From Deltaproteobacteria bacterium (lineage in GTDB: Bacteria > Desulfobacterota > Syntrophorhabdia > Syntrophorhabdales > Syntrophorhabdaceae): a DNA stretch of 50,848 bases. A program made the position numbers and the translations under genes. This document shows, piece by piece, positions 1 through 50,848 of this stretch. The stretch is taken from positions 1-50,848 of the forward strand of contig JAKORG010000066.1 of NCBI GenBank assembly GCA_029777945.1, in the 5' to 3' direction. How positions within the stretch are numbered: position 1 is the first letter of the stretch; each line of letters begins with the position of its first letter. Under the pieces are notes generated by a model. That model ran no database searches. It saw only the letters and a program-made list of their open reading frames with translations, and had not been told where the DNA came from.

Positions 1-434
1 ATATTATAGAATTCGGAATCACTAATGGGGGTAAGGGTAAGCCCTTTTAACCCTTTGGAAAATTCTATTTCTCCGTTTATAACTAAAGAGTTTTTCTTTT
101 TTAATTCTATGGCAATTAAGACTGCCATTTCGTTGAAATAGTCGAAATTAGTTATAAAACTTCTTGTCTTTTTGTCTTCCGTGGCCTCTTTATTTTTTGA
201 ATTTATAGCCGGCAATCCCTTTTTAGGGGGTTCCTCTACCTTTATACCCTTTGTTTTTAATATGTGTAAAACCTTTCTTATCTCTTTTAGGACATCTTTG
301 TCTTCTTCCTGTTCATAAATCAGATTCAGAAGCTTTACCGTTGTTTCCTCTTTTGATTGTGCCAATGTTTTTAATAATGCTATTTTTTCACCCTTTGAAA
401 GGGTAATGAAAACAGATAATTTCTCATCCAACAT
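1..434 (-). CDS. 5' part of an unrecognised protein, cut by the left edge
   Basis: An open frame of 144 codons runs leftward from an ATG at 434 to the window edge without a stop. A Shine-Dalgarno-like AGGTGG lies seven bases upstream, which supports this start. The protein begins MLDEKLSVFITLSKGEKIAL and is rich in Lys, Glu and Leu; its first 60 residues look helical, as in HEAT-type repeats (inference only). A Lys/Glu/Pro-rich linker follows, then a segment containing FDYFNEMAVLIAIELKKKN. I do not recognise the family. The 9-bp tandem repeat at 468-530 lies just upstream. Nothing in the visible part suggests a signal peptide or membrane segment. Confidence 0.65.
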   Translation of the reverse strand, partial: MLDEKLSVFITLSKGEKIALLKTLAQSKEETTVKLLNLIYEQEEDKDVLKEIRKVLHILKTKGIKVEEPPKKGLPAINSKNKEATEDKKTRSFITNFDYFNEMAVLIAIELKKKNSLVINGEIEFSKGLKGLTLTPISDSEFYN

Positions 435-467
435 CTTTGGACCACCTAAATTTTATATTTGACCCTG

Positions 468-530
468 TCTCGTCTGTCTCGTCTATCTCGTTTATTTCGT
501 TTGTCTCGTTTATTTCGTTTGTTTTGTTGG
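468..530. repeat. 9-bp tandem repeat, seven degenerate units
   Basis: Seven adjacent 9-base units read TCTCGTCTG, TCTCGTCTA, TCTCGTTTA, TTTCGTTTG, TCTCGTTTA, TTTCGTTTG, TTTTGTTGG. Units 3-4 and 5-6 form an almost exact 18-base super-repeat. On the minus strand the consensus is YARACGARA. The array sits between the leftward gene starting at 434 and the degraded sequence at 575-703. It is not inside a recognisable gene. Confidence 0.85.
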
Positions 531-574
531 TAATGGCTTTGGTTGACCACTTGCTTTTAAATGGATAATTCATC

Positions 575-703
575 TTATATATTTATTTTTAATGCTTCTT
601 CTTTAAATTCTTTTGTAAATACTGCCTTTGGAATTACATCCATTATGACACGTCCGTTATTAGTGTATTAATTTATAACATTGGTGTCTACTAAATTCAT
701 CAT
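575..703 (-). pseudogene. possible remnant of a PIN-domain (VapC-like) toxin gene
   Basis: Reading leftward from 703 gives MMNLVDTNVIN, a stop, then YTNNGRVIMDVIPKAVF and TKEFKEEALKINI before a second stop at 575. MNLVDTNVI is the usual start of VapC-type PIN nucleases (first catalytic Asp in VDTNV). A hydrophobic VIPKAV block is also typical roughly 35-45 residues later, so a short internal deletion plus a nonsense mutation would explain what is seen. An alternative is an IS3-type OrfA start, because VFTKEFKEEALK resembles it. The stretch is too short to settle this. Apart from this and the tandem repeat, 435-850 shows nothing I can support. Confidence 0.3.
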
Positions 704-850
704 AGGGCATATTCGCTTAATCTTCCTTTTTTTTCATAATATACCACGAATTATGTATATGGTTGTAATATTTTCGAAATAATTTGTCTTGACCGTTTTA
801 TGGGTAAAAAGTAAAATACTTTGTTTTAAAAAAAAGTAAGGGAGAAAAAA

Positions 851-1576
851 ATGGCTAAAATAATTGATGGAATATATTTTATTCAGGGTCAGGATGAGTT
901 TATACCTGATTCCCATACATATGTTATTGGAGAACCTTCTTCAATGGATCTTTCATTAATAGATGTTGGCCTTGCAGGCAAAGGTAAGTATAAAATCCAG
1001 TCCATATTGCGGGATGGTATAGAGTTAAATGCCATAAAAAGGATTATAATGACCCATACCCATTTCGACCATATAGGCTGTATTTCTGAGATTTTAAATG
1101 AAATCCCCCACGCAGAGTTATGGATTCATAGTAAAGAGGCAGAATTATTGGAAAAAGGTGATGACAGGGCAGTTTATGGCATGGAAATGTTTAAAGATAT
1201 GTGCCAGATGCAATATGGCCTTGCACCCGATGCCTTTAAACTTAAGGTCCATAAAAAACTCGAGGGCAGTGAAAAGTTTTTACTGGGTAATATGGAATGG
1301 GAGATAATCCACATACCAGGTCATTCATCAGGTGGTATTGCACTATACAATAAAGAGAAAAAGGTCCTTATCCCAGGGGATGTAGTTTATGCTGATTATG
1401 CCATTGGAAGGTTTGACCTTTTTGGTGCAGATGCAAGGGAGTTAAAGAATTCACTATTGAAACTTTCAAAATTAGAAGTAGATATACTTTTGCCAGGGCA
1501 TAATCAACTTGTGAAAGGATTACCCTCTGATTATATCTTGAGAACCCTGAAGATGTGGGAGCCTTATCTTGTCTAA
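851..1576 (+). CDS. metallo-beta-lactamase-fold hydrolase
   Basis: A 241-residue soluble protein of the MBL superfamily. The metal-binding HxHxDH motif is intact (THTHFDH, residues 68-74: H69, H71, D73, H74). It is followed by the third His in HIPGHSSGG, the bridging Asp in LIPGDVVY and the last His in LLPGHNQ, so a two-metal site is expected. Length and motif spacing fit the glyoxalase II-like/general hydrolase group. Substrate cannot be predicted. AGGGAGAAAA just before the ATG serves as ribosome-binding site. It is a single gene, convergent with the CobA-HemD gene, with only 29 bases between the two stops and no strong terminator. Confidence 0.85.
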   Translation: MAKIIDGIYFIQGQDEFIPDSHTYVIGEPSSMDLSLIDVGLAGKGKYKIQSILRDGIELNAIKRIIMTHTHFDHIGCISEILNEIPHAELWIHSKEAELLEKGDDRAVYGMEMFKDMCQMQYGLAPDAFKLKVHKKLEGSEKFLLGNMEWEIIHIPGHSSGGIALYNKEKKVLIPGDVVYADYAIGRFDLFGADARELKNSLLKLSKLEVDILLPGHNQLVKGLPSDYILRTLKMWEPYLV

Positions 1577-1605
1577 GACATTTATTGTCTATTAAATATC
1601 ATGTT

Positions 1606-3096
1606 TTATTTTCTGTTTTTAAAGTGCGCCTCTATTGCCTCTATAAGGCCAGGTATATCATGCCTTTTAGCCTCTATGTTAACCCCTATGCCGTGTGATT
1701 TCAGTGTTTCTGTGGTGATTGGGCCTATTGAGGCAACAAGTGCACTTTCGAGAGGTGCCTTTCCGTAAAGGGTAATGAAATTTTTTACCGTAGAAGAGCT
1801 TGTAAATGTTATTACATCTGGCCTTTCTTTTAACTCTTCTACCTTTTTTGGTAATACAGTTCTGTATATTGGTATAACATGACATATACCGCCGTGATTG
1901 TTGATATATTCTACAATAATATCCCGGGCATCTTCTGCCCTTGGTAAAAGAAGGTGTTTATTTTTTATATCAAGGGTTTTTAATATATCCACTATCCCCT
2001 CTGATGTCCACCTTTCAGGCAAAAAATCACACAACACCCCTTTTGCCACAAGCGCATTTGCAGTTGCCTCACCGATTGCAAAAACCTTTATATTGTTTAA
2101 CGCCCTTATGTCCTTTTTGTTTTCAAATAGAGTATTGAAAAAAATGTTAACACTATTTGTGCTTGTAAAAATAATCCCGTAAAATTTTTTTAGTTCTTTT
2201 ATTGCCCCTTCTAAATTTTTGTTGGGTTTAATGGGCTCTATCTCTATAACAGGTATGTATATAACCTCTGCACCCCTTTCAGAAAGGGCAGCCCCCAGTC
2301 TTGTCAATTGATGCCTTGCCCTTGTAATGGCAATTTTTTTTGCAAAAAGCGGCTTTTTTTCAAACCAGGATAGCGTATTCCTTAAATCCACAACTTTTCC
2401 TACAACGAGGATACCCGGGGGTATAACCTTTTGTGCCCTGGCCTTTTCGACAATATCTCCAAGTCTTCCTATAATCACCTTTTGTTTAGGTAATGTGCCG
2501 TTTGTAATTATACATGCCTCTGTTTCCGGTGACCTGCCGTTTTTTATCAACATCTCTGTTATATGTTTAAGGTTTTTTATCCCCATTAGAAAGACAAGGG
2601 TATCTGCTGCTGTAGATATCTTTTCCCAGTTTATGGAGGATGTAGACTTTTCGGCATCTTCATGGCCTGTAATGAATGCTACTGTGGATGCAAAGTGTCT
2701 GTGTGTAAGGGGTATACCTGCATATGCAGGGACAGAGATGGCTGAAGTGACTCCTGGACATACCTCAAAATCAATACCCCTTTCTGCTAAAAAGAGTGCC
2801 TCTTCACCACCTCTACCGAATATAAAAGGGTCCCCACCTTTTAATCTTACAACCACATTTTTACCTTTTGATTTTTCAAGGAGTAGCTCATTTATCTCCT
2901 TTTGTGTGAGTTCATGCCTTGATGCCTGTTTGCCTGCATATATGATCTCTGCATCCTCTTTTGCATGATTTAAAAGATCCCTGTTTACGAGATTATCGTA
3001 GATGATGACATCTGCCTTTTGAATTAACTCAAGGCCTTTTACGGTTATAAGCTTTGTATCACCGGGGCCTGCGCCCACAAGATATACCTTTCCCAT
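1606..3096 (-). CDS. cobA-hemD: uroporphyrinogen-III C-methyltransferase / uroporphyrinogen-III synthase fusion (CobA-HemD)
   Basis: A 496-residue bifunctional enzyme. Residues 1 to about 240 are the SAM-dependent methyltransferase that makes precorrin-2: the N-terminal VGAGPGD loop, GRGGEEA, CPGVTSA and the downstream GIPLTHR are all present. From about 250 to the end is a HemD-like domain with two-lobed Rossmann character (ITRARHQ; FTSTNSVNIFF; FTSSSTVKNF) that closes hydroxymethylbilane to uroporphyrinogen III. The fusion is a known arrangement in anaerobes that route uroporphyrinogen III to siroheme, cobalamin or alternative heme. No hemA/B/C/L or cbi genes are nearby in the window. The start at 3096 gives MGKVYLVGAGPGD, matching the family N-terminus. 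Confidence 0.93.
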   Translation of the reverse strand: MGKVYLVGAGPGDTKLITVKGLELIQKADVIIYDNLVNRDLLNHAKEDAEIIYAGKQASRHELTQKEINELLLEKSKGKNVVVRLKGGDPFIFGRGGEEALFLAERGIDFEVCPGVTSAISVPAYAGIPLTHRHFASTVAFITGHEDAEKSTSSINWEKISTAADTLVFLMGIKNLKHITEMLIKNGRSPETEACIITNGTLPKQKVIIGRLGDIVEKARAQKVIPPGILVVGKVVDLRNTLSWFEKKPLFAKKIAITRARHQLTRLGAALSERGAEVIYIPVIEIEPIKPNKNLEGAIKELKKFYGIIFTSTNSVNIFFNTLFENKKDIRALNNIKVFAIGEATANALVAKGVLCDFLPERWTSEGIVDILKTLDIKNKHLLLPRAEDARDIIVEYINNHGGICHVIPIYRTVLPKKVEELKERPDVITFTSSSTVKNFITLYGKAPLESALVASIGPITTETLKSHGIGVNIEAKRHDIPGLIEAIEAHFKNRK

Positions 3097-3165
3097 TTGA
3101 GTGTAATTATAAGCATAAGCAGAAATGGTTTCAAATAAATATTTTCCAAAAATAGTATATTTAGC

Positions 3166-3194
3166 TTGACAATATGTGGGAAAAAGGCATAGTA
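3166..3194 (+). promoter_or_regulatory. probable sigma-70 promoter of the cold-shock gene
   Basis: A perfect -35 box TTGACA (3166-3171) is followed after 17 bases by CATAGT (3189-3194, four of six consensus positions). Transcription would start near 3201, right at the inverted repeat, leaving a roughly 40-base leader before the cold-shock ATG. Confidence 0.5.
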
Positions 3195-3200
3195 TACCGT

Positions 3201-3217
3201 TTAAGCAGTTTGCTTAA
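3201..3217. promoter_or_regulatory. perfect inverted repeat at the start of the cold-shock leader
   Basis: TTAAGCA-GTT-TGCTTAA is a perfect 7-bp dyad with a 3-base spacer between the -10 box and the ribosome-binding site of the cold-shock gene. It could be an operator, or a hairpin at the very 5' end of the mRNA. It is followed by GAAAGGAG, the ribosome-binding site. Confidence 0.5.
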
Positions 3218-3242
3218 TATTTTTTGAAAGGAGTTTAGTAGT

Positions 3243-3446
3243 ATGGCAGTAGGTAGGGTTAAATGGTTTAACGATTCAAAAGGTTATGGTTTTATTGAAC
3301 AGGACAATGGAGAAGATGTTTTTGTCCATTTTTCTGCAATAAAACAGGATGGTTTCAAGACATTGAAGCAAGGTGAAAAGGTAGAATTCGAGATTACAAA
3401 AGGTCCAAAGGGTCCACAGGCAGCAAACGTTGTAAAGGCAGAATAA
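3243..3446 (+). CDS. cold-shock protein (CspA family)
   Basis: A 67-residue single cold-shock domain with both RNA-binding motifs: KGYGFIEQD (RNP1-like) and DVFVHFSAI (RNP2-like). It begins with the typical [12 protein letters not shown] context. Such proteins bind single-stranded RNA/DNA and melt mRNA structure. Strong GAAAGGAG ribosome-binding site. The gene has its own promoter and ends in a terminator, so it is monocistronic. The leader dyad suggests leader-based or operator control. Not necessarily cold-inducible. Confidence 0.96.
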
Positions 3447-3450
3447 AAAG

Positions 3451-3475
3451 GAGGGGGTTACTCCCCCTCTTTTTC
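3451..3475. terminator. bidirectional rho-independent terminator
   Basis: GAGGGGG-TTACT-CCCCCTC forms a 7-bp GC stem followed by TTTTT on the + strand. On the other strand the stem is followed by CTTTTTATTC. It lies between the cold-shock stop and overlaps the 3' end of mazG, so it can end both convergent transcripts. The last codons of mazG lie inside the stem. Confidence 0.9.
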
Positions 3476-4213
3476 CATAGACTTAATCTCATCCCATAAC
3501 TTATCCATAATCGATAAGTCAGCTTTTGAAAGGTCTGTGTGCTTTTTCATGTATCTGAATCTTCTTATGAACTTTTCAATAGTTGACCTTAAGGCATCTT
3601 CAGGGTCAATACCGTGAAACCTTGAGATATTTACCATTGTAAATAGAATATCCCCTATCTCTTCTTTTATTTCCTTTACATCTCCTTTTGATTCTGCTCT
3701 GCGGAGTTCTTCCAATTCCTCATCTAATTTGGCATATACACCGTCTATAGACGGCCAGTCGAATCCCACCTTTGCTGCCCTTTTTGTCAGCGTGTATGCC
3801 CTAAGTAAGGCAGGCAACATCTTAGGTATGTTATCTATCGGTGAATAGTCTTCTTTTTCTGCCTTTTTTATCTCTTCCCATCTTTTTTCAATGGATGCAT
3901 CGGGACTATTCTCTAAAAATACATGGGGGTGCCTGTTAAACATCTTTTTATAGGTAAAATTCACTACATCTTTTATATCAAAAGCAGATTTTTCCTTACA
4001 TATCTGTGAGATAAAAATAATGTGAAACAAAAGATCACCTAATTCTTCCTTTATTTGATAATAATCCTCTTTTTCAATGGCATCGATTAATTCATATACC
4101 TCTTCAATGAGAAAGGTCTTAAATGAATGGATTGTCTGTTTTTTATCCCAGCTGCATCCCCTTTCACCCCTCAAGGTTGCCATAAGTTCAACGAGTTTTG
4201 CAAATTCTTTCAT
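3458..4213 (-). CDS. mazG: nucleoside triphosphate pyrophosphohydrolase MazG
   Basis: A 251-residue two-domain MazG protein that hydrolyses NTP/dNTPs to the monophosphates. Domain 1 carries the metal-binding EExxE...ExxD pattern (EEVYEL at residues 37-42, EELGDLLFH at 57-64). Domain 2 repeats it (DEELEELRRAE and EEIGDILFTM). The N-terminal RGERGCSWDKKQTIHS segment is typical of the full-length E. coli-type enzyme. It is the last gene of the leftward envelope run: its ATG begins one base after the waaA stop. Its tail runs into the bidirectional terminator. Confidence 0.93.
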   Translation of the reverse strand: MKEFAKLVELMATLRGERGCSWDKKQTIHSFKTFLIEEVYELIDAIEKEDYYQIKEELGDLLFHIIFISQICKEKSAFDIKDVVNFTYKKMFNRHPHVFLENSPDASIEKRWEEIKKAEKEDYSPIDNIPKMLPALLRAYTLTKRAAKVGFDWPSIDGVYAKLDEELEELRRAESKGDVKEIKEEIGDILFTMVNISRFHGIDPEDALRSTIEKFIRRFRYMKKHTDLSKADLSIMDKLWDEIKSMEKEGE

Positions 4214-4214
4214 A

Positions 4215-5468
4215 TTACCCTTCCTTTTTTTTCACAACATCAATTATTATATCAACGGTCTTTTCCATATAGTTTTTATGCATCTCTATAATTTCTTTAC
4301 CTCTTTTCCCTATTTCAAGGGCTTTGGAGGGATTATCGAGCAGGTGCTTTATGCTGAAAAATAAGTCTTCTTTGTCTCTGACCATTATTCCTGCCTTTTT
4401 TTCCAATATTAAATCAACAATTTCCTTAAAATTTTCCACATAGGGACCGAAAAGGACAGGTGTTTCAAAAAATAAGGGTTCGAGGATATTTTGACCACCG
4501 TATGGTGCGAGGCTCCCACCTACAAAGGCAATCTTACTTTTTCGATATATGTCTAAGAGATCCCCTACTGTATCAACTACTATTATTTCCATATCACTAA
4601 GTGTCTGTGGGTCTTTTTCCTTTTTTATCGTAGAATATCTTACTGTTTTATAGTCTTTTTTCATTTCATCTTCTATTTTAGACGATAGATGGAGTTCCCT
4701 TGGTGCCACAAAGATTTTAATATCAGGCATATCATCTTTAAGCTTTCTAATAACATAAAACACAGCATCGAGTTCCTTTTCCTTTATACTACCAAAGGTT
4801 AAGATGTTTTCTTTTATTGATAAGGTCGAGAGGGGTATTTCCCTGTAATATTTTATATTACCCGTTGTAATTATCCTTTCAGGGTCAGCACCTATTGCAA
4901 TAAATCTATTTTTATGCTCTTCTGACTGGGTAATAACTGTATTTATCTCAGATAGCACATGTTTTAAGAAAAAGGAAAATCTTTTATAGTTTGGAAATGT
5001 TTTATCTGATATCCGTCCGTTTAAGATTATAACAGGTATATTGTATTTTTTAGCAGTCCAGATGAGATTTGGCCAAATCTCTGTTTCAACAAGAATAAGT
5101 GCCTTGAAAGTGGAACCATCTATAAAGTGTCTTATGATATATGGCACATCCACAGGAAGAAAAAACGTATGGACATTTTTACCCATTTTTTTTAAAAGAA
5201 GTTCCCTTGTATAGTATGTATTTGTCGTTAAAAGATATGGAAAATTTAATTTTTTTTGTTGTTCCATGAATTTTATAAGTGTCTCTGCTATGGCTGCCTC
5301 TCCGATTGAGGCAGCATGAATCCATATGGCATCCTTTACAGGATGGGATTTTGTAGAGCTTAATAGTTTTTCATTGAGGTTTTTTCTGAGTTTTTTTTTA
5401 AATATGGAAAAGAAAACAAAAAGAGGAAGGGAGATATGGACAAGTATATTATATACTATTTCCCACAT
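4215..5468 (-). CDS. waaA: 3-deoxy-D-manno-octulosonic acid (Kdo) transferase
   Basis: A 417-residue GT30 enzyme that adds Kdo from CMP-Kdo to lipid IVA at the inner membrane. The N-terminus has one hydrophobic anchor (VHISLPLFVFFSIF). The catalytic-Glu region HAASIGEAAIAETL is present near residue 51. The C-terminal half has the CMP-Kdo binding signature FVGGSLAPYGGQNILEP, and the usual FLPVDVP and ETEIWPNLIW segments are visible. Its ATG overlaps the 3' end of the acyltransferase frame by 13 bases, indicating translational coupling. Whether it adds one or two Kdo residues cannot be read from sequence. Confidence 0.93.
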   Translation of the reverse strand: MWEIVYNILVHISLPLFVFFSIFKKKLRKNLNEKLLSSTKSHPVKDAIWIHAASIGEAAIAETLIKFMEQQKKLNFPYLLTTNTYYTRELLLKKMGKNVHTFFLPVDVPYIIRHFIDGSTFKALILVETEIWPNLIWTAKKYNIPVIILNGRISDKTFPNYKRFSFFLKHVLSEINTVITQSEEHKNRFIAIGADPERIITTGNIKYYREIPLSTLSIKENILTFGSIKEKELDAVFYVIRKLKDDMPDIKIFVAPRELHLSSKIEDEMKKDYKTVRYSTIKKEKDPQTLSDMEIIVVDTVGDLLDIYRKSKIAFVGGSLAPYGGQNILEPLFFETPVLFGPYVENFKEIVDLILEKKAGIMVRDKEDLFFSIKHLLDNPSKALEIGKRGKEIIEMHKNYMEKTVDIIIDVVKKKEG

Positions 5469-6120
5469 GCAATCCTGTCTGCCTCCTCTGTGAGTTCAAC
5501 AAGCACCTTTTCAAGATAAAGCCTCATTTTTTCTGTTTCCCTTTCATCCTTTATGTGATGGACATATATGGGTTCACCCCAGAGAAATACTATCTTCGTG
5601 AAAGGTATTGGCAGGACAAACCTGTCCCAGGAATTAAAGGTTTTTTTTTACAGGCACTGTATGTAATGGGCAAAATGGGCGTCTTTGTTATACGGGCAAG
5701 CTCAATAATCCCTTTTTTTACCTTAAACCTCGGACCTTTTGGGCCGTCAGGGGTTATGGCCACATCATAACCTTCCTTAAGGGAAGAGATGATTTCCCTT
5801 ATAGATGAGATACTTTTTTTTCTAAAGGAGCCTCTTATAGCATCGAGACCAAAGTATTTTATCACCCTTGCTATAAATTCACCGTCTCTGTGTCTGCTTA
5901 TCATCACCTTACCCTCTTTTCTCAATTTTGCAAAGGGCATCATAAGAAGCCTGCCGTGCCAGAAGCACACGATAAAATTTTGGCCCCTTTCAAGGTATGG
6001 ATTGAGTCTGTCCCTGTTTATGTGCTCAATCTTAGACATTGCCTTTATACATATAATTATCAGATAGACAATAGGTGGTAGCACATTTAAAAGAAAGAAA
6101 TATTTTATCTCCTTAAGCAT
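5456..6120 (-). pseudogene. lysophospholipid acyltransferase-like protein (DUF374), frameshifted at an A9 tract
   Basis: The upstream frame begins at the ATG at 6120, eight bases inside the msbA end (MLKEIKYFFLL), and shows FWHGRLLMMPF, ISRHRDGEFI and ITPDGPKGPR, typical of DUF374 acyltransferases found beside waaA. It then hits a stop near 5590 after reading AAAAAAAAA (5641-5649 on + as T9). In the adjacent frame the missing family C-terminus continues: FNSWDRFVLPIPFTKIV, FLWGEPIYVHHIKDE, ending ADRIACGK at 5456. Adding one A (or removing two) restores a 221-residue protein of normal length. This is either a sequencing or assembly slip, a real mutation, or slippage-dependent expression. A start at 6207 is open but less likely, as the extra residues lie wholly inside msbA. 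Confidence 0.85.
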
Positions 6121-7876
6121 GTTTTGTTCGCCTGCCCATCTTAATAATCTTTTTATCCGATTCTTTAAAGAACTGGAGCTGATAAAGTCTTTTGTAAGGG
6201 CCTTCAATGTTTATAAGCTCACTGTGGGATCCTTCCTGGGCGATCGTTCCCTTTTCAAGGACAATAATCCTGTGGGCATTCATCACAGTAGATAGTCTAT
6301 GGGCAATAATTATGGTCGTTCTTCCCCTCATAAGATTTTCAAGGGCATTTTGGACCTCTACCTCGGACTGGGCATCAAGAGAACTTGTTGCCTCATCAAG
6401 GATTAATATGGGTGCATCTTTATAAAAGGCCCTTGCTATGGCAATTCTTTGTTTTTGTCCACCAGAGAGCCTTAAACCTTTTTCACCTACAATTGTATCG
6501 TATTGTTTGGAAAGGTTCATTATAAAATCGTGGGCATTTGCCATCTTTGCGGCATTTATAACCCTGTCCATATCAATATCTGAACCAAAGGTGATGTTGT
6601 TTTTTATCGTATCGTTAAAGAGGATGACATCCTGGGTTACAAGGGCAATATTTTTTCTCAAAGATTTTAATGAGATATTTCTAATATCAATGCCGTCAAT
6701 TTCTATGGTTCCCTCAGTAACATCGTAGAAACGGGGGATAAGGTTTGCAAGGGTCGTCTTTCCTACACCGCTTTCACCTACTATGGCAAGGATCTCATTT
6801 TTCTTTATAAAGAGATTAATGTCCTTTAAGATCATCCTGTCTTCGTATTTGAAATACACATTTTTAAAGTTTATATTTCCCTCAACTTTTTCTATATGAA
6901 TGGCATTAGCCTTCTCTATTACATCCGGTTTTTTATCTACGATTTCAAAAACCCTTGCGCTTGCCGCAAGTCCTTGCTGTATATTGTGGTTTTCTTTGTT
7001 AAGCCTTTTTATTGGTTCGTATAGCATGAGAAGTGCTGCGGTAAAAGAAAAGAAATTTCCCGGTGTCGAACTACCCGATATTACCTCTTTACCGCCATAC
7101 CATATAACCACTGCAATGGCAATGCCACCTAAGACCTCCATAATAGGAGAGGAAAGTGCCCGCACCTTGTAGCGTTTTAGAATGGTTTTAAACAGGGTCT
7201 CGTTTTCCTGGTCAAACCTTTTTGATTCATATTCTTCCATACAATAGGCCTTTACAATTCTTTGGCCAGTTATGTTTTCGTGGAGGAAGCTTGTAAGTCT
7301 TGCAATGGATTTTTGCGTATTTGTGCTTATCTTTCTCAATTTTTTTCCAAATGACACTATGGGATACACAGCAAAGGGAAGGACACAGAAGGAAATGGTG
7401 GCAAGCACCCAGTCCCTATAAAAAACCACGAAAATCAATCCTATTATGGTGAATGCATCCTTTAAAATGGCTGTAAATGTATCGGAAACAGCACTTTGTA
7501 TGAGATTCACGTCATTTATTATCCTTGATATATTTGAACCTGTGGTTGTCTTATCGAAAAAAGAAAGGGATTGCCTCTGAAGCGAATTAAACACAAGGGC
7601 CCTTATGTCTGTTACCACCTTTTGACCCACATACCCCATAAGAAATGTCTGGAGATAGTCGAATATACCCTTTAGAAGGTATAAAAGGATAATACCGCCT
7701 GGAATGAGATAGAGCATGGTTGAATTTTTTTCAAAAAAGATCTTATCTAACACTGGTTTTACAATAAAGGCAGTTAAGCCATTTGTGGCTGCAACAAGGG
7801 ACATAAATAACATGGCGAGGGCAAGTTTTAACCAGTAAGGTTTAAGAAATTTAAGTAACCTGAGATAAAGTTCCAT
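6113..7876 (-). CDS. msbA: lipid A export ABC transporter, permease and ATPase (MsbA)
   Basis: A 587-residue half-transporter. The N-terminal ~310 residues hold six hydrophobic helices of the type 1 exporter fold. The ATPase domain has Walker A GESGVGKTT, Q-loop VTQDVILFND, signature LSGGQKQRIAIARA, Walker B ILILDEATSSLD and the switch His in IIAHRLS. The position between lpxB and the acyltransferase/waaA genes supports a lipid A flippase role over a drug exporter. Its start overlaps the lpxB end by 26 bases and its stop overlaps the next start by 8, so the genes are co-translated. Confidence 0.93.
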   Translation of the reverse strand: MELYLRLLKFLKPYWLKLALAMLFMSLVAATNGLTAFIVKPVLDKIFFEKNSTMLYLIPGGIILLYLLKGIFDYLQTFLMGYVGQKVVTDIRALVFNSLQRQSLSFFDKTTTGSNISRIINDVNLIQSAVSDTFTAILKDAFTIIGLIFVVFYRDWVLATISFCVLPFAVYPIVSFGKKLRKISTNTQKSIARLTSFLHENITGQRIVKAYCMEEYESKRFDQENETLFKTILKRYKVRALSSPIMEVLGGIAIAVVIWYGGKEVISGSSTPGNFFSFTAALLMLYEPIKRLNKENHNIQQGLAASARVFEIVDKKPDVIEKANAIHIEKVEGNINFKNVYFKYEDRMILKDINLFIKKNEILAIVGESGVGKTTLANLIPRFYDVTEGTIEIDGIDIRNISLKSLRKNIALVTQDVILFNDTIKNNITFGSDIDMDRVINAAKMANAHDFIMNLSKQYDTIVGEKGLRLSGGQKQRIAIARAFYKDAPILILDEATSSLDAQSEVEVQNALENLMRGRTTIIIAHRLSTVMNAHRIIVLEKGTIAQEGSHSELINIEGPYKRLYQLQFFKESDKKIIKMGRRTKHA

Positions 7877-9023
7877 ATCTTTTCTCTAAAAAACCCATTA
7901 TTTCTTCTGCGGCACGGTCATATGCACCAAAACCGCCCAGCTTTGCCTTTAAATATTCCACATCTTTTTTTATACCATCTCTACCAAAATTTAACATATA
8001 CAATACCTTTTCTGCAATCTTTTCAGGATCGAGATGCTGGATAATCTCTGGATAGAGTTCTTTTTCTAAAATTATGTTTGGAAGGCTTATAAATTTTACA
8101 TCTACAAGTAATCTTGCCAAAAAGTAAGAAAATGAAGAAATCTTGTATATGACAACGGAAGGTGCGCCTAATATGGCTGCCTCAAGGGTTGCACTACCTG
8201 AAGCGATTACTGCTGCATTGCAGTGATAAAGGGCATCGTAGTTTAACCCTTTTACAGGGATAATCTTCTCTTCTTTTTTTACAGAATCCTTTAAAAGTTT
8301 TTCATTGATATTATCGGCTATAGGTAAAACTGCATAGAAGTTTTCAAGCCTTTTTTTTAGAATTCCAATTGTTTCCATGAGAACGGGCATGTGTTTTTTT
8401 ATCTCCCCTTCTCTGCTTCCTGGCATAATGGTTATGATCTTTTTTTCTTCTGTAATACCTATTTTTTTTAAAAACTCATCCCTTTCTAACTTTGGCCTTA
8501 CAAATTCCAAAAAGGGATGACCTATAAATTTTGCATCTATTCCGTTTTCGTCGTAGAATGTTTTTTCAAAAGGCAGTATACATATAACGAGATCTATAAA
8601 TTCTTTTAGAGTTTTAACCCGCGATTTATGCCATGCCCATACTTGAGGCGGTATAAAATAAACAACAGGGATTCCCAGGCTTTTGGCAAATTTTGCAATC
8701 CTTAAATTAAAACCGGGAAAATCAACGAGAATAATAAGTAATGGTTTTGTCTCCCTGATATGTTTTTTTATTCTGCCCAAGGCAGATATTATGGGGATAA
8801 ATTTTTTAAATAACTCGCTTATACCCATTAGCGAGATCTCTTTATAGTCTAAGACTATATCAACACCTTCCTGTCTTAATTTTTTACTCCCCATTCCGCT
8901 AATGTTAAAATCTTCTATTTTTTTTATACACTTTATGAGATTTGCACCGTGGATTTCCCCTGAAAGTTCCCCTGTTAATATAAAAATTGTCTTAGATGGG
9001 TTTTTTTGGATTTTATACTTCAA
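7851..9023 (-). CDS. lpxB: lipid-A-disaccharide synthase
   Basis: A 390-residue GT19 glycosyltransferase joining UDP-2,3-diacylglucosamine to lipid X at the cytoplasmic face of the inner membrane. Visible family segments are the N-terminal GELSGEIHGANL (residues 18-29), PVVYFIPPQVWAWHKSR, ICILPFEKTFY, IMPGSREGEIKKH and ASGSATLEAAILGAPSVV. The usual GEASGD motif reads GELSGE here, an Asp-to-Glu change worth noting, since this loop is highly conserved. It overlaps the upstream oxidoreductase by 11 bases and msbA by 26. Confidence 0.93.
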   Translation of the reverse strand: MKYKIQKNPSKTIFILTGELSGEIHGANLIKCIKKIEDFNISGMGSKKLRQEGVDIVLDYKEISLMGISELFKKFIPIISALGRIKKHIRETKPLLIILVDFPGFNLRIAKFAKSLGIPVVYFIPPQVWAWHKSRVKTLKEFIDLVICILPFEKTFYDENGIDAKFIGHPFLEFVRPKLERDEFLKKIGITEEKKIITIMPGSREGEIKKHMPVLMETIGILKKRLENFYAVLPIADNINEKLLKDSVKKEEKIIPVKGLNYDALYHCNAAVIASGSATLEAAILGAPSVVIYKISSFSYFLARLLVDVKFISLPNIILEKELYPEIIQHLDPEKIAEKVLYMLNFGRDGIKKDVEYLKAKLGGFGAYDRAAEEIMGFLEKRYGTLSQVT

Positions 9024-9939
9024 TGGATGATCTTATTAATTCTGCTAATTTAACGGCCTTGAGGCCATCTATGCCCTGAATGGTCGGTAATTTGTTATTT
9101 GAAATAACATCAACGAACTCTTTAAGCTCTTCTTTTACCGAATCTATCTTTCCTGTGTTATGTTCTATAAATTCTAAATTTTTGTCCTGTTTTTTTGTCA
9201 TCACAGTAACAGTGCCGTTTAACAGATCCGTATAAACAATCCTGTCATTCTCAAATACAGTTAAGGACCTTTCTTTTCTTGTCGAGACCCTGTTTGCATA
9301 TAGTATGCCTTTAAACCCGTTTTCGAATTCTAATATAGCCGTTGCTGCATCAAAACTATCATTTATTAATCTCATGCCATAGGCCCTTGCATTACAATCT
9401 AATTTTTCATTATTTAAATGAATCATTAAGTCAATGTCATGTATCATAAGGTCGAATATTACATCAATATCCGTTGAACGACCCGTATAAGGACCTGTTC
9501 TTCTTGCCTCGATCATTACAGGGTTTTTTATATATTCCAGTGCCTTTTTAAAGGCAGGGTTGAATCTTTCTAAGTGACCTACCTGGACTATGATGTCTTT
9601 CTTTTTTGCAAGCTTTACTATGGAATCAGCCTCTTTTGTGTCTTTTACCATGGGTTTTTCTATAAAGACATGAACACCTTTTTCTATAAAATACGTTGCT
9701 ATCTCATGGTGTGTATCTGTGGGAGAGGAAATAACAACACCCTGAATATCACCAAATGCTTTAAAGGCCTCTTTATAGTCACTGAAAAAGGGCAGTTTAT
9801 AAGTATTTGAGATTTCATTGCCTATTTTTTTATTAATATCTACAACTACCGATACCTTTACGTCTTCCATGTGTAAGAGTTTTTCCAAATGGATTTTGCC
9901 CATGTAACCCAAACCAACAAGGCATAAATTTATCGGCAT
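9013..9939 (-). CDS. Gfo/Idh/MocA-family oxidoreductase in the lipid A operon
   Basis: A 308-residue NAD(P)-dependent sugar dehydrogenase. The N-terminal Rossmann fold has VGLGYMGKIH. The family signature EKPMVKDTKEAD carries the Lys of the EKP motif, and HDIDLMIHL supplies the catalytic-region His. Wedged between lpxA and lpxB with overlaps on both sides, it is very likely a lipid A precursor enzyme. One possibility is GnnA-type oxidation of UDP-GlcNAc at C3, which leads to amide-linked (2,3-diamino) lipid A. The partner aminotransferase GnnB is not in the window, so that role is unproved. Confidence 0.85.
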   Translation of the reverse strand: MPINLCLVGLGYMGKIHLEKLLHMEDVKVSVVVDINKKIGNEISNTYKLPFFSDYKEAFKAFGDIQGVVISSPTDTHHEIATYFIEKGVHVFIEKPMVKDTKEADSIVKLAKKKDIIVQVGHLERFNPAFKKALEYIKNPVMIEARRTGPYTGRSTDIDVIFDLMIHDIDLMIHLNNEKLDCNARAYGMRLINDSFDAATAILEFENGFKGILYANRVSTRKERSLTVFENDRIVYTDLLNGTVTVMTKKQDKNLEFIEHNTGKIDSVKEELKEFVDVISNNKLPTIQGIDGLKAVKLAELIRSSIEV

Positions 9940-10697
9940 ATACCCCTCTTTGAGGTGCTTATAAACCTTGCAAGTTCTTCAATGTGTGGGCCACCTATCT
10001 GTTCCTGTATTATATTAAGGGATGTGCTAAGGGGTAAGGATGACCTAAAGAGTATCCTGTATGCCTTTTTTAATGAAGCAATTTCTTCTTTTGTAAAATT
10101 ATGTCTTTCAAGACCCACTACATTTAGACCGTATAACTTTGCCCTGCTGCCAGCAGCGATCATAAAAGGGGGAACATCCTTAGGCACACCTGTTATTCCG
10201 CTTATAAAGGCATATTTTCCAATTCTACAAAATTGATGAACCGCACATAGACCGGCAAAAGTTGCATAGTCATCTACTTCCACATGACCTGCTAAAGTAG
10301 CGCAGTTTGCCATAATTACATTATTTCCCACCTTACAATCGTGGGCAATGTGGACATAGGCCATAAGGAAATTGTTATTCCCTAACTTTGTGACACCGCC
10401 ACCATGGACTGTGCCCTTATTTATGGTTACATATTCCTTTATAACATTATTATTTCCAATGATTAAAAGCGTGTCTTCCTCTTTATAACTGATATCCTGA
10501 GGTGGGCCACCTAATGATGCAAATGGACTTATTATACAGTTCTCACCTATCTGGGTATTACCCTGAATAATCACATGATTTAATAGTTTTGTACCTTTAC
10601 CTATTTTTACCTTATCATGGATTATACAATATGGACCTATCTCCACATCCTCATCTATCTCTGCGCCTTTATGAATTATTGCCGTTGGATGTATCAC
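9930..10697 (-). CDS. lpxA: acyl-ACP--UDP-N-acetylglucosamine O-acyltransferase
   Basis: A 255-residue left-handed beta-helix enzyme that performs the first step of lipid A synthesis. Hexapeptide repeats fill residues 1-190. The catalytic His is H119 in AYVHIAHDC (E. coli H125). VHQFCRIG and the GVPKDVPPFMIAAG loop follow, then the C-terminal helical domain (RHNFTKEEIASLKKAYR). Start MIHPTAIIHKGAEI is canonical. The adjacent sugar oxidoreductase raises the question of whether its natural acceptor is UDP-GlcNAc or its 3-amino analogue; sequence reading alone does not decide. Confidence 0.95.
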   Translation of the reverse strand: MIHPTAIIHKGAEIDEDVEIGPYCIIHDKVKIGKGTKLLNHVIIQGNTQIGENCIISPFASLGGPPQDISYKEEDTLLIIGNNNVIKEYVTINKGTVHGGGVTKLGNNNFLMAYVHIAHDCKVGNNVIMANCATLAGHVEVDDYATFAGLCAVHQFCRIGKYAFISGITGVPKDVPPFMIAAGSRAKLYGLNVVGLERHNFTKEEIASLKKAYRILFRSSLPLSTSLNIIQEQIGGPHIEELARFISTSKRGICR

Positions 10698-10707
10698 TTT
10701 GGACCTC

Positions 10708-11139
10708 TCATTCTTGTTTTAACATGGCCATAATCCTTGCCTCTGCCACCATTTCGTCTCCAACAAAGGCCTCTCCGTTAAATACCCACAATTCTTTCTT
10801 GTGTCTTACAACCTCCACGATTAGCCTCAATTGATCACCGGGCACAACGGGCTTTCTGAACCTTGCATTATCAATACCTATAAAGAACACAGAGCCTTTT
10901 AAATCAGGAAAAGATTTAAATGCAAGGACACCGCCTGCCTGTGCCATTGCCTCCACAATTAATACCCCGGGCATTATGGGCCTTCCAGGAAAATGTCCTT
11001 GAAAAAAGGGTTCATTATAGGTGACATTTTTTATGCCCACTATCCTCTTGCCGTGTTCATAATCTAAAATTCTATCTACAAGAAGAAAAGGATAACTATG
11101 TGGCAAAAGTCTTATTATTTCGTGTATGTCTATGGTCAT
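10708..11139 (-). CDS. fabZ: 3-hydroxyacyl-ACP dehydratase
   Basis: A 143-residue hot-dog-fold dehydratase of type II fatty acid synthesis. The catalytic pair is visible: H49 in FFQGHFPGRPIMPG and E63 in VLIVEAMAQAGG. LPHSYPFLLVDRI near the N-terminus is the family signature. It competes with LpxA/LpxD for 3-hydroxyacyl-ACP, which explains its regular place between lpxD and lpxA. Gaps of 10 bases on each side indicate one transcript. Confidence 0.95.
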   Translation of the reverse strand: MTIDIHEIIRLLPHSYPFLLVDRILDYEHGKRIVGIKNVTYNEPFFQGHFPGRPIMPGVLIVEAMAQAGGVLAFKSFPDLKGSVFFIGIDNARFRKPVVPGDQLRLIVEVVRHKKELWVFNGEAFVGDEMVAEARIMAMLKQE

Positions 11140-11149
11140 TTTAATACTC

Positions 11150-12163
11150 CTATAGGTATTTTTCCTCTAATTTTTTAACCCTTTCAAATAATTCAGGCAA
11201 TCTTCTTAAAAGTGCGTGCTGTTTTAACCATTCTTTGTGTGCCATATGGGGTGTTCCGGAAATGGTGGAGCCTGGCTTTACATCCTTTGTGATACCTGTT
11301 TGACCTCCAGCACGGACATTATCGCCTATTACTACGTGGTCTTTAACACCTACCTGACCTGCAAGGATTACATTTTTACCTATCTTAGAACTTCCTGCAA
11401 TGCCAACCTGGGCAACTATTATGGAATTTTCACCTATCGTTACATTGTGGGCAATCTGCACGAGATTATCTATCTTTGTCCCCTTTTTTATTACTGTTTT
11501 ATCAAGGGATGCCCTATCTATTGTCACATTGGCGCCAATTTCTACTTCATCTTCTATCACAACAGTGCCTAACTGGGGTATTTTTTTATGGCATGTCCCA
11601 TCCCAGATATAACCAAATCCATCGCTGCCTATGATTGTGCCTGCATGGATAATAACCCTGTTACCTATGGATACTTTATCATAGACTGTGACGCCTGGAT
11701 AAATTGTTGTATCTTCTCCTATGGATACATTATCTCCTAAGTAGACAAAGGGATGGATAATTGTGCCCTTTCCAATCTTTACATTTTTTCCAATAAATAC
11801 AAAGGGTAAAACGCTTGCCTCTTTTGAAATTTCACTACCTTCTGATACAAATGCAAAGGAGCTTATACCTGGCTCATATATTTTTTGTTTTCCAAAGAGT
11901 TCGGCAATCTTAATGTACGCAATACCCGGATTTTCAACGACAATAAGATTTTTCCCTTTTATCTTTTTTAAATCAATATCTTTTCCTACGATAATTCCCG
12001 ATGCCTCGCATGTTTCAAGGTATCTCTCATAGCTTCTATCTATCAGAAATGTTATATCCCCTTTTTTTGTACTTTCTATACCAGATACCCCGGAGATCAG
12101 TATCTCACCGGGACCTATTAATCTTCCGTTTATCAAAAGGGCAATCTCTTTAAGACTTATCAC
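11150..12163 (-). CDS. lpxD: UDP-3-O-acylglucosamine N-acyltransferase
   Basis: A 337-residue enzyme adding the second 3-hydroxyacyl chain in lipid A synthesis. It has an N-terminal uridine-binding domain (residues 1-100, with [16 protein letters not shown]). A long hexapeptide beta-helix follows, with the DGFGY motif (181-185) and catalytic H239 in NLVQIAHNV, the same number as in E. coli. The C-terminal helix ([17 protein letters not shown]) is the trimer-arm type. The stop codon region overlaps the ompH end by four bases. Confidence 0.95.
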
Positions 12164-12696
12164 TTCTTTGTGCTTTCCTTTGCCTGTTTATTATAAGCTT
12201 CTATAACCTTATCTGTTATATCAATGCCGGGTGTTGCATAAAGAATAATTGCAGGATGCCGCTGCAAAATAATTGTATATTTCTCATTTTCTCCTATTTT
12301 TTTGACCACTTCCATTATATCTTTAATAAGATTTTGTTCGAATTCTGCAATCTTCTGCTGCATATCACCTTGATATTCATTTTCCAGGTTCTGATAGTCT
12401 TTTAATTTTTTATTGTAAAGTTTCTGTTTTTCTTCCCTTGCCTCAGGTTTTAATGCTGCCCCCTGTTTATCAATGGAATCTTTTAATTTTTGTAGTTCTT
12501 CCTGCTTGCTGGATAGCTCTTTTCTTATCTTCGTTATCTCTTCATCCATGGTCTTTTTTGCCTGCTTTCCTTTGTCAGATTCCATAATAACCCTGCCTAT
12601 ATCCACATAGGCGATACTTACCTGTTGAGCCAGTGCAATATAGGGTATGAACATGAAGAACAAAGCGGCAAAAAATGCAAATAAATTTTTTTTCAT
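12160..12696 (-). CDS. skp: periplasmic chaperone OmpH/Skp
   Basis: A 178-residue secreted chaperone for unfolded outer membrane proteins. I choose the ATG at 12696 ([16 protein letters not shown]) because AGGAGG lies seven bases upstream and a signal peptide ending ALA-QQ begins there; the longer frame to 12765 lies within bamA. The mature part starts [11 protein letters not shown] and continues as a Lys/Glu/Gln-rich coiled coil with [16 protein letters not shown] and [12 protein letters not shown], the tentacles of Skp. It lies directly after bamA, the usual pairing. Confidence 0.93.
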
Positions 12697-12718
12697 ACTA
12701 CCTCCTGTTTTTGTTAGC

Positions 12719-14980
12719 TTAATATTGTGTTCCAATTGTAAAATCAAACACATTTTTACTTTCACCTTTTTTCGGAAATAGATTAAAGCCCAATTCGATT
12801 CTTATAGGACCAAGGGGTGAAAACCACCTAATTCCAAAACCAGCACCAGATCTTATTCCTTTTAGCATAAATCCTTCTGAATCGTCAAAGCCTGCCCCTG
12901 CATCATAGAATACAACCCCCTTTAACCCTGCTGGTTTGTATATAGGAAAGATCCACTCAAAGTTGAAAAATAACTGGTTTTTTGCCCCTACTGGTTCACC
13001 TTCACTATCTAAAGGACCTGCCTCACCGAACTTAAATCCCCTTACAGAATCAAGACCACCTACAAAAAATTTTTCATAAATGGGTAAATTCCTGCCACTG
13101 TAAGGCCTTATTGTCCCTATTGAGCCCCTTACCAAACAGGTGCTATCCCAGAAACCGGTAGGTGTATATCGACTGTATGTAGCAAGGACTTTTATAAAAT
13201 AATTATCACCTCCAAAGGGACCTCCTGCTACCTCTAATAAGGCCCCTGCATAAACACCTTTGTATGGATTCATTATATCATCTATTGTATTTTTTGTTAT
13301 AGATATGGTAGGCGCGCTTGTTAATTTTGTGCCTGCCTGTTCCTTAACATAGCTGCTTGCAGTATCTTCAATATTTGTTACCTGTGTTTTTTCATAACGG
13401 TAACTAAAACCTCCCTTTACATCCTCCATTATATTTCTCGAGAATCCAAAACCACCGCCTGTCTTTTTATAATCATATGAATCCATAATCCTTTTGTAGT
13501 TAAAAATATTTGTACTTGCATCAAGGTCTATGTCGAATATCTTAGGTTCTACGTATGTGAGTTTGAATTCCTGGCTTATGCTCCCTAAACCTGCCATTAG
13601 ATGGAGCTTTCTGCCTGTTCCAAAAAGGTTATCCTGTGATATATTTCCGATTAGTATTACTTTTTCAGAGGTGCTGTAGCCAACGCCGACACTTAACGTT
13701 CCTGTTGGTCTTTCTTCAACGGTTAAATCAATATTGATTTTTTCTGGTTCGTCTGTTTTCACTATCTTTAAGTCCGTTTCTTTAAAATAGGTTGTGTTTT
13801 TCAGGTTTCTTTTGCTCTTTTTTATATGTGTTGAAGAAAACCTATCACCTTCGGCAAAGGTAAGCTCTCTTCTTATAACCTTGTCAATGGTTTTTGTATT
13901 CCCTATGATGTTTATCCTGTTGATAAATACCTCTTGATTTTTTTTGATTTCAAAATCTATATTTATCTTCTGATTTTCATCGTCTATGGAGGTAATAGGT
14001 GTTATTTCGCAGAATGCATAACCTTTGTCCTGATATAAATCAGTAAGGGTTAGTACGTCCTGCTGATAGAGAGAGGAACGAAAGATGTTGCCTTTTTTGC
14101 TTTTTAGCATCCCATAAAGTTCATCCTTTTTGAATTCCACATCACCTAAAAAATCAATATTATTAATTTTGTACAGGTTTCCTTCATCAATGGTCAAGGT
14201 GATCGTTATACTCTTACCATCTTTTGAAATTTCTATATCCGGTGTGCCTATCTTTACCCTTACGTAACCTTTATCGTGATAAAAGGCCTCTATGTTTTTT
14301 CTATCCTCATCGAGGGTTTCTTCATCGAGAATGCCTGAACCAGTAAACCATGAAAATATACCCTTTTCCGAAGTCCTCATTGCCTTTTTTATTTCTTTTG
14401 TCTTAATATTTTTGTTACCTTTTATAACAATTTTTCTTATATAAGACTTCTGTGGCTCCTCTATTTTAAATTTTACACTCACATTGTATTCCTTTTCTTC
14501 TAATATCTCATAGGTTATCTTTGCTCCATAGTAGCCTTTACTTGCATATAGTTTTTTAATCTCTTCAACGCTTTCCTTTATCTTTTCTGTATTTAAAACA
14601 GTGTTCGTTTTTATCTTCAGTTTTTCCTTTATGTCGTCCGTCTTGATTTTTTCATTACCTGTTATGTATATAGCCTCTATTGTCTGTCTTTCTATGACAA
14701 CAAAGGTTACAACCTTTCCCTTATCCGTATCTTTTACATCTATTTGAACATCGCTAAAAAAACCTGTTTTAAAGATATTTTTTAAATCTTCTCTAAGTTT
14801 TTCTAAGTTATAGGGTTCGTTTTCTTTTGTTTTTATCTGGTTCATTATATATGCCTTATCGATTCTGTCGTTTCCTATAATCTCTATCTTTATGATTTTA
14901 TCTGTATTTTGGGCAATGGCAGGGCTTAGGGATACCAAAAAAAACAAAAGTAATATGAATTTGAAGGCCAATTTTTTCAT
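12719..14980 (-). CDS. bamA: outer membrane protein assembly factor BamA
   Basis: A 753-residue Omp85 protein. A signal peptide (MKKLAFKFILLLFFLV...AIAQN) is followed by five POTRA-like units to about residue 400, each with a GN(D/E/K) turn (IIGNDRIDKAYI; ITGNEKIKTDDI; IKGNKNIKTKEI; INIIGNTKTIDKV). The 16-strand barrel follows, with the conserved VRGF loop tip (DSVRGFKFGEAGP) and RFGIRWFSPLGPIRIE-like closing strands. It ends in Tyr rather than Phe. It inserts barrel proteins into the outer membrane and heads the lipid A gene set, coupling protein and lipid delivery. Confidence 0.95.
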   Translation of the reverse strand: MKKLAFKFILLLFFLVSLSPAIAQNTDKIIKIEIIGNDRIDKAYIMNQIKTKENEPYNLEKLREDLKNIFKTGFFSDVQIDVKDTDKGKVVTFVVIERQTIEAIYITGNEKIKTDDIKEKLKIKTNTVLNTEKIKESVEEIKKLYASKGYYGAKITYEILEEKEYNVSVKFKIEEPQKSYIRKIVIKGNKNIKTKEIKKAMRTSEKGIFSWFTGSGILDEETLDEDRKNIEAFYHDKGYVRVKIGTPDIEISKDGKSITITLTIDEGNLYKINNIDFLGDVEFKKDELYGMLKSKKGNIFRSSLYQQDVLTLTDLYQDKGYAFCEITPITSIDDENQKINIDFEIKKNQEVFINRINIIGNTKTIDKVIRRELTFAEGDRFSSTHIKKSKRNLKNTTYFKETDLKIVKTDEPEKINIDLTVEERPTGTLSVGVGYSTSEKVILIGNISQDNLFGTGRKLHLMAGLGSISQEFKLTYVEPKIFDIDLDASTNIFNYKRIMDSYDYKKTGGGFGFSRNIMEDVKGGFSYRYEKTQVTNIEDTASSYVKEQAGTKLTSAPTISITKNTIDDIMNPYKGVYAGALLEVAGGPFGGDNYFIKVLATYSRYTPTGFWDSTCLVRGSIGTIRPYSGRNLPIYEKFFVGGLDSVRGFKFGEAGPLDSEGEPVGAKNQLFFNFEWIFPIYKPAGLKGVVFYDAGAGFDDSEGFMLKGIRSGAGFGIRWFSPLGPIRIELGFNLFPKKGESKNVFDFTIGTQY

Positions 14981-15000
14981 TCAAGATTGAAAATTAACAA

Positions 15001-15029
15001 AAAAATACTCCTATTGTAAAGGTATTTTT
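15001..15029. other. AT-rich hairpin in the bamA upstream region
   Basis: AAAAATAC (15001-15008) and GTATTTTT (15022-15029) are perfect inverted repeats separated by 13 bases. They lie 21 bases upstream of the bamA ATG, in the 114-base gap after epmA. The stem is weak; it may be a leader structure or a poor terminator between epmA and bamA. Confidence 0.35.
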
Positions 15030-15094
15030 TATAGTCTGCTGAAAACTTAATTGTTTTTTTAAAAATAATCCTCAACATTTATTTATAACGCAAT

Positions 15095-16093
15095 TTAAAC
15101 CTTTAATCTAAAAGGCAGCACATCGTCTATCCTATCTTTTCCAGTGATGGCCATCAAAAGCCTGTCTATGCCGATAGAGGCCCCTGCATAATCTTCTTTG
15201 ATTGTATCAATGGCCTTTAAAAATTCATTGTCGAAAAGAAATACATCTTTTCCCAGGCTTTTCCTTTTAATGTTTTCTTTTTTAAAACGCCCCTTCAGGC
15301 TTTTTGAATTCATAAGTTCTGTATACCCGTTGGCTATTTCCAGGCCGTTGATATACATCTCAAAACGTTCCACCTTGTTTTTTCCTTTTTGTTTTGCCAT
15401 ACTTGAAATGGTGGAAGGCCAATCGACAACAAAATACGGTATATCTTCTTTAATGCCCGGTTCTATAACCTGGATAAATATCTTAAAGAATAAATCGTTC
15501 CATGTATCTTCTTTATCTATGCTTATAATCTTTTTTGCCTCCTTTATAAAGCCCGATCTTGTAAGTGTAAATGGATTGAATCCGATTTTTTCAATGAATA
15601 GTTTTTCAAGGTCGTAGATCTTTATCTGGTTTTTGAAAAATCTTTTTCCATTAAAATCAGGCCTTGTTGAAATGAATTCTAAAAGCTCCATAGTCTCATC
15701 CATTAATTCCTTATATGTGCCCTCCCTATACCACTCCAACATGGTAAATTCAATGCTGTGGGTTGTGTCAATATCTTCAACCCTGAATACCTTGCAGATT
15801 TGAAATATCCTTTTAAATCCAAATTTAAGGAGCTTTTTCATACCCATTTCCGGAGATGTATGGAGATAAAAAGGCCCTTTGTCATCCACATAGACCTTCA
15901 AAGGATCTATATAGGTATCAGGTGCGCATGTGGCAACAAGGTTAGGTGTTTCCACTTCTATATATCCATTTTTGTAAAAAAATTCCCTTATGGTTTTAAG
16001 TAAGGCATGTCTTAAAAGAATATATCTTTTTGCCAGCCCATTTTTATGTTTTAATGACCATTTATTATTTATTTCATCTATTGATGTTTTCAT
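15095..16093 (-). CDS. epmA: elongation factor P--(R)-beta-lysine ligase-like (EpmA/PoxA/GenX)
   Basis: A 332-residue class II aminoacyl-tRNA synthetase-like protein resembling the lysyl-tRNA synthetase catalytic core without the anticodon-binding domain. Class II motif 1 (YIEVETPNLV), motif 2 (FRVEDIDTTHSIEFTMLEWY) and motif 3 (GASIGIDRLLMAIT) are present. This size fits EpmA, which lysylates EF-P, rather than LysS (about 500 residues). EpmB and EF-P are not in the window. It is co-directional with bamA after a 114-base gap and divergent from tRNA-Ser. Confidence 0.88.
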   Translation of the reverse strand: MKTSIDEINNKWSLKHKNGLAKRYILLRHALLKTIREFFYKNGYIEVETPNLVATCAPDTYIDPLKVYVDDKGPFYLHTSPEMGMKKLLKFGFKRIFQICKVFRVEDIDTTHSIEFTMLEWYREGTYKELMDETMELLEFISTRPDFNGKRFFKNQIKIYDLEKLFIEKIGFNPFTLTRSGFIKEAKKIISIDKEDTWNDLFFKIFIQVIEPGIKEDIPYFVVDWPSTISSMAKQKGKNKVERFEMYINGLEIANGYTELMNSKSLKGRFKKENIKRKSLGKDVFLFDNEFLKAIDTIKEDYAGASIGIDRLLMAITGKDRIDDVLPFRLKV

Positions 16094-16116
16094 GTCTTTC
16101 CCCCAATAATAAAGGA

Positions 16117-16145
16117 TTGATTTTTATATTTCAAAAAAGTATACT
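16117..16145 (+). promoter_or_regulatory. sigma-70 promoter of tRNA-Ser
   Basis: TTGATT (16117-16122), 17-base spacer, TATACT (16140-16145). Transcription would begin near 16152, just before the mature tRNA 5' end at 16155, leaving almost no leader. Confidence 0.65.
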
Positions 16146-16154
16146 TTGTCAAAG

Positions 16155-16249
16155 GGAGAGATGACCGAGTATGGCCGAAGGTGCTCGCCTGCTAAGCGAG
16201 TGTCCCGTCTAAAGCGGGACCTAGGGTTCAAATCCCTATCTCTCCGCCA
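16155..16249 (+). tRNA. tRNA-Ser (anticodon GCU), CCA encoded
   Basis: The acceptor stem GGAGAGA pairs with TCTCTCC, with discriminator G and an encoded CCA at 16247-16249. The anticodon stem CTCGC/GCGAG encloses the loop CTGCTAA, giving anticodon GCT (reads AGC/AGU). The long variable arm (TCCCG...CGGGA) marks a class II tRNA. The T-loop GTTCAAAT is standard. A T-rich stretch follows immediately and may end transcription. Confidence 0.97.
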
Positions 16250-16338
16250 TATTTTTTTATTTTTCTCCTTGAATAAATTAAAAAAATTTATAATAGATTA
16301 GTAAACACCTTCATATAATTCCTTGCCAGGGAGGTGAA

Positions 16339-17070
16339 ATGGATCCAAAAGAAAATATAATCCTTGCCCTTGACGTTGAACATTTTGACGATGCCAGAAG
16401 GCTTGTCATGGAGTTCAGGGATTATGTGGGCATGTTTAAGGTGGGAAAGCAATTATTCACCCATTGCGGCCCTAAAATTATCGACTTTATAAATATGAAA
16501 AATTCCAAGGTCTTTCTTGATTTAAAGTATCACGACATCCCGAATACTGTATCTAAAGCAGTAATTGAGGCAGCAAAACTCGGGGTTGATATGTTAAATA
16601 TCCACGCTTCAGGTGGATTAACCATGATGAAGGAATCAAGATTGGCCCTTGCCAATATTACAAAAAAGCTCCAGATCCCAAGACCGAAGATTATCGGTGT
16701 AACGGTGCTCACAAGCATTGACGATGGTGAGTTGAAGGCTATGGGCATAAGTATCACTGTTAAAGAATTGACAAAGAATCTTGCCCTCCTTGCAAAAGAT
16801 GCAGGTCTCGATGGTGTTGTAGCCGGTGGAGAAGACATAGAAATGATAAGGGAGATTTGCGGTAAGGATTTTGTTATCGTAACACCTGGTGTGCGAATAG
16901 GAGATAAAAAGGATGACCAGAAAAGAACTATTACCCCAAAGGAAGCAATAGAAAAAGGTGCATCATATATTGTCCTTGGAAGAACCCTTCTTGAGAACCA
17001 CCAACCTTTCATTTTGCTGGAAGGCATATATAAGGATATCTTAGATGCCTTATCTCACAGACAGAACTGA
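16339..17070 (+). CDS. pyrF: orotidine 5'-phosphate decarboxylase
   Basis: A 243-residue TIM-barrel enzyme making UMP. The catalytic Asp/Lys network is visible: ALDVEHFDDA at the N-terminus and FLDLKYHDIPNTV (D-x-K-x-x-D). Phosphate-binding ends at VTPGVRIG and VLGRTLLE. GGGAGGTGA is the ribosome-binding site. TATAAT at 16289-16294 is a possible -10, with a poorly spaced TTGAAT upstream. The methyltransferase gene starts inside its last 26 bases. Confidence 0.94.
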   Translation: MDPKENIILALDVEHFDDARRLVMEFRDYVGMFKVGKQLFTHCGPKIIDFINMKNSKVFLDLKYHDIPNTVSKAVIEAAKLGVDMLNIHASGGLTMMKESRLALANITKKLQIPRPKIIGVTVLTSIDDGELKAMGISITVKELTKNLALLAKDAGLDGVVAGGEDIEMIREICGKDFVIVTPGVRIGDKKDDQKRTITPKEAIEKGASYIVLGRTLLENHQPFILLEGIYKDILDALSHRQN

Positions 17071-17776
17071 TATAATAAATGCCATTGAAAATAATCCTGA
17101 AAAGGTAAAAAGGCTGTGGATAGAAGAAGGTTTTAAAACCCAATACGAGAGGTTTATAAAAAAGGCAAAAGAAAAGGGCATATCTGTCAGGATTATATCA
17201 AAGGAGATATTTTCTAAAAGATTTAAAAATGCAAGGGCACATTTGTGTGCTGAAAGAGACGAATATGCATTTATTGACCCTGATGCATTTTTAAATTATT
17301 TAAAAACATTAGAAAGAAAGATTTTTCTCTGTGCATTTGACGGAATATACGACCCTCAGAACCTTGGAAATATTGTAAGAAGTGGCGTATGTTTCAATGT
17401 TGACGGGATTATTATACCAAAGGACAGATCCTGCGGTATTACCGATTCTGTTATGAGGGTCTCAAAGGGTGCCATAGAGCATATAAAGGTAATAAGAGTT
17501 ACAAACCTTGCAAGATATTTAGAGGTCTTAAAAAATATAGGAATTTTTTGTTTTTGTCTTGATGAAAGGGCAAAAGAGACACTGTCAGAATTGGATTTAA
17601 CCATCCACACCTGCCTTGTTTTCGGAAGTGAAGAGGGTATAAGGCGGCTTGTAAAGGAAACATGTGATAAAATAGTGAGGATACCTACTGCTAAAAATTT
17701 TTCTTCTCTGAATGTGGCTACATGTTTTGCAGTATCTGCCTATGAGGTTTTGCGCCAGAGAGGATTCCATTTGTGA
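17045..17776 (+). CDS. SpoU-family RNA 2'-O-ribose methyltransferase (RlmB-like)
   Basis: A 243-residue SPOUT methyltransferase. A short N-terminal substrate-binding part is followed by the three SpoU motifs: DPQNLGNIVRSG (motif 1), LVFGSEEGIRRLV (motif 2) and SSLNVATCFAVSAYEV (motif 3), which form the SAM knot. Length matches RlmB/TrmH-like enzymes acting on 23S rRNA or tRNA; the exact nucleotide is not predictable. The overlap with pyrF indicates coupled translation. Confidence 0.88.
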   Translation: MPYLTDRTDIINAIENNPEKVKRLWIEEGFKTQYERFIKKAKEKGISVRIISKEIFSKRFKNARAHLCAERDEYAFIDPDAFLNYLKTLERKIFLCAFDGIYDPQNLGNIVRSGVCFNVDGIIIPKDRSCGITDSVMRVSKGAIEHIKVIRVTNLARYLEVLKNIGIFCFCLDERAKETLSELDLTIHTCLVFGSEEGIRRLVKETCDKIVRIPTAKNFSSLNVATCFAVSAYEVLRQRGFHL

Positions 17777-17779
17777 TGG

Positions 17780-17806
17780 TTGACATAAATAGTGTTTTTT
17801 TATAAA
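17780..17806 (+). promoter_or_regulatory. possible promoter for the phosphoesterase gene
   Basis: TTGACA (17780-17785) and TATAAA (17801-17806) with a short 15-base spacer, placed just after the methyltransferase stop. The spacing is below optimum, so activity is uncertain. Confidence 0.35.
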
Positions 17807-17818
17807 TTATCCAAAGCC

Positions 17819-18289
17819 ATGTTAAAGATAGGTGTTATTTCAGACACGCATCTACATACAGTAAATAATGCCCTTAAAGAACTACTGAAAAATAAATTTC
17901 AAGACATAGACTTACTCATCCATGCAGGGGATATGACCACCGTTACGGTCTACGAATATCTAAAAAATTGGAATCTACTGGCCGTAAGAGGTAATATGGA
18001 CGACTTTGATTTAAAAGACCTCCTCCCCCAGAAAAGGATTGAGGTAATAAACAATAAAAGGATAGGGATTATCCACGGTTCAGGTTCACCTTATGGCATA
18101 GAGGAGAGGGTGATGAGAGAGTTTGATGAAAAAGTAGATATAATAGTCTTTGGTCATTCCCATGTGCCTGCAAAAAAAGACATAAACGGTGTAATTTTTT
18201 TTAACCCTGGGTCATTTAGAGACAGTAAGACTGCAGGGATTATCGAATTGGGAGAGAAAACAGATTTCAGGTTTGTAACAATAGAATGA
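17819..18289 (+). CDS. YfcE/MJ0936-type metallophosphoesterase
   Basis: A 156-residue calcineurin-like phosphoesterase. All metal-ligand motifs are in order: SDTHLH, HAGDMT, VRGNMDD, HGSG and FGHSHVP. The small size fits YfcE, which hydrolyses phosphodiesters and related compounds; the natural substrate is unknown. I prefer the ATG at 17819 (MLKIGVISDTHL) over an upstream ATG at 17792, because the family begins there. A perfect hairpin starts immediately after the stop codon. Confidence 0.88.
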   Translation: MLKIGVISDTHLHTVNNALKELLKNKFQDIDLLIHAGDMTTVTVYEYLKNWNLLAVRGNMDDFDLKDLLPQKRIEVINNKRIGIIHGSGSPYGIEERVMREFDEKVDIIVFGHSHVPAKKDINGVIFFNPGSFRDSKTAGIIELGEKTDFRFVTIE

Positions 18290-18312
18290 TTACATACCCA
18301 AAGGGTATGTAA
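18290..18312. repeat. perfect 10-bp inverted repeat after the phosphoesterase gene
   Basis: TTACATACCC-AAA-GGGTATGTAA: ten perfect base pairs with a 3-base loop, beginning right after the TGA. No T-run follows on either strand, so it is not a standard terminator. It lies 30 bases before the GH57 start and could be an mRNA-processing/stability hairpin or a protein-binding dyad. Confidence 0.75.
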
Positions 18313-18342
18313 AACCAGAAACCTGTCTTATTATAAAAAAAT

Positions 18343-20490
18343 ATGGATTCAATATATCTATCATTTCTCTGGCATATGCATCAGCCTTTTTACAAAAATC
18401 TCTGGACCGGGGAATATCTTTTACCATGGGTTTTGCTCCACGGCACAAAGGATTATTTTGACATGCCATATATGATTAAAGACTATGAAAAAATAAGGCA
18501 GAATTTCAACCTCGTGCCGTCGCTTCTTTTGCAATTAAAGGATTATGAGGAAAATGAGGTGGATGATATTTACCTGAATATTTTGAAAAAACCAGCAGAA
18601 GAGCTAACCAGTGATGATAAATCCTTTATTTTAATGAATTTTTTCAATGCAAACTGGGAGAACATGATAAAACCCTTTCCGAGATTTTATGAGCTTTTAA
18701 GAAAAAGGGGTTTTTATTATTCAAAGGAACATTTAAAAGATATTCAGCGCTATTTTAGCGTTCAGGACTTTAGAGATATTCAAATACTATTTTTTCTCTC
18801 GTGGATTGACCCTGTGTTTTTTGGTATGTATGAGGAATTGCAGAGATTAAAGGCAAAGGGTAGATTTTTTTCAGAAGAAGACAAAGAGACGCTAATAAAA
18901 ATCCAACATGAAATCTTAAAAGGTATTATACCAATTTATAAAGAAATGGCAGAAAAAGGTAAAATAGAGCTCTCCACATCGCCTTTTTATCACCCGATCA
19001 TCCCTTTGCTCATTGATAACAGGATTGCAAGGGATGCTTTACCTGATTTAAACTTACCGGAAAAACCCTTTTCTTTTCCAGAAGATGCCAATACCCAGAT
19101 TGAAAAGGCCCTGGCATACTTTAAGGATATTTTCCAGTTCTTACCAGAGGGTATGTGGCCTCCTGAAGGCTCTGTAAGCAACGAAGCCTTAAAGCTCTAT
19201 ATGAAAAATAACATAAATTGGATTGTCACAGATGAGGATATACTATTTAAAAGCCTAAACATTGAAGAAAGAAAAGGTAGGGATAGTTCTTTTATTGCTT
19301 ATGAATATTTATGCAAACCGTATATATTCGAATCAGATGGTAAAAAGATAAATATGCTCTTTAGAGAAAAAATGCTATCAGACTTAATCTCCTTTCACTA
19401 TTCAAGGATGCACCCAAAGGATGCAGCAGAAGATTTGATAAAGAGAATACTTTTAATCATGGACCAGGTAAAGAATAAACTCAGAAGGCCTATGGTAAAT
19501 ATAACTATGGATGGAGAAAATGCCTGGGAAAATTATACAAACGACGGATGGGATTTTTTCAAATATCTATACGATATGATTGAGAAAGAAGAAAGAATTA
19601 GACCTATAACAATTTCAGACTATTTAAAAGAGGCAGATAATTTTGGTCGCATCTATGATTGCTTTGCCGGCTCCTGGATTAATCACAATTTTTATATCTG
19701 GATAGGTCATATAGAAGATAACACTGCCTGGTCACTTATTACTGAAACGAGAGAGGTGCTTGAAAGGGAAGACCCGGAGAAAAAGAATAAAAATGCATGG
19801 GAATCTATTTACATTGCTGAAGGTAGTGACTGGAACTGGTGGTACGGCGATGATCATGCATCAGAAAACGATGAGGTATTCGACCTACTCTTTAGAGAAA
19901 ACCTTTCAAATGTTTACAGGTTCTTAAAAAAGGAACCGCCGGCAAAACTTTCTATCCCTGTGATGATAGAAGAAAGAGAGGTAAAACCTGAAAGAGAACC
20001 TGTTAATTTTATTAAGCCAATAATAGATGGGAAGAAAACAAACTATTTTGAATGGATGGGCTCGGGTTATATAGAAAATAAGTCCCACGGTGTGGCAATC
20101 CACGAATCTATAAATTTGATAAAGAGCCTTTACTTTGGTTTTGACAAAAGATTTTTTTATTTAAGGGCAGACCTCGATAAGGTATATCTTAACAGTGAAA
20201 AGGATATTACCTTTGAAATCCAGATTACAGCCTCAGATAGGACGTTTAATATTAGCTATTCCATAAAAGATAATCTTGTTAATGCAGACATACCCATAAT
20301 AATTACCTATGTAGACATACTTGAGGCAAGACTTGAGGTGGCCTCTTTAGGTGTAAATGCGAGAGATAAAATTTTTTTATGGCTTACGTTAAAGATAAAA
20401 GAAATGAGAGTGGATAGAATACCATCAAGGGGATACCTGTCAATTACCGTTCCATCAGAAGACTTTGAGATGGAAATGTGGTATGTTTAG
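18343..20490 (+). CDS. glycoside hydrolase family 57 protein (alpha-glucan-active)
   Basis: A 715-residue GH57 enzyme with no signal peptide, so likely cytoplasmic. HMHQP (residues 11-15) is the family motif 1. The nucleophile is E275 in MWPPEGSVSN, the acid/base D390 in MDGENAWENY. GSWINHNFYIWIG and SDWNWWYGDDH are also typical. The C-terminal ~170 residues form a beta-rich extension as in GH57 amylase/pullulanase-like proteins. Family members cut or rearrange alpha-1,4/1,6-glucans; which activity is not resolvable. A role in glycogen turnover, possibly supplying sugars to the trehalose genes downstream, is inference. No clear Shine-Dalgarno precedes the ATG. Confidence 0.88.
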   Translation: MDSIYLSFLWHMHQPFYKNLWTGEYLLPWVLLHGTKDYFDMPYMIKDYEKIRQNFNLVPSLLLQLKDYEENEVDDIYLNILKKPAEELTSDDKSFILMNFFNANWENMIKPFPRFYELLRKRGFYYSKEHLKDIQRYFSVQDFRDIQILFFLSWIDPVFFGMYEELQRLKAKGRFFSEEDKETLIKIQHEILKGIIPIYKEMAEKGKIELSTSPFYHPIIPLLIDNRIARDALPDLNLPEKPFSFPEDANTQIEKALAYFKDIFQFLPEGMWPPEGSVSNEALKLYMKNNINWIVTDEDILFKSLNIEERKGRDSSFIAYEYLCKPYIFESDGKKINMLFREKMLSDLISFHYSRMHPKDAAEDLIKRILLIMDQVKNKLRRPMVNITMDGENAWENYTNDGWDFFKYLYDMIEKEERIRPITISDYLKEADNFGRIYDCFAGSWINHNFYIWIGHIEDNTAWSLITETREVLEREDPEKKNKNAWESIYIAEGSDWNWWYGDDHASENDEVFDLLFRENLSNVYRFLKKEPPAKLSIPVMIEEREVKPEREPVNFIKPIIDGKKTNYFEWMGSGYIENKSHGVAIHESINLIKSLYFGFDKRFFYLRADLDKVYLNSEKDITFEIQITASDRTFNISYSIKDNLVNADIPIIITYVDILEARLEVASLGVNARDKIFLWLTLKIKEMRVDRIPSRGYLSITVPSEDFEMEMWYV

Positions 20491-20495
20491 TTTTT

Positions 20496-21188
20496 TTATT
20501 TAGATTTTCTAATAGAAGCAAGTAATGTCTCTAATTCTTCTCTTATCACCTTCTCCGCTACATCGGTTAAAATCTGTTTTGAATAATTTTTCATGTAGCC
20601 GCTTAAAGCAGGTGTTAGCTTTTCTATCAAATCCTCCTTTAAGTCCTCTATGCATTGATTTATTACCTTTTTTAACTCCTCTTCAAAGGCCACTGTTTCT
20701 TTATCGTCTTCAAATTTAAACTGCACCTTTGGTTCTTTCAATATCTCCTTCATTATCATGCTTGTCTCTTCCGTGGTTTTTGATACTTTTAATTCATCAG
20801 GTGTAAGCTCTGGTTCCTTTGCCTGTTCGGTTAAATCTTCAAGTTCTGCAATCATCTGATGAACTTTAAAGAAATTTATAGGTTTTTCGATTATGCCCCT
20901 GATGTCTGTATATCCTGAAAGGTCTATCTGTTTGCTTATGTCCTTTAAAAAGAAAAAGTGTGCATTTTTAAGAAGTTCCCGCTCTTGCAAGTCCTCATAA
21001 ACTTCAATCCCATCCTTTTTATCAAGGTCCACGTTTATTATATATATGTCGGGCTTATATTCAAGGGCAATCCTTTCTATATTTGCCCCATCGGATGTAT
21101 AAAAGAATTCGTATTCATCCATGGGAAATACAACCCTGAATGCATCCCTTAAGCCTTCATCTCTATCTGCTAAAAGTATTCTTTTCAT
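20496..21188 (-). CDS. receiver-like protein lacking the phospho-acceptor Asp, with charged helical tail
   Basis: A 230-residue protein. Residues 1-115 have receiver-domain layout (ILLADRDEGLRDAF; KPDIYIINVDLDKKDG; GIIEKPINF with the conserved Lys-Pro). Aligning on the DG turn puts Asn52 where the phosphorylated Asp should be, and Arg9 replaces one acidic-pocket residue. The Thr/Ser position reads FFLKD. Phospho-signalling is therefore doubtful. Residues 120-230 are charged and helical with a conserved-looking end (VAEKVIREELETLLAS). The gene starts four bases after the MshM-like ATPase, so the two probably act together in pilus function. No DNA-binding domain is seen. Confidence 0.75.
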   Translation of the reverse strand: MKRILLADRDEGLRDAFRVVFPMDEYEFFYTSDGANIERIALEYKPDIYIINVDLDKKDGIEVYEDLQERELLKNAHFFFLKDISKQIDLSGYTDIRGIIEKPINFFKVHQMIAELEDLTEQAKEPELTPDELKVSKTTEETSMIMKEILKEPKVQFKFEDDKETVAFEEELKKVINQCIEDLKEDLIEKLTPALSGYMKNYSKQILTDVAEKVIREELETLLASIRKSK

Positions 21189-21192
21189 AACA

Positions 21193-22176
21193 TTAGCCCC
21201 CTTTTAATTTAAAAATATCTTTAAAAATATCCTTTACTGGTATGATATTAAAAATAGAAAGGATAATCAATAGTATAAGAAGCAACACAAAAACGGTAAC
21301 GAGTATATATATGCCCTTTTTATTGAAAAAAGTTTTTTCTTTTTTTTCAATAAATGGCCCGAGGCTTTCATCTTTGAGCACTGATTTTACTATTTTATCA
21401 TTAACAGACCTACCTGATTTAGAATACAGGGCAATAAGACACCTGTCACATATGATGTTTATGGTTCTGGGATAACCCTTTGAGGCATTGTATATCAAAG
21501 GGATTGCATTATCTTCAAACTGGACAAATCCCTTTGAGCCTGCCTTTAAAAGTCTGTGTGTTATATAAAGGTTTATCTCATTGAAATTTAAGGGCCTCAG
21601 TCTATATATGACAGAGATTCTCTGGGAAATATATCTCATATGGGGCTGTTTTAGCCTCTCTATGAGTTCCTGCTGGCCAAAAAGAATGATGTGGAGAATC
21701 TTTTCTTTATCCGTCTCGAGGTTTGATAATATCCTTATAAACTCAAAGGTCTCGTCACTTATAAGCTGTGCTTCATCGATGACAATGATAGTTTCCTTGC
21801 CTTTTTTATATTCTTCCAAAAGAAAACCTTCAAGCCTGGAGAACATATCTTTTTTTGATAGATTATTGTCATATGGAATACCTAATTCGGTAAGGACTTC
21901 CTGAAGGAACTCTTTATCATCCATTATAGGATTTAAAATTAGGGCAGTGTTGTAGATATTTTTGTTTAGACTATCGATAAATAACCGAGAAAGGACTGTC
22001 TTTCCTAAACCCACATCGCCGTAAATACAGGCAAGGCCCTCTTTCTGCATTAGAAAGAACCTTAAATGTTCAAGCGCCTCCCTGTGGGTCTGGGATTCAA
22101 AGTAGAAATTTGCATCAGGGGTTAATCCAAAAGGCCTTTCGTTTAACCCGAAATATTCGAGATAAGGTATCTCCAT
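21193..22176 (-). CDS. ExeA/MshM-type AAA ATPase with C-terminal membrane helix
   Basis: A 327-residue protein of the GspA/ExeA/MshM group. The N-terminal FGLNERPFGLTPDANFYF is the family hallmark. Walker A is YGDVGLGKTV, Walker B IIVIDEAQLI, sensor 1 HIILFGQQEL, arginine-finger region HMRYISQRIS. A transmembrane helix lies near residues 289-308 (ILVTVFVLLLILLIILSIF), with a short periplasmic tail. In ExeA systems it helps assemble the secretin through peptidoglycan; in MSHA systems mshM has the same fold. Here the secretin and MshN-like partner are at 35.4-38.0 kb. Divergent from the glycosyltransferase/prepilin genes. Confidence 0.88.
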   Translation of the reverse strand: MEIPYLEYFGLNERPFGLTPDANFYFESQTHREALEHLRFFLMQKEGLACIYGDVGLGKTVLSRLFIDSLNKNIYNTALILNPIMDDKEFLQEVLTELGIPYDNNLSKKDMFSRLEGFLLEEYKKGKETIIVIDEAQLISDETFEFIRILSNLETDKEKILHIILFGQQELIERLKQPHMRYISQRISVIYRLRPLNFNEINLYITHRLLKAGSKGFVQFEDNAIPLIYNASKGYPRTINIICDRCLIALYSKSGRSVNDKIVKSVLKDESLGPFIEKKEKTFFNKKGIYILVTVFVLLLILLIILSIFNIIPVKDIFKDIFKLKGG

Positions 22177-22257
22177 TATTTTTTAAATTACAAAATTGTA
22201 TGTTCCTTATGCAATATTTATTTTGCCAAAATCAGAATTTTTCTATAAAATTCTTTG

Positions 22258-22962
22258 ATGCTTTTATCCATCATAATCCCAGCATTTAACGAGATAAAAA
22301 CCATTTCAGAGGTTATAGAAAAGGTAGTTGCCACTCCATACGATAAGGAGATAATCATAGTCGATGATGGATCCACTGATGGCACAAGGCAATATTTGGA
22401 AGAGACAATGCTAAAGGCAAAAGAGGACAGAAAAAGCCATTTAAACATTGTATTCCATGAAAAGAATATGGGTAAAGGTGCTGCTATTAGAACGGGAATA
22501 AAACATGCAAAGGGAGATATAATAATCATCCAGGATGCAGATTTAGAGTATGACCCAAAGGATTATCCAACACTACTTCAGCCCATTCTGGAAGGCAAGG
22601 CAGATGTAGTATACGGTTCGAGGTTTTTAGGCGGTCCCCACAGGGTCCTATATTTCTGGCATTATGTGGGTAATAAGGTCATAACCCTTTTATCCAATAT
22701 GTTTACAGATTTGAATCTCACAGATATGGAAACGGGATATAAAGTTTTTAGAAGAGATGCGATAAAAGATATAGAGATAAAATCCAATAGATTCGGTTTT
22801 GAACCGGAGATTACGGCAAAGATCGCAAAAAAGGGACTAAGGGTTTATGAGGTGCCCATTTCATACTACGGCAGAAGCTACAGAGAGGGTAAGAAGATTA
22901 CCTGGAAGGATGGGGTAAAGGCAGTATTTACGATTTTGAGGTATAATATTTTTAGTAAATAG
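22258..22962 (+). CDS. family 2 glycosyltransferase (dolichyl/undecaprenyl-phosphate mannosyl- or glucosyltransferase type)
   Basis: A 234-residue soluble GT-A enzyme. SIIIPAFNE and IIIVDDGSTDGT bind the nucleotide sugar. QDADLEYDP is the DxD-type metal motif, and GYKVFRRDAI plus the RSYREGKKI acceptor loop are typical of polyprenol-phosphate sugar transferases. No membrane segments are visible. I use the ATG at 22258, not the adjacent TTG. The stop codon abuts the ATG of the first prepilin-like gene, which suggests co-expression; a link to pilin or surface glycan modification is only suggestive. Confidence 0.87.
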   Translation: MLLSIIIPAFNEIKTISEVIEKVVATPYDKEIIIVDDGSTDGTRQYLEETMLKAKEDRKSHLNIVFHEKNMGKGAAIRTGIKHAKGDIIIIQDADLEYDPKDYPTLLQPILEGKADVVYGSRFLGGPHRVLYFWHYVGNKVITLLSNMFTDLNLTDMETGYKVFRRDAIKDIEIKSNRFGFEPEITAKIAKKGLRVYEVPISYYGRSYREGKKITWKDGVKAVFTILRYNIFSK

Positions 22963-23358
22963 ATGAACAAAGAAAAGGGTTTTTCCTTAATTGAGCTCAT
23001 CATAGTAATTGTGGTCCTTGGAATTCTTGCAGTGGCAATCGTGTATAGGTTTGGCTCTATAGGAATAGATACATCAGCTATTGTAGCAGTAGATCAGACT
23101 ATTGCCGATATACAGTATACCCAGATCCTTGCCATGTCACAGGCAGCTCAGAAAAGCATATCCTTTACATCAGGCTTTGATTCATATAATGTGGCAGGTG
23201 AAATAAAAAAGCTACCAGGCGGCGTAACCGCAGGAAATACCATAACATTCACATTTAATTCTCTTGGAGAACCTGCTTCTGGAGGAGGTCAAACAGTAAC
23301 AATAGGTGAGAGACAGATAAAGGTTTGGGCAATAACAGGGAATACTGAAGCACTATGA
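22963..23358 (+). CDS. prepilin-like protein, GspH/FimT type
   Basis: A 131-residue type IV pilin-like protein. A six-residue leader MNKEKG is followed by the prepilin peptidase site G/FSLIEL with Glu at +5. The hydrophobic helix IIVIVVLGILAVAIVYRF and a small beta domain follow, with the QYTQILAMSQAAQKS segment reminiscent of FimT/GspH minor pilins. It ends with IKVWAITGNTEAL. First of four consecutive minor-pilin genes; the last bases overlap the next start by four. Confidence 0.88.
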   Translation: MNKEKGFSLIELIIVIVVLGILAVAIVYRFGSIGIDTSAIVAVDQTIADIQYTQILAMSQAAQKSISFTSGFDSYNVAGEIKKLPGGVTAGNTITFTFNSLGEPASGGGQTVTIGERQIKVWAITGNTEAL

Positions 23359-23807
23359 AAGGCTCAAATAAAAAGATTCTTACTCATAAATGCAAAAAAG
23401 GCTTTACCATCATTGAGCTTATTATTTTTATCGTAATTGCTGGACTTTTTGTCCCCTTGGCATATGTAGCCTTTACTGCTGCGTTGAAGAATGTAGCCAC
23501 CCCCGAATCCATAACAACGGCGAGATTTATTGCAGAACAGAAACTTGAAGAAATTACAAAGGATAACTTTGAGACAATTATTACAAACTATCCACCGCCC
23601 ACAAGCACATCGTATACAGATGTCCCCGGGTATAGTGGCTATCAATGGAAGTGGACTATAGGTTATATAACATATAGCGGCAATCCGCCTGTGATATCCG
23701 ATTCTGTATCTGCAACGAATTATCTAAAAATTATAGTCTATGTGAGAGAACCCCAGGGATATGAATATGATGTCAACACCATTGTTACAAAAAGATTAGG
23801 TAGTTAG
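23355..23807 (+). CDS. prepilin-like protein, GspI/PilV type
   Basis: A 150-residue minor pilin. A longer basic leader (MKGSNKKILTHKCKKG) precedes FTIIELIIFIVIAGLFVPL, with Glu at +5. The block FIAEQKLEEI in the first third of the mature part is typical of PilV/GspI-like pilins (ATTARFxAEQKLEE-like). The soluble part is Tyr/Pro-rich (NYPPPTSTSYTDVPGYSG). Two bases separate it from the next gene's ATG. Confidence 0.87.
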   Translation: MKGSNKKILTHKCKKGFTIIELIIFIVIAGLFVPLAYVAFTAALKNVATPESITTARFIAEQKLEEITKDNFETIITNYPPPTSTSYTDVPGYSGYQWKWTIGYITYSGNPPVISDSVSATNYLKIIVYVREPQGYEYDVNTIVTKRLGS

Positions 23808-23808
23808 T

Positions 23809-24363
23809 ATGAAAGAAAGAGGTTTTACATTGATCGAGATTATTATCACCATTGTCATTCTCAGTGTAATAGGTGTGTTTTCTTTTTCATTTTTTTCACA
23901 CTTAACAATGACATATACAATGACGGAATCCAAAAGAACCATCCATCAGGAGGCAGTCTATGCCTTAGAGAGGATATCAAGGGAACTAAGGGATGCAAAA
24001 GAAGTGAAAGTCAACAATAACGTAATACAATTTGAAAGGGCACATGCCACAGGGCAGGACAGTAATAAATATATAAAATTTTATAAGAGTGCTACAGACC
24101 TATACAGGGATTCGGTAGGTGATAGTGGCTTTACAACAAATACAACCCATAATATAATTGCAAAAAATGTATCTTCCTTTACTGTGTCACCCAGTGGCAC
24201 ACCCCTTCCCCCTGATACAGAAGTAACCATCTCTTTAAGTATTACCAGAGGTGAGACACAGTCATACTCTGTAAAGGTCTGTGTAAAAAATTACTCAGAC
24301 ACCGGGACATGCACCTTTAATGGGAGGAGTTTTGGAGGGTGTTATGAAGATAAGATTTACTGA
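23809..24363 (+). CDS. prepilin-like protein, GspJ/PilW type
   Basis: A 184-residue minor pilin with a very short leader, MKERG/FTLIEIIITIVIL, and Glu at +5. The early mature region EAVYALERISRELRDAKEV matches GspJ/PilW-type pilins, in which an ALERIxRELRxA helix follows the membrane segment. The C-terminus holds three Cys (KVCVKNYSDTGTC, GGCYEDKIY) that may form disulfides. Its end overlaps the following gene by 20 bases. Confidence 0.87.
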   Translation: MKERGFTLIEIIITIVILSVIGVFSFSFFSHLTMTYTMTESKRTIHQEAVYALERISRELRDAKEVKVNNNVIQFERAHATGQDSNKYIKFYKSATDLYRDSVGDSGFTTNTTHNIIAKNVSSFTVSPSGTPLPPDTEVTISLSITRGETQSYSVKVCVKNYSDTGTCTFNGRSFGGCYEDKIY

Positions 24364-25192
24364 GAAAGGACTCTCCCTCGTTGTATTGATTGTTATTATT
24401 ACAGTTCTCGGTTTTTTAGGCACAGGTATAGTCTCATTTATAGGTGCTAAACAAAAATCGTATCCTCTCCATGTTCAATCCTATCAGGCCCTTGCCCTTG
24501 CCAATGCAGGCATTGAGTTTGCAATAAGATTTGCAAATGACAAATATCAAATCGGACAAACTGTTCAAGACTGTCTTGGTTCACCTATTACCGTTAGTTT
24601 TGGCAATGGAAGTTTTACAATACAGTATATAGGTGGCACTGACTACACATTAAAGTCAGTTGGCACCTGTGGCAATGCCAAAAGAGAGGTATGGCTTAAT
24701 AGATTTCCAGGTTATACTCAAGGCACAGGTTTTATGTTAACAAAGACCATAGATCCAAATTATAGTCCGTCCTCACATAGCTCCTCTGTAAATATCCCTC
24801 TAACAAATCTCTACGAACAAACAATATATATAAAATACATTACCATTACCTTAAACCCAACACAGGGTAGTGCAAATTTTTTAGAGACCATATCTTTTGG
24901 GGGATCCACAGTTTACAATTTTAATAATGATTCAAGTAATCCAAATAAAACTGGTAAGGGCATATGTATACCCACATCAGGAGGCACTGGATGTGATGCT
25001 GGTTCATTAACGCCTGCAAAGATACCCTATGCATTTAATCTCAACCTTGCTATACCACCCGGGACAGCTACTGAGATTTTAAATTTTAATTCTGCTTCGA
25101 TTAGGGGGACATATACAGTTAATTTTTTCTACGATTTTAATACAGGCTATACAGATTTAAAGACAGCAACCTTTACATTCATAATCAATTAA
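24344..25192 (+). CDS. GspK/PilX-like minor pilin
   Basis: I choose the ATG at 24344 because GGAGGG lies just upstream; a longer frame begins at 24320. The 282-residue product starts MKIRFTEKG/LSLVVLIVIITVLGFLG. The cleavage Gly is present, but +5 is Val instead of Glu, as in GspK-type tip pilins. The helix then continues with SYQALALANAGIEFAIRFA, the PilX/GspK signature. The C-terminal domain (TLKSVGTCGNAKREVW and beyond) is beta-rich with two CIPTSGGTGC cysteines. Likely the pilus-tip subunit, completing an H-I-J-K-like set. Confidence 0.8.
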   Translation: MKIRFTEKGLSLVVLIVIITVLGFLGTGIVSFIGAKQKSYPLHVQSYQALALANAGIEFAIRFANDKYQIGQTVQDCLGSPITVSFGNGSFTIQYIGGTDYTLKSVGTCGNAKREVWLNRFPGYTQGTGFMLTKTIDPNYSPSSHSSSVNIPLTNLYEQTIYIKYITITLNPTQGSANFLETISFGGSTVYNFNNDSSNPNKTGKGICIPTSGGTGCDAGSLTPAKIPYAFNLNLAIPPGTATEILNFNSASIRGTYTVNFFYDFNTGYTDLKTATFTFIIN

Positions 25193-25289
25193 TCTGTATG
25201 GTCTCGATAAATGAATACGCTTGTCTTTTTTAGATTTATTCTATATCCTTTCTTTAAAAGAAAAAAACTTTAAAAAAAGGGGGGTCACA

Positions 25290-26204
25290 ATGAAGATTTT
25301 AATTACAGGTGGAACAGGTTTTGTAGGCAGGGAATTGACCACCCGTCTTATGAAAGAAGGTTATGAAGTAACGATCCTTACGCGCTCTATCAAATCACCG
25401 CAGAAACAACAGTCAGGTTTATCCTATCTTGAAGGTGACCCTACTAAAAAAGGCCCATGGCAGGATGCAGTAAAAGACCATGATGGTGTGATAAATCTTG
25501 CCGGTGCATCGATATTCAGTAAATGGTCAGAGGAATACAAAAATGCTATAAGAGACAGCAGGATTTTTACTACGAGAAATATCATAGAGGCTATACCCGA
25601 ATCCCTGGAGAAGAAATTTCATCTATTCAGTGCATCTGCTGTTGGTTATTACGGTTTTCACGGTGACGAGGAATTAACAGAGGAATCCTCTCCTGGAAAT
25701 GATTTTTTGGCAAGGGTTGCCGCAGATTGGGAGGAAGAGGCTAAAAAGGCCCAAAAAAAAGGTGCCCGTGTGGTAATTACAAGATTTGGTATAGTCCTTG
25801 GAGATAAAGGCGGTGCCTTAAGTCAGATGATACCCCTATTTAAAAAATTTATAGGAGGACCAATAGGTGGTGGCAGGCAGTGGTTTTCATGGGTCCATAT
25901 AAAAGATTTGGCAGAGGCCTTTGTGTTTCTTCTAAGGCATGAAGATATTACAGGCCCAGTAAATGTCTGTTCTCCAAATCCCGTAAGAAACAAAGACCTT
26001 GCTAAAGCCATAGGAAGGGTTTTAAACCGTCCTTCCTTTATGCCAGCTCCTGGTTTTCTGGTAAAACTCGTCCTCGGAGAATTCGGTTCAGTGATCCTTG
26101 AAGGTCAGAGGGTTATACCAAAGCGTCTCCTTGAAAGAGGTTTTGTATTCCAATACCCTGATATCCATTTGGCATTGCAGGACATCTTAATTAAAAAGGC
26201 TTAA
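25290..26204 (+). CDS. TIGR01777/SDR39U1-type epimerase-like protein (YfcH)
   Basis: A 304-residue extended short-chain dehydrogenase fold. The N-terminal NAD(P)-binding ITGGTGFVGREL starts right after the chosen ATG at 25290, which follows AGGGGGG; the upstream extension from 25221 has no support. Family hallmarks are INLAGASIF, the active-site region SASAVGYYGFHG and VITRFGIVLGDKGGAL, plus WFSWVHIKDL. The C-terminal DUF1731 portion contains FMPAPGFLVKLVLGE. The reaction in bacteria is unknown. Confidence 0.9.
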   Translation: MKILITGGTGFVGRELTTRLMKEGYEVTILTRSIKSPQKQQSGLSYLEGDPTKKGPWQDAVKDHDGVINLAGASIFSKWSEEYKNAIRDSRIFTTRNIIEAIPESLEKKFHLFSASAVGYYGFHGDEELTEESSPGNDFLARVAADWEEEAKKAQKKGARVVITRFGIVLGDKGGALSQMIPLFKKFIGGPIGGGRQWFSWVHIKDLAEAFVFLLRHEDITGPVNVCSPNPVRNKDLAKAIGRVLNRPSFMPAPGFLVKLVLGEFGSVILEGQRVIPKRLLERGFVFQYPDIHLALQDILIKKA

Positions 26205-26233
26205 TTGGTATAGAATTAACCTTATGATATTAG
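26205..26233 (+). promoter_or_regulatory. candidate promoter of the trehalose operon
   Basis: TTGGTA (26205-26210) and TATTAG (26228-26233), each with four or five consensus matches at 17-base spacing, lie in the 60-base gap after the SDR gene. AAAAGGGG precedes the ATG at 26265. Read-through from upstream is equally possible. Confidence 0.35.
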
Positions 26234-26264
26234 GTAAAATATTTAAAAGGGGCCTTATTAAATA

Positions 26265-28496
26265 ATGAAGATAACCTTACGTCTTGTAGTTTCCCTGATA
26301 ATTGTTGTTGCCATGATTGCAATAGGATTTTCTTTATATCAGGTAAAGATAGAAAGAGAGAGGCTTGTTAGAGAACTTGAAAGAAGGACCGCCCTTCTTT
26401 CTGAAAGCCTCGAAGAATCCGTTATCCCCCTTGTTCAATCTAAAAGCTTTGTTAAAATAAAACGTTTTGTTGAGAGATTTGGAAACAGAGAAAGATTAAT
26501 AGGAATCATAGTAAACGACTTTCAGGGTGAAACAATTGCCTCAACAAAGGCCATATCAGGGTATGCACATATAATATTACCACAGGTTTTAAATTCTATT
26601 TCCGAGAAAAAGACAATACATAGTTTCAAAAAAATAGATCATAAAGAGGTATTCATATTCACAAAGTTTTTTGAAGATGAGGAGGGTAATGTTACAGGTG
26701 CTCTAAGTCTGTTTCAGGATTCCTCTTTTATCGATATTAGGCTCAGAGAAATATGGAAATACAATTTTTTGAGATTGGTTATCCTATCCATTGTAATAGT
26801 GGGTATCACACTGCTTGTTGTCAAGTGGAGTATAACAGGTCCTATTGCCCAGATAGCCGAGTGGGTTAGGGATATGAGGCTTGGGAATGAAAAAGAAAAG
26901 AAAAAAACAATGGCCTTAAATAATGATGTTTTTGCACCTCTTGTAAAAGAGGTTACGCAACTTGCAAAAACCCTTTCTAAAGTAAAGAAAAGTATGGAAG
27001 AAGAAAAAATAAGATTAGATACAGAATCTTTATGGAATGCGGAGAAATTAAAGGCCTATACATCAGATAAGCTGGGCGACAAAAAACTTTTTGTCATCTC
27101 CAATAGAGAACCTTATCAGCACTTAAAAGAAGAGGGCAAAATAAAGTGTGTGGTCCCTCCAGGTGGGCTTGTTACTGCCCTTGACCCTGTAATGAGGGTA
27201 TGCGATGGCGTATGGATTGCCCATGGTAGTGGAGATGCTGACAGGTTAGTGGTGGATGAGAAAAATAAAATTAGAGTGCCTCCTGATAATCCTTCATATA
27301 CTTTAAAGAGGATATGGTTAACAAAAGAAGAAGAAGACGGTTATTACTATGGGTTTGCAAATGAAGGTATGTGGCCTTTGTGCCATATAACCCATGAAAG
27401 GCCAATTTTTCGCCTTAATGATTGGATTTATTATCAGAAGGTCAACGAAAAGTTCGGTCTTGCCATCCTCGAAGAGATAGAAGACATTGAATCGCCACTT
27501 ATTCTTGTTCAGGATTATCATTTTGCCCTTTTGCCTTATCTAATCAAAGAAAAAAGACCTGATGCTAAAGTTGCTATTTTCTGGCATATACCTTGGCCCA
27601 ACCCTGAGACATACGGGATCTGTCCATGGGTAAGAGAGTTGCTTATTGGTATGCTCGGGGCTGATTTAATAGGTTTTCACATCCAACTTTACTGTAATAA
27701 TTTTCTCGATACTGTTGACCGTTTTCTTGAATCAAAGATAGACTGGGAACAATTCACTATAAGCAAAAAGGGACATATAAGCTTTGTAAAGCCATTCCCA
27801 ATTAGTATAAGCCCTGCTTTTTCCACCAATAATATTAATACCCAAAGAAAAGATGCATTAAAAGAAAGCCTTTTAAAAGAGTTTGATATAAATGGTATAT
27901 ACATGGGGGTAGGTGTTGACAGGATTGATTATACTAAAGGTATCTTAGAACGATTTCGGGCTATTGAGAGATTTTTTGAAAAATATCCGCAGTTTATAGA
28001 AAAATTTATATTTGTAGAGTTTGGTGCACCGAGTAGGACCCATATAAAACGTTATAGAGAGCTTCTTGCCCAAACTGAAGAGACAGCGGATAATATAAAC
28101 TGGAAGTTTCAGACAAAAAATTGGAAGCCTATTATCTTTCTTAAGGGAAATCATTCCCATGAAAAGATAATGCCCTTTTATATGGCAGCAGATATGTGCA
28201 TGGTTACATCTCTTCATGACGGGATGAATCTTGTCGCAAAGGAATATGTGGCATCCTGTCTTGAAGATTCTGATGTACTAATCTTAAGTCAGTTCACAGG
28301 TGCATCAAGAGAATTAAAGGACGCACTTATTGTAAATCCCTATGATATAGAATCCATGGCCGATGCCATATATTTTGCTTTGACCATGGATGAAGAAGAA
28401 AAGAAAATCCGTATGAAAAAAATGAAAGAAAATATTATGGATAACAATATCTACAAATGGGCAGCTAACCTGATTACTGAACTTACCCGTTTTTAA
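26265..28496 (+). CDS. otsA: membrane sensor-HAMP-trehalose-6-phosphate synthase fusion
   Basis: A 743-residue fusion. TM1 (about 4-26), a periplasmic domain (about 27-165), TM2 (168-187) and a HAMP-like linker with a coiled coil (187-260) precede a full GT20 domain (273-743). Catalytic residues of OtsA are retained: R281 in ISNREP, PPGGLVTAL (298-305), D417 in VQDYHF, H441 in WHIPW, R553/K558 in VDRIDYTKG, and D652/E660 in HDGMNLVAKE. It should make trehalose 6-phosphate from a nucleotide-glucose and glucose 6-phosphate at the membrane. Stand-alone OtsA is about 450-500 residues, so the receptor half is an addition. The gene is followed by otsB after nine bases. Signal-controlled enzyme activity is inference. 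Confidence 0.9.
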   Translation: MKITLRLVVSLIIVVAMIAIGFSLYQVKIERERLVRELERRTALLSESLEESVIPLVQSKSFVKIKRFVERFGNRERLIGIIVNDFQGETIASTKAISGYAHIILPQVLNSISEKKTIHSFKKIDHKEVFIFTKFFEDEEGNVTGALSLFQDSSFIDIRLREIWKYNFLRLVILSIVIVGITLLVVKWSITGPIAQIAEWVRDMRLGNEKEKKKTMALNNDVFAPLVKEVTQLAKTLSKVKKSMEEEKIRLDTESLWNAEKLKAYTSDKLGDKKLFVISNREPYQHLKEEGKIKCVVPPGGLVTALDPVMRVCDGVWIAHGSGDADRLVVDEKNKIRVPPDNPSYTLKRIWLTKEEEDGYYYGFANEGMWPLCHITHERPIFRLNDWIYYQKVNEKFGLAILEEIEDIESPLILVQDYHFALLPYLIKEKRPDAKVAIFWHIPWPNPETYGICPWVRELLIGMLGADLIGFHIQLYCNNFLDTVDRFLESKIDWEQFTISKKGHISFVKPFPISISPAFSTNNINTQRKDALKESLLKEFDINGIYMGVGVDRIDYTKGILERFRAIERFFEKYPQFIEKFIFVEFGAPSRTHIKRYRELLAQTEETADNINWKFQTKNWKPIIFLKGNHSHEKIMPFYMAADMCMVTSLHDGMNLVAKEYVASCLEDSDVLILSQFTGASRELKDALIVNPYDIESMADAIYFALTMDEEEKKIRMKKMKENIMDNNIYKWAANLITELTRF

Positions 28497-28505
28497 TTAT
28501 CTTTA

Positions 28506-29303
28506 ATGTATATGAACCCTCAGTATTTTTTTAAAGAAGATTTAGGCTGGATAAAAGAAAAAAAGCTCTTTTTATTTTTCGACTTTGACGGCACCCTTGT
28601 GCCTATTCAAGACAACCCGTCATCATGCATGCTCGAAGGAAAGATAAAATCATATATTAAAAGAATTGTAAGCAATAGTTTAGCCGATGTGGCGATTATA
28701 AGTGGAAGGTCTGTAGAAGATATAAAAAAAAGGGTAAATATAAAAGGAATATATTACAGCGGAAACCATGGGCTTGAAATTAGAGGGCCTGGTTTGAATT
28801 TTATACACCCTGAAATAATGCCTGCGATTAAATTAATAAAAAATGCAAAAAAGGTCATTTCAAAGTATGTTGAGCAAATCCCAGGGGTGTTTGTGGAAGA
28901 TAAACATCTTTCATTTACATTGCATTTCAGGTTGGCAGATAAAGAAGGCAAAAGACTGGCAAAATCGATATTTAAACAAATCTTATCAAAGGAATTTCAT
29001 AATATGCCCTTTAAGGTATTAAAAGGCAAAGAGGTTCTTGAATTGACACCCCTTATAGATTGGGATAAAGGTAAAGCAGTTCTTTTTATCATTAAAGAGA
29101 TTGGACAAGAGTATATACCCCTTTATATTGGAGATGATTTAACCGATGAGACTGCCTTTTCTGCTATAAAGGGACAAGGTATAACAATCAGGATTGGGAG
29201 ATCAAAAAATACAGATGCTCGTTATTACCTTAGGACTCAGCATGAAATATATAATTTTTTTAAAAAGATTTGTGATATAATTGAAAAATGCCACAAAAAG
29301 TAA
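28506..29303 (+). CDS. otsB: trehalose-6-phosphate phosphatase
   Basis: A 265-residue HAD-superfamily phosphatase that releases trehalose. Motif I is FFDFDGTLVPI, with nucleophile and acid/base Asp. Motif II is AIISGRS, the cap region includes YYSGNHGLEIRGPG and a substrate Lys in LKGKEVLELTP, and motif III is YIGDDLTDETAF. It follows the synthase fusion and overlaps the MscS-like gene, so synthase, phosphatase and channel-like protein share one transcript. No Shine-Dalgarno is visible; translation may depend on the upstream gene. Confidence 0.93.
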   Translation: MYMNPQYFFKEDLGWIKEKKLFLFFDFDGTLVPIQDNPSSCMLEGKIKSYIKRIVSNSLADVAIISGRSVEDIKKRVNIKGIYYSGNHGLEIRGPGLNFIHPEIMPAIKLIKNAKKVISKYVEQIPGVFVEDKHLSFTLHFRLADKEGKRLAKSIFKQILSKEFHNMPFKVLKGKEVLELTPLIDWDKGKAVLFIIKEIGQEYIPLYIGDDLTDETAFSAIKGQGITIRIGRSKNTDARYYLRTQHEIYNFFKKICDIIEKCHKK

Positions 29304-30694
29304 TGGAATGGCTTTTAAATAATTGGCTTGGTCTTTCAGTACCTATAATAGTGTTCATTGCCTCTATAGTCGTATCCATATGGTTAAGAAAAAGACTTTT
29401 TAATTATCTGGAGAGGGTTTTATCCCAGATACGTTGGGAGGAGAAAAAAACCTTTCTTGATAAAACAAAAACGCCCTTTCTCCAGTGGTGCATTATACTT
29501 GGTGCCTACATATCCATTCAATTGTCACCACTGCCTTTAAGTCTGAAGATTTTCTTTGGTAAGATTTTAAGTAGTTTTTTTATACTATCATTAACATGGA
29601 TTATCATAATACTTCTGGAAAAGATACTTCATATATATCTAAAAAAAATGGATCTTTTTCCATCAAATACAACCACAATAATTATAAATGGTTTAAAGGT
29701 TGCTTTTCTTGTAGTGGCTATTCTTATAATGTTAGACCTCTGGGGTATGCCCATCACTCCATTTATATTTATACTTTTTATTATCATCTTTTTCGCTGTA
29801 TTTACTGCACGGGATGAGATAATAAATATTTTTTCTGGTTTTGAGTTAGCAAGAAATAGCCTTATTAAAACAGGCAACTATTTAAAACTTGAATCTGGTG
29901 AAGAGGGTTATATAATTGAAATTACAAAGACGAATATGCACATAAAAACATTAGACGGTAAAATCCTGCTTATACCTAATAGCAGGATGCTTCGTTCCGT
30001 TGTGACAATAATAAGTAAACCCTTAAAACAGGCAACACAACCGTTCAGATTCTATACGAGGCTTCATTTAAAGGAGTTAACTGGTCTTAAAGCTACCAAC
30101 ATATACGAACTTGTGGATATATTGAAAAAGGTAGATGATGCTGTTATCTACTATCATACCCATAATTTTATTGAAGAGTTTCAGTATTTGACACCTCAAC
30201 CTGCAAACGACTTTGCCCTATGGGTAAGCGATGCCTTAGGAGATCAAGTTCTGGGAGAGAAGCTATCCAATATAGATACATTTGAATTCTCCACAATCGG
30301 TGCCCTCCGTGAAAGGATAATCGATGTGATTCAGGATGAGGTTGCAAAGAGAAAGGATATAAACAATGCCCCTTACGGCAGGGAATTTCATTTTATAAGA
30401 TCCATAAGTGCAATAGTCCCCACATCTTATGTTACCCACGATTTGAGAGAATTTATAGAGATGTTAAAGCTGGTAAGTCTTGATACACTGTATTTTCATA
30501 TTTTTGAATCCCGTTTGAGGCTTCACAAGGGTGTTAATGATTTTTCCATTTGGATTAATGATTGCCTTGGTGAAAAGGCCCTTGCTGACGAGATTGCAGT
30601 CCTTGACCCATATACCTATACCCTTGAAGGCTTGCGCTCGATGATAATAAGTATTATTGAAAAACATTTAGAAAGGGAATATGCTGTTGGATAA
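29288..30694 (+). CDS. MscS-like membrane protein with duplicated C-terminal domain
   Basis: A 468-residue protein. TM helices lie near 16-33, 65-80, 92-112, 134-152 and 157-175. The beta domain follows (EEGYIIEITKTNMHIKTLDG, ILLIPNSRML), the MscS core signature with the IPNS turn. The pore helix is atypical: FIFILFIIIFFAVFTARDE lacks the Gly/Ala packing of MscS. Residues 255-356 and 368-463 are two copies of one domain; compare NDFALWVSDALGDQVL with NDFSIWINDCLGEKAL, and IYYHTHNFIEEF with LYFHIFESRLRL. This duplicated unit may correspond to DUF5752 (from memory, unchecked). ATGs at 29288 and 29303 (TAATG with the otsB stop) are both possible. Confidence 0.8.
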   Translation: MPQKVMEWLLNNWLGLSVPIIVFIASIVVSIWLRKRLFNYLERVLSQIRWEEKKTFLDKTKTPFLQWCIILGAYISIQLSPLPLSLKIFFGKILSSFFILSLTWIIIILLEKILHIYLKKMDLFPSNTTTIIINGLKVAFLVVAILIMLDLWGMPITPFIFILFIIIFFAVFTARDEIINIFSGFELARNSLIKTGNYLKLESGEEGYIIEITKTNMHIKTLDGKILLIPNSRMLRSVVTIISKPLKQATQPFRFYTRLHLKELTGLKATNIYELVDILKKVDDAVIYYHTHNFIEEFQYLTPQPANDFALWVSDALGDQVLGEKLSNIDTFEFSTIGALRERIIDVIQDEVAKRKDINNAPYGREFHFIRSISAIVPTSYVTHDLREFIEMLKLVSLDTLYFHIFESRLRLHKGVNDFSIWINDCLGEKALADEIAVLDPYTYTLEGLRSMIISIIEKHLEREYAVG

Positions 30695-31934
30695 AGAGGC
30701 AACCATCCGTTCAAAGGCAAGACTTCACGATTACATCCCTCTTGTTGGCAGGGGAACTATAGAATCACTATATAACCTTGCCGAGAGATTATCAGGAAAA
30801 ACAATTGTGAATATAAACTCCACATTTTCAGGTGGAGGTGTAGCAGAGATTCTCATGAGGATGGTGCCGCTTTTAAACCAGCTTGGAGTTGATACAAGAT
30901 GGATGGTTATAAAAGGCAATGAATCTTTTTTCACAGTAACAAAAAAATTCCATAATGCCCTGCACGGAAAGAAAGAGGAGATTACCCCTCAAGACTATGC
31001 CCTTTTTCTTGATGTGAGTAATAAAAATATCGAGGAGATGCAGATAACCGGTGATATACTTTTTATCCATGACCCACAGCCCGTTACCCTCATTAAAAAG
31101 AAAGGTGAAGTCGGAGAAAAATGGGTGTGGAGATGTCACATTGATGTATCAAACCCTGACCTTGAGGTTTGGAATTTTTTGTATCAATATGTGGTGGATT
31201 ATGATGCTACTGTATTTTCAGCCCCGAATTTTGCAAGAAAGCTTCCAAACAGACAGTTTCTCATACATCCATCTATAGACCCATTAAGCGACAAAAATAG
31301 AGAGCTACCTAAAGAGACAATAGAAAGTGTTTTAAATAAGTACAATCTCGATATGGAAAAGCCCATTATCCTTCAGGTGTCTCGGTTTGATTATCTCAAA
31401 GATCCCATCGGTGTCATAGATGCCTTTGAGATGGTAAGAAAGAATATCCCATGTCAGCTTGTTCTTGCCGGAGGTACTGCCACAGATGACCCCGAATCAG
31501 ATAAGGTCCTTGAAGAAGTAAAGGAAAGGGCTTCAGGTAATTCTGATATCCATGTGTTACTTATTCCACCTGAAAGCGACATAGAGATAAATGCCCTTCA
31601 AAGGGTAGCAACTATAGTAATGCAGAAATCCATTAAAGAGGGTTTCGGTCTAACAGTTACAGAGGCTCTATGGAAGGCAAAGCCTGTTGTTGCCTCGGCA
31701 GTTGGTGGAATTCAATTGCAGGTCAAAAACAAATTTACCGGGCTTCTTTGTCATAGTATAGATGGTGCAGCCTATGCATTGAGACTTCTTCTTAGTAATC
31801 CCGAATATGCCCAGTGGCTTGGGAAAAACGGGCAAGAACATGTAAGGCAGAACTTTCTTATTACCCGTCACCTAAAAGATTATCTCCTCTTATTCCATTC
31901 CCTTTACCACCATCAGGATGTGGTCTACCTTTGA
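30681..31934 (+). CDS. treT: TreT-like trehalose synthase (GT4 glycosyltransferase)
   Basis: A 417-residue GT-B enzyme. The N-terminus (HDYIPLVGRGTIESLYNLAE and NINSTFSGGGVAEIL) is characteristic of trehalose glycosyltransferring synthase TreT, which joins NDP-glucose and glucose directly. WRCHIDVSNPD, LQVSRFDYLKDPIGVI, and the GT4 donor motif KSIKEGFGLTVTEALWK (E-x7-E) follow. It overlaps the MscS-like gene by 14 bases and ends the operon. The cluster thus encodes two independent routes to trehalose, OtsA/OtsB and TreT; TreT can be reversible in characterised archaea, so a degradative role is also open. Confidence 0.85.
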   Translation: MLLDKEATIRSKARLHDYIPLVGRGTIESLYNLAERLSGKTIVNINSTFSGGGVAEILMRMVPLLNQLGVDTRWMVIKGNESFFTVTKKFHNALHGKKEEITPQDYALFLDVSNKNIEEMQITGDILFIHDPQPVTLIKKKGEVGEKWVWRCHIDVSNPDLEVWNFLYQYVVDYDATVFSAPNFARKLPNRQFLIHPSIDPLSDKNRELPKETIESVLNKYNLDMEKPIILQVSRFDYLKDPIGVIDAFEMVRKNIPCQLVLAGGTATDDPESDKVLEEVKERASGNSDIHVLLIPPESDIEINALQRVATIVMQKSIKEGFGLTVTEALWKAKPVVASAVGGIQLQVKNKFTGLLCHSIDGAAYALRLLLSNPEYAQWLGKNGQEHVRQNFLITRHLKDYLLLFHSLYHHQDVVYL

Positions 31935-31968
31935 GCTATCGTTTTTATTATTTTGTAACATCAAATAG

Positions 31969-32232
31969 TCAAGATAATTTAGATATTGAATCCTGTATAA
32001 ATTTCAGAATTTCCTTTGGAATTATGTAATTTTTAAAGTCTTCAAATCCCTAAAGGACTTGTGGCATGTTCAATAACTACATATCTGGATAAATGCTCAG
32101 AACCTATGTTAATTAGGTATATCTGATATTTCAGAAGCTACACAATGAGATAATGTCTCATCCCCACCAATTACATCGGCATCTTTCAGCATATAAATTA
32201 AAGGAATGATTTTATTCTTCTGCCTTTATAAT
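31969..32232 (-). pseudogene. decayed coding remnant of unknown family
   Basis: Leftward reading gives protein-like text broken by frame changes: IIPLIYMLKDADVIGGDETL, then in another frame YLINIGSEHLSRYVVIEHAT-SPLG, then in a third frame FEDFKNYIIPKEILKFIQDS ending ISKLS with a TGA at 31969. Together they resemble the last ~90 residues of a degraded gene, but no family is recognised. The rest of the 31935-32490 gap is AT-rich. It contains TTGACA at 32411-32416 without a well-spaced -10, and no other feature I can support. Confidence 0.4.
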
Positions 32233-32490
32233 TATGATAGTAAAGGGTTTAAGATGATTGCCCTTTGTATCTTTCTAAAATACAGGAAAGGCAATATGTA
32301 TAATACTGCATTGGTCAAGGTTACATGGATTTTATCAATCCTTGATTTTAATCTTTTAATCATTTATAAAAGCCTATTTATATCATCTAAAATCACATCT
32401 AAAAATGTTCTTGACATATATAAATCAAAATGCTAATTAGAACACATCAATGCATATAATTCAAATATATGTGCAATATAATAGGCAATT

Positions 32491-32808
32491 ATGCAAATTG
32501 ATGATATAGCATTTATCCAAAACGATGAAGACTTAATAACCCTTCCACCGCTCACAGATAAGCAGGAAGAATGCCTTGTTTATCTATTTAGCTATTTTAC
32601 CGAACATAGGTACTATCCCACCCAGAGAGAAATTGCACAGCAAATGCATTTGAAATCTAATAGTGCTGCCATTTTTATAGAGCCTTTAATAAAAAAGGGT
32701 TACATTGAAAAAGAACCTGGTAAAAATAGAAATATCCATATTACAAAGGCAGGATTTTTGAAATTAAAGCTTATAGAAAAGAAAAGGAAAGAAAAGGATA
32801 AGTTGTAA
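32491..32808 (+). CDS. stand-alone LexA-type winged-helix DNA-binding protein
   Basis: A 105-residue protein. Residues 21-90 match the LexA N-terminal DNA-binding domain: LTDKQEECLVYLFSYF, YYPTQREIAQQMHLKSNSAA (recognition helix region) and IKKGYIEKEPGKNRNIHI (wing). The autoprotease domain is absent. The C-terminus is a Lys-rich tail. The gene ends four bases before the PilM-N gene, so it may regulate the pilus operon or itself; the AT-rich 260 bases upstream would be the target region. Function in the SOS response is unlikely without the protease half. Confidence 0.75.
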   Translation: MQIDDIAFIQNDEDLITLPPLTDKQEECLVYLFSYFTEHRYYPTQREIAQQMHLKSNSAAIFIEPLIKKGYIEKEPGKNRNIHITKAGFLKLKLIEKKRKEKDKL

Positions 32809-32812
32809 TATC

Positions 32813-34408
32813 ATGGATATTATAGGCATAGATATTGGCAGTGTAAGGATAAAATATGTCCGCATGCAGAGAAAATCTAAAAGGATCATTATTGTCTCAA
32901 AAGATTCTTTTGATTATAAGGGCACCTTTGATGACTTAAGTGAGATCATCGGTTCCATAGCTGTAAAAGAAGGGACAAACAATGAGATTGTAGTGGGCAT
33001 TACATCTCAGGAAATATTTAAAAAATCATTTACAGTGCCTATAATGCCAAAGGAAGAAATAAAAGAGGCTGTTAAGTGGTCTGCTTCAAAGGTCATATCT
33101 ACCCCTGTTGAAGATACGTATTACGAATTTGATATTATCGGTGATATTGAAGAAAGGGGCATCAAAAAAAGGGATATATTTTTTGCAGGAATAGAGAAAG
33201 ATTATGCAAATAAAGTGGTTTCCCTTTTTATGGAAAAAGGATTTGAAAAGATCACACTTTTGACTGATTCTTCATTTGTTTATGCCCCTTATATAAAGGA
33301 TATAAACCCTGAATTATCTGTAGTGGTGGATATAGGTGGTAGGGTTACTGGTATATACATAATAGAAAACGGTAAGAACATGTTTTTCAGGGAGATATTA
33401 ACTGCCTCAGAGAGCTTTACCGATGCCCTAATGAGCGGATTTAATTTTAGCTATGATGAGGCTGAGCATTATAAAAGAGAAAAAGGCTTTGTAGAAGATT
33501 CTGAACCTATACTTTCTGTAACGCTGGAAAGACTTGCAGGAGAGATTCAAAGGACATTTAGCGTATTTTTACAGAAATATGTGGATAAGAAGATAAGGCA
33601 CATTTATTTTACAGGTGGCGGTTCAAAAATACCCAATCTTATAGAAAAATTAAAAAATTTTTTTGAAGAAGAAGCAATTAGTCTTCCCCTTTTAGAAGAG
33701 ATTGAAGATACTTTTCTTCCTGCATATCTTCTATGTTTAAAAAAGACACAACTTTTTAATCTTTTGCCCTATGAGATAAGATCAAAAAAGAAGGAAGAGA
33801 ATCAAAAAAAATGGTTAAGAATAGGAACCGTAGGACTTTTATCAGTTATCGTTATAATAACTATAAATATGTTCGGTAAAATAAAAAAACTCGAATCAAA
33901 TATAAACATGGAGAAAATGCTGGTGTCTAATAATAAACAGAAATTTGCTCAACTTTCAGGGTCTGTTTTTTTATCCAAAGACGATGAATTTGTGCAATTA
34001 TTTTCAGAAATAAAAAAGAAAGATTTAACTTATCTATCCCTTCTTAAATATCTTTCATCGAAACTGCCAAAGAATGTGTCTTTAAAAGAAGTTTATTTAG
34101 AATTACATGAAAAAACAACTGTTTCTCAAAAAACAGGACAGACAAAAATACCTGAGAAGCCCCAGGATTCATTGGTAAAACAGGACACAAAGGCAACAGA
34201 GGATGAAACGTATATTATAAGGATAAAGGGCTATATATTTGGGGAGAAGAACCTACTGGAATCTGAACTCCTTGAGTTTATCATAAGACTTGAAGGGTCT
34301 GGTTTTATTTATATGGTAGATGTTGTAGGTAAAGATTTAAAGACACTAAAGGGAAAAGGCGTTATGGAGTTTGAACTAAAAGGCAGGTGCGCCGTACATG
34401 AAATTTAA
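32813..34408 (+). CDS. PilM-PilN fusion (MshI/GspL-like) pilus inner-membrane platform protein
   Basis: A 531-residue protein joining two usually separate subunits. Residues 1-310 are the cytoplasmic actin-like PilM fold (GIDIGSVRIKYV, SVVVDIGGRVTGIYII, IYFTGGGSKIPNL). Residues 314-323, FNLLPYEIRS, match the PilN N-terminal peptide that binds PilM. TM at about 336-354 and a periplasmic coiled-coil/ferredoxin-like part (370-531) follow. GspL of type II secretion and MshI of MSHA pili have a comparable layout. A low-complexity insert rich in Lys/Thr/Gln lies around 430-465. PilO-like and PilP-like genes follow with overlaps. Confidence 0.85.
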   Translation: MDIIGIDIGSVRIKYVRMQRKSKRIIIVSKDSFDYKGTFDDLSEIIGSIAVKEGTNNEIVVGITSQEIFKKSFTVPIMPKEEIKEAVKWSASKVISTPVEDTYYEFDIIGDIEERGIKKRDIFFAGIEKDYANKVVSLFMEKGFEKITLLTDSSFVYAPYIKDINPELSVVVDIGGRVTGIYIIENGKNMFFREILTASESFTDALMSGFNFSYDEAEHYKREKGFVEDSEPILSVTLERLAGEIQRTFSVFLQKYVDKKIRHIYFTGGGSKIPNLIEKLKNFFEEEAISLPLLEEIEDTFLPAYLLCLKKTQLFNLLPYEIRSKKKEENQKKWLRIGTVGLLSVIVIITINMFGKIKKLESNINMEKMLVSNNKQKFAQLSGSVFLSKDDEFVQLFSEIKKKDLTYLSLLKYLSSKLPKNVSLKEVYLELHEKTTVSQKTGQTKIPEKPQDSLVKQDTKATEDETYIIRIKGYIFGEKNLLESELLEFIIRLEGSGFIYMVDVVGKDLKTLKGKGVMEFELKGRCAVHEI

Positions 34409-34958
34409 ACGTATCTATATCTGGTACAGTATACCTGTATTTTTAATTCTAATATGGATTTTATTTGTTTTTATGCCATTATCAACGATGATAAAAAGTA
34501 AAGAAAAAGAGTTGGCATCTTTAAAAAATGAACAGGCTTCGCTCGATGCAAAAATAAACGCTTTATTACAGCAAAAAAATCAAAGGGATAAAACAACAGG
34601 TTTGCTGAAAGAATATATATCAGACATACCAGTGATAGAGCATTTACCAGATTATATTAAAGGTATTATTAAAGGCTCTAATAAATACGGCGTGGCTATA
34701 ATAAATTTTAACAGCACACTTTCTTCAATCGATAATGTATCAAAATCTATGCTTTTGATGCCTGCCTTTGATGTAACCATAAAGGGTAGATTTATGGATA
34801 TATCGAATTTTTTGGAAAGGATAACAGATTATAGAGCATACAGGGCTATTAAAAAGGCTGAACTTTTTTATAATGAAAAGGAATATCCAATCCTTACGGG
34901 TAAATTCGTGATTGAATTTAAATCATTAAGGAGGCTACCAGGGCTTGAAGTTAAGTAA
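34398..34958 (+). CDS. PilO/MshJ-like inner-membrane assembly protein
   Basis: A 186-residue bitopic protein: one N-terminal TM (IPVFLILIWILFVFMPL), a coiled coil (KSKEKELASLKNEQASLDAK) and a periplasmic ferredoxin-like domain with MPAFDVTIKGRFMDISNFLE, the usual PilO core. It pairs with the PilN part of the preceding fusion to form the alignment complex. It starts 11 bases inside the fusion gene and overlaps the following TTG start by 14. Confidence 0.82.
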   Translation: MKFKRIYIWYSIPVFLILIWILFVFMPLSTMIKSKEKELASLKNEQASLDAKINALLQQKNQRDKTTGLLKEYISDIPVIEHLPDYIKGIIKGSNKYGVAIINFNSTLSSIDNVSKSMLLMPAFDVTIKGRFMDISNFLERITDYRAYRAIKKAELFYNEKEYPILTGKFVIEFKSLRRLPGLEVK

Positions 34959-35442
34959 ACCTGTTTTGTTTACTCTTATAGGTGCGATTATTGTAATTAT
35001 CTATCTATTCTTTTTCGCTGGACCTAAAAAAATACCTCCTGTTAAGATTAAGTCACCTGAAACAGAAGGTACTAAGGTTCAAACTGGACTAATGGAAAAA
35101 GACAGGCCAAAGGATGGACCTAAAAAAGTAGCTAATGTGGATGCATTCTGGAAAAATGACCCTTTTATGTTACCTCAAATATCTCAAATAACTACTATTG
35201 ATGAAGAAATGGCCCATGAACCCTTAAAGTTGCATGGGATAATAGAGGGCAAAGACGGCAGATATGCTATCATAGGCACGAATATTGTTAAAAAAGATGA
35301 TTTTATAGGAGACGAAAGGGTGTTAGATATAGGGAAGGATACGGTAATAATTGCCCGCAAAGGTAAGAAAAAAACAGTATTTATGTCAGATTTATCAAAG
35401 GAAATGGATTTTAAAACATCTTCTCCGGGGGAAAAAAGATGA
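34945..35442 (+). CDS. PilP/MshK-like periplasmic protein
   Basis: A 165-residue protein read from a TTG start preceded by AAGGAGG. Residues 6-24 are a membrane anchor (PVLFTLIGAIIVIIYLFFF), a Lys/Pro-rich linker follows, and the C-terminal half is a PilP/GspC-like small beta domain: LKLHGIIEGKDGRYAIIG, DDFIGDERVLDIGKDTVI. Such proteins connect the PilNO complex to the secretin; here the anchor is a TM helix rather than the lipoprotein signal common in PilP. Its last four bases overlap the secretin start. Confidence 0.78.
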   Translation: MKLSKPVLFTLIGAIIVIIYLFFFAGPKKIPPVKIKSPETEGTKVQTGLMEKDRPKDGPKKVANVDAFWKNDPFMLPQISQITTIDEEMAHEPLKLHGIIEGKDGRYAIIGTNIVKKDDFIGDERVLDIGKDTVIIARKGKKKTVFMSDLSKEMDFKTSSPGEKR

Positions 35443-36959
35443 AAAAAATTTTCATAATAATCGTATTTTTAATTATCTGTAGTTCCTGTGCAACTACAGA
35501 TAAGGTTGTAGATACTGCTGTTAAAAAGACACCATCCCCAACTGATATATTATTTCCTCTGGTGCCTCAATTAAAAAAGACAAAAACGACTGATTCAGAA
35601 AAAGAAAAGGAACTTTTTACCTTCTCTTTAAGGGAAGCTGATATAAAAGATGTTTTAAGGGCGATTGCAAAACAGACCGGTTATAATATGGTAATCGAGC
35701 CAAATGTAAAAGGTTTATGCACAGTAGATTTAAAAGACATTTCACTAGAGAAGGCACTGGAGTATATCCTTGAACCACTAAATCTGACTTTTAAAATTGA
35801 AAATAATACTGTGTATGTATCGAAACCCAAGATTGAGACGAGATTTTTCCCCCTAAATTATGTGACCCTTACAAAATTAGGAAAAAGCACTGTATCTGGC
35901 TCATCAACGGGTCAGGCATCTGCAGCAGCTGGAGGTGCTCAGCAGGCAGGGGCAACATCAGCGATTGTTAATCTTCAGACAATTTCAGAGGCTGATTTGT
36001 GGAAAACCCTTGAGGATAATATAAAAGTGCTTTTGTCACCAGATGGAAAGTATACCATAAACAGACATGCATCGATTGTTATGGTAATGGATTATATGAG
36101 AAACATCAAAGATGTGGCTACCTTTCTTGAGGCAATAGAAGGCACTGTTCAGAGGCAGGTAATGATTGAGGCAAAGATTGTAGAGGTAACACTAACAGAA
36201 GAGACAAGCGAGGGTATAAACTGGTCTGCATTAAATATGAAATGGTTTGGAAGTAATTATAGTATTAATGTTGAACAGGCACTCGTATCTCCTCAGACAA
36301 GATATTTTAATATACCAAAAATATACGATACCTTTGACCCTGCAAAGTTTCAAGCCCCTCCAACAAATTATTTCCGTTTTGGGGTATCAAAGGGCAAATT
36401 CGATGCATTTATAGATTTATTAAAGACTACATACAAGGTAAATTTTATATCAAGCCCCAAAATTTCGACCCTTAATAATCAAAGGGCAGTGATAAAGGTA
36501 GCACAGGACGATGTATATTTTGATTATTCGTCTACATCTACCGCATCTGCCACCACATCAGGGTTTACAACAAAATTTGTAACCGTTGGGCTTATACTCG
36601 ATGTGACACCGCAGATTGACAGTAATGGCAATATACTTATGAATATACATCCTGTTCTAACAGATAAGGTTGCACAGGTTGAGATGCCTGTGCCAGCAGG
36701 CACTACAGGAGGGTCAGCATATGTTCCTATTCTTGCTGTAAGAGAAGTGGACATCATTGTAAAGGTTAGGGAGGGAGAAACAATTATCATTGCAGGCTTA
36801 ATACAGAATAAGTCTATTATAAAGGATACAGGGGTGAAGGATATTTCTGATATACCTTTAATTGGAAAGCTTTTTAAAAAACAGGACAGGGATATAAAAA
36901 AGACAGAACTGGTAATCTTTTTGACACCTAAAATAGTATACGGCAAGGAGTCCATATGA
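35439..36959 (+). CDS. outer-membrane secretin (PilQ/MshL type)
   Basis: A 506-residue secretin, likely a lipoprotein (MKKIFIIIVFLIICSSC). The STN/N0-like domain covers about 63-130 (FSLREADIKDVLRAIAKQTG; VDLKDISLEKALEYIL). A Gly/Ala/Ser-rich linker (SSTGQASAAAGGAQQAGA) precedes the N1-like part. The C-terminal gate contains VNFISSPKISTLNNQRAV, VREGETIIIAGLIQNKS and ISDIPLIGKLFKKQ, ending ELVIFLTPKIV. The single short N-region fits MshL more than multi-N-domain GspD. Pilin fibres would leave through it. It sits between the PilP-like and MshN-like genes and overlaps the latter by four bases. Confidence 0.92.
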   Translation: MKKIFIIIVFLIICSSCATTDKVVDTAVKKTPSPTDILFPLVPQLKKTKTTDSEKEKELFTFSLREADIKDVLRAIAKQTGYNMVIEPNVKGLCTVDLKDISLEKALEYILEPLNLTFKIENNTVYVSKPKIETRFFPLNYVTLTKLGKSTVSGSSTGQASAAAGGAQQAGATSAIVNLQTISEADLWKTLEDNIKVLLSPDGKYTINRHASIVMVMDYMRNIKDVATFLEAIEGTVQRQVMIEAKIVEVTLTEETSEGINWSALNMKWFGSNYSINVEQALVSPQTRYFNIPKIYDTFDPAKFQAPPTNYFRFGVSKGKFDAFIDLLKTTYKVNFISSPKISTLNNQRAVIKVAQDDVYFDYSSTSTASATTSGFTTKFVTVGLILDVTPQIDSNGNILMNIHPVLTDKVAQVEMPVPAGTTGGSAYVPILAVREVDIIVKVREGETIIIAGLIQNKSIIKDTGVKDISDIPLIGKLFKKQDRDIKKTELVIFLTPKIVYGKESI

Positions 36960-37996
36960 GCCTCATTTTAGACGCATTAAGAAAGGCACAGCAGGAAAGA
37001 AAGGCAATCTATGTCAAAGAACAAGGTAAAAATTTTATAAATTTCGGAAAACCGAGAAAAGCCTTTTATTTTTTACTCGGTATTGGTCTATGCCTTTGTC
37101 TAATAATATTTTTACTACCTGTTCCAAAAAAAACAGGCACTGATTATACAAAAATGGTAACTGCAAAAATAGAAAAGCCCTTGATTGACCTTAAAGATAT
37201 CCCAAAGGAGGTTCAAAAAAAGCCTAAAAAAGGTGATTTGATTAATACTTCAATAGCAGGAAATAAAGAAAGTATAAAATCAGCAGGTGAAATTAAGAAA
37301 AGTGTTGTTTCAAAAAAAGATAAAGAGATGGATGAAGCGCATAAAGTCGATAACACCCTGGAATCTAAAAATAGTGAAAATGTAGATGTTATGGTTAAAA
37401 AGAGTAATGAGAATAGGATCATAAATTTGTTTAATAAGGCAGTGGCAGAGACAAATAAAGGTAATTTGGATACAGCAAGGGATATATATTTAAAAATACT
37501 CGAAGAAAAACCTGATTATATAGAAGTATTAAATAATCTCGGCGTTATTGCCATGAGCCAGGGTAATACAAAAGAGGCCATTTCCTACTACAGAAAGATA
37601 CTGGAGAAATTGCCTAATTATTCAAAGGCATACAATAACATGGCAATTGCCTTATTAAAAGGAGGTGATAAAAAGCTCGCTGAAGAATATCTTAAAAAGG
37701 CCATTGAGATTAATAGAGAAGGCATCGAAGCATATATCAATCTTTTAGGCCTATTACGTTCAGAAAAAAGATTAAAAGAGGCGGTAAATATACTCGAACC
37801 AATCATTAAAAAAGGCTATGAAAATCCAAATCTATATCTGAGTTATGCCATTATAATGGATGAAATGGGTAATATAAATGAAGCCACTCTTTATTATAGA
37901 TATTACCTACGTTTATCCAGCAAGTCAGAAGAGAGAAATAAGGTTCTTGAAAGGTTGAAAATACTTGAAGATAGAGATGTTACAAAAAATCCTTAA
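36956..37996 (+). CDS. MshN-like TPR protein with GspB-type N-terminus
   Basis: A 346-residue bitopic protein. The N-terminus MSLILDALRKAQQERK is the conserved cytoplasmic motif of GspB/MshN proteins. A TM helix lies at 35-52 (FYFLLGIGLCLCLIIFLL). A Lys/Ser/Val-rich periplasmic linker follows, and then tetratricopeptide repeats from about 155 to the end (DYIEVLNNLGVIAMSQGNTK; PNYSKAYNNMAIALLKGGDK). It should pair with the ExeA/MshM-type ATPase at 21.2-22.2 kb to place the secretin. A gap of 117 bases with a possible terminator separates it from the ATPase gene. Confidence 0.85.
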   Translation: MSLILDALRKAQQERKAIYVKEQGKNFINFGKPRKAFYFLLGIGLCLCLIIFLLPVPKKTGTDYTKMVTAKIEKPLIDLKDIPKEVQKKPKKGDLINTSIAGNKESIKSAGEIKKSVVSKKDKEMDEAHKVDNTLESKNSENVDVMVKKSNENRIINLFNKAVAETNKGNLDTARDIYLKILEEKPDYIEVLNNLGVIAMSQGNTKEAISYYRKILEKLPNYSKAYNNMAIALLKGGDKKLAEEYLKKAIEINREGIEAYINLLGLLRSEKRLKEAVNILEPIIKKGYENPNLYLSYAIIMDEMGNINEATLYYRYYLRLSSKSEERNKVLERLKILEDRDVTKNP

Positions 37997-38031
37997 CAAA
38001 GCAATATTGAAAGGCACAATAAGAAAGACTT

Positions 38032-38065
38032 AAAAAGGCTTATTTCACTTAAGGGGGCTTTTTTT
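38032..38065 (+). terminator. possible terminator or attenuator between mshN-like and mshE-like genes
   Basis: AAAAAG(38032-38037)/CTTTTT(38058-38063) and CTTA(38039-38042)/TAAG(38050-38053) can form an interrupted stem with a G versus GGGG internal loop, followed by a run of seven T. It is weaker than a typical terminator and may allow partial read-through. Confidence 0.4.
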
Positions 38066-38113
38066 ACAACTAAAAAATTGAGTAATTAAAAAAATAAAGC
38101 CAGGAGTGATTAA

Positions 38114-39802
38114 ATGGCAATTAAAGAAAGAAAAAGATTGGGGGAGATTCTCGTTGAGGCAAAAAAAATCACAGAGGCAGAGCTTCAGAAGGCATTAACA
38201 GAACAGAAAAAATACGGGGAAAAGCTCGGTAGAATCCTTATTAAAATGGGACTTATTACTGAACACGAAATGATACTAACAGTGAGTAATCAGCTTGGAA
38301 TACCGATTGTAAAACTCGATAAAATAGATATACCCCATGAAGTAATAAAGCTCATACCAGAAGATTTATGCAAGACCTATTCGGTGATTCCCATAGAAAG
38401 AAGATTTAATGTTTTAAAGCTTGCCATGGCCGATCCCCTTGATATAAGTGCTATAGATGAGATCTCAAAGATTGTAAAGCTTGAGGTAGAACCATGTATT
38501 ACAACAGAAAATGAAATAAAAAGGGCTATTGAAAAGTATTTTGGGATAAGATCCATCATGCATGAAACCTTAGAAAAAATAAAAGATATAGAGGCTATGG
38601 AGGAGGAAGGGCTTATAGAGGAAACTATAATGCCTGTTGAGGCAATTGAGGATGAGCCTATAATTAAGCTCGTAAATAGTATTATTTCTCAAGCAATTGA
38701 GGATAATGCAAGCGATATTCATATAGAGCCATTTGAAAAAGATATGAGAATCAGAATGAGAATAGATGGAAAATTAAAAGAAGTTCCATCGCCACAGAAA
38801 AAGATGTTTAATACCATAGTTTCAAGGATAAAGATACTTTCAGGTATGGATATTACAAAGACGAGAATTCCACAGGATGGAAGGTTTGATATAAAAGAGG
38901 CCATGAAAGATGTAAGTGTGAGGGTTTCCACATTTCCAACCATTTATGGAGAAAAAGTGGTTATGAGGCTTCTTGATAAAAATACTGCCTTTTATGGAAT
39001 AGATAAAATTGGCCTATTAGACACAGAAAAAGAGAAAATTTTAAGTGTGCTAAAAAGACCTTATGGTTTTATTTTGTCTACAGGCCCAACAGGAAGCGGA
39101 AAATCAACGACCCTTTATGCAATATTAAATGCAATCAATACACCTGAAAAAAACATTGTTACCATTGAAGATCCTGTAGAATATACCATTGAAGGTATCA
39201 CGCAGAGTCAGATTAATCTAAAGGCAGGGCTTACATTTGATACAGGATTAAGGGCAATATTAAGACAGGACCCAGATGTTATAATGGTAGGTGAGATAAG
39301 GGATAAAGAGACGGCAACCATTGCCACCCATGCAGCCTTAACAGGTCACATTGTTTTATCTACCTTTCATACAAACGATGCTGCAGGGGCCTTAACAAGG
39401 TTCGTTGAGATGGGCATAGAACCATTTCTTGTGGCATCTTCTGTAAACTGTGTAATTGCCCAGAGGTTACTCAGAAGAGTTTGTGAAGAATGTAAGGAAT
39501 CGTATTATCCTTCTTGCGCAATTTTAGAAAGTATCGGTATAAATGAGCCTGTTGCCTTTTTTAAAGGAAAGGGGTGCCCTGCGTGCAGAAATACAGGATA
39601 CAAAGGCAGGGTAGGAATATTTGAGGTGTTAATTGTTGATGATGATATAAGAGACCTTGTTGTAAAAAAGGCATCAAGTGAAGTAATTAAAAACAAGGCT
39701 ATAGAGAAAGGTATGAAGACAATAAAGGATGATGCTATAACCAAAGCAAGGATAGGTGTAACAAGTCTTGAAGAGGCTCTGGGTTTTATCCAGGAAGATT
39801 AA
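38114..39802 (+). CDS. pilus assembly ATPase, MshE/PilB/GspE family, with c-di-GMP-binding MshEN domain
   Basis: A 562-residue hexameric ATPase. Residues 8-31 (starting RLGEILVEAKKI, ending Q31) and 37-60 (starting KLGRILIKMGLI, ending Q60) are two 24-residue LG-x2-L...Q motifs separated by five residues, the exact layout of the MshEN c-di-GMP site. The ATPase core has Walker A GPTGSGKSTT, Asp box TIEDPVEY, Walker B IMVGEIRDKET and HIVLSTFHTNDA. Four Cys (CEEC, CPAC) form the usual zinc site. Fibre extension is thus probably under c-di-GMP control. AGGAG precedes the ATG. MshG-like and pilin genes follow. Confidence 0.93.
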   Translation: MAIKERKRLGEILVEAKKITEAELQKALTEQKKYGEKLGRILIKMGLITEHEMILTVSNQLGIPIVKLDKIDIPHEVIKLIPEDLCKTYSVIPIERRFNVLKLAMADPLDISAIDEISKIVKLEVEPCITTENEIKRAIEKYFGIRSIMHETLEKIKDIEAMEEEGLIEETIMPVEAIEDEPIIKLVNSIISQAIEDNASDIHIEPFEKDMRIRMRIDGKLKEVPSPQKKMFNTIVSRIKILSGMDITKTRIPQDGRFDIKEAMKDVSVRVSTFPTIYGEKVVMRLLDKNTAFYGIDKIGLLDTEKEKILSVLKRPYGFILSTGPTGSGKSTTLYAILNAINTPEKNIVTIEDPVEYTIEGITQSQINLKAGLTFDTGLRAILRQDPDVIMVGEIRDKETATIATHAALTGHIVLSTFHTNDAAGALTRFVEMGIEPFLVASSVNCVIAQRLLRRVCEECKESYYPSCAILESIGINEPVAFFKGKGCPACRNTGYKGRVGIFEVLIVDDDIRDLVVKKASSEVIKNKAIEKGMKTIKDDAITKARIGVTSLEEALGFIQED

Positions 39803-39862
39803 TATGTTTTAACTGACCCTTATTATAATTGGGATTTTATTTTAAAAAATTAAAAGATAGTT

Positions 39863-41104
39863 ATGGCACTTTATTCATATAAGGCAAGGGATGAAAAAGG
39901 CACATTAATAACTGGTTCCATGGATGCAGACAATATGGGTGCAGTGTACATGCAGCTTGATTCACTTGGGTTGTATCCTATTTCTGTTTCAGAGCTAAAG
40001 GGAATAGGCAATAATATATCCCTTGGAACCTCTTTTAAAACCCTATTGGGTAATTACCAGAAGATTACATACGATGACCTCATATTTTTTACAAGGCAGC
40101 TCCAAACAATAATCAAGGCAGGCATCCCGTTAATATCAGGACTTAGGGCCTTAGAAGAACAGGCAACAAAGGAAAGACTTAAAAATATATTAAAGGATAT
40201 TTATCTTGATATTGAAAGGGGAAAGAGCTTTGCTGAAGCTATGGAGAAACATATTGAAGTGTTTCCTGAGATATATATCAGCATGATTAGGGCCGGAGAA
40301 ATTGGTGGTGTCCTTGAAGATGTCCTTGAGAGGCTCATAGGTATGCTTGAGTTTCAGATGAAGACAAAGGAGATGGTAAAAGCTGCCCTTAGATACCCTA
40401 TTATGGTATTAGTTACACTTGTAGTTGCCTTTTTTGTCCTTGTCACATTCGTTGTGCCTAAATTTGTCCCCCTTTTTAAGAGTGCAAAGATTGATTTACC
40501 TTTGCCTACAAGGATAATGATTTTATTAAATGAGATAGTCCAGCAGTATGGTGTATATTTGATTGCAGTGGTTATATTATTAACAATTGGTTTTGTATTT
40601 TATAAAAGGACTGAAAACGGCAGGTTCCAATGGGATAAATTCAAATTGAGGCTCCCCCTTTTAGGTCAGATACTACACAAAATCTATATAAGCAGGTTTG
40701 CCAATATGTTTGAGAACATGATAAGAACTGGAGTTCCTGTGATAAAGGCACTGGAGACAGCCTCTAAGACCATAGGTAATGCATATGTAGCAGGTAAGAT
40801 AAATGAGGTGAGTCTAAAGATTGAAAAAGGTAAAGGTATATCAAAACCTTTAAAGGAGACAGGGATATTTCCTCCCCTTGTCATACACCTTGTATCTACA
40901 GGGGAGAGCACTGGTGCTTTAGAGGAGATGTTAAAAGAGGTTTCAGATCACTATGATAGGGAGATTATATATTCTGTAAGCAGGCTTTCTACATGGATAG
41001 AACCCATATTAACTGCAGCACTTTCTATTATGGTTTTATTTTTAGCCCTTGCCATTTTTATGCCCTGGTGGCATATGATGGGTGCATTAAGGGGCGGAGG
41101 TTGA
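39863..41104 (+). CDS. pilus assembly membrane protein, MshG/PilC/GspF family
   Basis: A 413-residue polytopic protein with two tandem cytoplasmic helical domains: FFTRQLQTIIKAGIPLISGL with YLDIERGKSFAEAM, and FANMFENMIRTGVPVIKALE with VSLKIEKGKGISKPLKETG. TM helices lie near 172-192, 226-244 and 380-402. The conserved MIRAGEIGG and LVSTGESTGALEEML patches are present. It is the platform on which the ATPase works. Only 60 bases follow the ATPase stop; no retraction ATPase (PilT) is in the window, in keeping with MSHA/T2SS-type systems. Confidence 0.93.
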   Translation: MALYSYKARDEKGTLITGSMDADNMGAVYMQLDSLGLYPISVSELKGIGNNISLGTSFKTLLGNYQKITYDDLIFFTRQLQTIIKAGIPLISGLRALEEQATKERLKNILKDIYLDIERGKSFAEAMEKHIEVFPEIYISMIRAGEIGGVLEDVLERLIGMLEFQMKTKEMVKAALRYPIMVLVTLVVAFFVLVTFVVPKFVPLFKSAKIDLPLPTRIMILLNEIVQQYGVYLIAVVILLTIGFVFYKRTENGRFQWDKFKLRLPLLGQILHKIYISRFANMFENMIRTGVPVIKALETASKTIGNAYVAGKINEVSLKIEKGKGISKPLKETGIFPPLVIHLVSTGESTGALEEMLKEVSDHYDREIIYSVSRLSTWIEPILTAALSIMVLFLALAIFMPWWHMMGALRGGG

Positions 41105-41317
41105 TGAAATTTTTTATGTAGAGTCATATTCTAACATGACCTTTTATGAAGACTTATCAGGATGTGAAAAGATAATAATAAAAGATGCGTTGAAAAAGAC
41201 AAAAATATGCAGTCAAAGGCAGTAAAAACTCAAAAAAGGGCATGATTAATTTTGCTTGAAAAATTGCAGATTTAATTGATTTTATTTTTTTGTGATAATA
41301 TGTTATACAAGAATAAT

Positions 41318-41346
41318 TTGACAAATTTGATTAAAATGTATTTTAT
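41318..41346 (+). promoter_or_regulatory. candidate promoter of the major pilin gene
   Basis: TTGACA (41318-41323), 17-base spacer, TTTTAT (41341-41346, four of six). It lies in the 273-base AT-rich gap before the pilin. This gap holds no gene I can support. A sigma-54 promoter with correct GG-N10-GC spacing was not found. Confidence 0.45.
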
Positions 41347-41377
41347 ACAAATAAAAACATTTTTTTAAGGAGGCTTT

Positions 41378-41779
41378 ATGAATAGATCATTAAAAAATGC
41401 AAAAGGTTTTACATTAATTGAGCTAATTATCATTATTGTAATACTTGGTATACTTGCTGCTGTAGCCATACCAAAATATCTCGATATTAGGTCAGAGGCA
41501 GAGAAGGCAACGGCAAATGGTTTATTAAGTGGATTGATGGGTGCAGATAATTTAATGTTTGCACGAGCCATGCTTTCACCTACTGCATTTGCTACCTACA
41601 CAATCGGCAGTGTAATAAATAATTTAAATATTTCAGGTGGCACTACAACAATCGCTTTTACTGGTGGGGCAACCTATGGTGCAACGGCAACATTGACACT
41701 AACAGGCACATATCAGGTTACCTATATAAGGACTCAAACAACTGAATCAGGAAAATTCACAAAAGTAGGAAGCTGGTAA
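41378..41779 (+). CDS. major pilin, MshA-like
   Basis: A 133-residue type IV prepilin with strong AAGGAGG ribosome-binding site, consistent with high expression. The leader MNRSLKNAKG is cut before FTLIELIIIIVILGILAAVA. IPKYLDIRSEAEKATANGLL follows, closely like MshA/PilE-type pilins. The globular part is Thr/Gly/Ala-rich (ISGGTTTIAFTGGATYGATA). There are no Cys at all, so the C-terminal disulfide loop found in many pilins is missing. It has its own terminator and probably its own promoter, separating its level from that of the assembly genes. Confidence 0.9.
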   Translation: MNRSLKNAKGFTLIELIIIIVILGILAAVAIPKYLDIRSEAEKATANGLLSGLMGADNLMFARAMLSPTAFATYTIGSVINNLNISGGTTTIAFTGGATYGATATLTLTGTYQVTYIRTQTTESGKFTKVGSW

Positions 41780-41804
41780 ATATGTATTTCATTGAAATTT
41801 GATT

Positions 41805-41832
41805 AAAAGGGGGATTTTATATCCCCCTTTTT
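41805..41832 (+). terminator. rho-independent terminator of the pilin gene
   Basis: AAAAGGGGGAT-TTTAT-ATCCCCCTTTT forms an 11-bp perfect stem with a 5-base loop and a terminal T-run, 25 bases after the pilin stop. Confidence 0.92.
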
Positions 41833-41844
41833 AATATCATGTAG

Positions 41845-44178
41845 ATGTCTTTTTATATCTCAATACTTTTTTTAATTTGCATTGCCTTTTTCAATAATGC
41901 CCTATCTTCAAGGTTCATTTTTATTGAGAGGGATTTGGCTTCTTTTTTTATCCCACCTAAGTATTTATGGGTATCTTTTGTGAAATCCTTACAATTACCC
42001 TTATGGAATCCCTTTAACTATTCAGGGATTCCTCTAATTGCAACCCTTCAGCCAGGTGTATTTTATCCACCCCATGTGTTATATCTTTTTCTTCCCTTTA
42101 ATATAGTCTGGAACTGGTTAATAATATTACATTTTGTCTTTGCCGGAGCCAATGTTTTTATGTTTTTAAAACACCTTAAGGCCTCAAACGTGGGTTGTTT
42201 TGTAGGCGGGGTTGTGTTTATGTTGTCAGGCTATCTTTTATCTGTTCATAATCTTTTACCTCATCTGTTTTCTGTGGCGTGGTTTCCTTTAACACTTATG
42301 TTTTTTTTAAAATATGTTGAATCTTTTAAGTTAAAATATACTGCATATACATCCCTTTGCCTTTCCATGGAGTTTTTTGCCGGTGCCCCTGAGATCGTGG
42401 CTATGACCTTTCTTGTCCTTTTTTTAATAACCATTTTTTATTCTTTAAGCCATGAAGTCAATCGTGCTAGTATAATTAAAAGGTTTTTTGCCCTTTTTGT
42501 GGTGTTGTCTCTTTTTTTGCTTTTATGTGCCATTCAGCTTATTCCTTTCTACGAGCTATCAACCCATAGCATAAGAAAGGCTGGGCTTTCATATGGGGAG
42601 GCAACTACATGGTCTTTTGCATGGAAGGATTTTATTCAGTTTTTCCTTCCAAATCCTTACGGTTATTTTCAAAGCGATGCCAAATACTGGGCTAATCAGT
42701 CATGGTTAAAGACAGTGTATCTCGGTATAGCCCCTTTTATACTGTCCATATTTTATCTTGTTTCAAAGGACAGAAAGAAATGGCTATTTATTACCCTCAT
42801 TGTCATTTCTTTTATTTTTGCCTTAGGGGGCAATACCCCCATTTATAAGATATTGTTTCATGTCCCACCTTTTAAAAGCATTAGATATCCAGTGAAGTTT
42901 CTTTATGTGTTCTTTTTTGTAATCGCCGTAACAAGTGGCCTTGGGTTTGATAAATTAAATAAGGGCATTAAAGATAAAGACTTAAAAACACAGAGGATTG
43001 TGAAGACCTTATTTTATATGGGTTTTATCTTTGCCCTGGCCTGGGGTTATGTAAACATTTTTAACCAGGACGTAAGGGACATTTTTGAGAAATACAATAT
43101 AAAACCCGATGCCTTTAATGATATTGGCTTCAATATCCACAATATAAAAAGATTTTTCCTTTTTTCCTTTTTTTTCTGTGTCATGCTCCTTCTGTGTTTA
43201 CGAATTAAATACAAAAAAACTGCATTTTTTTTCCTTATAACCATTCTTATCGCTGATTTGTTCCTTGCTAATTACGGATATTATCAACTGGGAGGCTGGA
43301 ATGATTATATAAAAAAACACCCCTTTGAGGAGAAAATTAAAAACATAAAAACAGAAAGATACATAGTAACACCTTCAACAAAGGACACATTTAAACTCTA
43401 TCCAGAAGACAAAATGGCATTGATTCCTGCCTATGCTGCAGTGGCAGGACTTTATACTGAAAGTGGTTCTGAGGTGCTGCGCTTAGCCGATTATGAGGTA
43501 TTTACCAATATGCTCTACTCAACAGAGACCATTGAAGAGGCAAGGAGGTTTTTTGACATATCCGGTATAGGCTATGTCATATCCAATAAAGAGATAAAGA
43601 ATGCCAGTTTTGAGTTTTTAGATAGTGTGAAGGTAAATATAGAACGGTCAAAAAAGGATAAAAAAGACATAGTTGAAGAAACGATAAGACTTTATAGGTA
43701 CAGGGATTCATTAGGCAGGTTTATCCTTTACAATAATGTCATATCTGTTAAAAACGCCGATGGTGCGATAAAGCTCATGGAGGATAAAAATATTGACCTC
43801 CGTTCCCATCTGATTATAGTTGAACCTGAATGGGATTCACAGGTTACATGGAATAATACTTTATTAGTAAAAGATAAAAAATATCATGATAGTGTCTCTC
43901 TTATATCCTATAACCCAGGTAAGATTGAGCTTAAATGTGAGAGCGAAAAGGATTCGTATTTGTATGTTACAGACACCTTTTATCCAGGCTGGAGGGCATA
44001 TATTGACGGAAAAGAGACAAAAATCTTAAAGGCCAATATTGCCTTTAAGGCAGTTCGTGTGCCTAAAGGCAGTCATATCGTTGTTTTTAAATACATGCCT
44101 CTATCTTTTTTTATGGGTATTATCCTCACGGGCATCGGGATACTTTTGGTTTTCTGCCTTATAAAAAGCTCCAGATGA
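41845..44178 (+). CDS. YfhO-like polytopic membrane protein
   Basis: A 777-residue protein with about a dozen hydrophobic helices in the first 500 residues and one at the very end (FFMGIILTGIGILLVFCLI). LPLWNPFNYSGIPLIATLQP and VFMLSGYLLSVHNLLPHLF are typical of the YfhO family, as is the C-terminal YPGWRAYIDGKETKILKAN module preceding the last helix. YfhO-like proteins resemble GT-C glycosyltransferases that use polyprenol-linked sugars. It starts 13 bases after the pilin terminator; the ribosome-binding site is poor. A role in glycosylating surface polymers or pilin is only suggested by position and by the GT2 gene at 22.3 kb. Confidence 0.82.
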   Translation: MSFYISILFLICIAFFNNALSSRFIFIERDLASFFIPPKYLWVSFVKSLQLPLWNPFNYSGIPLIATLQPGVFYPPHVLYLFLPFNIVWNWLIILHFVFAGANVFMFLKHLKASNVGCFVGGVVFMLSGYLLSVHNLLPHLFSVAWFPLTLMFFLKYVESFKLKYTAYTSLCLSMEFFAGAPEIVAMTFLVLFLITIFYSLSHEVNRASIIKRFFALFVVLSLFLLLCAIQLIPFYELSTHSIRKAGLSYGEATTWSFAWKDFIQFFLPNPYGYFQSDAKYWANQSWLKTVYLGIAPFILSIFYLVSKDRKKWLFITLIVISFIFALGGNTPIYKILFHVPPFKSIRYPVKFLYVFFFVIAVTSGLGFDKLNKGIKDKDLKTQRIVKTLFYMGFIFALAWGYVNIFNQDVRDIFEKYNIKPDAFNDIGFNIHNIKRFFLFSFFFCVMLLLCLRIKYKKTAFFFLITILIADLFLANYGYYQLGGWNDYIKKHPFEEKIKNIKTERYIVTPSTKDTFKLYPEDKMALIPAYAAVAGLYTESGSEVLRLADYEVFTNMLYSTETIEEARRFFDISGIGYVISNKEIKNASFEFLDSVKVNIERSKKDKKDIVEETIRLYRYRDSLGRFILYNNVISVKNADGAIKLMEDKNIDLRSHLIIVEPEWDSQVTWNNTLLVKDKKYHDSVSLISYNPGKIELKCESEKDSYLYVTDTFYPGWRAYIDGKETKILKANIAFKAVRVPKGSHIVVFKYMPLSFFMGIILTGIGILLVFCLIKSSR

Positions 44179-44232
44179 TTCTGTATTTTCATGGGAAAAA
44201 GGAAATGTTTTTACAATGCTATGACTTTTTGT

Positions 44233-44616
44233 CTATTTTTTGTAACATACATTTTCAAAGAGTGCCTGCATCTTAGTAGATCTGATTCTTTCTGCAGGCT
44301 TGGCCTTTGATTCTTTTGAATCTTCCTTTAACATTTTGTATGTATTTTTTTTGCAATCTATCTCAACGCGAGTCTTCTCCACCTCCTCTTCTTTATCATT
44401 TACAACCATGACCTTTCTTTGCCATACCCTGACAATATTTTTATCAGGCTTTTCAATACTTTCTTGATCGAAATAGTATTTTTCTTCATCTTGAGAGTTG
44501 TAGAACAGAATCCATTTTTCCGCTAAAGAACTCTTGGGGAAATTAAAAAGGATTAAACAAACAATAATAGAGATAAAAGCAGTAGATAATAAATATATTT
44601 TAATTAATGCCTTCAT
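44233..44616 (-). CDS. secreted protein resembling surface-adhesin E (protein E) family
   Basis: A 127-residue protein with an N-terminal hydrophobic signal/anchor (IYLLSTAFISIIVCLILF). The following WILFYNSQDEEKYYFDQESI and IVRVWQRKVM resemble the protein-E fold of periplasmic/outer-surface proteins. Two Cys in the mature part (EIDCKKNTYKML; FENVCYKK) could form one disulfide. It starts two bases before the nicotinate phosphoribosyltransferase stop, so both share a transcript, with no obvious functional link. Confidence 0.65.
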   Translation of the reverse strand: MKALIKIYLLSTAFISIIVCLILFNFPKSSLAEKWILFYNSQDEEKYYFDQESIEKPDKNIVRVWQRKVMVVNDKEEEVEKTRVEIDCKKNTYKMLKEDSKESKAKPAERIRSTKMQALFENVCYKK

Positions 44617-44618
44617 AT

Positions 44619-45785
44619 TTAAAGTTCAAAGTGTTCAAGCTGTTCCAGCACGTATTTTCTCATTTCCTGCGGGGTAGGGTTTTTGTAAAGGAAGGTTCCA
44701 TTATCATACCAAGGGATCAATATATCTTTAAACTGACCACCGCAGTCACACTTAAGGTCTATCTCTTTATTTAGAGGTGCTATCATATCGGCAAAGCAAT
44801 TTTCGCACCTTAATACCCTCTTTGAACCGGACATTTTGCCTCTTTTTGCAACGGGTTTTCCATCTATCTCTATAATATCCATTGCAAAGTCTATTACCCT
44901 TGCATTGGTTATCGTCGTCCCAACACCGTATGCATCTACAAACTTGTTCAGTTCGAGAATCTTATATTCATCAACGCCTCCGCTGACAAATATCTTTACA
45001 TGGTTGAAACCCCTTAAATCCAGCTCCCACCTTACCTCTTCAATGATTTTTAAAAAATCACCTCTCCTTGTAGAAGGTGTATCAAGCCTTATGGCATATA
45101 ATCTATCTTTTAGTGCCTCAGCAACCCTTACTGCCTCTATCTTCTCATCGTTGAAAGTATCGATGAGAGATACCCTTCTAACCTTTTTATCTATTATCTC
45201 GTCAAATGCCTTTGTTGCCTCTACAGTATCACCGAAAAGTAGTATGAGGGCATGGGGCATAGTGCCTGCTGGTTCTTCTCCCAATACCTCTGCATCGTAG
45301 ACAACGGATACACCGTCACAACCTCCTATAAAGGCACTTCTTTCCACCATCGGTGCTATGGCAGGATGAATCCTTCTGGCACCAAAGCTCATTACACCTC
45401 TTTTGCCTGCTGCCTTTTTACACCTTGCTGCCTTTGTGGCAACCCCTGAAGACTGACATATGAGCCCTAATATTGTAGTTTCAAGTATGCCGAATTCTGT
45501 ATACATCCCTTCTATTTCCAATACAGGTTGATAAGGCTTTATAATGGTTCCTTCTTTCATGGCCCTGACTTTTATGTTTAATCCTTCAATGATATTTCCC
45601 AGCTCTTCTAAACCTGTAAAGACAGCCCAGGGGATCCCCTTAGGCAACCTTTTTACTATAAATTCTGCCTTTACCCATTTATCAATACCCTTTTTTTTCA
45701 AAATCTCCATTGTCTTTACAAAATATACATCTGTTATCTTTCCTTTTTTTATATCTTCAAAATTTGCTACGAAAAACATGCTCAC
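44619..45785 (-). CDS. pncB: nicotinate phosphoribosyltransferase
   Basis: A 388-residue enzyme of NAD salvage. FGARRIHPAIAPMVERSAFI is the family active-site segment including the phosphorylated-His neighbourhood, and IRLDTPSTRRGD, IFVSGGVDEYKI and YGVGTTITNA form the PRPP-binding barrel. The C-terminus adds a probable zinc-binding knuckle, CENCF...CDCGG, as in the short archaeal/anaerobe type. The start at 45785 gives MSMFFVANFEDIKKGKITD, the usual N-terminus. The divergent ModE-like gene begins about 145 bases away. Confidence 0.9.
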   Translation of the reverse strand: MSMFFVANFEDIKKGKITDVYFVKTMEILKKKGIDKWVKAEFIVKRLPKGIPWAVFTGLEELGNIIEGLNIKVRAMKEGTIIKPYQPVLEIEGMYTEFGILETTILGLICQSSGVATKAARCKKAAGKRGVMSFGARRIHPAIAPMVERSAFIGGCDGVSVVYDAEVLGEEPAGTMPHALILLFGDTVEATKAFDEIIDKKVRRVSLIDTFNDEKIEAVRVAEALKDRLYAIRLDTPSTRRGDFLKIIEEVRWELDLRGFNHVKIFVSGGVDEYKILELNKFVDAYGVGTTITNARVIDFAMDIIEIDGKPVAKRGKMSGSKRVLRCENCFADMIAPLNKEIDLKCDCGGQFKDILIPWYDNGTFLYKNPTPQEMRKYVLEQLEHFEL

Positions 45786-45882
45786 CCCTTATGTTCATTG
45801 GTCTATGAATAGATAATAATCAATTTTTATAGGGGTTGTAAATAGAATTGTTTGTTAGGAATTTAATTTTTTAAAAGGTAAC

Positions 45883-45912
45883 TTGACATGATAAAATACT
45901 TTTTTTTACAAT
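45883..45912 (+). promoter_or_regulatory. sigma-70 promoter of the molybdenum-enzyme gene cluster
   Basis: TTGACA (45883-45888), 18-base spacer, TACAAT (45907-45912). This is the best promoter match in the region. An ATG at 45888 lies inside the -35 box, so it cannot be a start for this transcript; it points to the GTG at 45930. Confidence 0.65.
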
Positions 45913-45929
45913 TAGCCAGAGGTATAACT

Positions 45930-46286
45930 GTGAAGCTTATCTATAAGGTCTGGATTGACAGTAATGGTAAGGCCTTTGGAGAGGGGCCTTATAGGCTCTT
46001 GAAACTCGTTGAAAAGACAGGTTCCCTGCATAAGGCAGCACAGGAAATGGGTATGTCATACCGCAAGGCCTTTGATATTATTCAAAGGGCAGAATCAAGA
46101 CTTGGTATGGTATTTCTCGTGAGAAAGATTGGGGGAGAATCAGGAGGAGGCTCTAAATTAACAGATGAAGGAAGGGCCTTTATGAAGGTTTATGAGGAAT
46201 TCAAAAGAGAATTAGCCGAAACAATGGAAAAGATATATGTTAAATATTTTGAATCACCCCTTAAAGATAAGTTTGAAAGCCCATGA
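45930..46286 (+). CDS. ModE-type winged-helix regulator without molybdate-binding domain
   Basis: Read from GTG at 45930 (VKLIYKVWIDSNGKAFGEGP), which fits the ModE N-terminus and the promoter position; an ATG at 45888 would add 14 residues overlapping the -35 box. The 118-residue protein has the LysR-like winged helix of ModE: LLKLVEKTGSLHKAAQEMGM, SYRKAFDIIQRAESRLG and GGESGGGSKLTDEGRAF. The C-terminal molbindin domains are absent, as in many short homologues. As first gene of the cluster it may control molybdenum-enzyme maturation, although molybdate cannot be its direct ligand through the usual domain. Confidence 0.85.
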   Translation: MKLIYKVWIDSNGKAFGEGPYRLLKLVEKTGSLHKAAQEMGMSYRKAFDIIQRAESRLGMVFLVRKIGGESGGGSKLTDEGRAFMKVYEEFKRELAETMEKIYVKYFESPLKDKFESP

Positions 46287-46888
46287 CCCAACTCTGTGCC
46301 GTCATTTTGGCCTCAGGTTCTTCAAGAAGATTGGGGTTTAATAAACTTCTTGTTAAGATAGATAAAAAAACAGTTATAGAAAGGTCAATAGAACCTTTTT
46401 TATTTCCTTTGATTGATAAAATATTCGTAGTCGTTGGTTTTGAAAAAGAAAGGGTTATAAAGGCAATTGAAAATTATCCCATTGAGATTATAGAAAATCC
46501 CTTTTACTTACAAGGTATGTCTGCATCTGTAAAGGCTGCACTTACATACATAAGAGATTATAAAGGTGCATTTTTTCAACTTGGAGACAGGCCTTTTGTG
46601 GATATGACATTGATTGAGGAGATGGTGCATATCTTTCAAACTAATGATAAAAAAATTATAGTGCCTGTGCATAATAAACAAAAAGGACATCCTGTGCTTA
46701 TAAAACCAGAACTATATTTAACGGATATGGAGAAAATAGAAGGTGATGTAGGGTTGAGAGAAATTATAGATAAATATAGAGAAAATGTGGTATTTATAGA
46801 TGCTAACGAAGGTATTCTTTTGGGATTAGATACATGGGAAGATATAGAAAATTTAAAGAAAAGGAGTTATGAAATTGAAAAAGATTAA
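46283..46888 (+). CDS. MocA-like molybdopterin cytidylyl/nucleotidyltransferase
   Basis: A 201-residue MobA/MocA-type nucleotidyltransferase. The nucleotide loop is AVILASGSSRRLGFNKLLV, slightly off the standard LAAGxSxRMGxxK. The metal motif is FFQLGDRPFVDMT. QGMSASVKAAL and KGHPVLIKPEL with GDVGLREII are typical of MocA, which attaches CMP to molybdopterin for hydroxylases such as xanthine dehydrogenase. This agrees with XdhC and YqeB downstream. It overlaps both neighbours (4 and 20 bases). Confidence 0.87.
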   Translation: MTQLCAVILASGSSRRLGFNKLLVKIDKKTVIERSIEPFLFPLIDKIFVVVGFEKERVIKAIENYPIEIIENPFYLQGMSASVKAALTYIRDYKGAFFQLGDRPFVDMTLIEEMVHIFQTNDKKIIVPVHNKQKGHPVLIKPELYLTDMEKIEGDVGLREIIDKYRENVVFIDANEGILLGLDTWEDIENLKKRSYEIEKD

Positions 46889-47891
46889 GGTTGAAGATGC
46901 AGTGGGTAGGATATTAGCCCACGATATAACAGAGATTATCCCTGGCAAGAAAAAGGATGTAGCCTTTAGAAGGGGTAAGGTTATCGAAAAAGGGGATATT
47001 GAGAGGCTTCTCGATTTGGGAAAGGGGCACATATATGTGTTTGAAAAAGAAATAAAAGGTATACATGAGGAAGAGGCTGCCATAAGGATTGCAGAATCCA
47101 TAAAAGATGAGAATATGGAACTATTGCCCCCCAAGGAAGGAAAGGTTAGCATTAAAAGTAAAGTGGACGGCCTTTTTTATGTAAACTTAAAGCACCTCAT
47201 GGAAATAAATAACATAAAGGATGTATTATTAAGCGTGGTTCCCAACAGGCATCCTGTAAAAAAAGGTGACATAGTGGCGGCTACAAGGATAATACCATTA
47301 TATATAAACGAAAAAGAGCTAAAGAAGGTAGAGAAGGTCGGTGAAAAGGGTATCATATCCATAAAACCTTTTAAATATTTTAAGATAGGCCTTGTTATAA
47401 CAGGCAGTGAGGTTTCAAGTGGAAGGGTTAAAGATGCTTCTAATATGGTGGAGGAAAAGCTAAAAAATTACGGTCATGATGTAACAGGCAAACATATAGT
47501 ACCTGATAGTATAGGTAAGATAAAAGATGCAATCCTTGATTTGTTTGGTAAAGGGGCAGAGATGGTATTAACTACAGGAGGTTTGTCAGTAGACCCGGAC
47601 GATGTGACAAAAGAAGGTATTGAGGCAACTGGTGCAGAGGTCTTATTTTACGGTACCCCTGTATTTCCTGGTGCAATGTTTCTCGTTGCCAGACTTAAGG
47701 GAAAATATATACTCGGAGCCCCGGCGTGTATTTATTACAATAGATACACCGTGTTTGATATAGTGCTTACAAGGCTCATGGCAGGGGAGAGGATGCACAA
47801 AAGGGATATGATAAAACTATCTTATGGTGGATTGTGTTTGCAATGCAAAGTGTGTCATTATCCAAACTGTTTTTTTGGAAAGGGTATATAA
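46869..47891 (+). CDS. MoeA-like molybdopterin-binding protein with Cys-rich tail
   Basis: A 340-residue protein related to MoeA/MoaB-fold proteins. IGLVITGSEVSSGRV and MVLTTGGLSVDPDDVTKEG are the MoCF-biosynthesis domain; GTPVFPGAMFLVARLKGK and LGAPACIYYN follow. The N-terminal portion (VEDAVGRILAHDITEI, FRRGKVIEKGDIERLLDLG) is MoeA-like. It is shorter than MoeA and ends in CLQCKVCHYPNCFFGKGI, four Cys and one His spaced as a metal- or redox-binding tail. This form is known beside selenium-dependent molybdenum hydroxylase genes, where it is thought to handle the cofactor. Confidence 0.82.
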   Translation: MKLKKIKVEDAVGRILAHDITEIIPGKKKDVAFRRGKVIEKGDIERLLDLGKGHIYVFEKEIKGIHEEEAAIRIAESIKDENMELLPPKEGKVSIKSKVDGLFYVNLKHLMEINNIKDVLLSVVPNRHPVKKGDIVAATRIIPLYINEKELKKVEKVGEKGIISIKPFKYFKIGLVITGSEVSSGRVKDASNMVEEKLKNYGHDVTGKHIVPDSIGKIKDAILDLFGKGAEMVLTTGGLSVDPDDVTKEGIEATGAEVLFYGTPVFPGAMFLVARLKGKYILGAPACIYYNRYTVFDIVLTRLMAGERMHKRDMIKLSYGGLCLQCKVCHYPNCFFGKGI

Positions 47892-47900
47892 AGGTATATT

Positions 47901-48704
47901 ATGGATATGAAAAATAGGGATGTAAAGATTGTCATAAAAGGCGCTGGAGAAATGGCAACAGGTATTGCTCACAGGCTTTATATGTCTAATTTCAAAAAAA
48001 TTCTTATGACAGAGATCGAAAAGCCCATAAGTGTGAGAAGGCTTGTGGCATTTTCAGAGGCAGTTTATGAAAAAGTCTGGACTGTAGAAGGTGTTTCAGC
48101 AGAGCTTATAAGGGATTTAAAAGAATTAGAGGGTATATGGGACAGGGAAAGAATAGGTGTTATTGTAGATCCTAAATGGAGTGTGGTTGGCCTGTTAAGG
48201 CCTTATATTGTGATTGATGCCATTATGGCAAAGAGAAACTTGGGCACAAAAAAAGATGAGGCGCCGATTGTAGTGGGTGTAGGTCCTGGATTTAATGCAC
48301 CTGTGGATTGCCATGCAGTTGTGGAGAGTAATAGAGGTCATGATTTAGGCAGGGTGATATATGAAGGGAGTGCAGAACCCCATACAGGTATACCTGGACC
48401 TGTGATGGGGTTGACTAAAGAGAGGGTGTTGAGGTCTTGTAAGGCCGGTATAATAAAGCATGTAAAGTCTCTTGGAGATGAAGTTAAAAAGGGAGATGTT
48501 GTAATGTATATTGACGATACACCTGTGATTGCAGATATTGACGGTGTATTAAGGGGTCAGATAAGAGAAATTTATGTAACGGAAAATGAAAAGATTGGGG
48601 ATATAGACCCGAGGAATAAAAGGGAATATTGTTTTACCATATCAGAAAAGGCAAGGGCCATTGGAGGCGGTGTCCTCGAGGCGATTATGCATTTTTTACA
48701 ATAA
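47901..48704 (+). CDS. yqeB: selenium-dependent molybdenum hydroxylase system protein, YqeB family
   Basis: A 267-residue Rossmann-like protein. IKGAGEMATGIAHRLYMSNF at the N-terminus, RRLVAFSEAVYEKVWTVEGV, VVGVGPGFNAPVDCHAVVES and GRVIYEGSAEPHTGIPGPVM are hallmarks of the EF2563/YqeB family, which co-occurs with enzymes carrying a labile selenium at the molybdenum site. The precise reaction is unknown. It lies between the MoeA-like and XdhC genes. Neither selD nor any hydroxylase structural gene is in the window. Confidence 0.9.
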   Translation: MDMKNRDVKIVIKGAGEMATGIAHRLYMSNFKKILMTEIEKPISVRRLVAFSEAVYEKVWTVEGVSAELIRDLKELEGIWDRERIGVIVDPKWSVVGLLRPYIVIDAIMAKRNLGTKKDEAPIVVGVGPGFNAPVDCHAVVESNRGHDLGRVIYEGSAEPHTGIPGPVMGLTKERVLRSCKAGIIKHVKSLGDEVKKGDVVMYIDDTPVIADIDGVLRGQIREIYVTENEKIGDIDPRNKREYCFTISEKARAIGGGVLEAIMHFLQ

Positions 48705-48715
48705 GAGGGATTTTT

Positions 48716-49717
48716 ATGGATATTTATAAGGTGCTGGAAAATTATTTAAACGAAGGCAAAACTGGTATGCTTGCTACTGTAATCAAAAGAATAGGCTCTG
48801 CACCACGGGATACAGGGGCAAAGATGTTTATAGGCGAAGATAAAAAGATTTACGGAACAGTGGGTGGCGGCAGATTAGAAAACGATGCCTTTGAAGAGGC
48901 ATTGAGGCTCATGAATTCGGGGACAACAAAAGTCTTGCACATAAGAATGAATGCCACAGAGGTTGCCCAGGATGGTATGTTATGCGGAGGAAATGTGGAT
49001 ATTCTCATTGAGCCCGTTGAACAGAGATACAAAGAATTATACAATGGAATAAATAATTATTTGGAAAAGAGAAAAAAGGCCTTTGTAATAACAAGGTTTA
49101 AAGAAAATAAATTGTCCAAGACACTTATTGGTCATGACAATACAATAATAGGAGACCCCCTTTTAGAAGAAGAATCAAAATTTATAAGTAAGTATATTAA
49201 CGAGAGGAATCCTTTTCTGATAAATGAAACAACTGTTGTTGAACCTCTTGTAAAATTTTCACCTCTATACATTTTCGGTGGAGGACACGTATCCCAATAT
49301 CTATCACTTGTTGCAAAGCTTGTTGATTTCTATACGGTTGTTATCGATGATAGGCCAGAATTTGCAAACAAGGAAAGATTCCCCCATGCAGACGAGATAA
49401 TGGTTGAGAATTTTGAATCTGCTTTTGAAAGGCTTAGCTTTACAGGAAACGAATTTGTGGTCATAGTCACAAGGGGCCACCAATACGATGCATTTGTGCT
49501 TCAAGAGGTTTTAAGGCATGATTTTAAATACGTGGGTATGATAGGGAGCAAAAGAAAGGTTAAGATTATCCTGGAGAACCTTAAACAGATGGGATTTGCC
49601 GAAGAATTGATAGACAGGGTTCATGCACCTATTGGTCTTGATATAAATGCTGAAACACCACAGGAGATTGCCATAAGCATTGTGGCTGAATTAATAAAAG
49701 AAAGGGCTGTAGTTTGA
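48716..49717 (+). CDS. XdhC/CoxI-family molybdenum hydroxylase maturation protein
   Basis: A 333-residue protein starting at the ATG at 48716 (MDIYKVLENYLNEGKTG), with AGAGGGA upstream; the longer frame from 48629 lies inside yqeB. The N-terminal XdhC_CoxI domain shows GSAPRDTGAKM and GTVGGGRLENDA. The C-terminal Rossmann domain has IFGGGHVSQYL, VVIDDRPEFANKERFP, VIVTRGHQYD and YVGMIGSKRK. XdhC loads the sulfurated cofactor into its target enzyme; the neighbouring YqeB suggests a selenium variant. The sigma factor's TTG overlaps its stop. Confidence 0.92.
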   Translation: MDIYKVLENYLNEGKTGMLATVIKRIGSAPRDTGAKMFIGEDKKIYGTVGGGRLENDAFEEALRLMNSGTTKVLHIRMNATEVAQDGMLCGGNVDILIEPVEQRYKELYNGINNYLEKRKKAFVITRFKENKLSKTLIGHDNTIIGDPLLEEESKFISKYINERNPFLINETTVVEPLVKFSPLYIFGGGHVSQYLSLVAKLVDFYTVVIDDRPEFANKERFPHADEIMVENFESAFERLSFTGNEFVVIVTRGHQYDAFVLQEVLRHDFKYVGMIGSKRKVKIILENLKQMGFAEELIDRVHAPIGLDINAETPQEIAISIVAELIKERAVV

Positions 49718-50622
49718 ATTTAGAAGACGAGACTTTTGAACTAAATGGAGCTGTAAAGATAGCTGAATTGGAAGAAAAGGGTCTTCCTTTACCTTTTGAC
49801 CCATTAAAAAAGTATCTTGCCGAGATTTCAAGGCATCCGGTGTTATCCAGGGAAGAGGAGTTTAAATTAGCAGAAAAGGTTTATAAACTTAAAGACAAGG
49901 AGGCAGCACAAAAACTCGTCATTTCCAATCTTAAACTCGTCGTCAAGATTGCCCTTGAATATTACAACACATACCTGAATATACTGGATCTTATCCAGGA
50001 AGGGAATGTGGGGCTTATGCATGCGGTGAAAAAATATAATCCTTACAAAGGCACAAAGTTTTCCACTTATGCATCCTTCTGGATAAGGGCTTACATACTA
50101 AAATATATAATGGATACATGGAGTCTTGTAAAGGTAGGCACCACGCAGAGCCAGAGAAAATTGTTCTATCGTCTTAATAAAGAAAAACAGAAACTTGAGG
50201 CCCTTGGTGTATTTCCAGCACCTCAACTTCTGGCAAGCACCCTTGATGTAAAAGAAGGGGATATAGAAAGTATGGAGAAAAGGCTTTCTTATACTGATGT
50301 TTCCTTAGAGTCAAAGCTATACGATGAAGGTAATGACACAATACTCGATACAATTAAATCTAACGAAGATGTGGAGGAGATTGTTGCAGAAAAAGAGAAA
50401 CAGCTCATTCTTTCAGAAAAGATAAACCTTTTTAAGACAACCCTTAATGAAAAAGAACTCTTTGTGTTTGAAAACAGGATAATGGCAGAAGAACCCCTTA
50501 CGCTCCAGGATATTGGAGAAAAATTTAATATCTCCAGGGAAAGGGTAAGACAGATTGAAAACAAGGTATTAAAAAAATTTAAAGAAAAGTTTAAAGGGGA
50601 ATTAAAGGAACTCGATTTTTAA
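49714..50622 (+). CDS. rpoH: RpoH-like alternative sigma factor
   Basis: A 302-residue group 3 sigma-70 factor starting at TTG 49714. Region 1.2/2: YLAEISRHPVLSREEEFKLA, LVISNLKLVVKIALEYY, LDLIQEGNVGLMHAVKKY. The heat-shock-sigma box is well preserved (TTQSQRKLFYRLNKEKQKLE). Region 4: EPLTLQDIGEKFNISRERVR and QIENKVLKKF. It should direct RNA polymerase to heat-shock promoters. Its start lies within the xdhC stop, so part of its expression is coupled to a molybdenum-enzyme operon; an internal promoter is not excluded. Confidence 0.9.
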   Translation: MNLEDETFELNGAVKIAELEEKGLPLPFDPLKKYLAEISRHPVLSREEEFKLAEKVYKLKDKEAAQKLVISNLKLVVKIALEYYNTYLNILDLIQEGNVGLMHAVKKYNPYKGTKFSTYASFWIRAYILKYIMDTWSLVKVGTTQSQRKLFYRLNKEKQKLEALGVFPAPQLLASTLDVKEGDIESMEKRLSYTDVSLESKLYDEGNDTILDTIKSNEDVEEIVAEKEKQLILSEKINLFKTTLNEKELFVFENRIMAEEPLTLQDIGEKFNISRERVRQIENKVLKKFKEKFKGELKELDF

Positions 50623-50760
50623 TCCCGACTTTGACAGAATCTTTAAAAAATACCCTTATTTTTATTATAAAACCCAATAAATTCAATGGTTCCACTTTTA
50701 ATTTTTTTATTTTGTAGTGGCAACCAAATTGTTTTAAATTCATCTTTCATTACTTTTTAC

Positions 50761-50788
50761 TTGACTTTTTATAAGATTAGTGTAGTAT
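50761..50788 (+). promoter_or_regulatory. candidate promoter before the right-edge transposase
   Basis: TTGACT (50761-50766) and TAGTAT (50783-50788) with a 16-base spacer. TGTAGTGGCAACC at about 50713 may mark the left end of the insertion element, but the matching right end is outside the window. Confidence 0.35.
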
Positions 50789-50794
50789 TTAGGT

Positions 50795-50848
50795 ATGTAC
50801 GTTAAGATAACAAAATCCAAAGACCACCAATACGTTCAGGTAGTAGAA
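50795..50848 (+). mobile_element. start of a probable IS1634-type transposase, cut by the right edge
   Basis: Eighteen codons from the ATG at 50795 read MYVKITKSKDHQYVQVVE. That is how transposases of the IS1634 family (IS4 superfamily, DDE) usually begin (M-Y-V-x-x-T-K-S/K...YVQLVES). A promoter-like pair lies just upstream, and the 170 bases between rpoH and this ATG contain no other gene. Only the N-terminus is visible, so family assignment is by similarity of this short segment. Confidence 0.55.

Follow-up and report, generated by a model that had tools for sequence, protein, structure and literature searches.

Cache and HAMP receptors are known to control kinases, chemotaxis proteins, cyclases, c-di-GMP enzymes, phosphatases and transcription factors, and every output tabulated in that survey (PMC4822843, Table 1) is a signalling or regulatory protein. 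For trehalose-6-phosphate synthases, control by other means has been reported: mycobacterial OtsA was described as being under allosteric control by 2-oxoglutarate and 2-phosphoglycerate (PMC6879718), and the abstract on Arthrobacter OtsA presents that enzyme as an osmotic stress sensor which self-assembles, promoted by trehalose-6-phosphate (PMC5685639). The closest described gene neighborhood is the msc-gt-tpsp operon of Thermoproteus tenax, in which the glycosyltransferase activates the synthase, the two working as a complex, and for which the authors put forward a model of trehalose synthesis under stress with release by way of the channel, stating that a comparable bacterial operon was not known (PMC3634074).

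Here we analysed a bacterial locus in which these themes meet, located in a 50,848-nucleotide stretch of DNA (the window). Its central gene is best explained as encoding a transmembrane receptor-enzyme, in which a kinase-type input half is joined to a complete trehalose-6-phosphate synthase and would tune synthesis to an extracytoplasmic cue, a reading to which we assign a probability of roughly three in four. The original prediction had placed a transmembrane sensor and a HAMP linker fused to a synthase at positions 26265-27080, and this interval does correspond to residues 1-272 of an intact 743-aa ORF (Table 1). Hydropathy analysis of the N-terminal part (first 300 residues) found two TM helices and no more, at about 3-25 and 166-190 and separated by approximately 135-140 residues, in agreement with the two helices and about 140 periplasmic residues expected.

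Table 1 Features of the receptor-type synthase and of the genes downstream, in window coordinates.
Feature	Position	Strand	Evidence
Receptor-type trehalose-6-phosphate synthase, 743 aa	26265..28496	+	intact ORF; GT20 E 7.7e-117; recurrence in at least ~100 genomes
TM1, residues ~3-25	26271..26339	+	hydropathy; AF2 helix 2-58
Periplasmic single-Cache (PDC) sensor, residues ~29-163	26349..26753	+	AF2 pLDDT 92-98; VIA; relatives' Pfam matches; dN/dS
TM2, residues ~164-188 (hydropathy ~166-190)	26754..26828	+	hydropathy; no indel G145-S189 in 100/100 sequences
HAMP helix AS1, residues 190-207 (P193, G207)	26832..26885	+	hhalign with own-genome HAMP profile; kinase alignment
HAMP helix AS2, residues 221-237, hydrophobic at 223/226/230/233/237	26925..26975	+	heptad conservation in 74 sequences; hhalign
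Coiled-coil extension, residues 238-256, to fusion junction	26976..27032	+	heptad at 240 and 244; kinase post-HAMP helix homology; start of unfused relatives
Trehalose-6-phosphate synthase unit: N-terminal helix 257-273 and GT20 274-741	27033..28493	+	Pfam; PDB matches; active-site residues; unfused relatives
Trehalose-6-phosphate phosphatase (TPP)	28506..29303	+	PF02358 E 1.7e-46; TIGR00685 above cut-off
MscS-type channel fused to DUF5752	29288..30694	+	Pfam; AF2 pLDDT 90.3; VIA
TreT-type trehalose synthase/phosphorylase (GT4)	30681..31934	+	PF21269; PDB 6zj4 E 2.5e-126

Searching the window protein alone against Pfam and NCBIfam returned no HAMP or Cache call, while a sub-cut-off NCBIfam match related residues 3-252 to a WalK kinase (E 1.2e-7). 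Because Pfam was silent on the single protein, relatives were needed, and both domain calls rest on them together with profile-profile comparison, structure and kinase homology. The AlphaFold2 (AF2) model of the receptor part (mean pLDDT 89.8) has Cache topology, with helices at 2-58, 62-73 and 95-114 and strands at 78-85, 90-93, 118-124, 127-137 and 143-152; TM1 runs unbroken into the first periplasmic helix, up to residue 58. The PAS-like sheet, the long N-terminal helix and the location between two TM helices place the domain in the Cache (PDC) superfamily. It superimposes on the crystal structure of the WalK sensor (4ywz; VIA Z 15.6, rmsd 2.3, 134 residues) and on CitA (8biy; VIA Z 13.6), and the top structural match is the WalK TM-Cache-TM-HAMP assembly (VIA Z 16.3 over 264 residues), an entry that is itself an integrative model; Foldseek recovered the same Cache fold and WalK-like TM-Cache-TM-HAMP layout (E 1.3e-9). 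Among the relatives, 26 of 74 match the Pfam family sCache_3_2 (best 1.3e-8), and the profile built from all 74 matches PDB Cache domains of WalK and DcuS at residues 32-160 and AF1503 HAMP domains at residues 188-237, both weakly (E ~0.001-0.3 for the two sets jointly). A structure prediction of this region had been proposed as a check for a PAS/Cache-like sensor and a HAMP bundle, and on this structural side the model returned a Cache sensor and a HAMP rather than a simple anchor lacking one.

Within the periplasmic core (residues 59-153), the positions conserved to at least 75% are F72, L78, G80, G88, A92, P/F135, G145 and D152. They are structural, and no conserved polar ligand pocket was found among the periplasmic-core residues, which leaves room for diverse ligands as well as for a physical signal. 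Overall the core is less conserved than GT20 (mean majority fraction 0.41 vs 0.70), which leaves a structural role for the sensor open. Comparison of close relatives (Nei-Gojobori) gave dN/dS values of ~0.10-0.13 for the periplasmic domain and ~0.05-0.06 for GT20, indicating purifying selection on the periplasmic domain.

The linker behind TM2 had been recognised beforehand as a HAMP-like helix pair, and this holds. Aligned by hhalign with a profile of eight HAMP domains from the window's own genome, it reached a probability of 93.5, a score of 34.1 and an E value of 2.3e-7, with P193 and G207 falling on the HAMP proline and glycine, compared with a maximum score of 13.4 in 40 column shuffles and 7.7 for the reversed linker. 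Twelve of the 74 relatives match PF00672 (HAMP; best 3.6e-5), and AF2 predicts one helix extending from TM2 through AS1 and a second at 221-253. P193 is present in 71 and G207 in 63 of the 74 relatives; the AS2 heptad positions (223, 226, 230, 233 and 237) are hydrophobic in 99-100% of the 74 sequences, as are positions 240 and 244, which continue the heptad into the coil, and the corresponding AS1 positions are hydrophobic in 77-100%. The Glu of the HAMP DExG motif is common without being universal or defining. At the start of AS2 it is replaced here (D221-V-F-A), position 222 being mostly L, F, I or V, whereas the kinase relatives have D-E, and owing to this loss we class the linker as a divergent HAMP.

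The segment that starts with the last Cache strand and includes TM2 (G145-S189) is free of indels in all of 100 sequences, and the one that follows, up to the end of AS1 (S189-W200-G207), in 88 of them. The other 12 form one subclade (L032, L038, L039, L042-L046, L050, L054, L056 and L058) missing seven residues between TM2 and AS1, the HAMP proline included, so that their HAMP may be degenerate. Length variation exists in the periplasmic domain and in the HAMP connector. A rule by which indels come in heptad units was considered and dropped: changes of +/-1 occur near residue 248 and the subclade lengths further on are alignment-dependent, and we therefore claim fixed lengths only. Together with the dN/dS values, this pattern is more in keeping with a functioning signal path along the helices than with a plain anchor.

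The origin of the N-terminal half, a layout that had been called typical of chemoreceptors and histidine kinases, can be traced to histidine kinases. Its profile finds ~500-residue proteins (148 genomes of the phylum) matched over residues 2-252 with E values of 1e-37 to 1e-28; all four of those scanned are HAMP+HisKA+HATPase_c kinases, and the gene next to one of them, scanned as well, encodes a sigma-54-type response regulator. The alignment of synthase and kinase is nearly gapless across TM1, Cache, TM2, HAMP and coiled coil, and one fused synthase compared with one kinase gave a BLASTP E value of 3e-18. The window protein thus shares with NtrB-type kinases (L162-L168, same phylum; structurally also WalK and CitA) a colinear TM1-Cache-TM2-HAMP-coiled coil of ~250 residues but differs in its output, which is a GT20 enzyme instead of HisKA/HATPase. 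Both kinase domains are present in the kinase relatives, but Pfam finds neither in the window protein, which cannot be counted among the histidine kinases. In the nearest relatives, unfused synthases begin at a position equivalent to about residue 256, with the fusion junction at ~253-257; since kinase homology ends where these unfused relatives begin, a plain trehalose-6-phosphate synthase gained the input half of a kinase. Structure, HAMP profile and kinase colinearity are three independent tests, and all of them mark residues 1-253 as the input module of a receptor. Two genomes (G085 contig 2 and G140 contig 148; L166, L168, L051) carry NtrB-type kinases with this input module 9-11 kb away from a trehalose synthase gene, with other genes intervening.

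The output half (PF00982) retains the active site of OtsA. Counting the first Met, OtsA R10, G23, Y77, W86, D131, H155, R263, K268, R301, D362 and E370 correspond to R281, G301, Y361, W370, D417, H441, R553, K558, R591, D652 and E660, so that 11 of 11 cleanly mapped substrate or catalytic positions are identical, as anticipated for a domain said to hold all catalytic residues; none of them is conserved in fewer than 100 of the 103 sequences aligned. The nearest PDB matches of the unit are Tps1-type trehalose-6-phosphate synthases. Since the score against the OtsA equivalog TIGR02400 (413.3) is under the curated cut-off (564.85), the product is assigned as trehalose-6-phosphate by inference and is not certified by the model. 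OtsA and Tps1 enzymes have the whole GT20 profile range and the active-site residues in common with the window protein, which differs in 256 extra N-terminal residues forming the receptor part; we know of no OtsA/Tps1 enzyme with a membrane receptor part. Arthrobacter OtsA is alike in being a trehalose synthase with a role in the osmotic response, but its abstract describes no membrane receptor module (PMC5685639).

The fusion is widespread. A GT20 match over the cut-off occurs in 120 of 297 genomes of the window's phylum, at least 27 of which carry the fusion (one cut by a contig end). In a scan of public genomes nearly all of the best 80 relatives listed have the full N-terminal module, which adds at least ~75 named genomes outside the phylum, including the isolate Niastella soli, and gives at least ~100 genomes from more than ten phyla overall. 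Labels among the matches listed comprise Nitrospirae, Acidobacteria, Methylomirabilis, Omnitrophota, Elusimicrobia, Gemmatimonadetes, Rokubacteria, Edwardsbacteria, several Patescibacteria, Bacteroidota (Niastella soli) and Proteobacteria; many of the carrier phyla are uncultured, and nearly all carriers are metagenome assemblies. In a GT20 tree, the 105 fused proteins sampled form one clade, on one side of one branch (SH-aLRT 95, from a quick search). In the open-access literature we found no study of a trehalose synthase linked to HAMP or Cache; an earlier notice in subscription papers or in domain databases is possible. What appears to be new is the trehalose-synthase output, the receptor input being already known. 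The anatomy given in the original prediction stood, but its picture missed both this widespread clade and the trehalose operon with MscS-DUF5752 and TreT.

Downstream of the synthase, the genes for TPP, MscS-DUF5752 and TreT overlap or are closely spaced. Within 5 kb of the fused synthase, TPP is found in 43, TreT in 29, DUF5752 in 27 and MscS in 11 of the 59 loci with enough flank. As in T. tenax, TPS/TPP functions stand with MscS-like and GT4 genes, but TPS and TPP, fused in T. tenax, are separate genes here, and the T. tenax synthase is without the receptor part that the window synthase has. The present operons are a bacterial counterpart of the T. tenax operon, with a receptor added. Two complete trehalose routes (TPS/TPP and TreT) occur in the one operon (28506-31934), possibly as redundancy or as an arrangement like that of T. 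tenax, where the glycosyltransferase activates the synthase.

In the MscS-DUF5752 protein, the C-terminal part of MscS is replaced by DUF5752, which is an internal tandem duplication of ~105 residues. In the AF2 model of the whole protein, the channel part resembles MscS/YnaI (VIA Z 12-13), and the DUF5752 half resembles T. tenax OrfY (VIA Z 21.4; 27% identity, E 9.3e-21), whose PDB entry 4cso is named 'OrfY protein, transcription factor'. Unlike in the OrfY entry, the homologue is fused to a channel here, an arrangement that suits a transcription factor poorly and argues for another role; a literature search for DUF5752 found nothing relevant. In five loci, mostly Omnitrophota (L123, L124, L142, L143 and L151), a stand-alone MscS gene, at a distance of -3 to 15 bases, abuts the fused synthase and DUF5752 is encoded separately close by, so that fused and split versions of the set both exist. 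A promoter and terminator scan found sites no more frequent than in shuffles. The surroundings, as read from the ORFs, place the trehalose operon between prepilin-like genes (22963-25189) and an apparent pilM-type pilus set (32813-41101); next to it is a LexA-like DNA-binding protein of 105 aa that lacks a protease domain (32491-32808), and a GH57 glycoside hydrolase (18343-20487, E 8.5e-59), likely an alpha-glucan enzyme, is encoded upstream.

Several other explanations have to be weighed. The best alternative, which we regard as unlikely, is that the N-terminal module only anchors and dimerises the synthase, keeping it beside the phosphatase, TreT and MscS without passing a signal. It draws on the T. 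tenax synthase, which acts in a complex with the operon-encoded glycosyltransferase beside an MscS-like protein (PMC3634074), on the weak conservation of the sensor residues and on the HAMP itself, its Glu lost and its length reduced in 12 sequences; the last two, together with the missing Pfam HAMP and Cache matches of the window protein alone and the near-restriction of the carriers to metagenome assemblies, also count against a receptor-enzyme. However, a pure anchor would need neither a folded Cache domain nor AS2 heptads kept 99-100% hydrophobic, and the constancy of helix length all the way from sensor to AS1 by way of TM2 and the purifying selection on the periplasmic domain (dN/dS ~0.1) speak against it as well. 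An assembly or gene-calling artefact that joined a kinase fragment to a synthase might be suspected in a draft assembly of 102 contigs, but this has a negligible probability: the same architecture recurs in at least ~100 independent genomes of many phyla, and chance or an assembly join is thereby excluded as its origin.

Two further alternatives concern the product and the cue. That GT20 makes another glucoside phosphate in vivo, such as glucosylglycerol phosphate, or serves as a ligand-binding output only, is improbable: the OtsA equivalog score under its cut-off (413 vs 565) would allow it, but the OtsA catalytic and substrate residues are conserved, the nearest structures are of Tps1 type, 43 of the 59 loci have a TPP gene next to the synthase or nearby, and the glucosylglycerol-phosphate synthase model, an identity we rejected, scores 291 against 413 for the OtsA-type model. 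A further reading, which we rate at somewhat below even odds, is that a small molecule or a fragment of the cell wall is the ligand of the Cache domain, in the manner of CitA, DcuS or WalK, and that the trehalose serves desiccation, storage or an envelope glycolipid. This is a variant of the receptor-enzyme reading and compatible with it; the Cache domains of WalK, CitA, DctB and KinD are its top structural matches, whereas the periplasmic core 59-153 shows no conserved polar pocket and the proximity of MscS genes to the enzyme speaks for osmotic stress.

For the receptor-enzyme itself, sequences and models show the identity of the module, its kinase relation, the intact catalytic residues, the single clade, purifying selection, fixed lengths of the helical path and the operon context. 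A cue at the Cache domain would probably shift TM2 and the HAMP bundle; by way of the coiled coil this shift would reach the GT20 unit, probably within a homodimer, and alter trehalose-6-phosphate synthesis, the adjoining phosphatase converting the product to trehalose. Dimerisation, the passage of the signal from TM2 and HAMP to the coiled coil and the change in GT20 activity are expected by analogy with HAMP receptors; membrane insertion and the direction of the effect are likewise presumed. The gene context suggests an osmotic or envelope-stress cue, ionic strength being one candidate among others, to which nothing specific points. Regulation of a sugar transferase by a receptor is plausible and backed by conservation. 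More tentatively, and in our view doubtful at present, the protein may belong to a membrane osmoregulation module in which one chain senses the cue and sets solute synthesis and a complex with TPP, TreT and MscS-DUF5752 couples the making and venting of trehalose; if so, both would be coupled at the membrane without gene regulation.

In combining input and catalytic output in one chain, the window protein resembles the Cache/HAMP one-component enzymes, i.e., nucleotide cyclases, GGDEF/EAL proteins and PP2C phosphatases, but while the Cache/HAMP outputs tabulated in PMC4822843 are signalling or regulatory, its own output makes a metabolite. If the receptor-enzyme reading is true, the receptor itself is a metabolic switch that responds without a transcription step, and a cell could in principle start the synthesis of its own osmoprotectant without a signalling cascade. 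HAMP signalling would become readable as product per minute instead of phosphotransfer, with Niastella soli as an isolate carrier usable for experiments, and this would offer a direct test of bacterial osmotic or envelope stress sensing.
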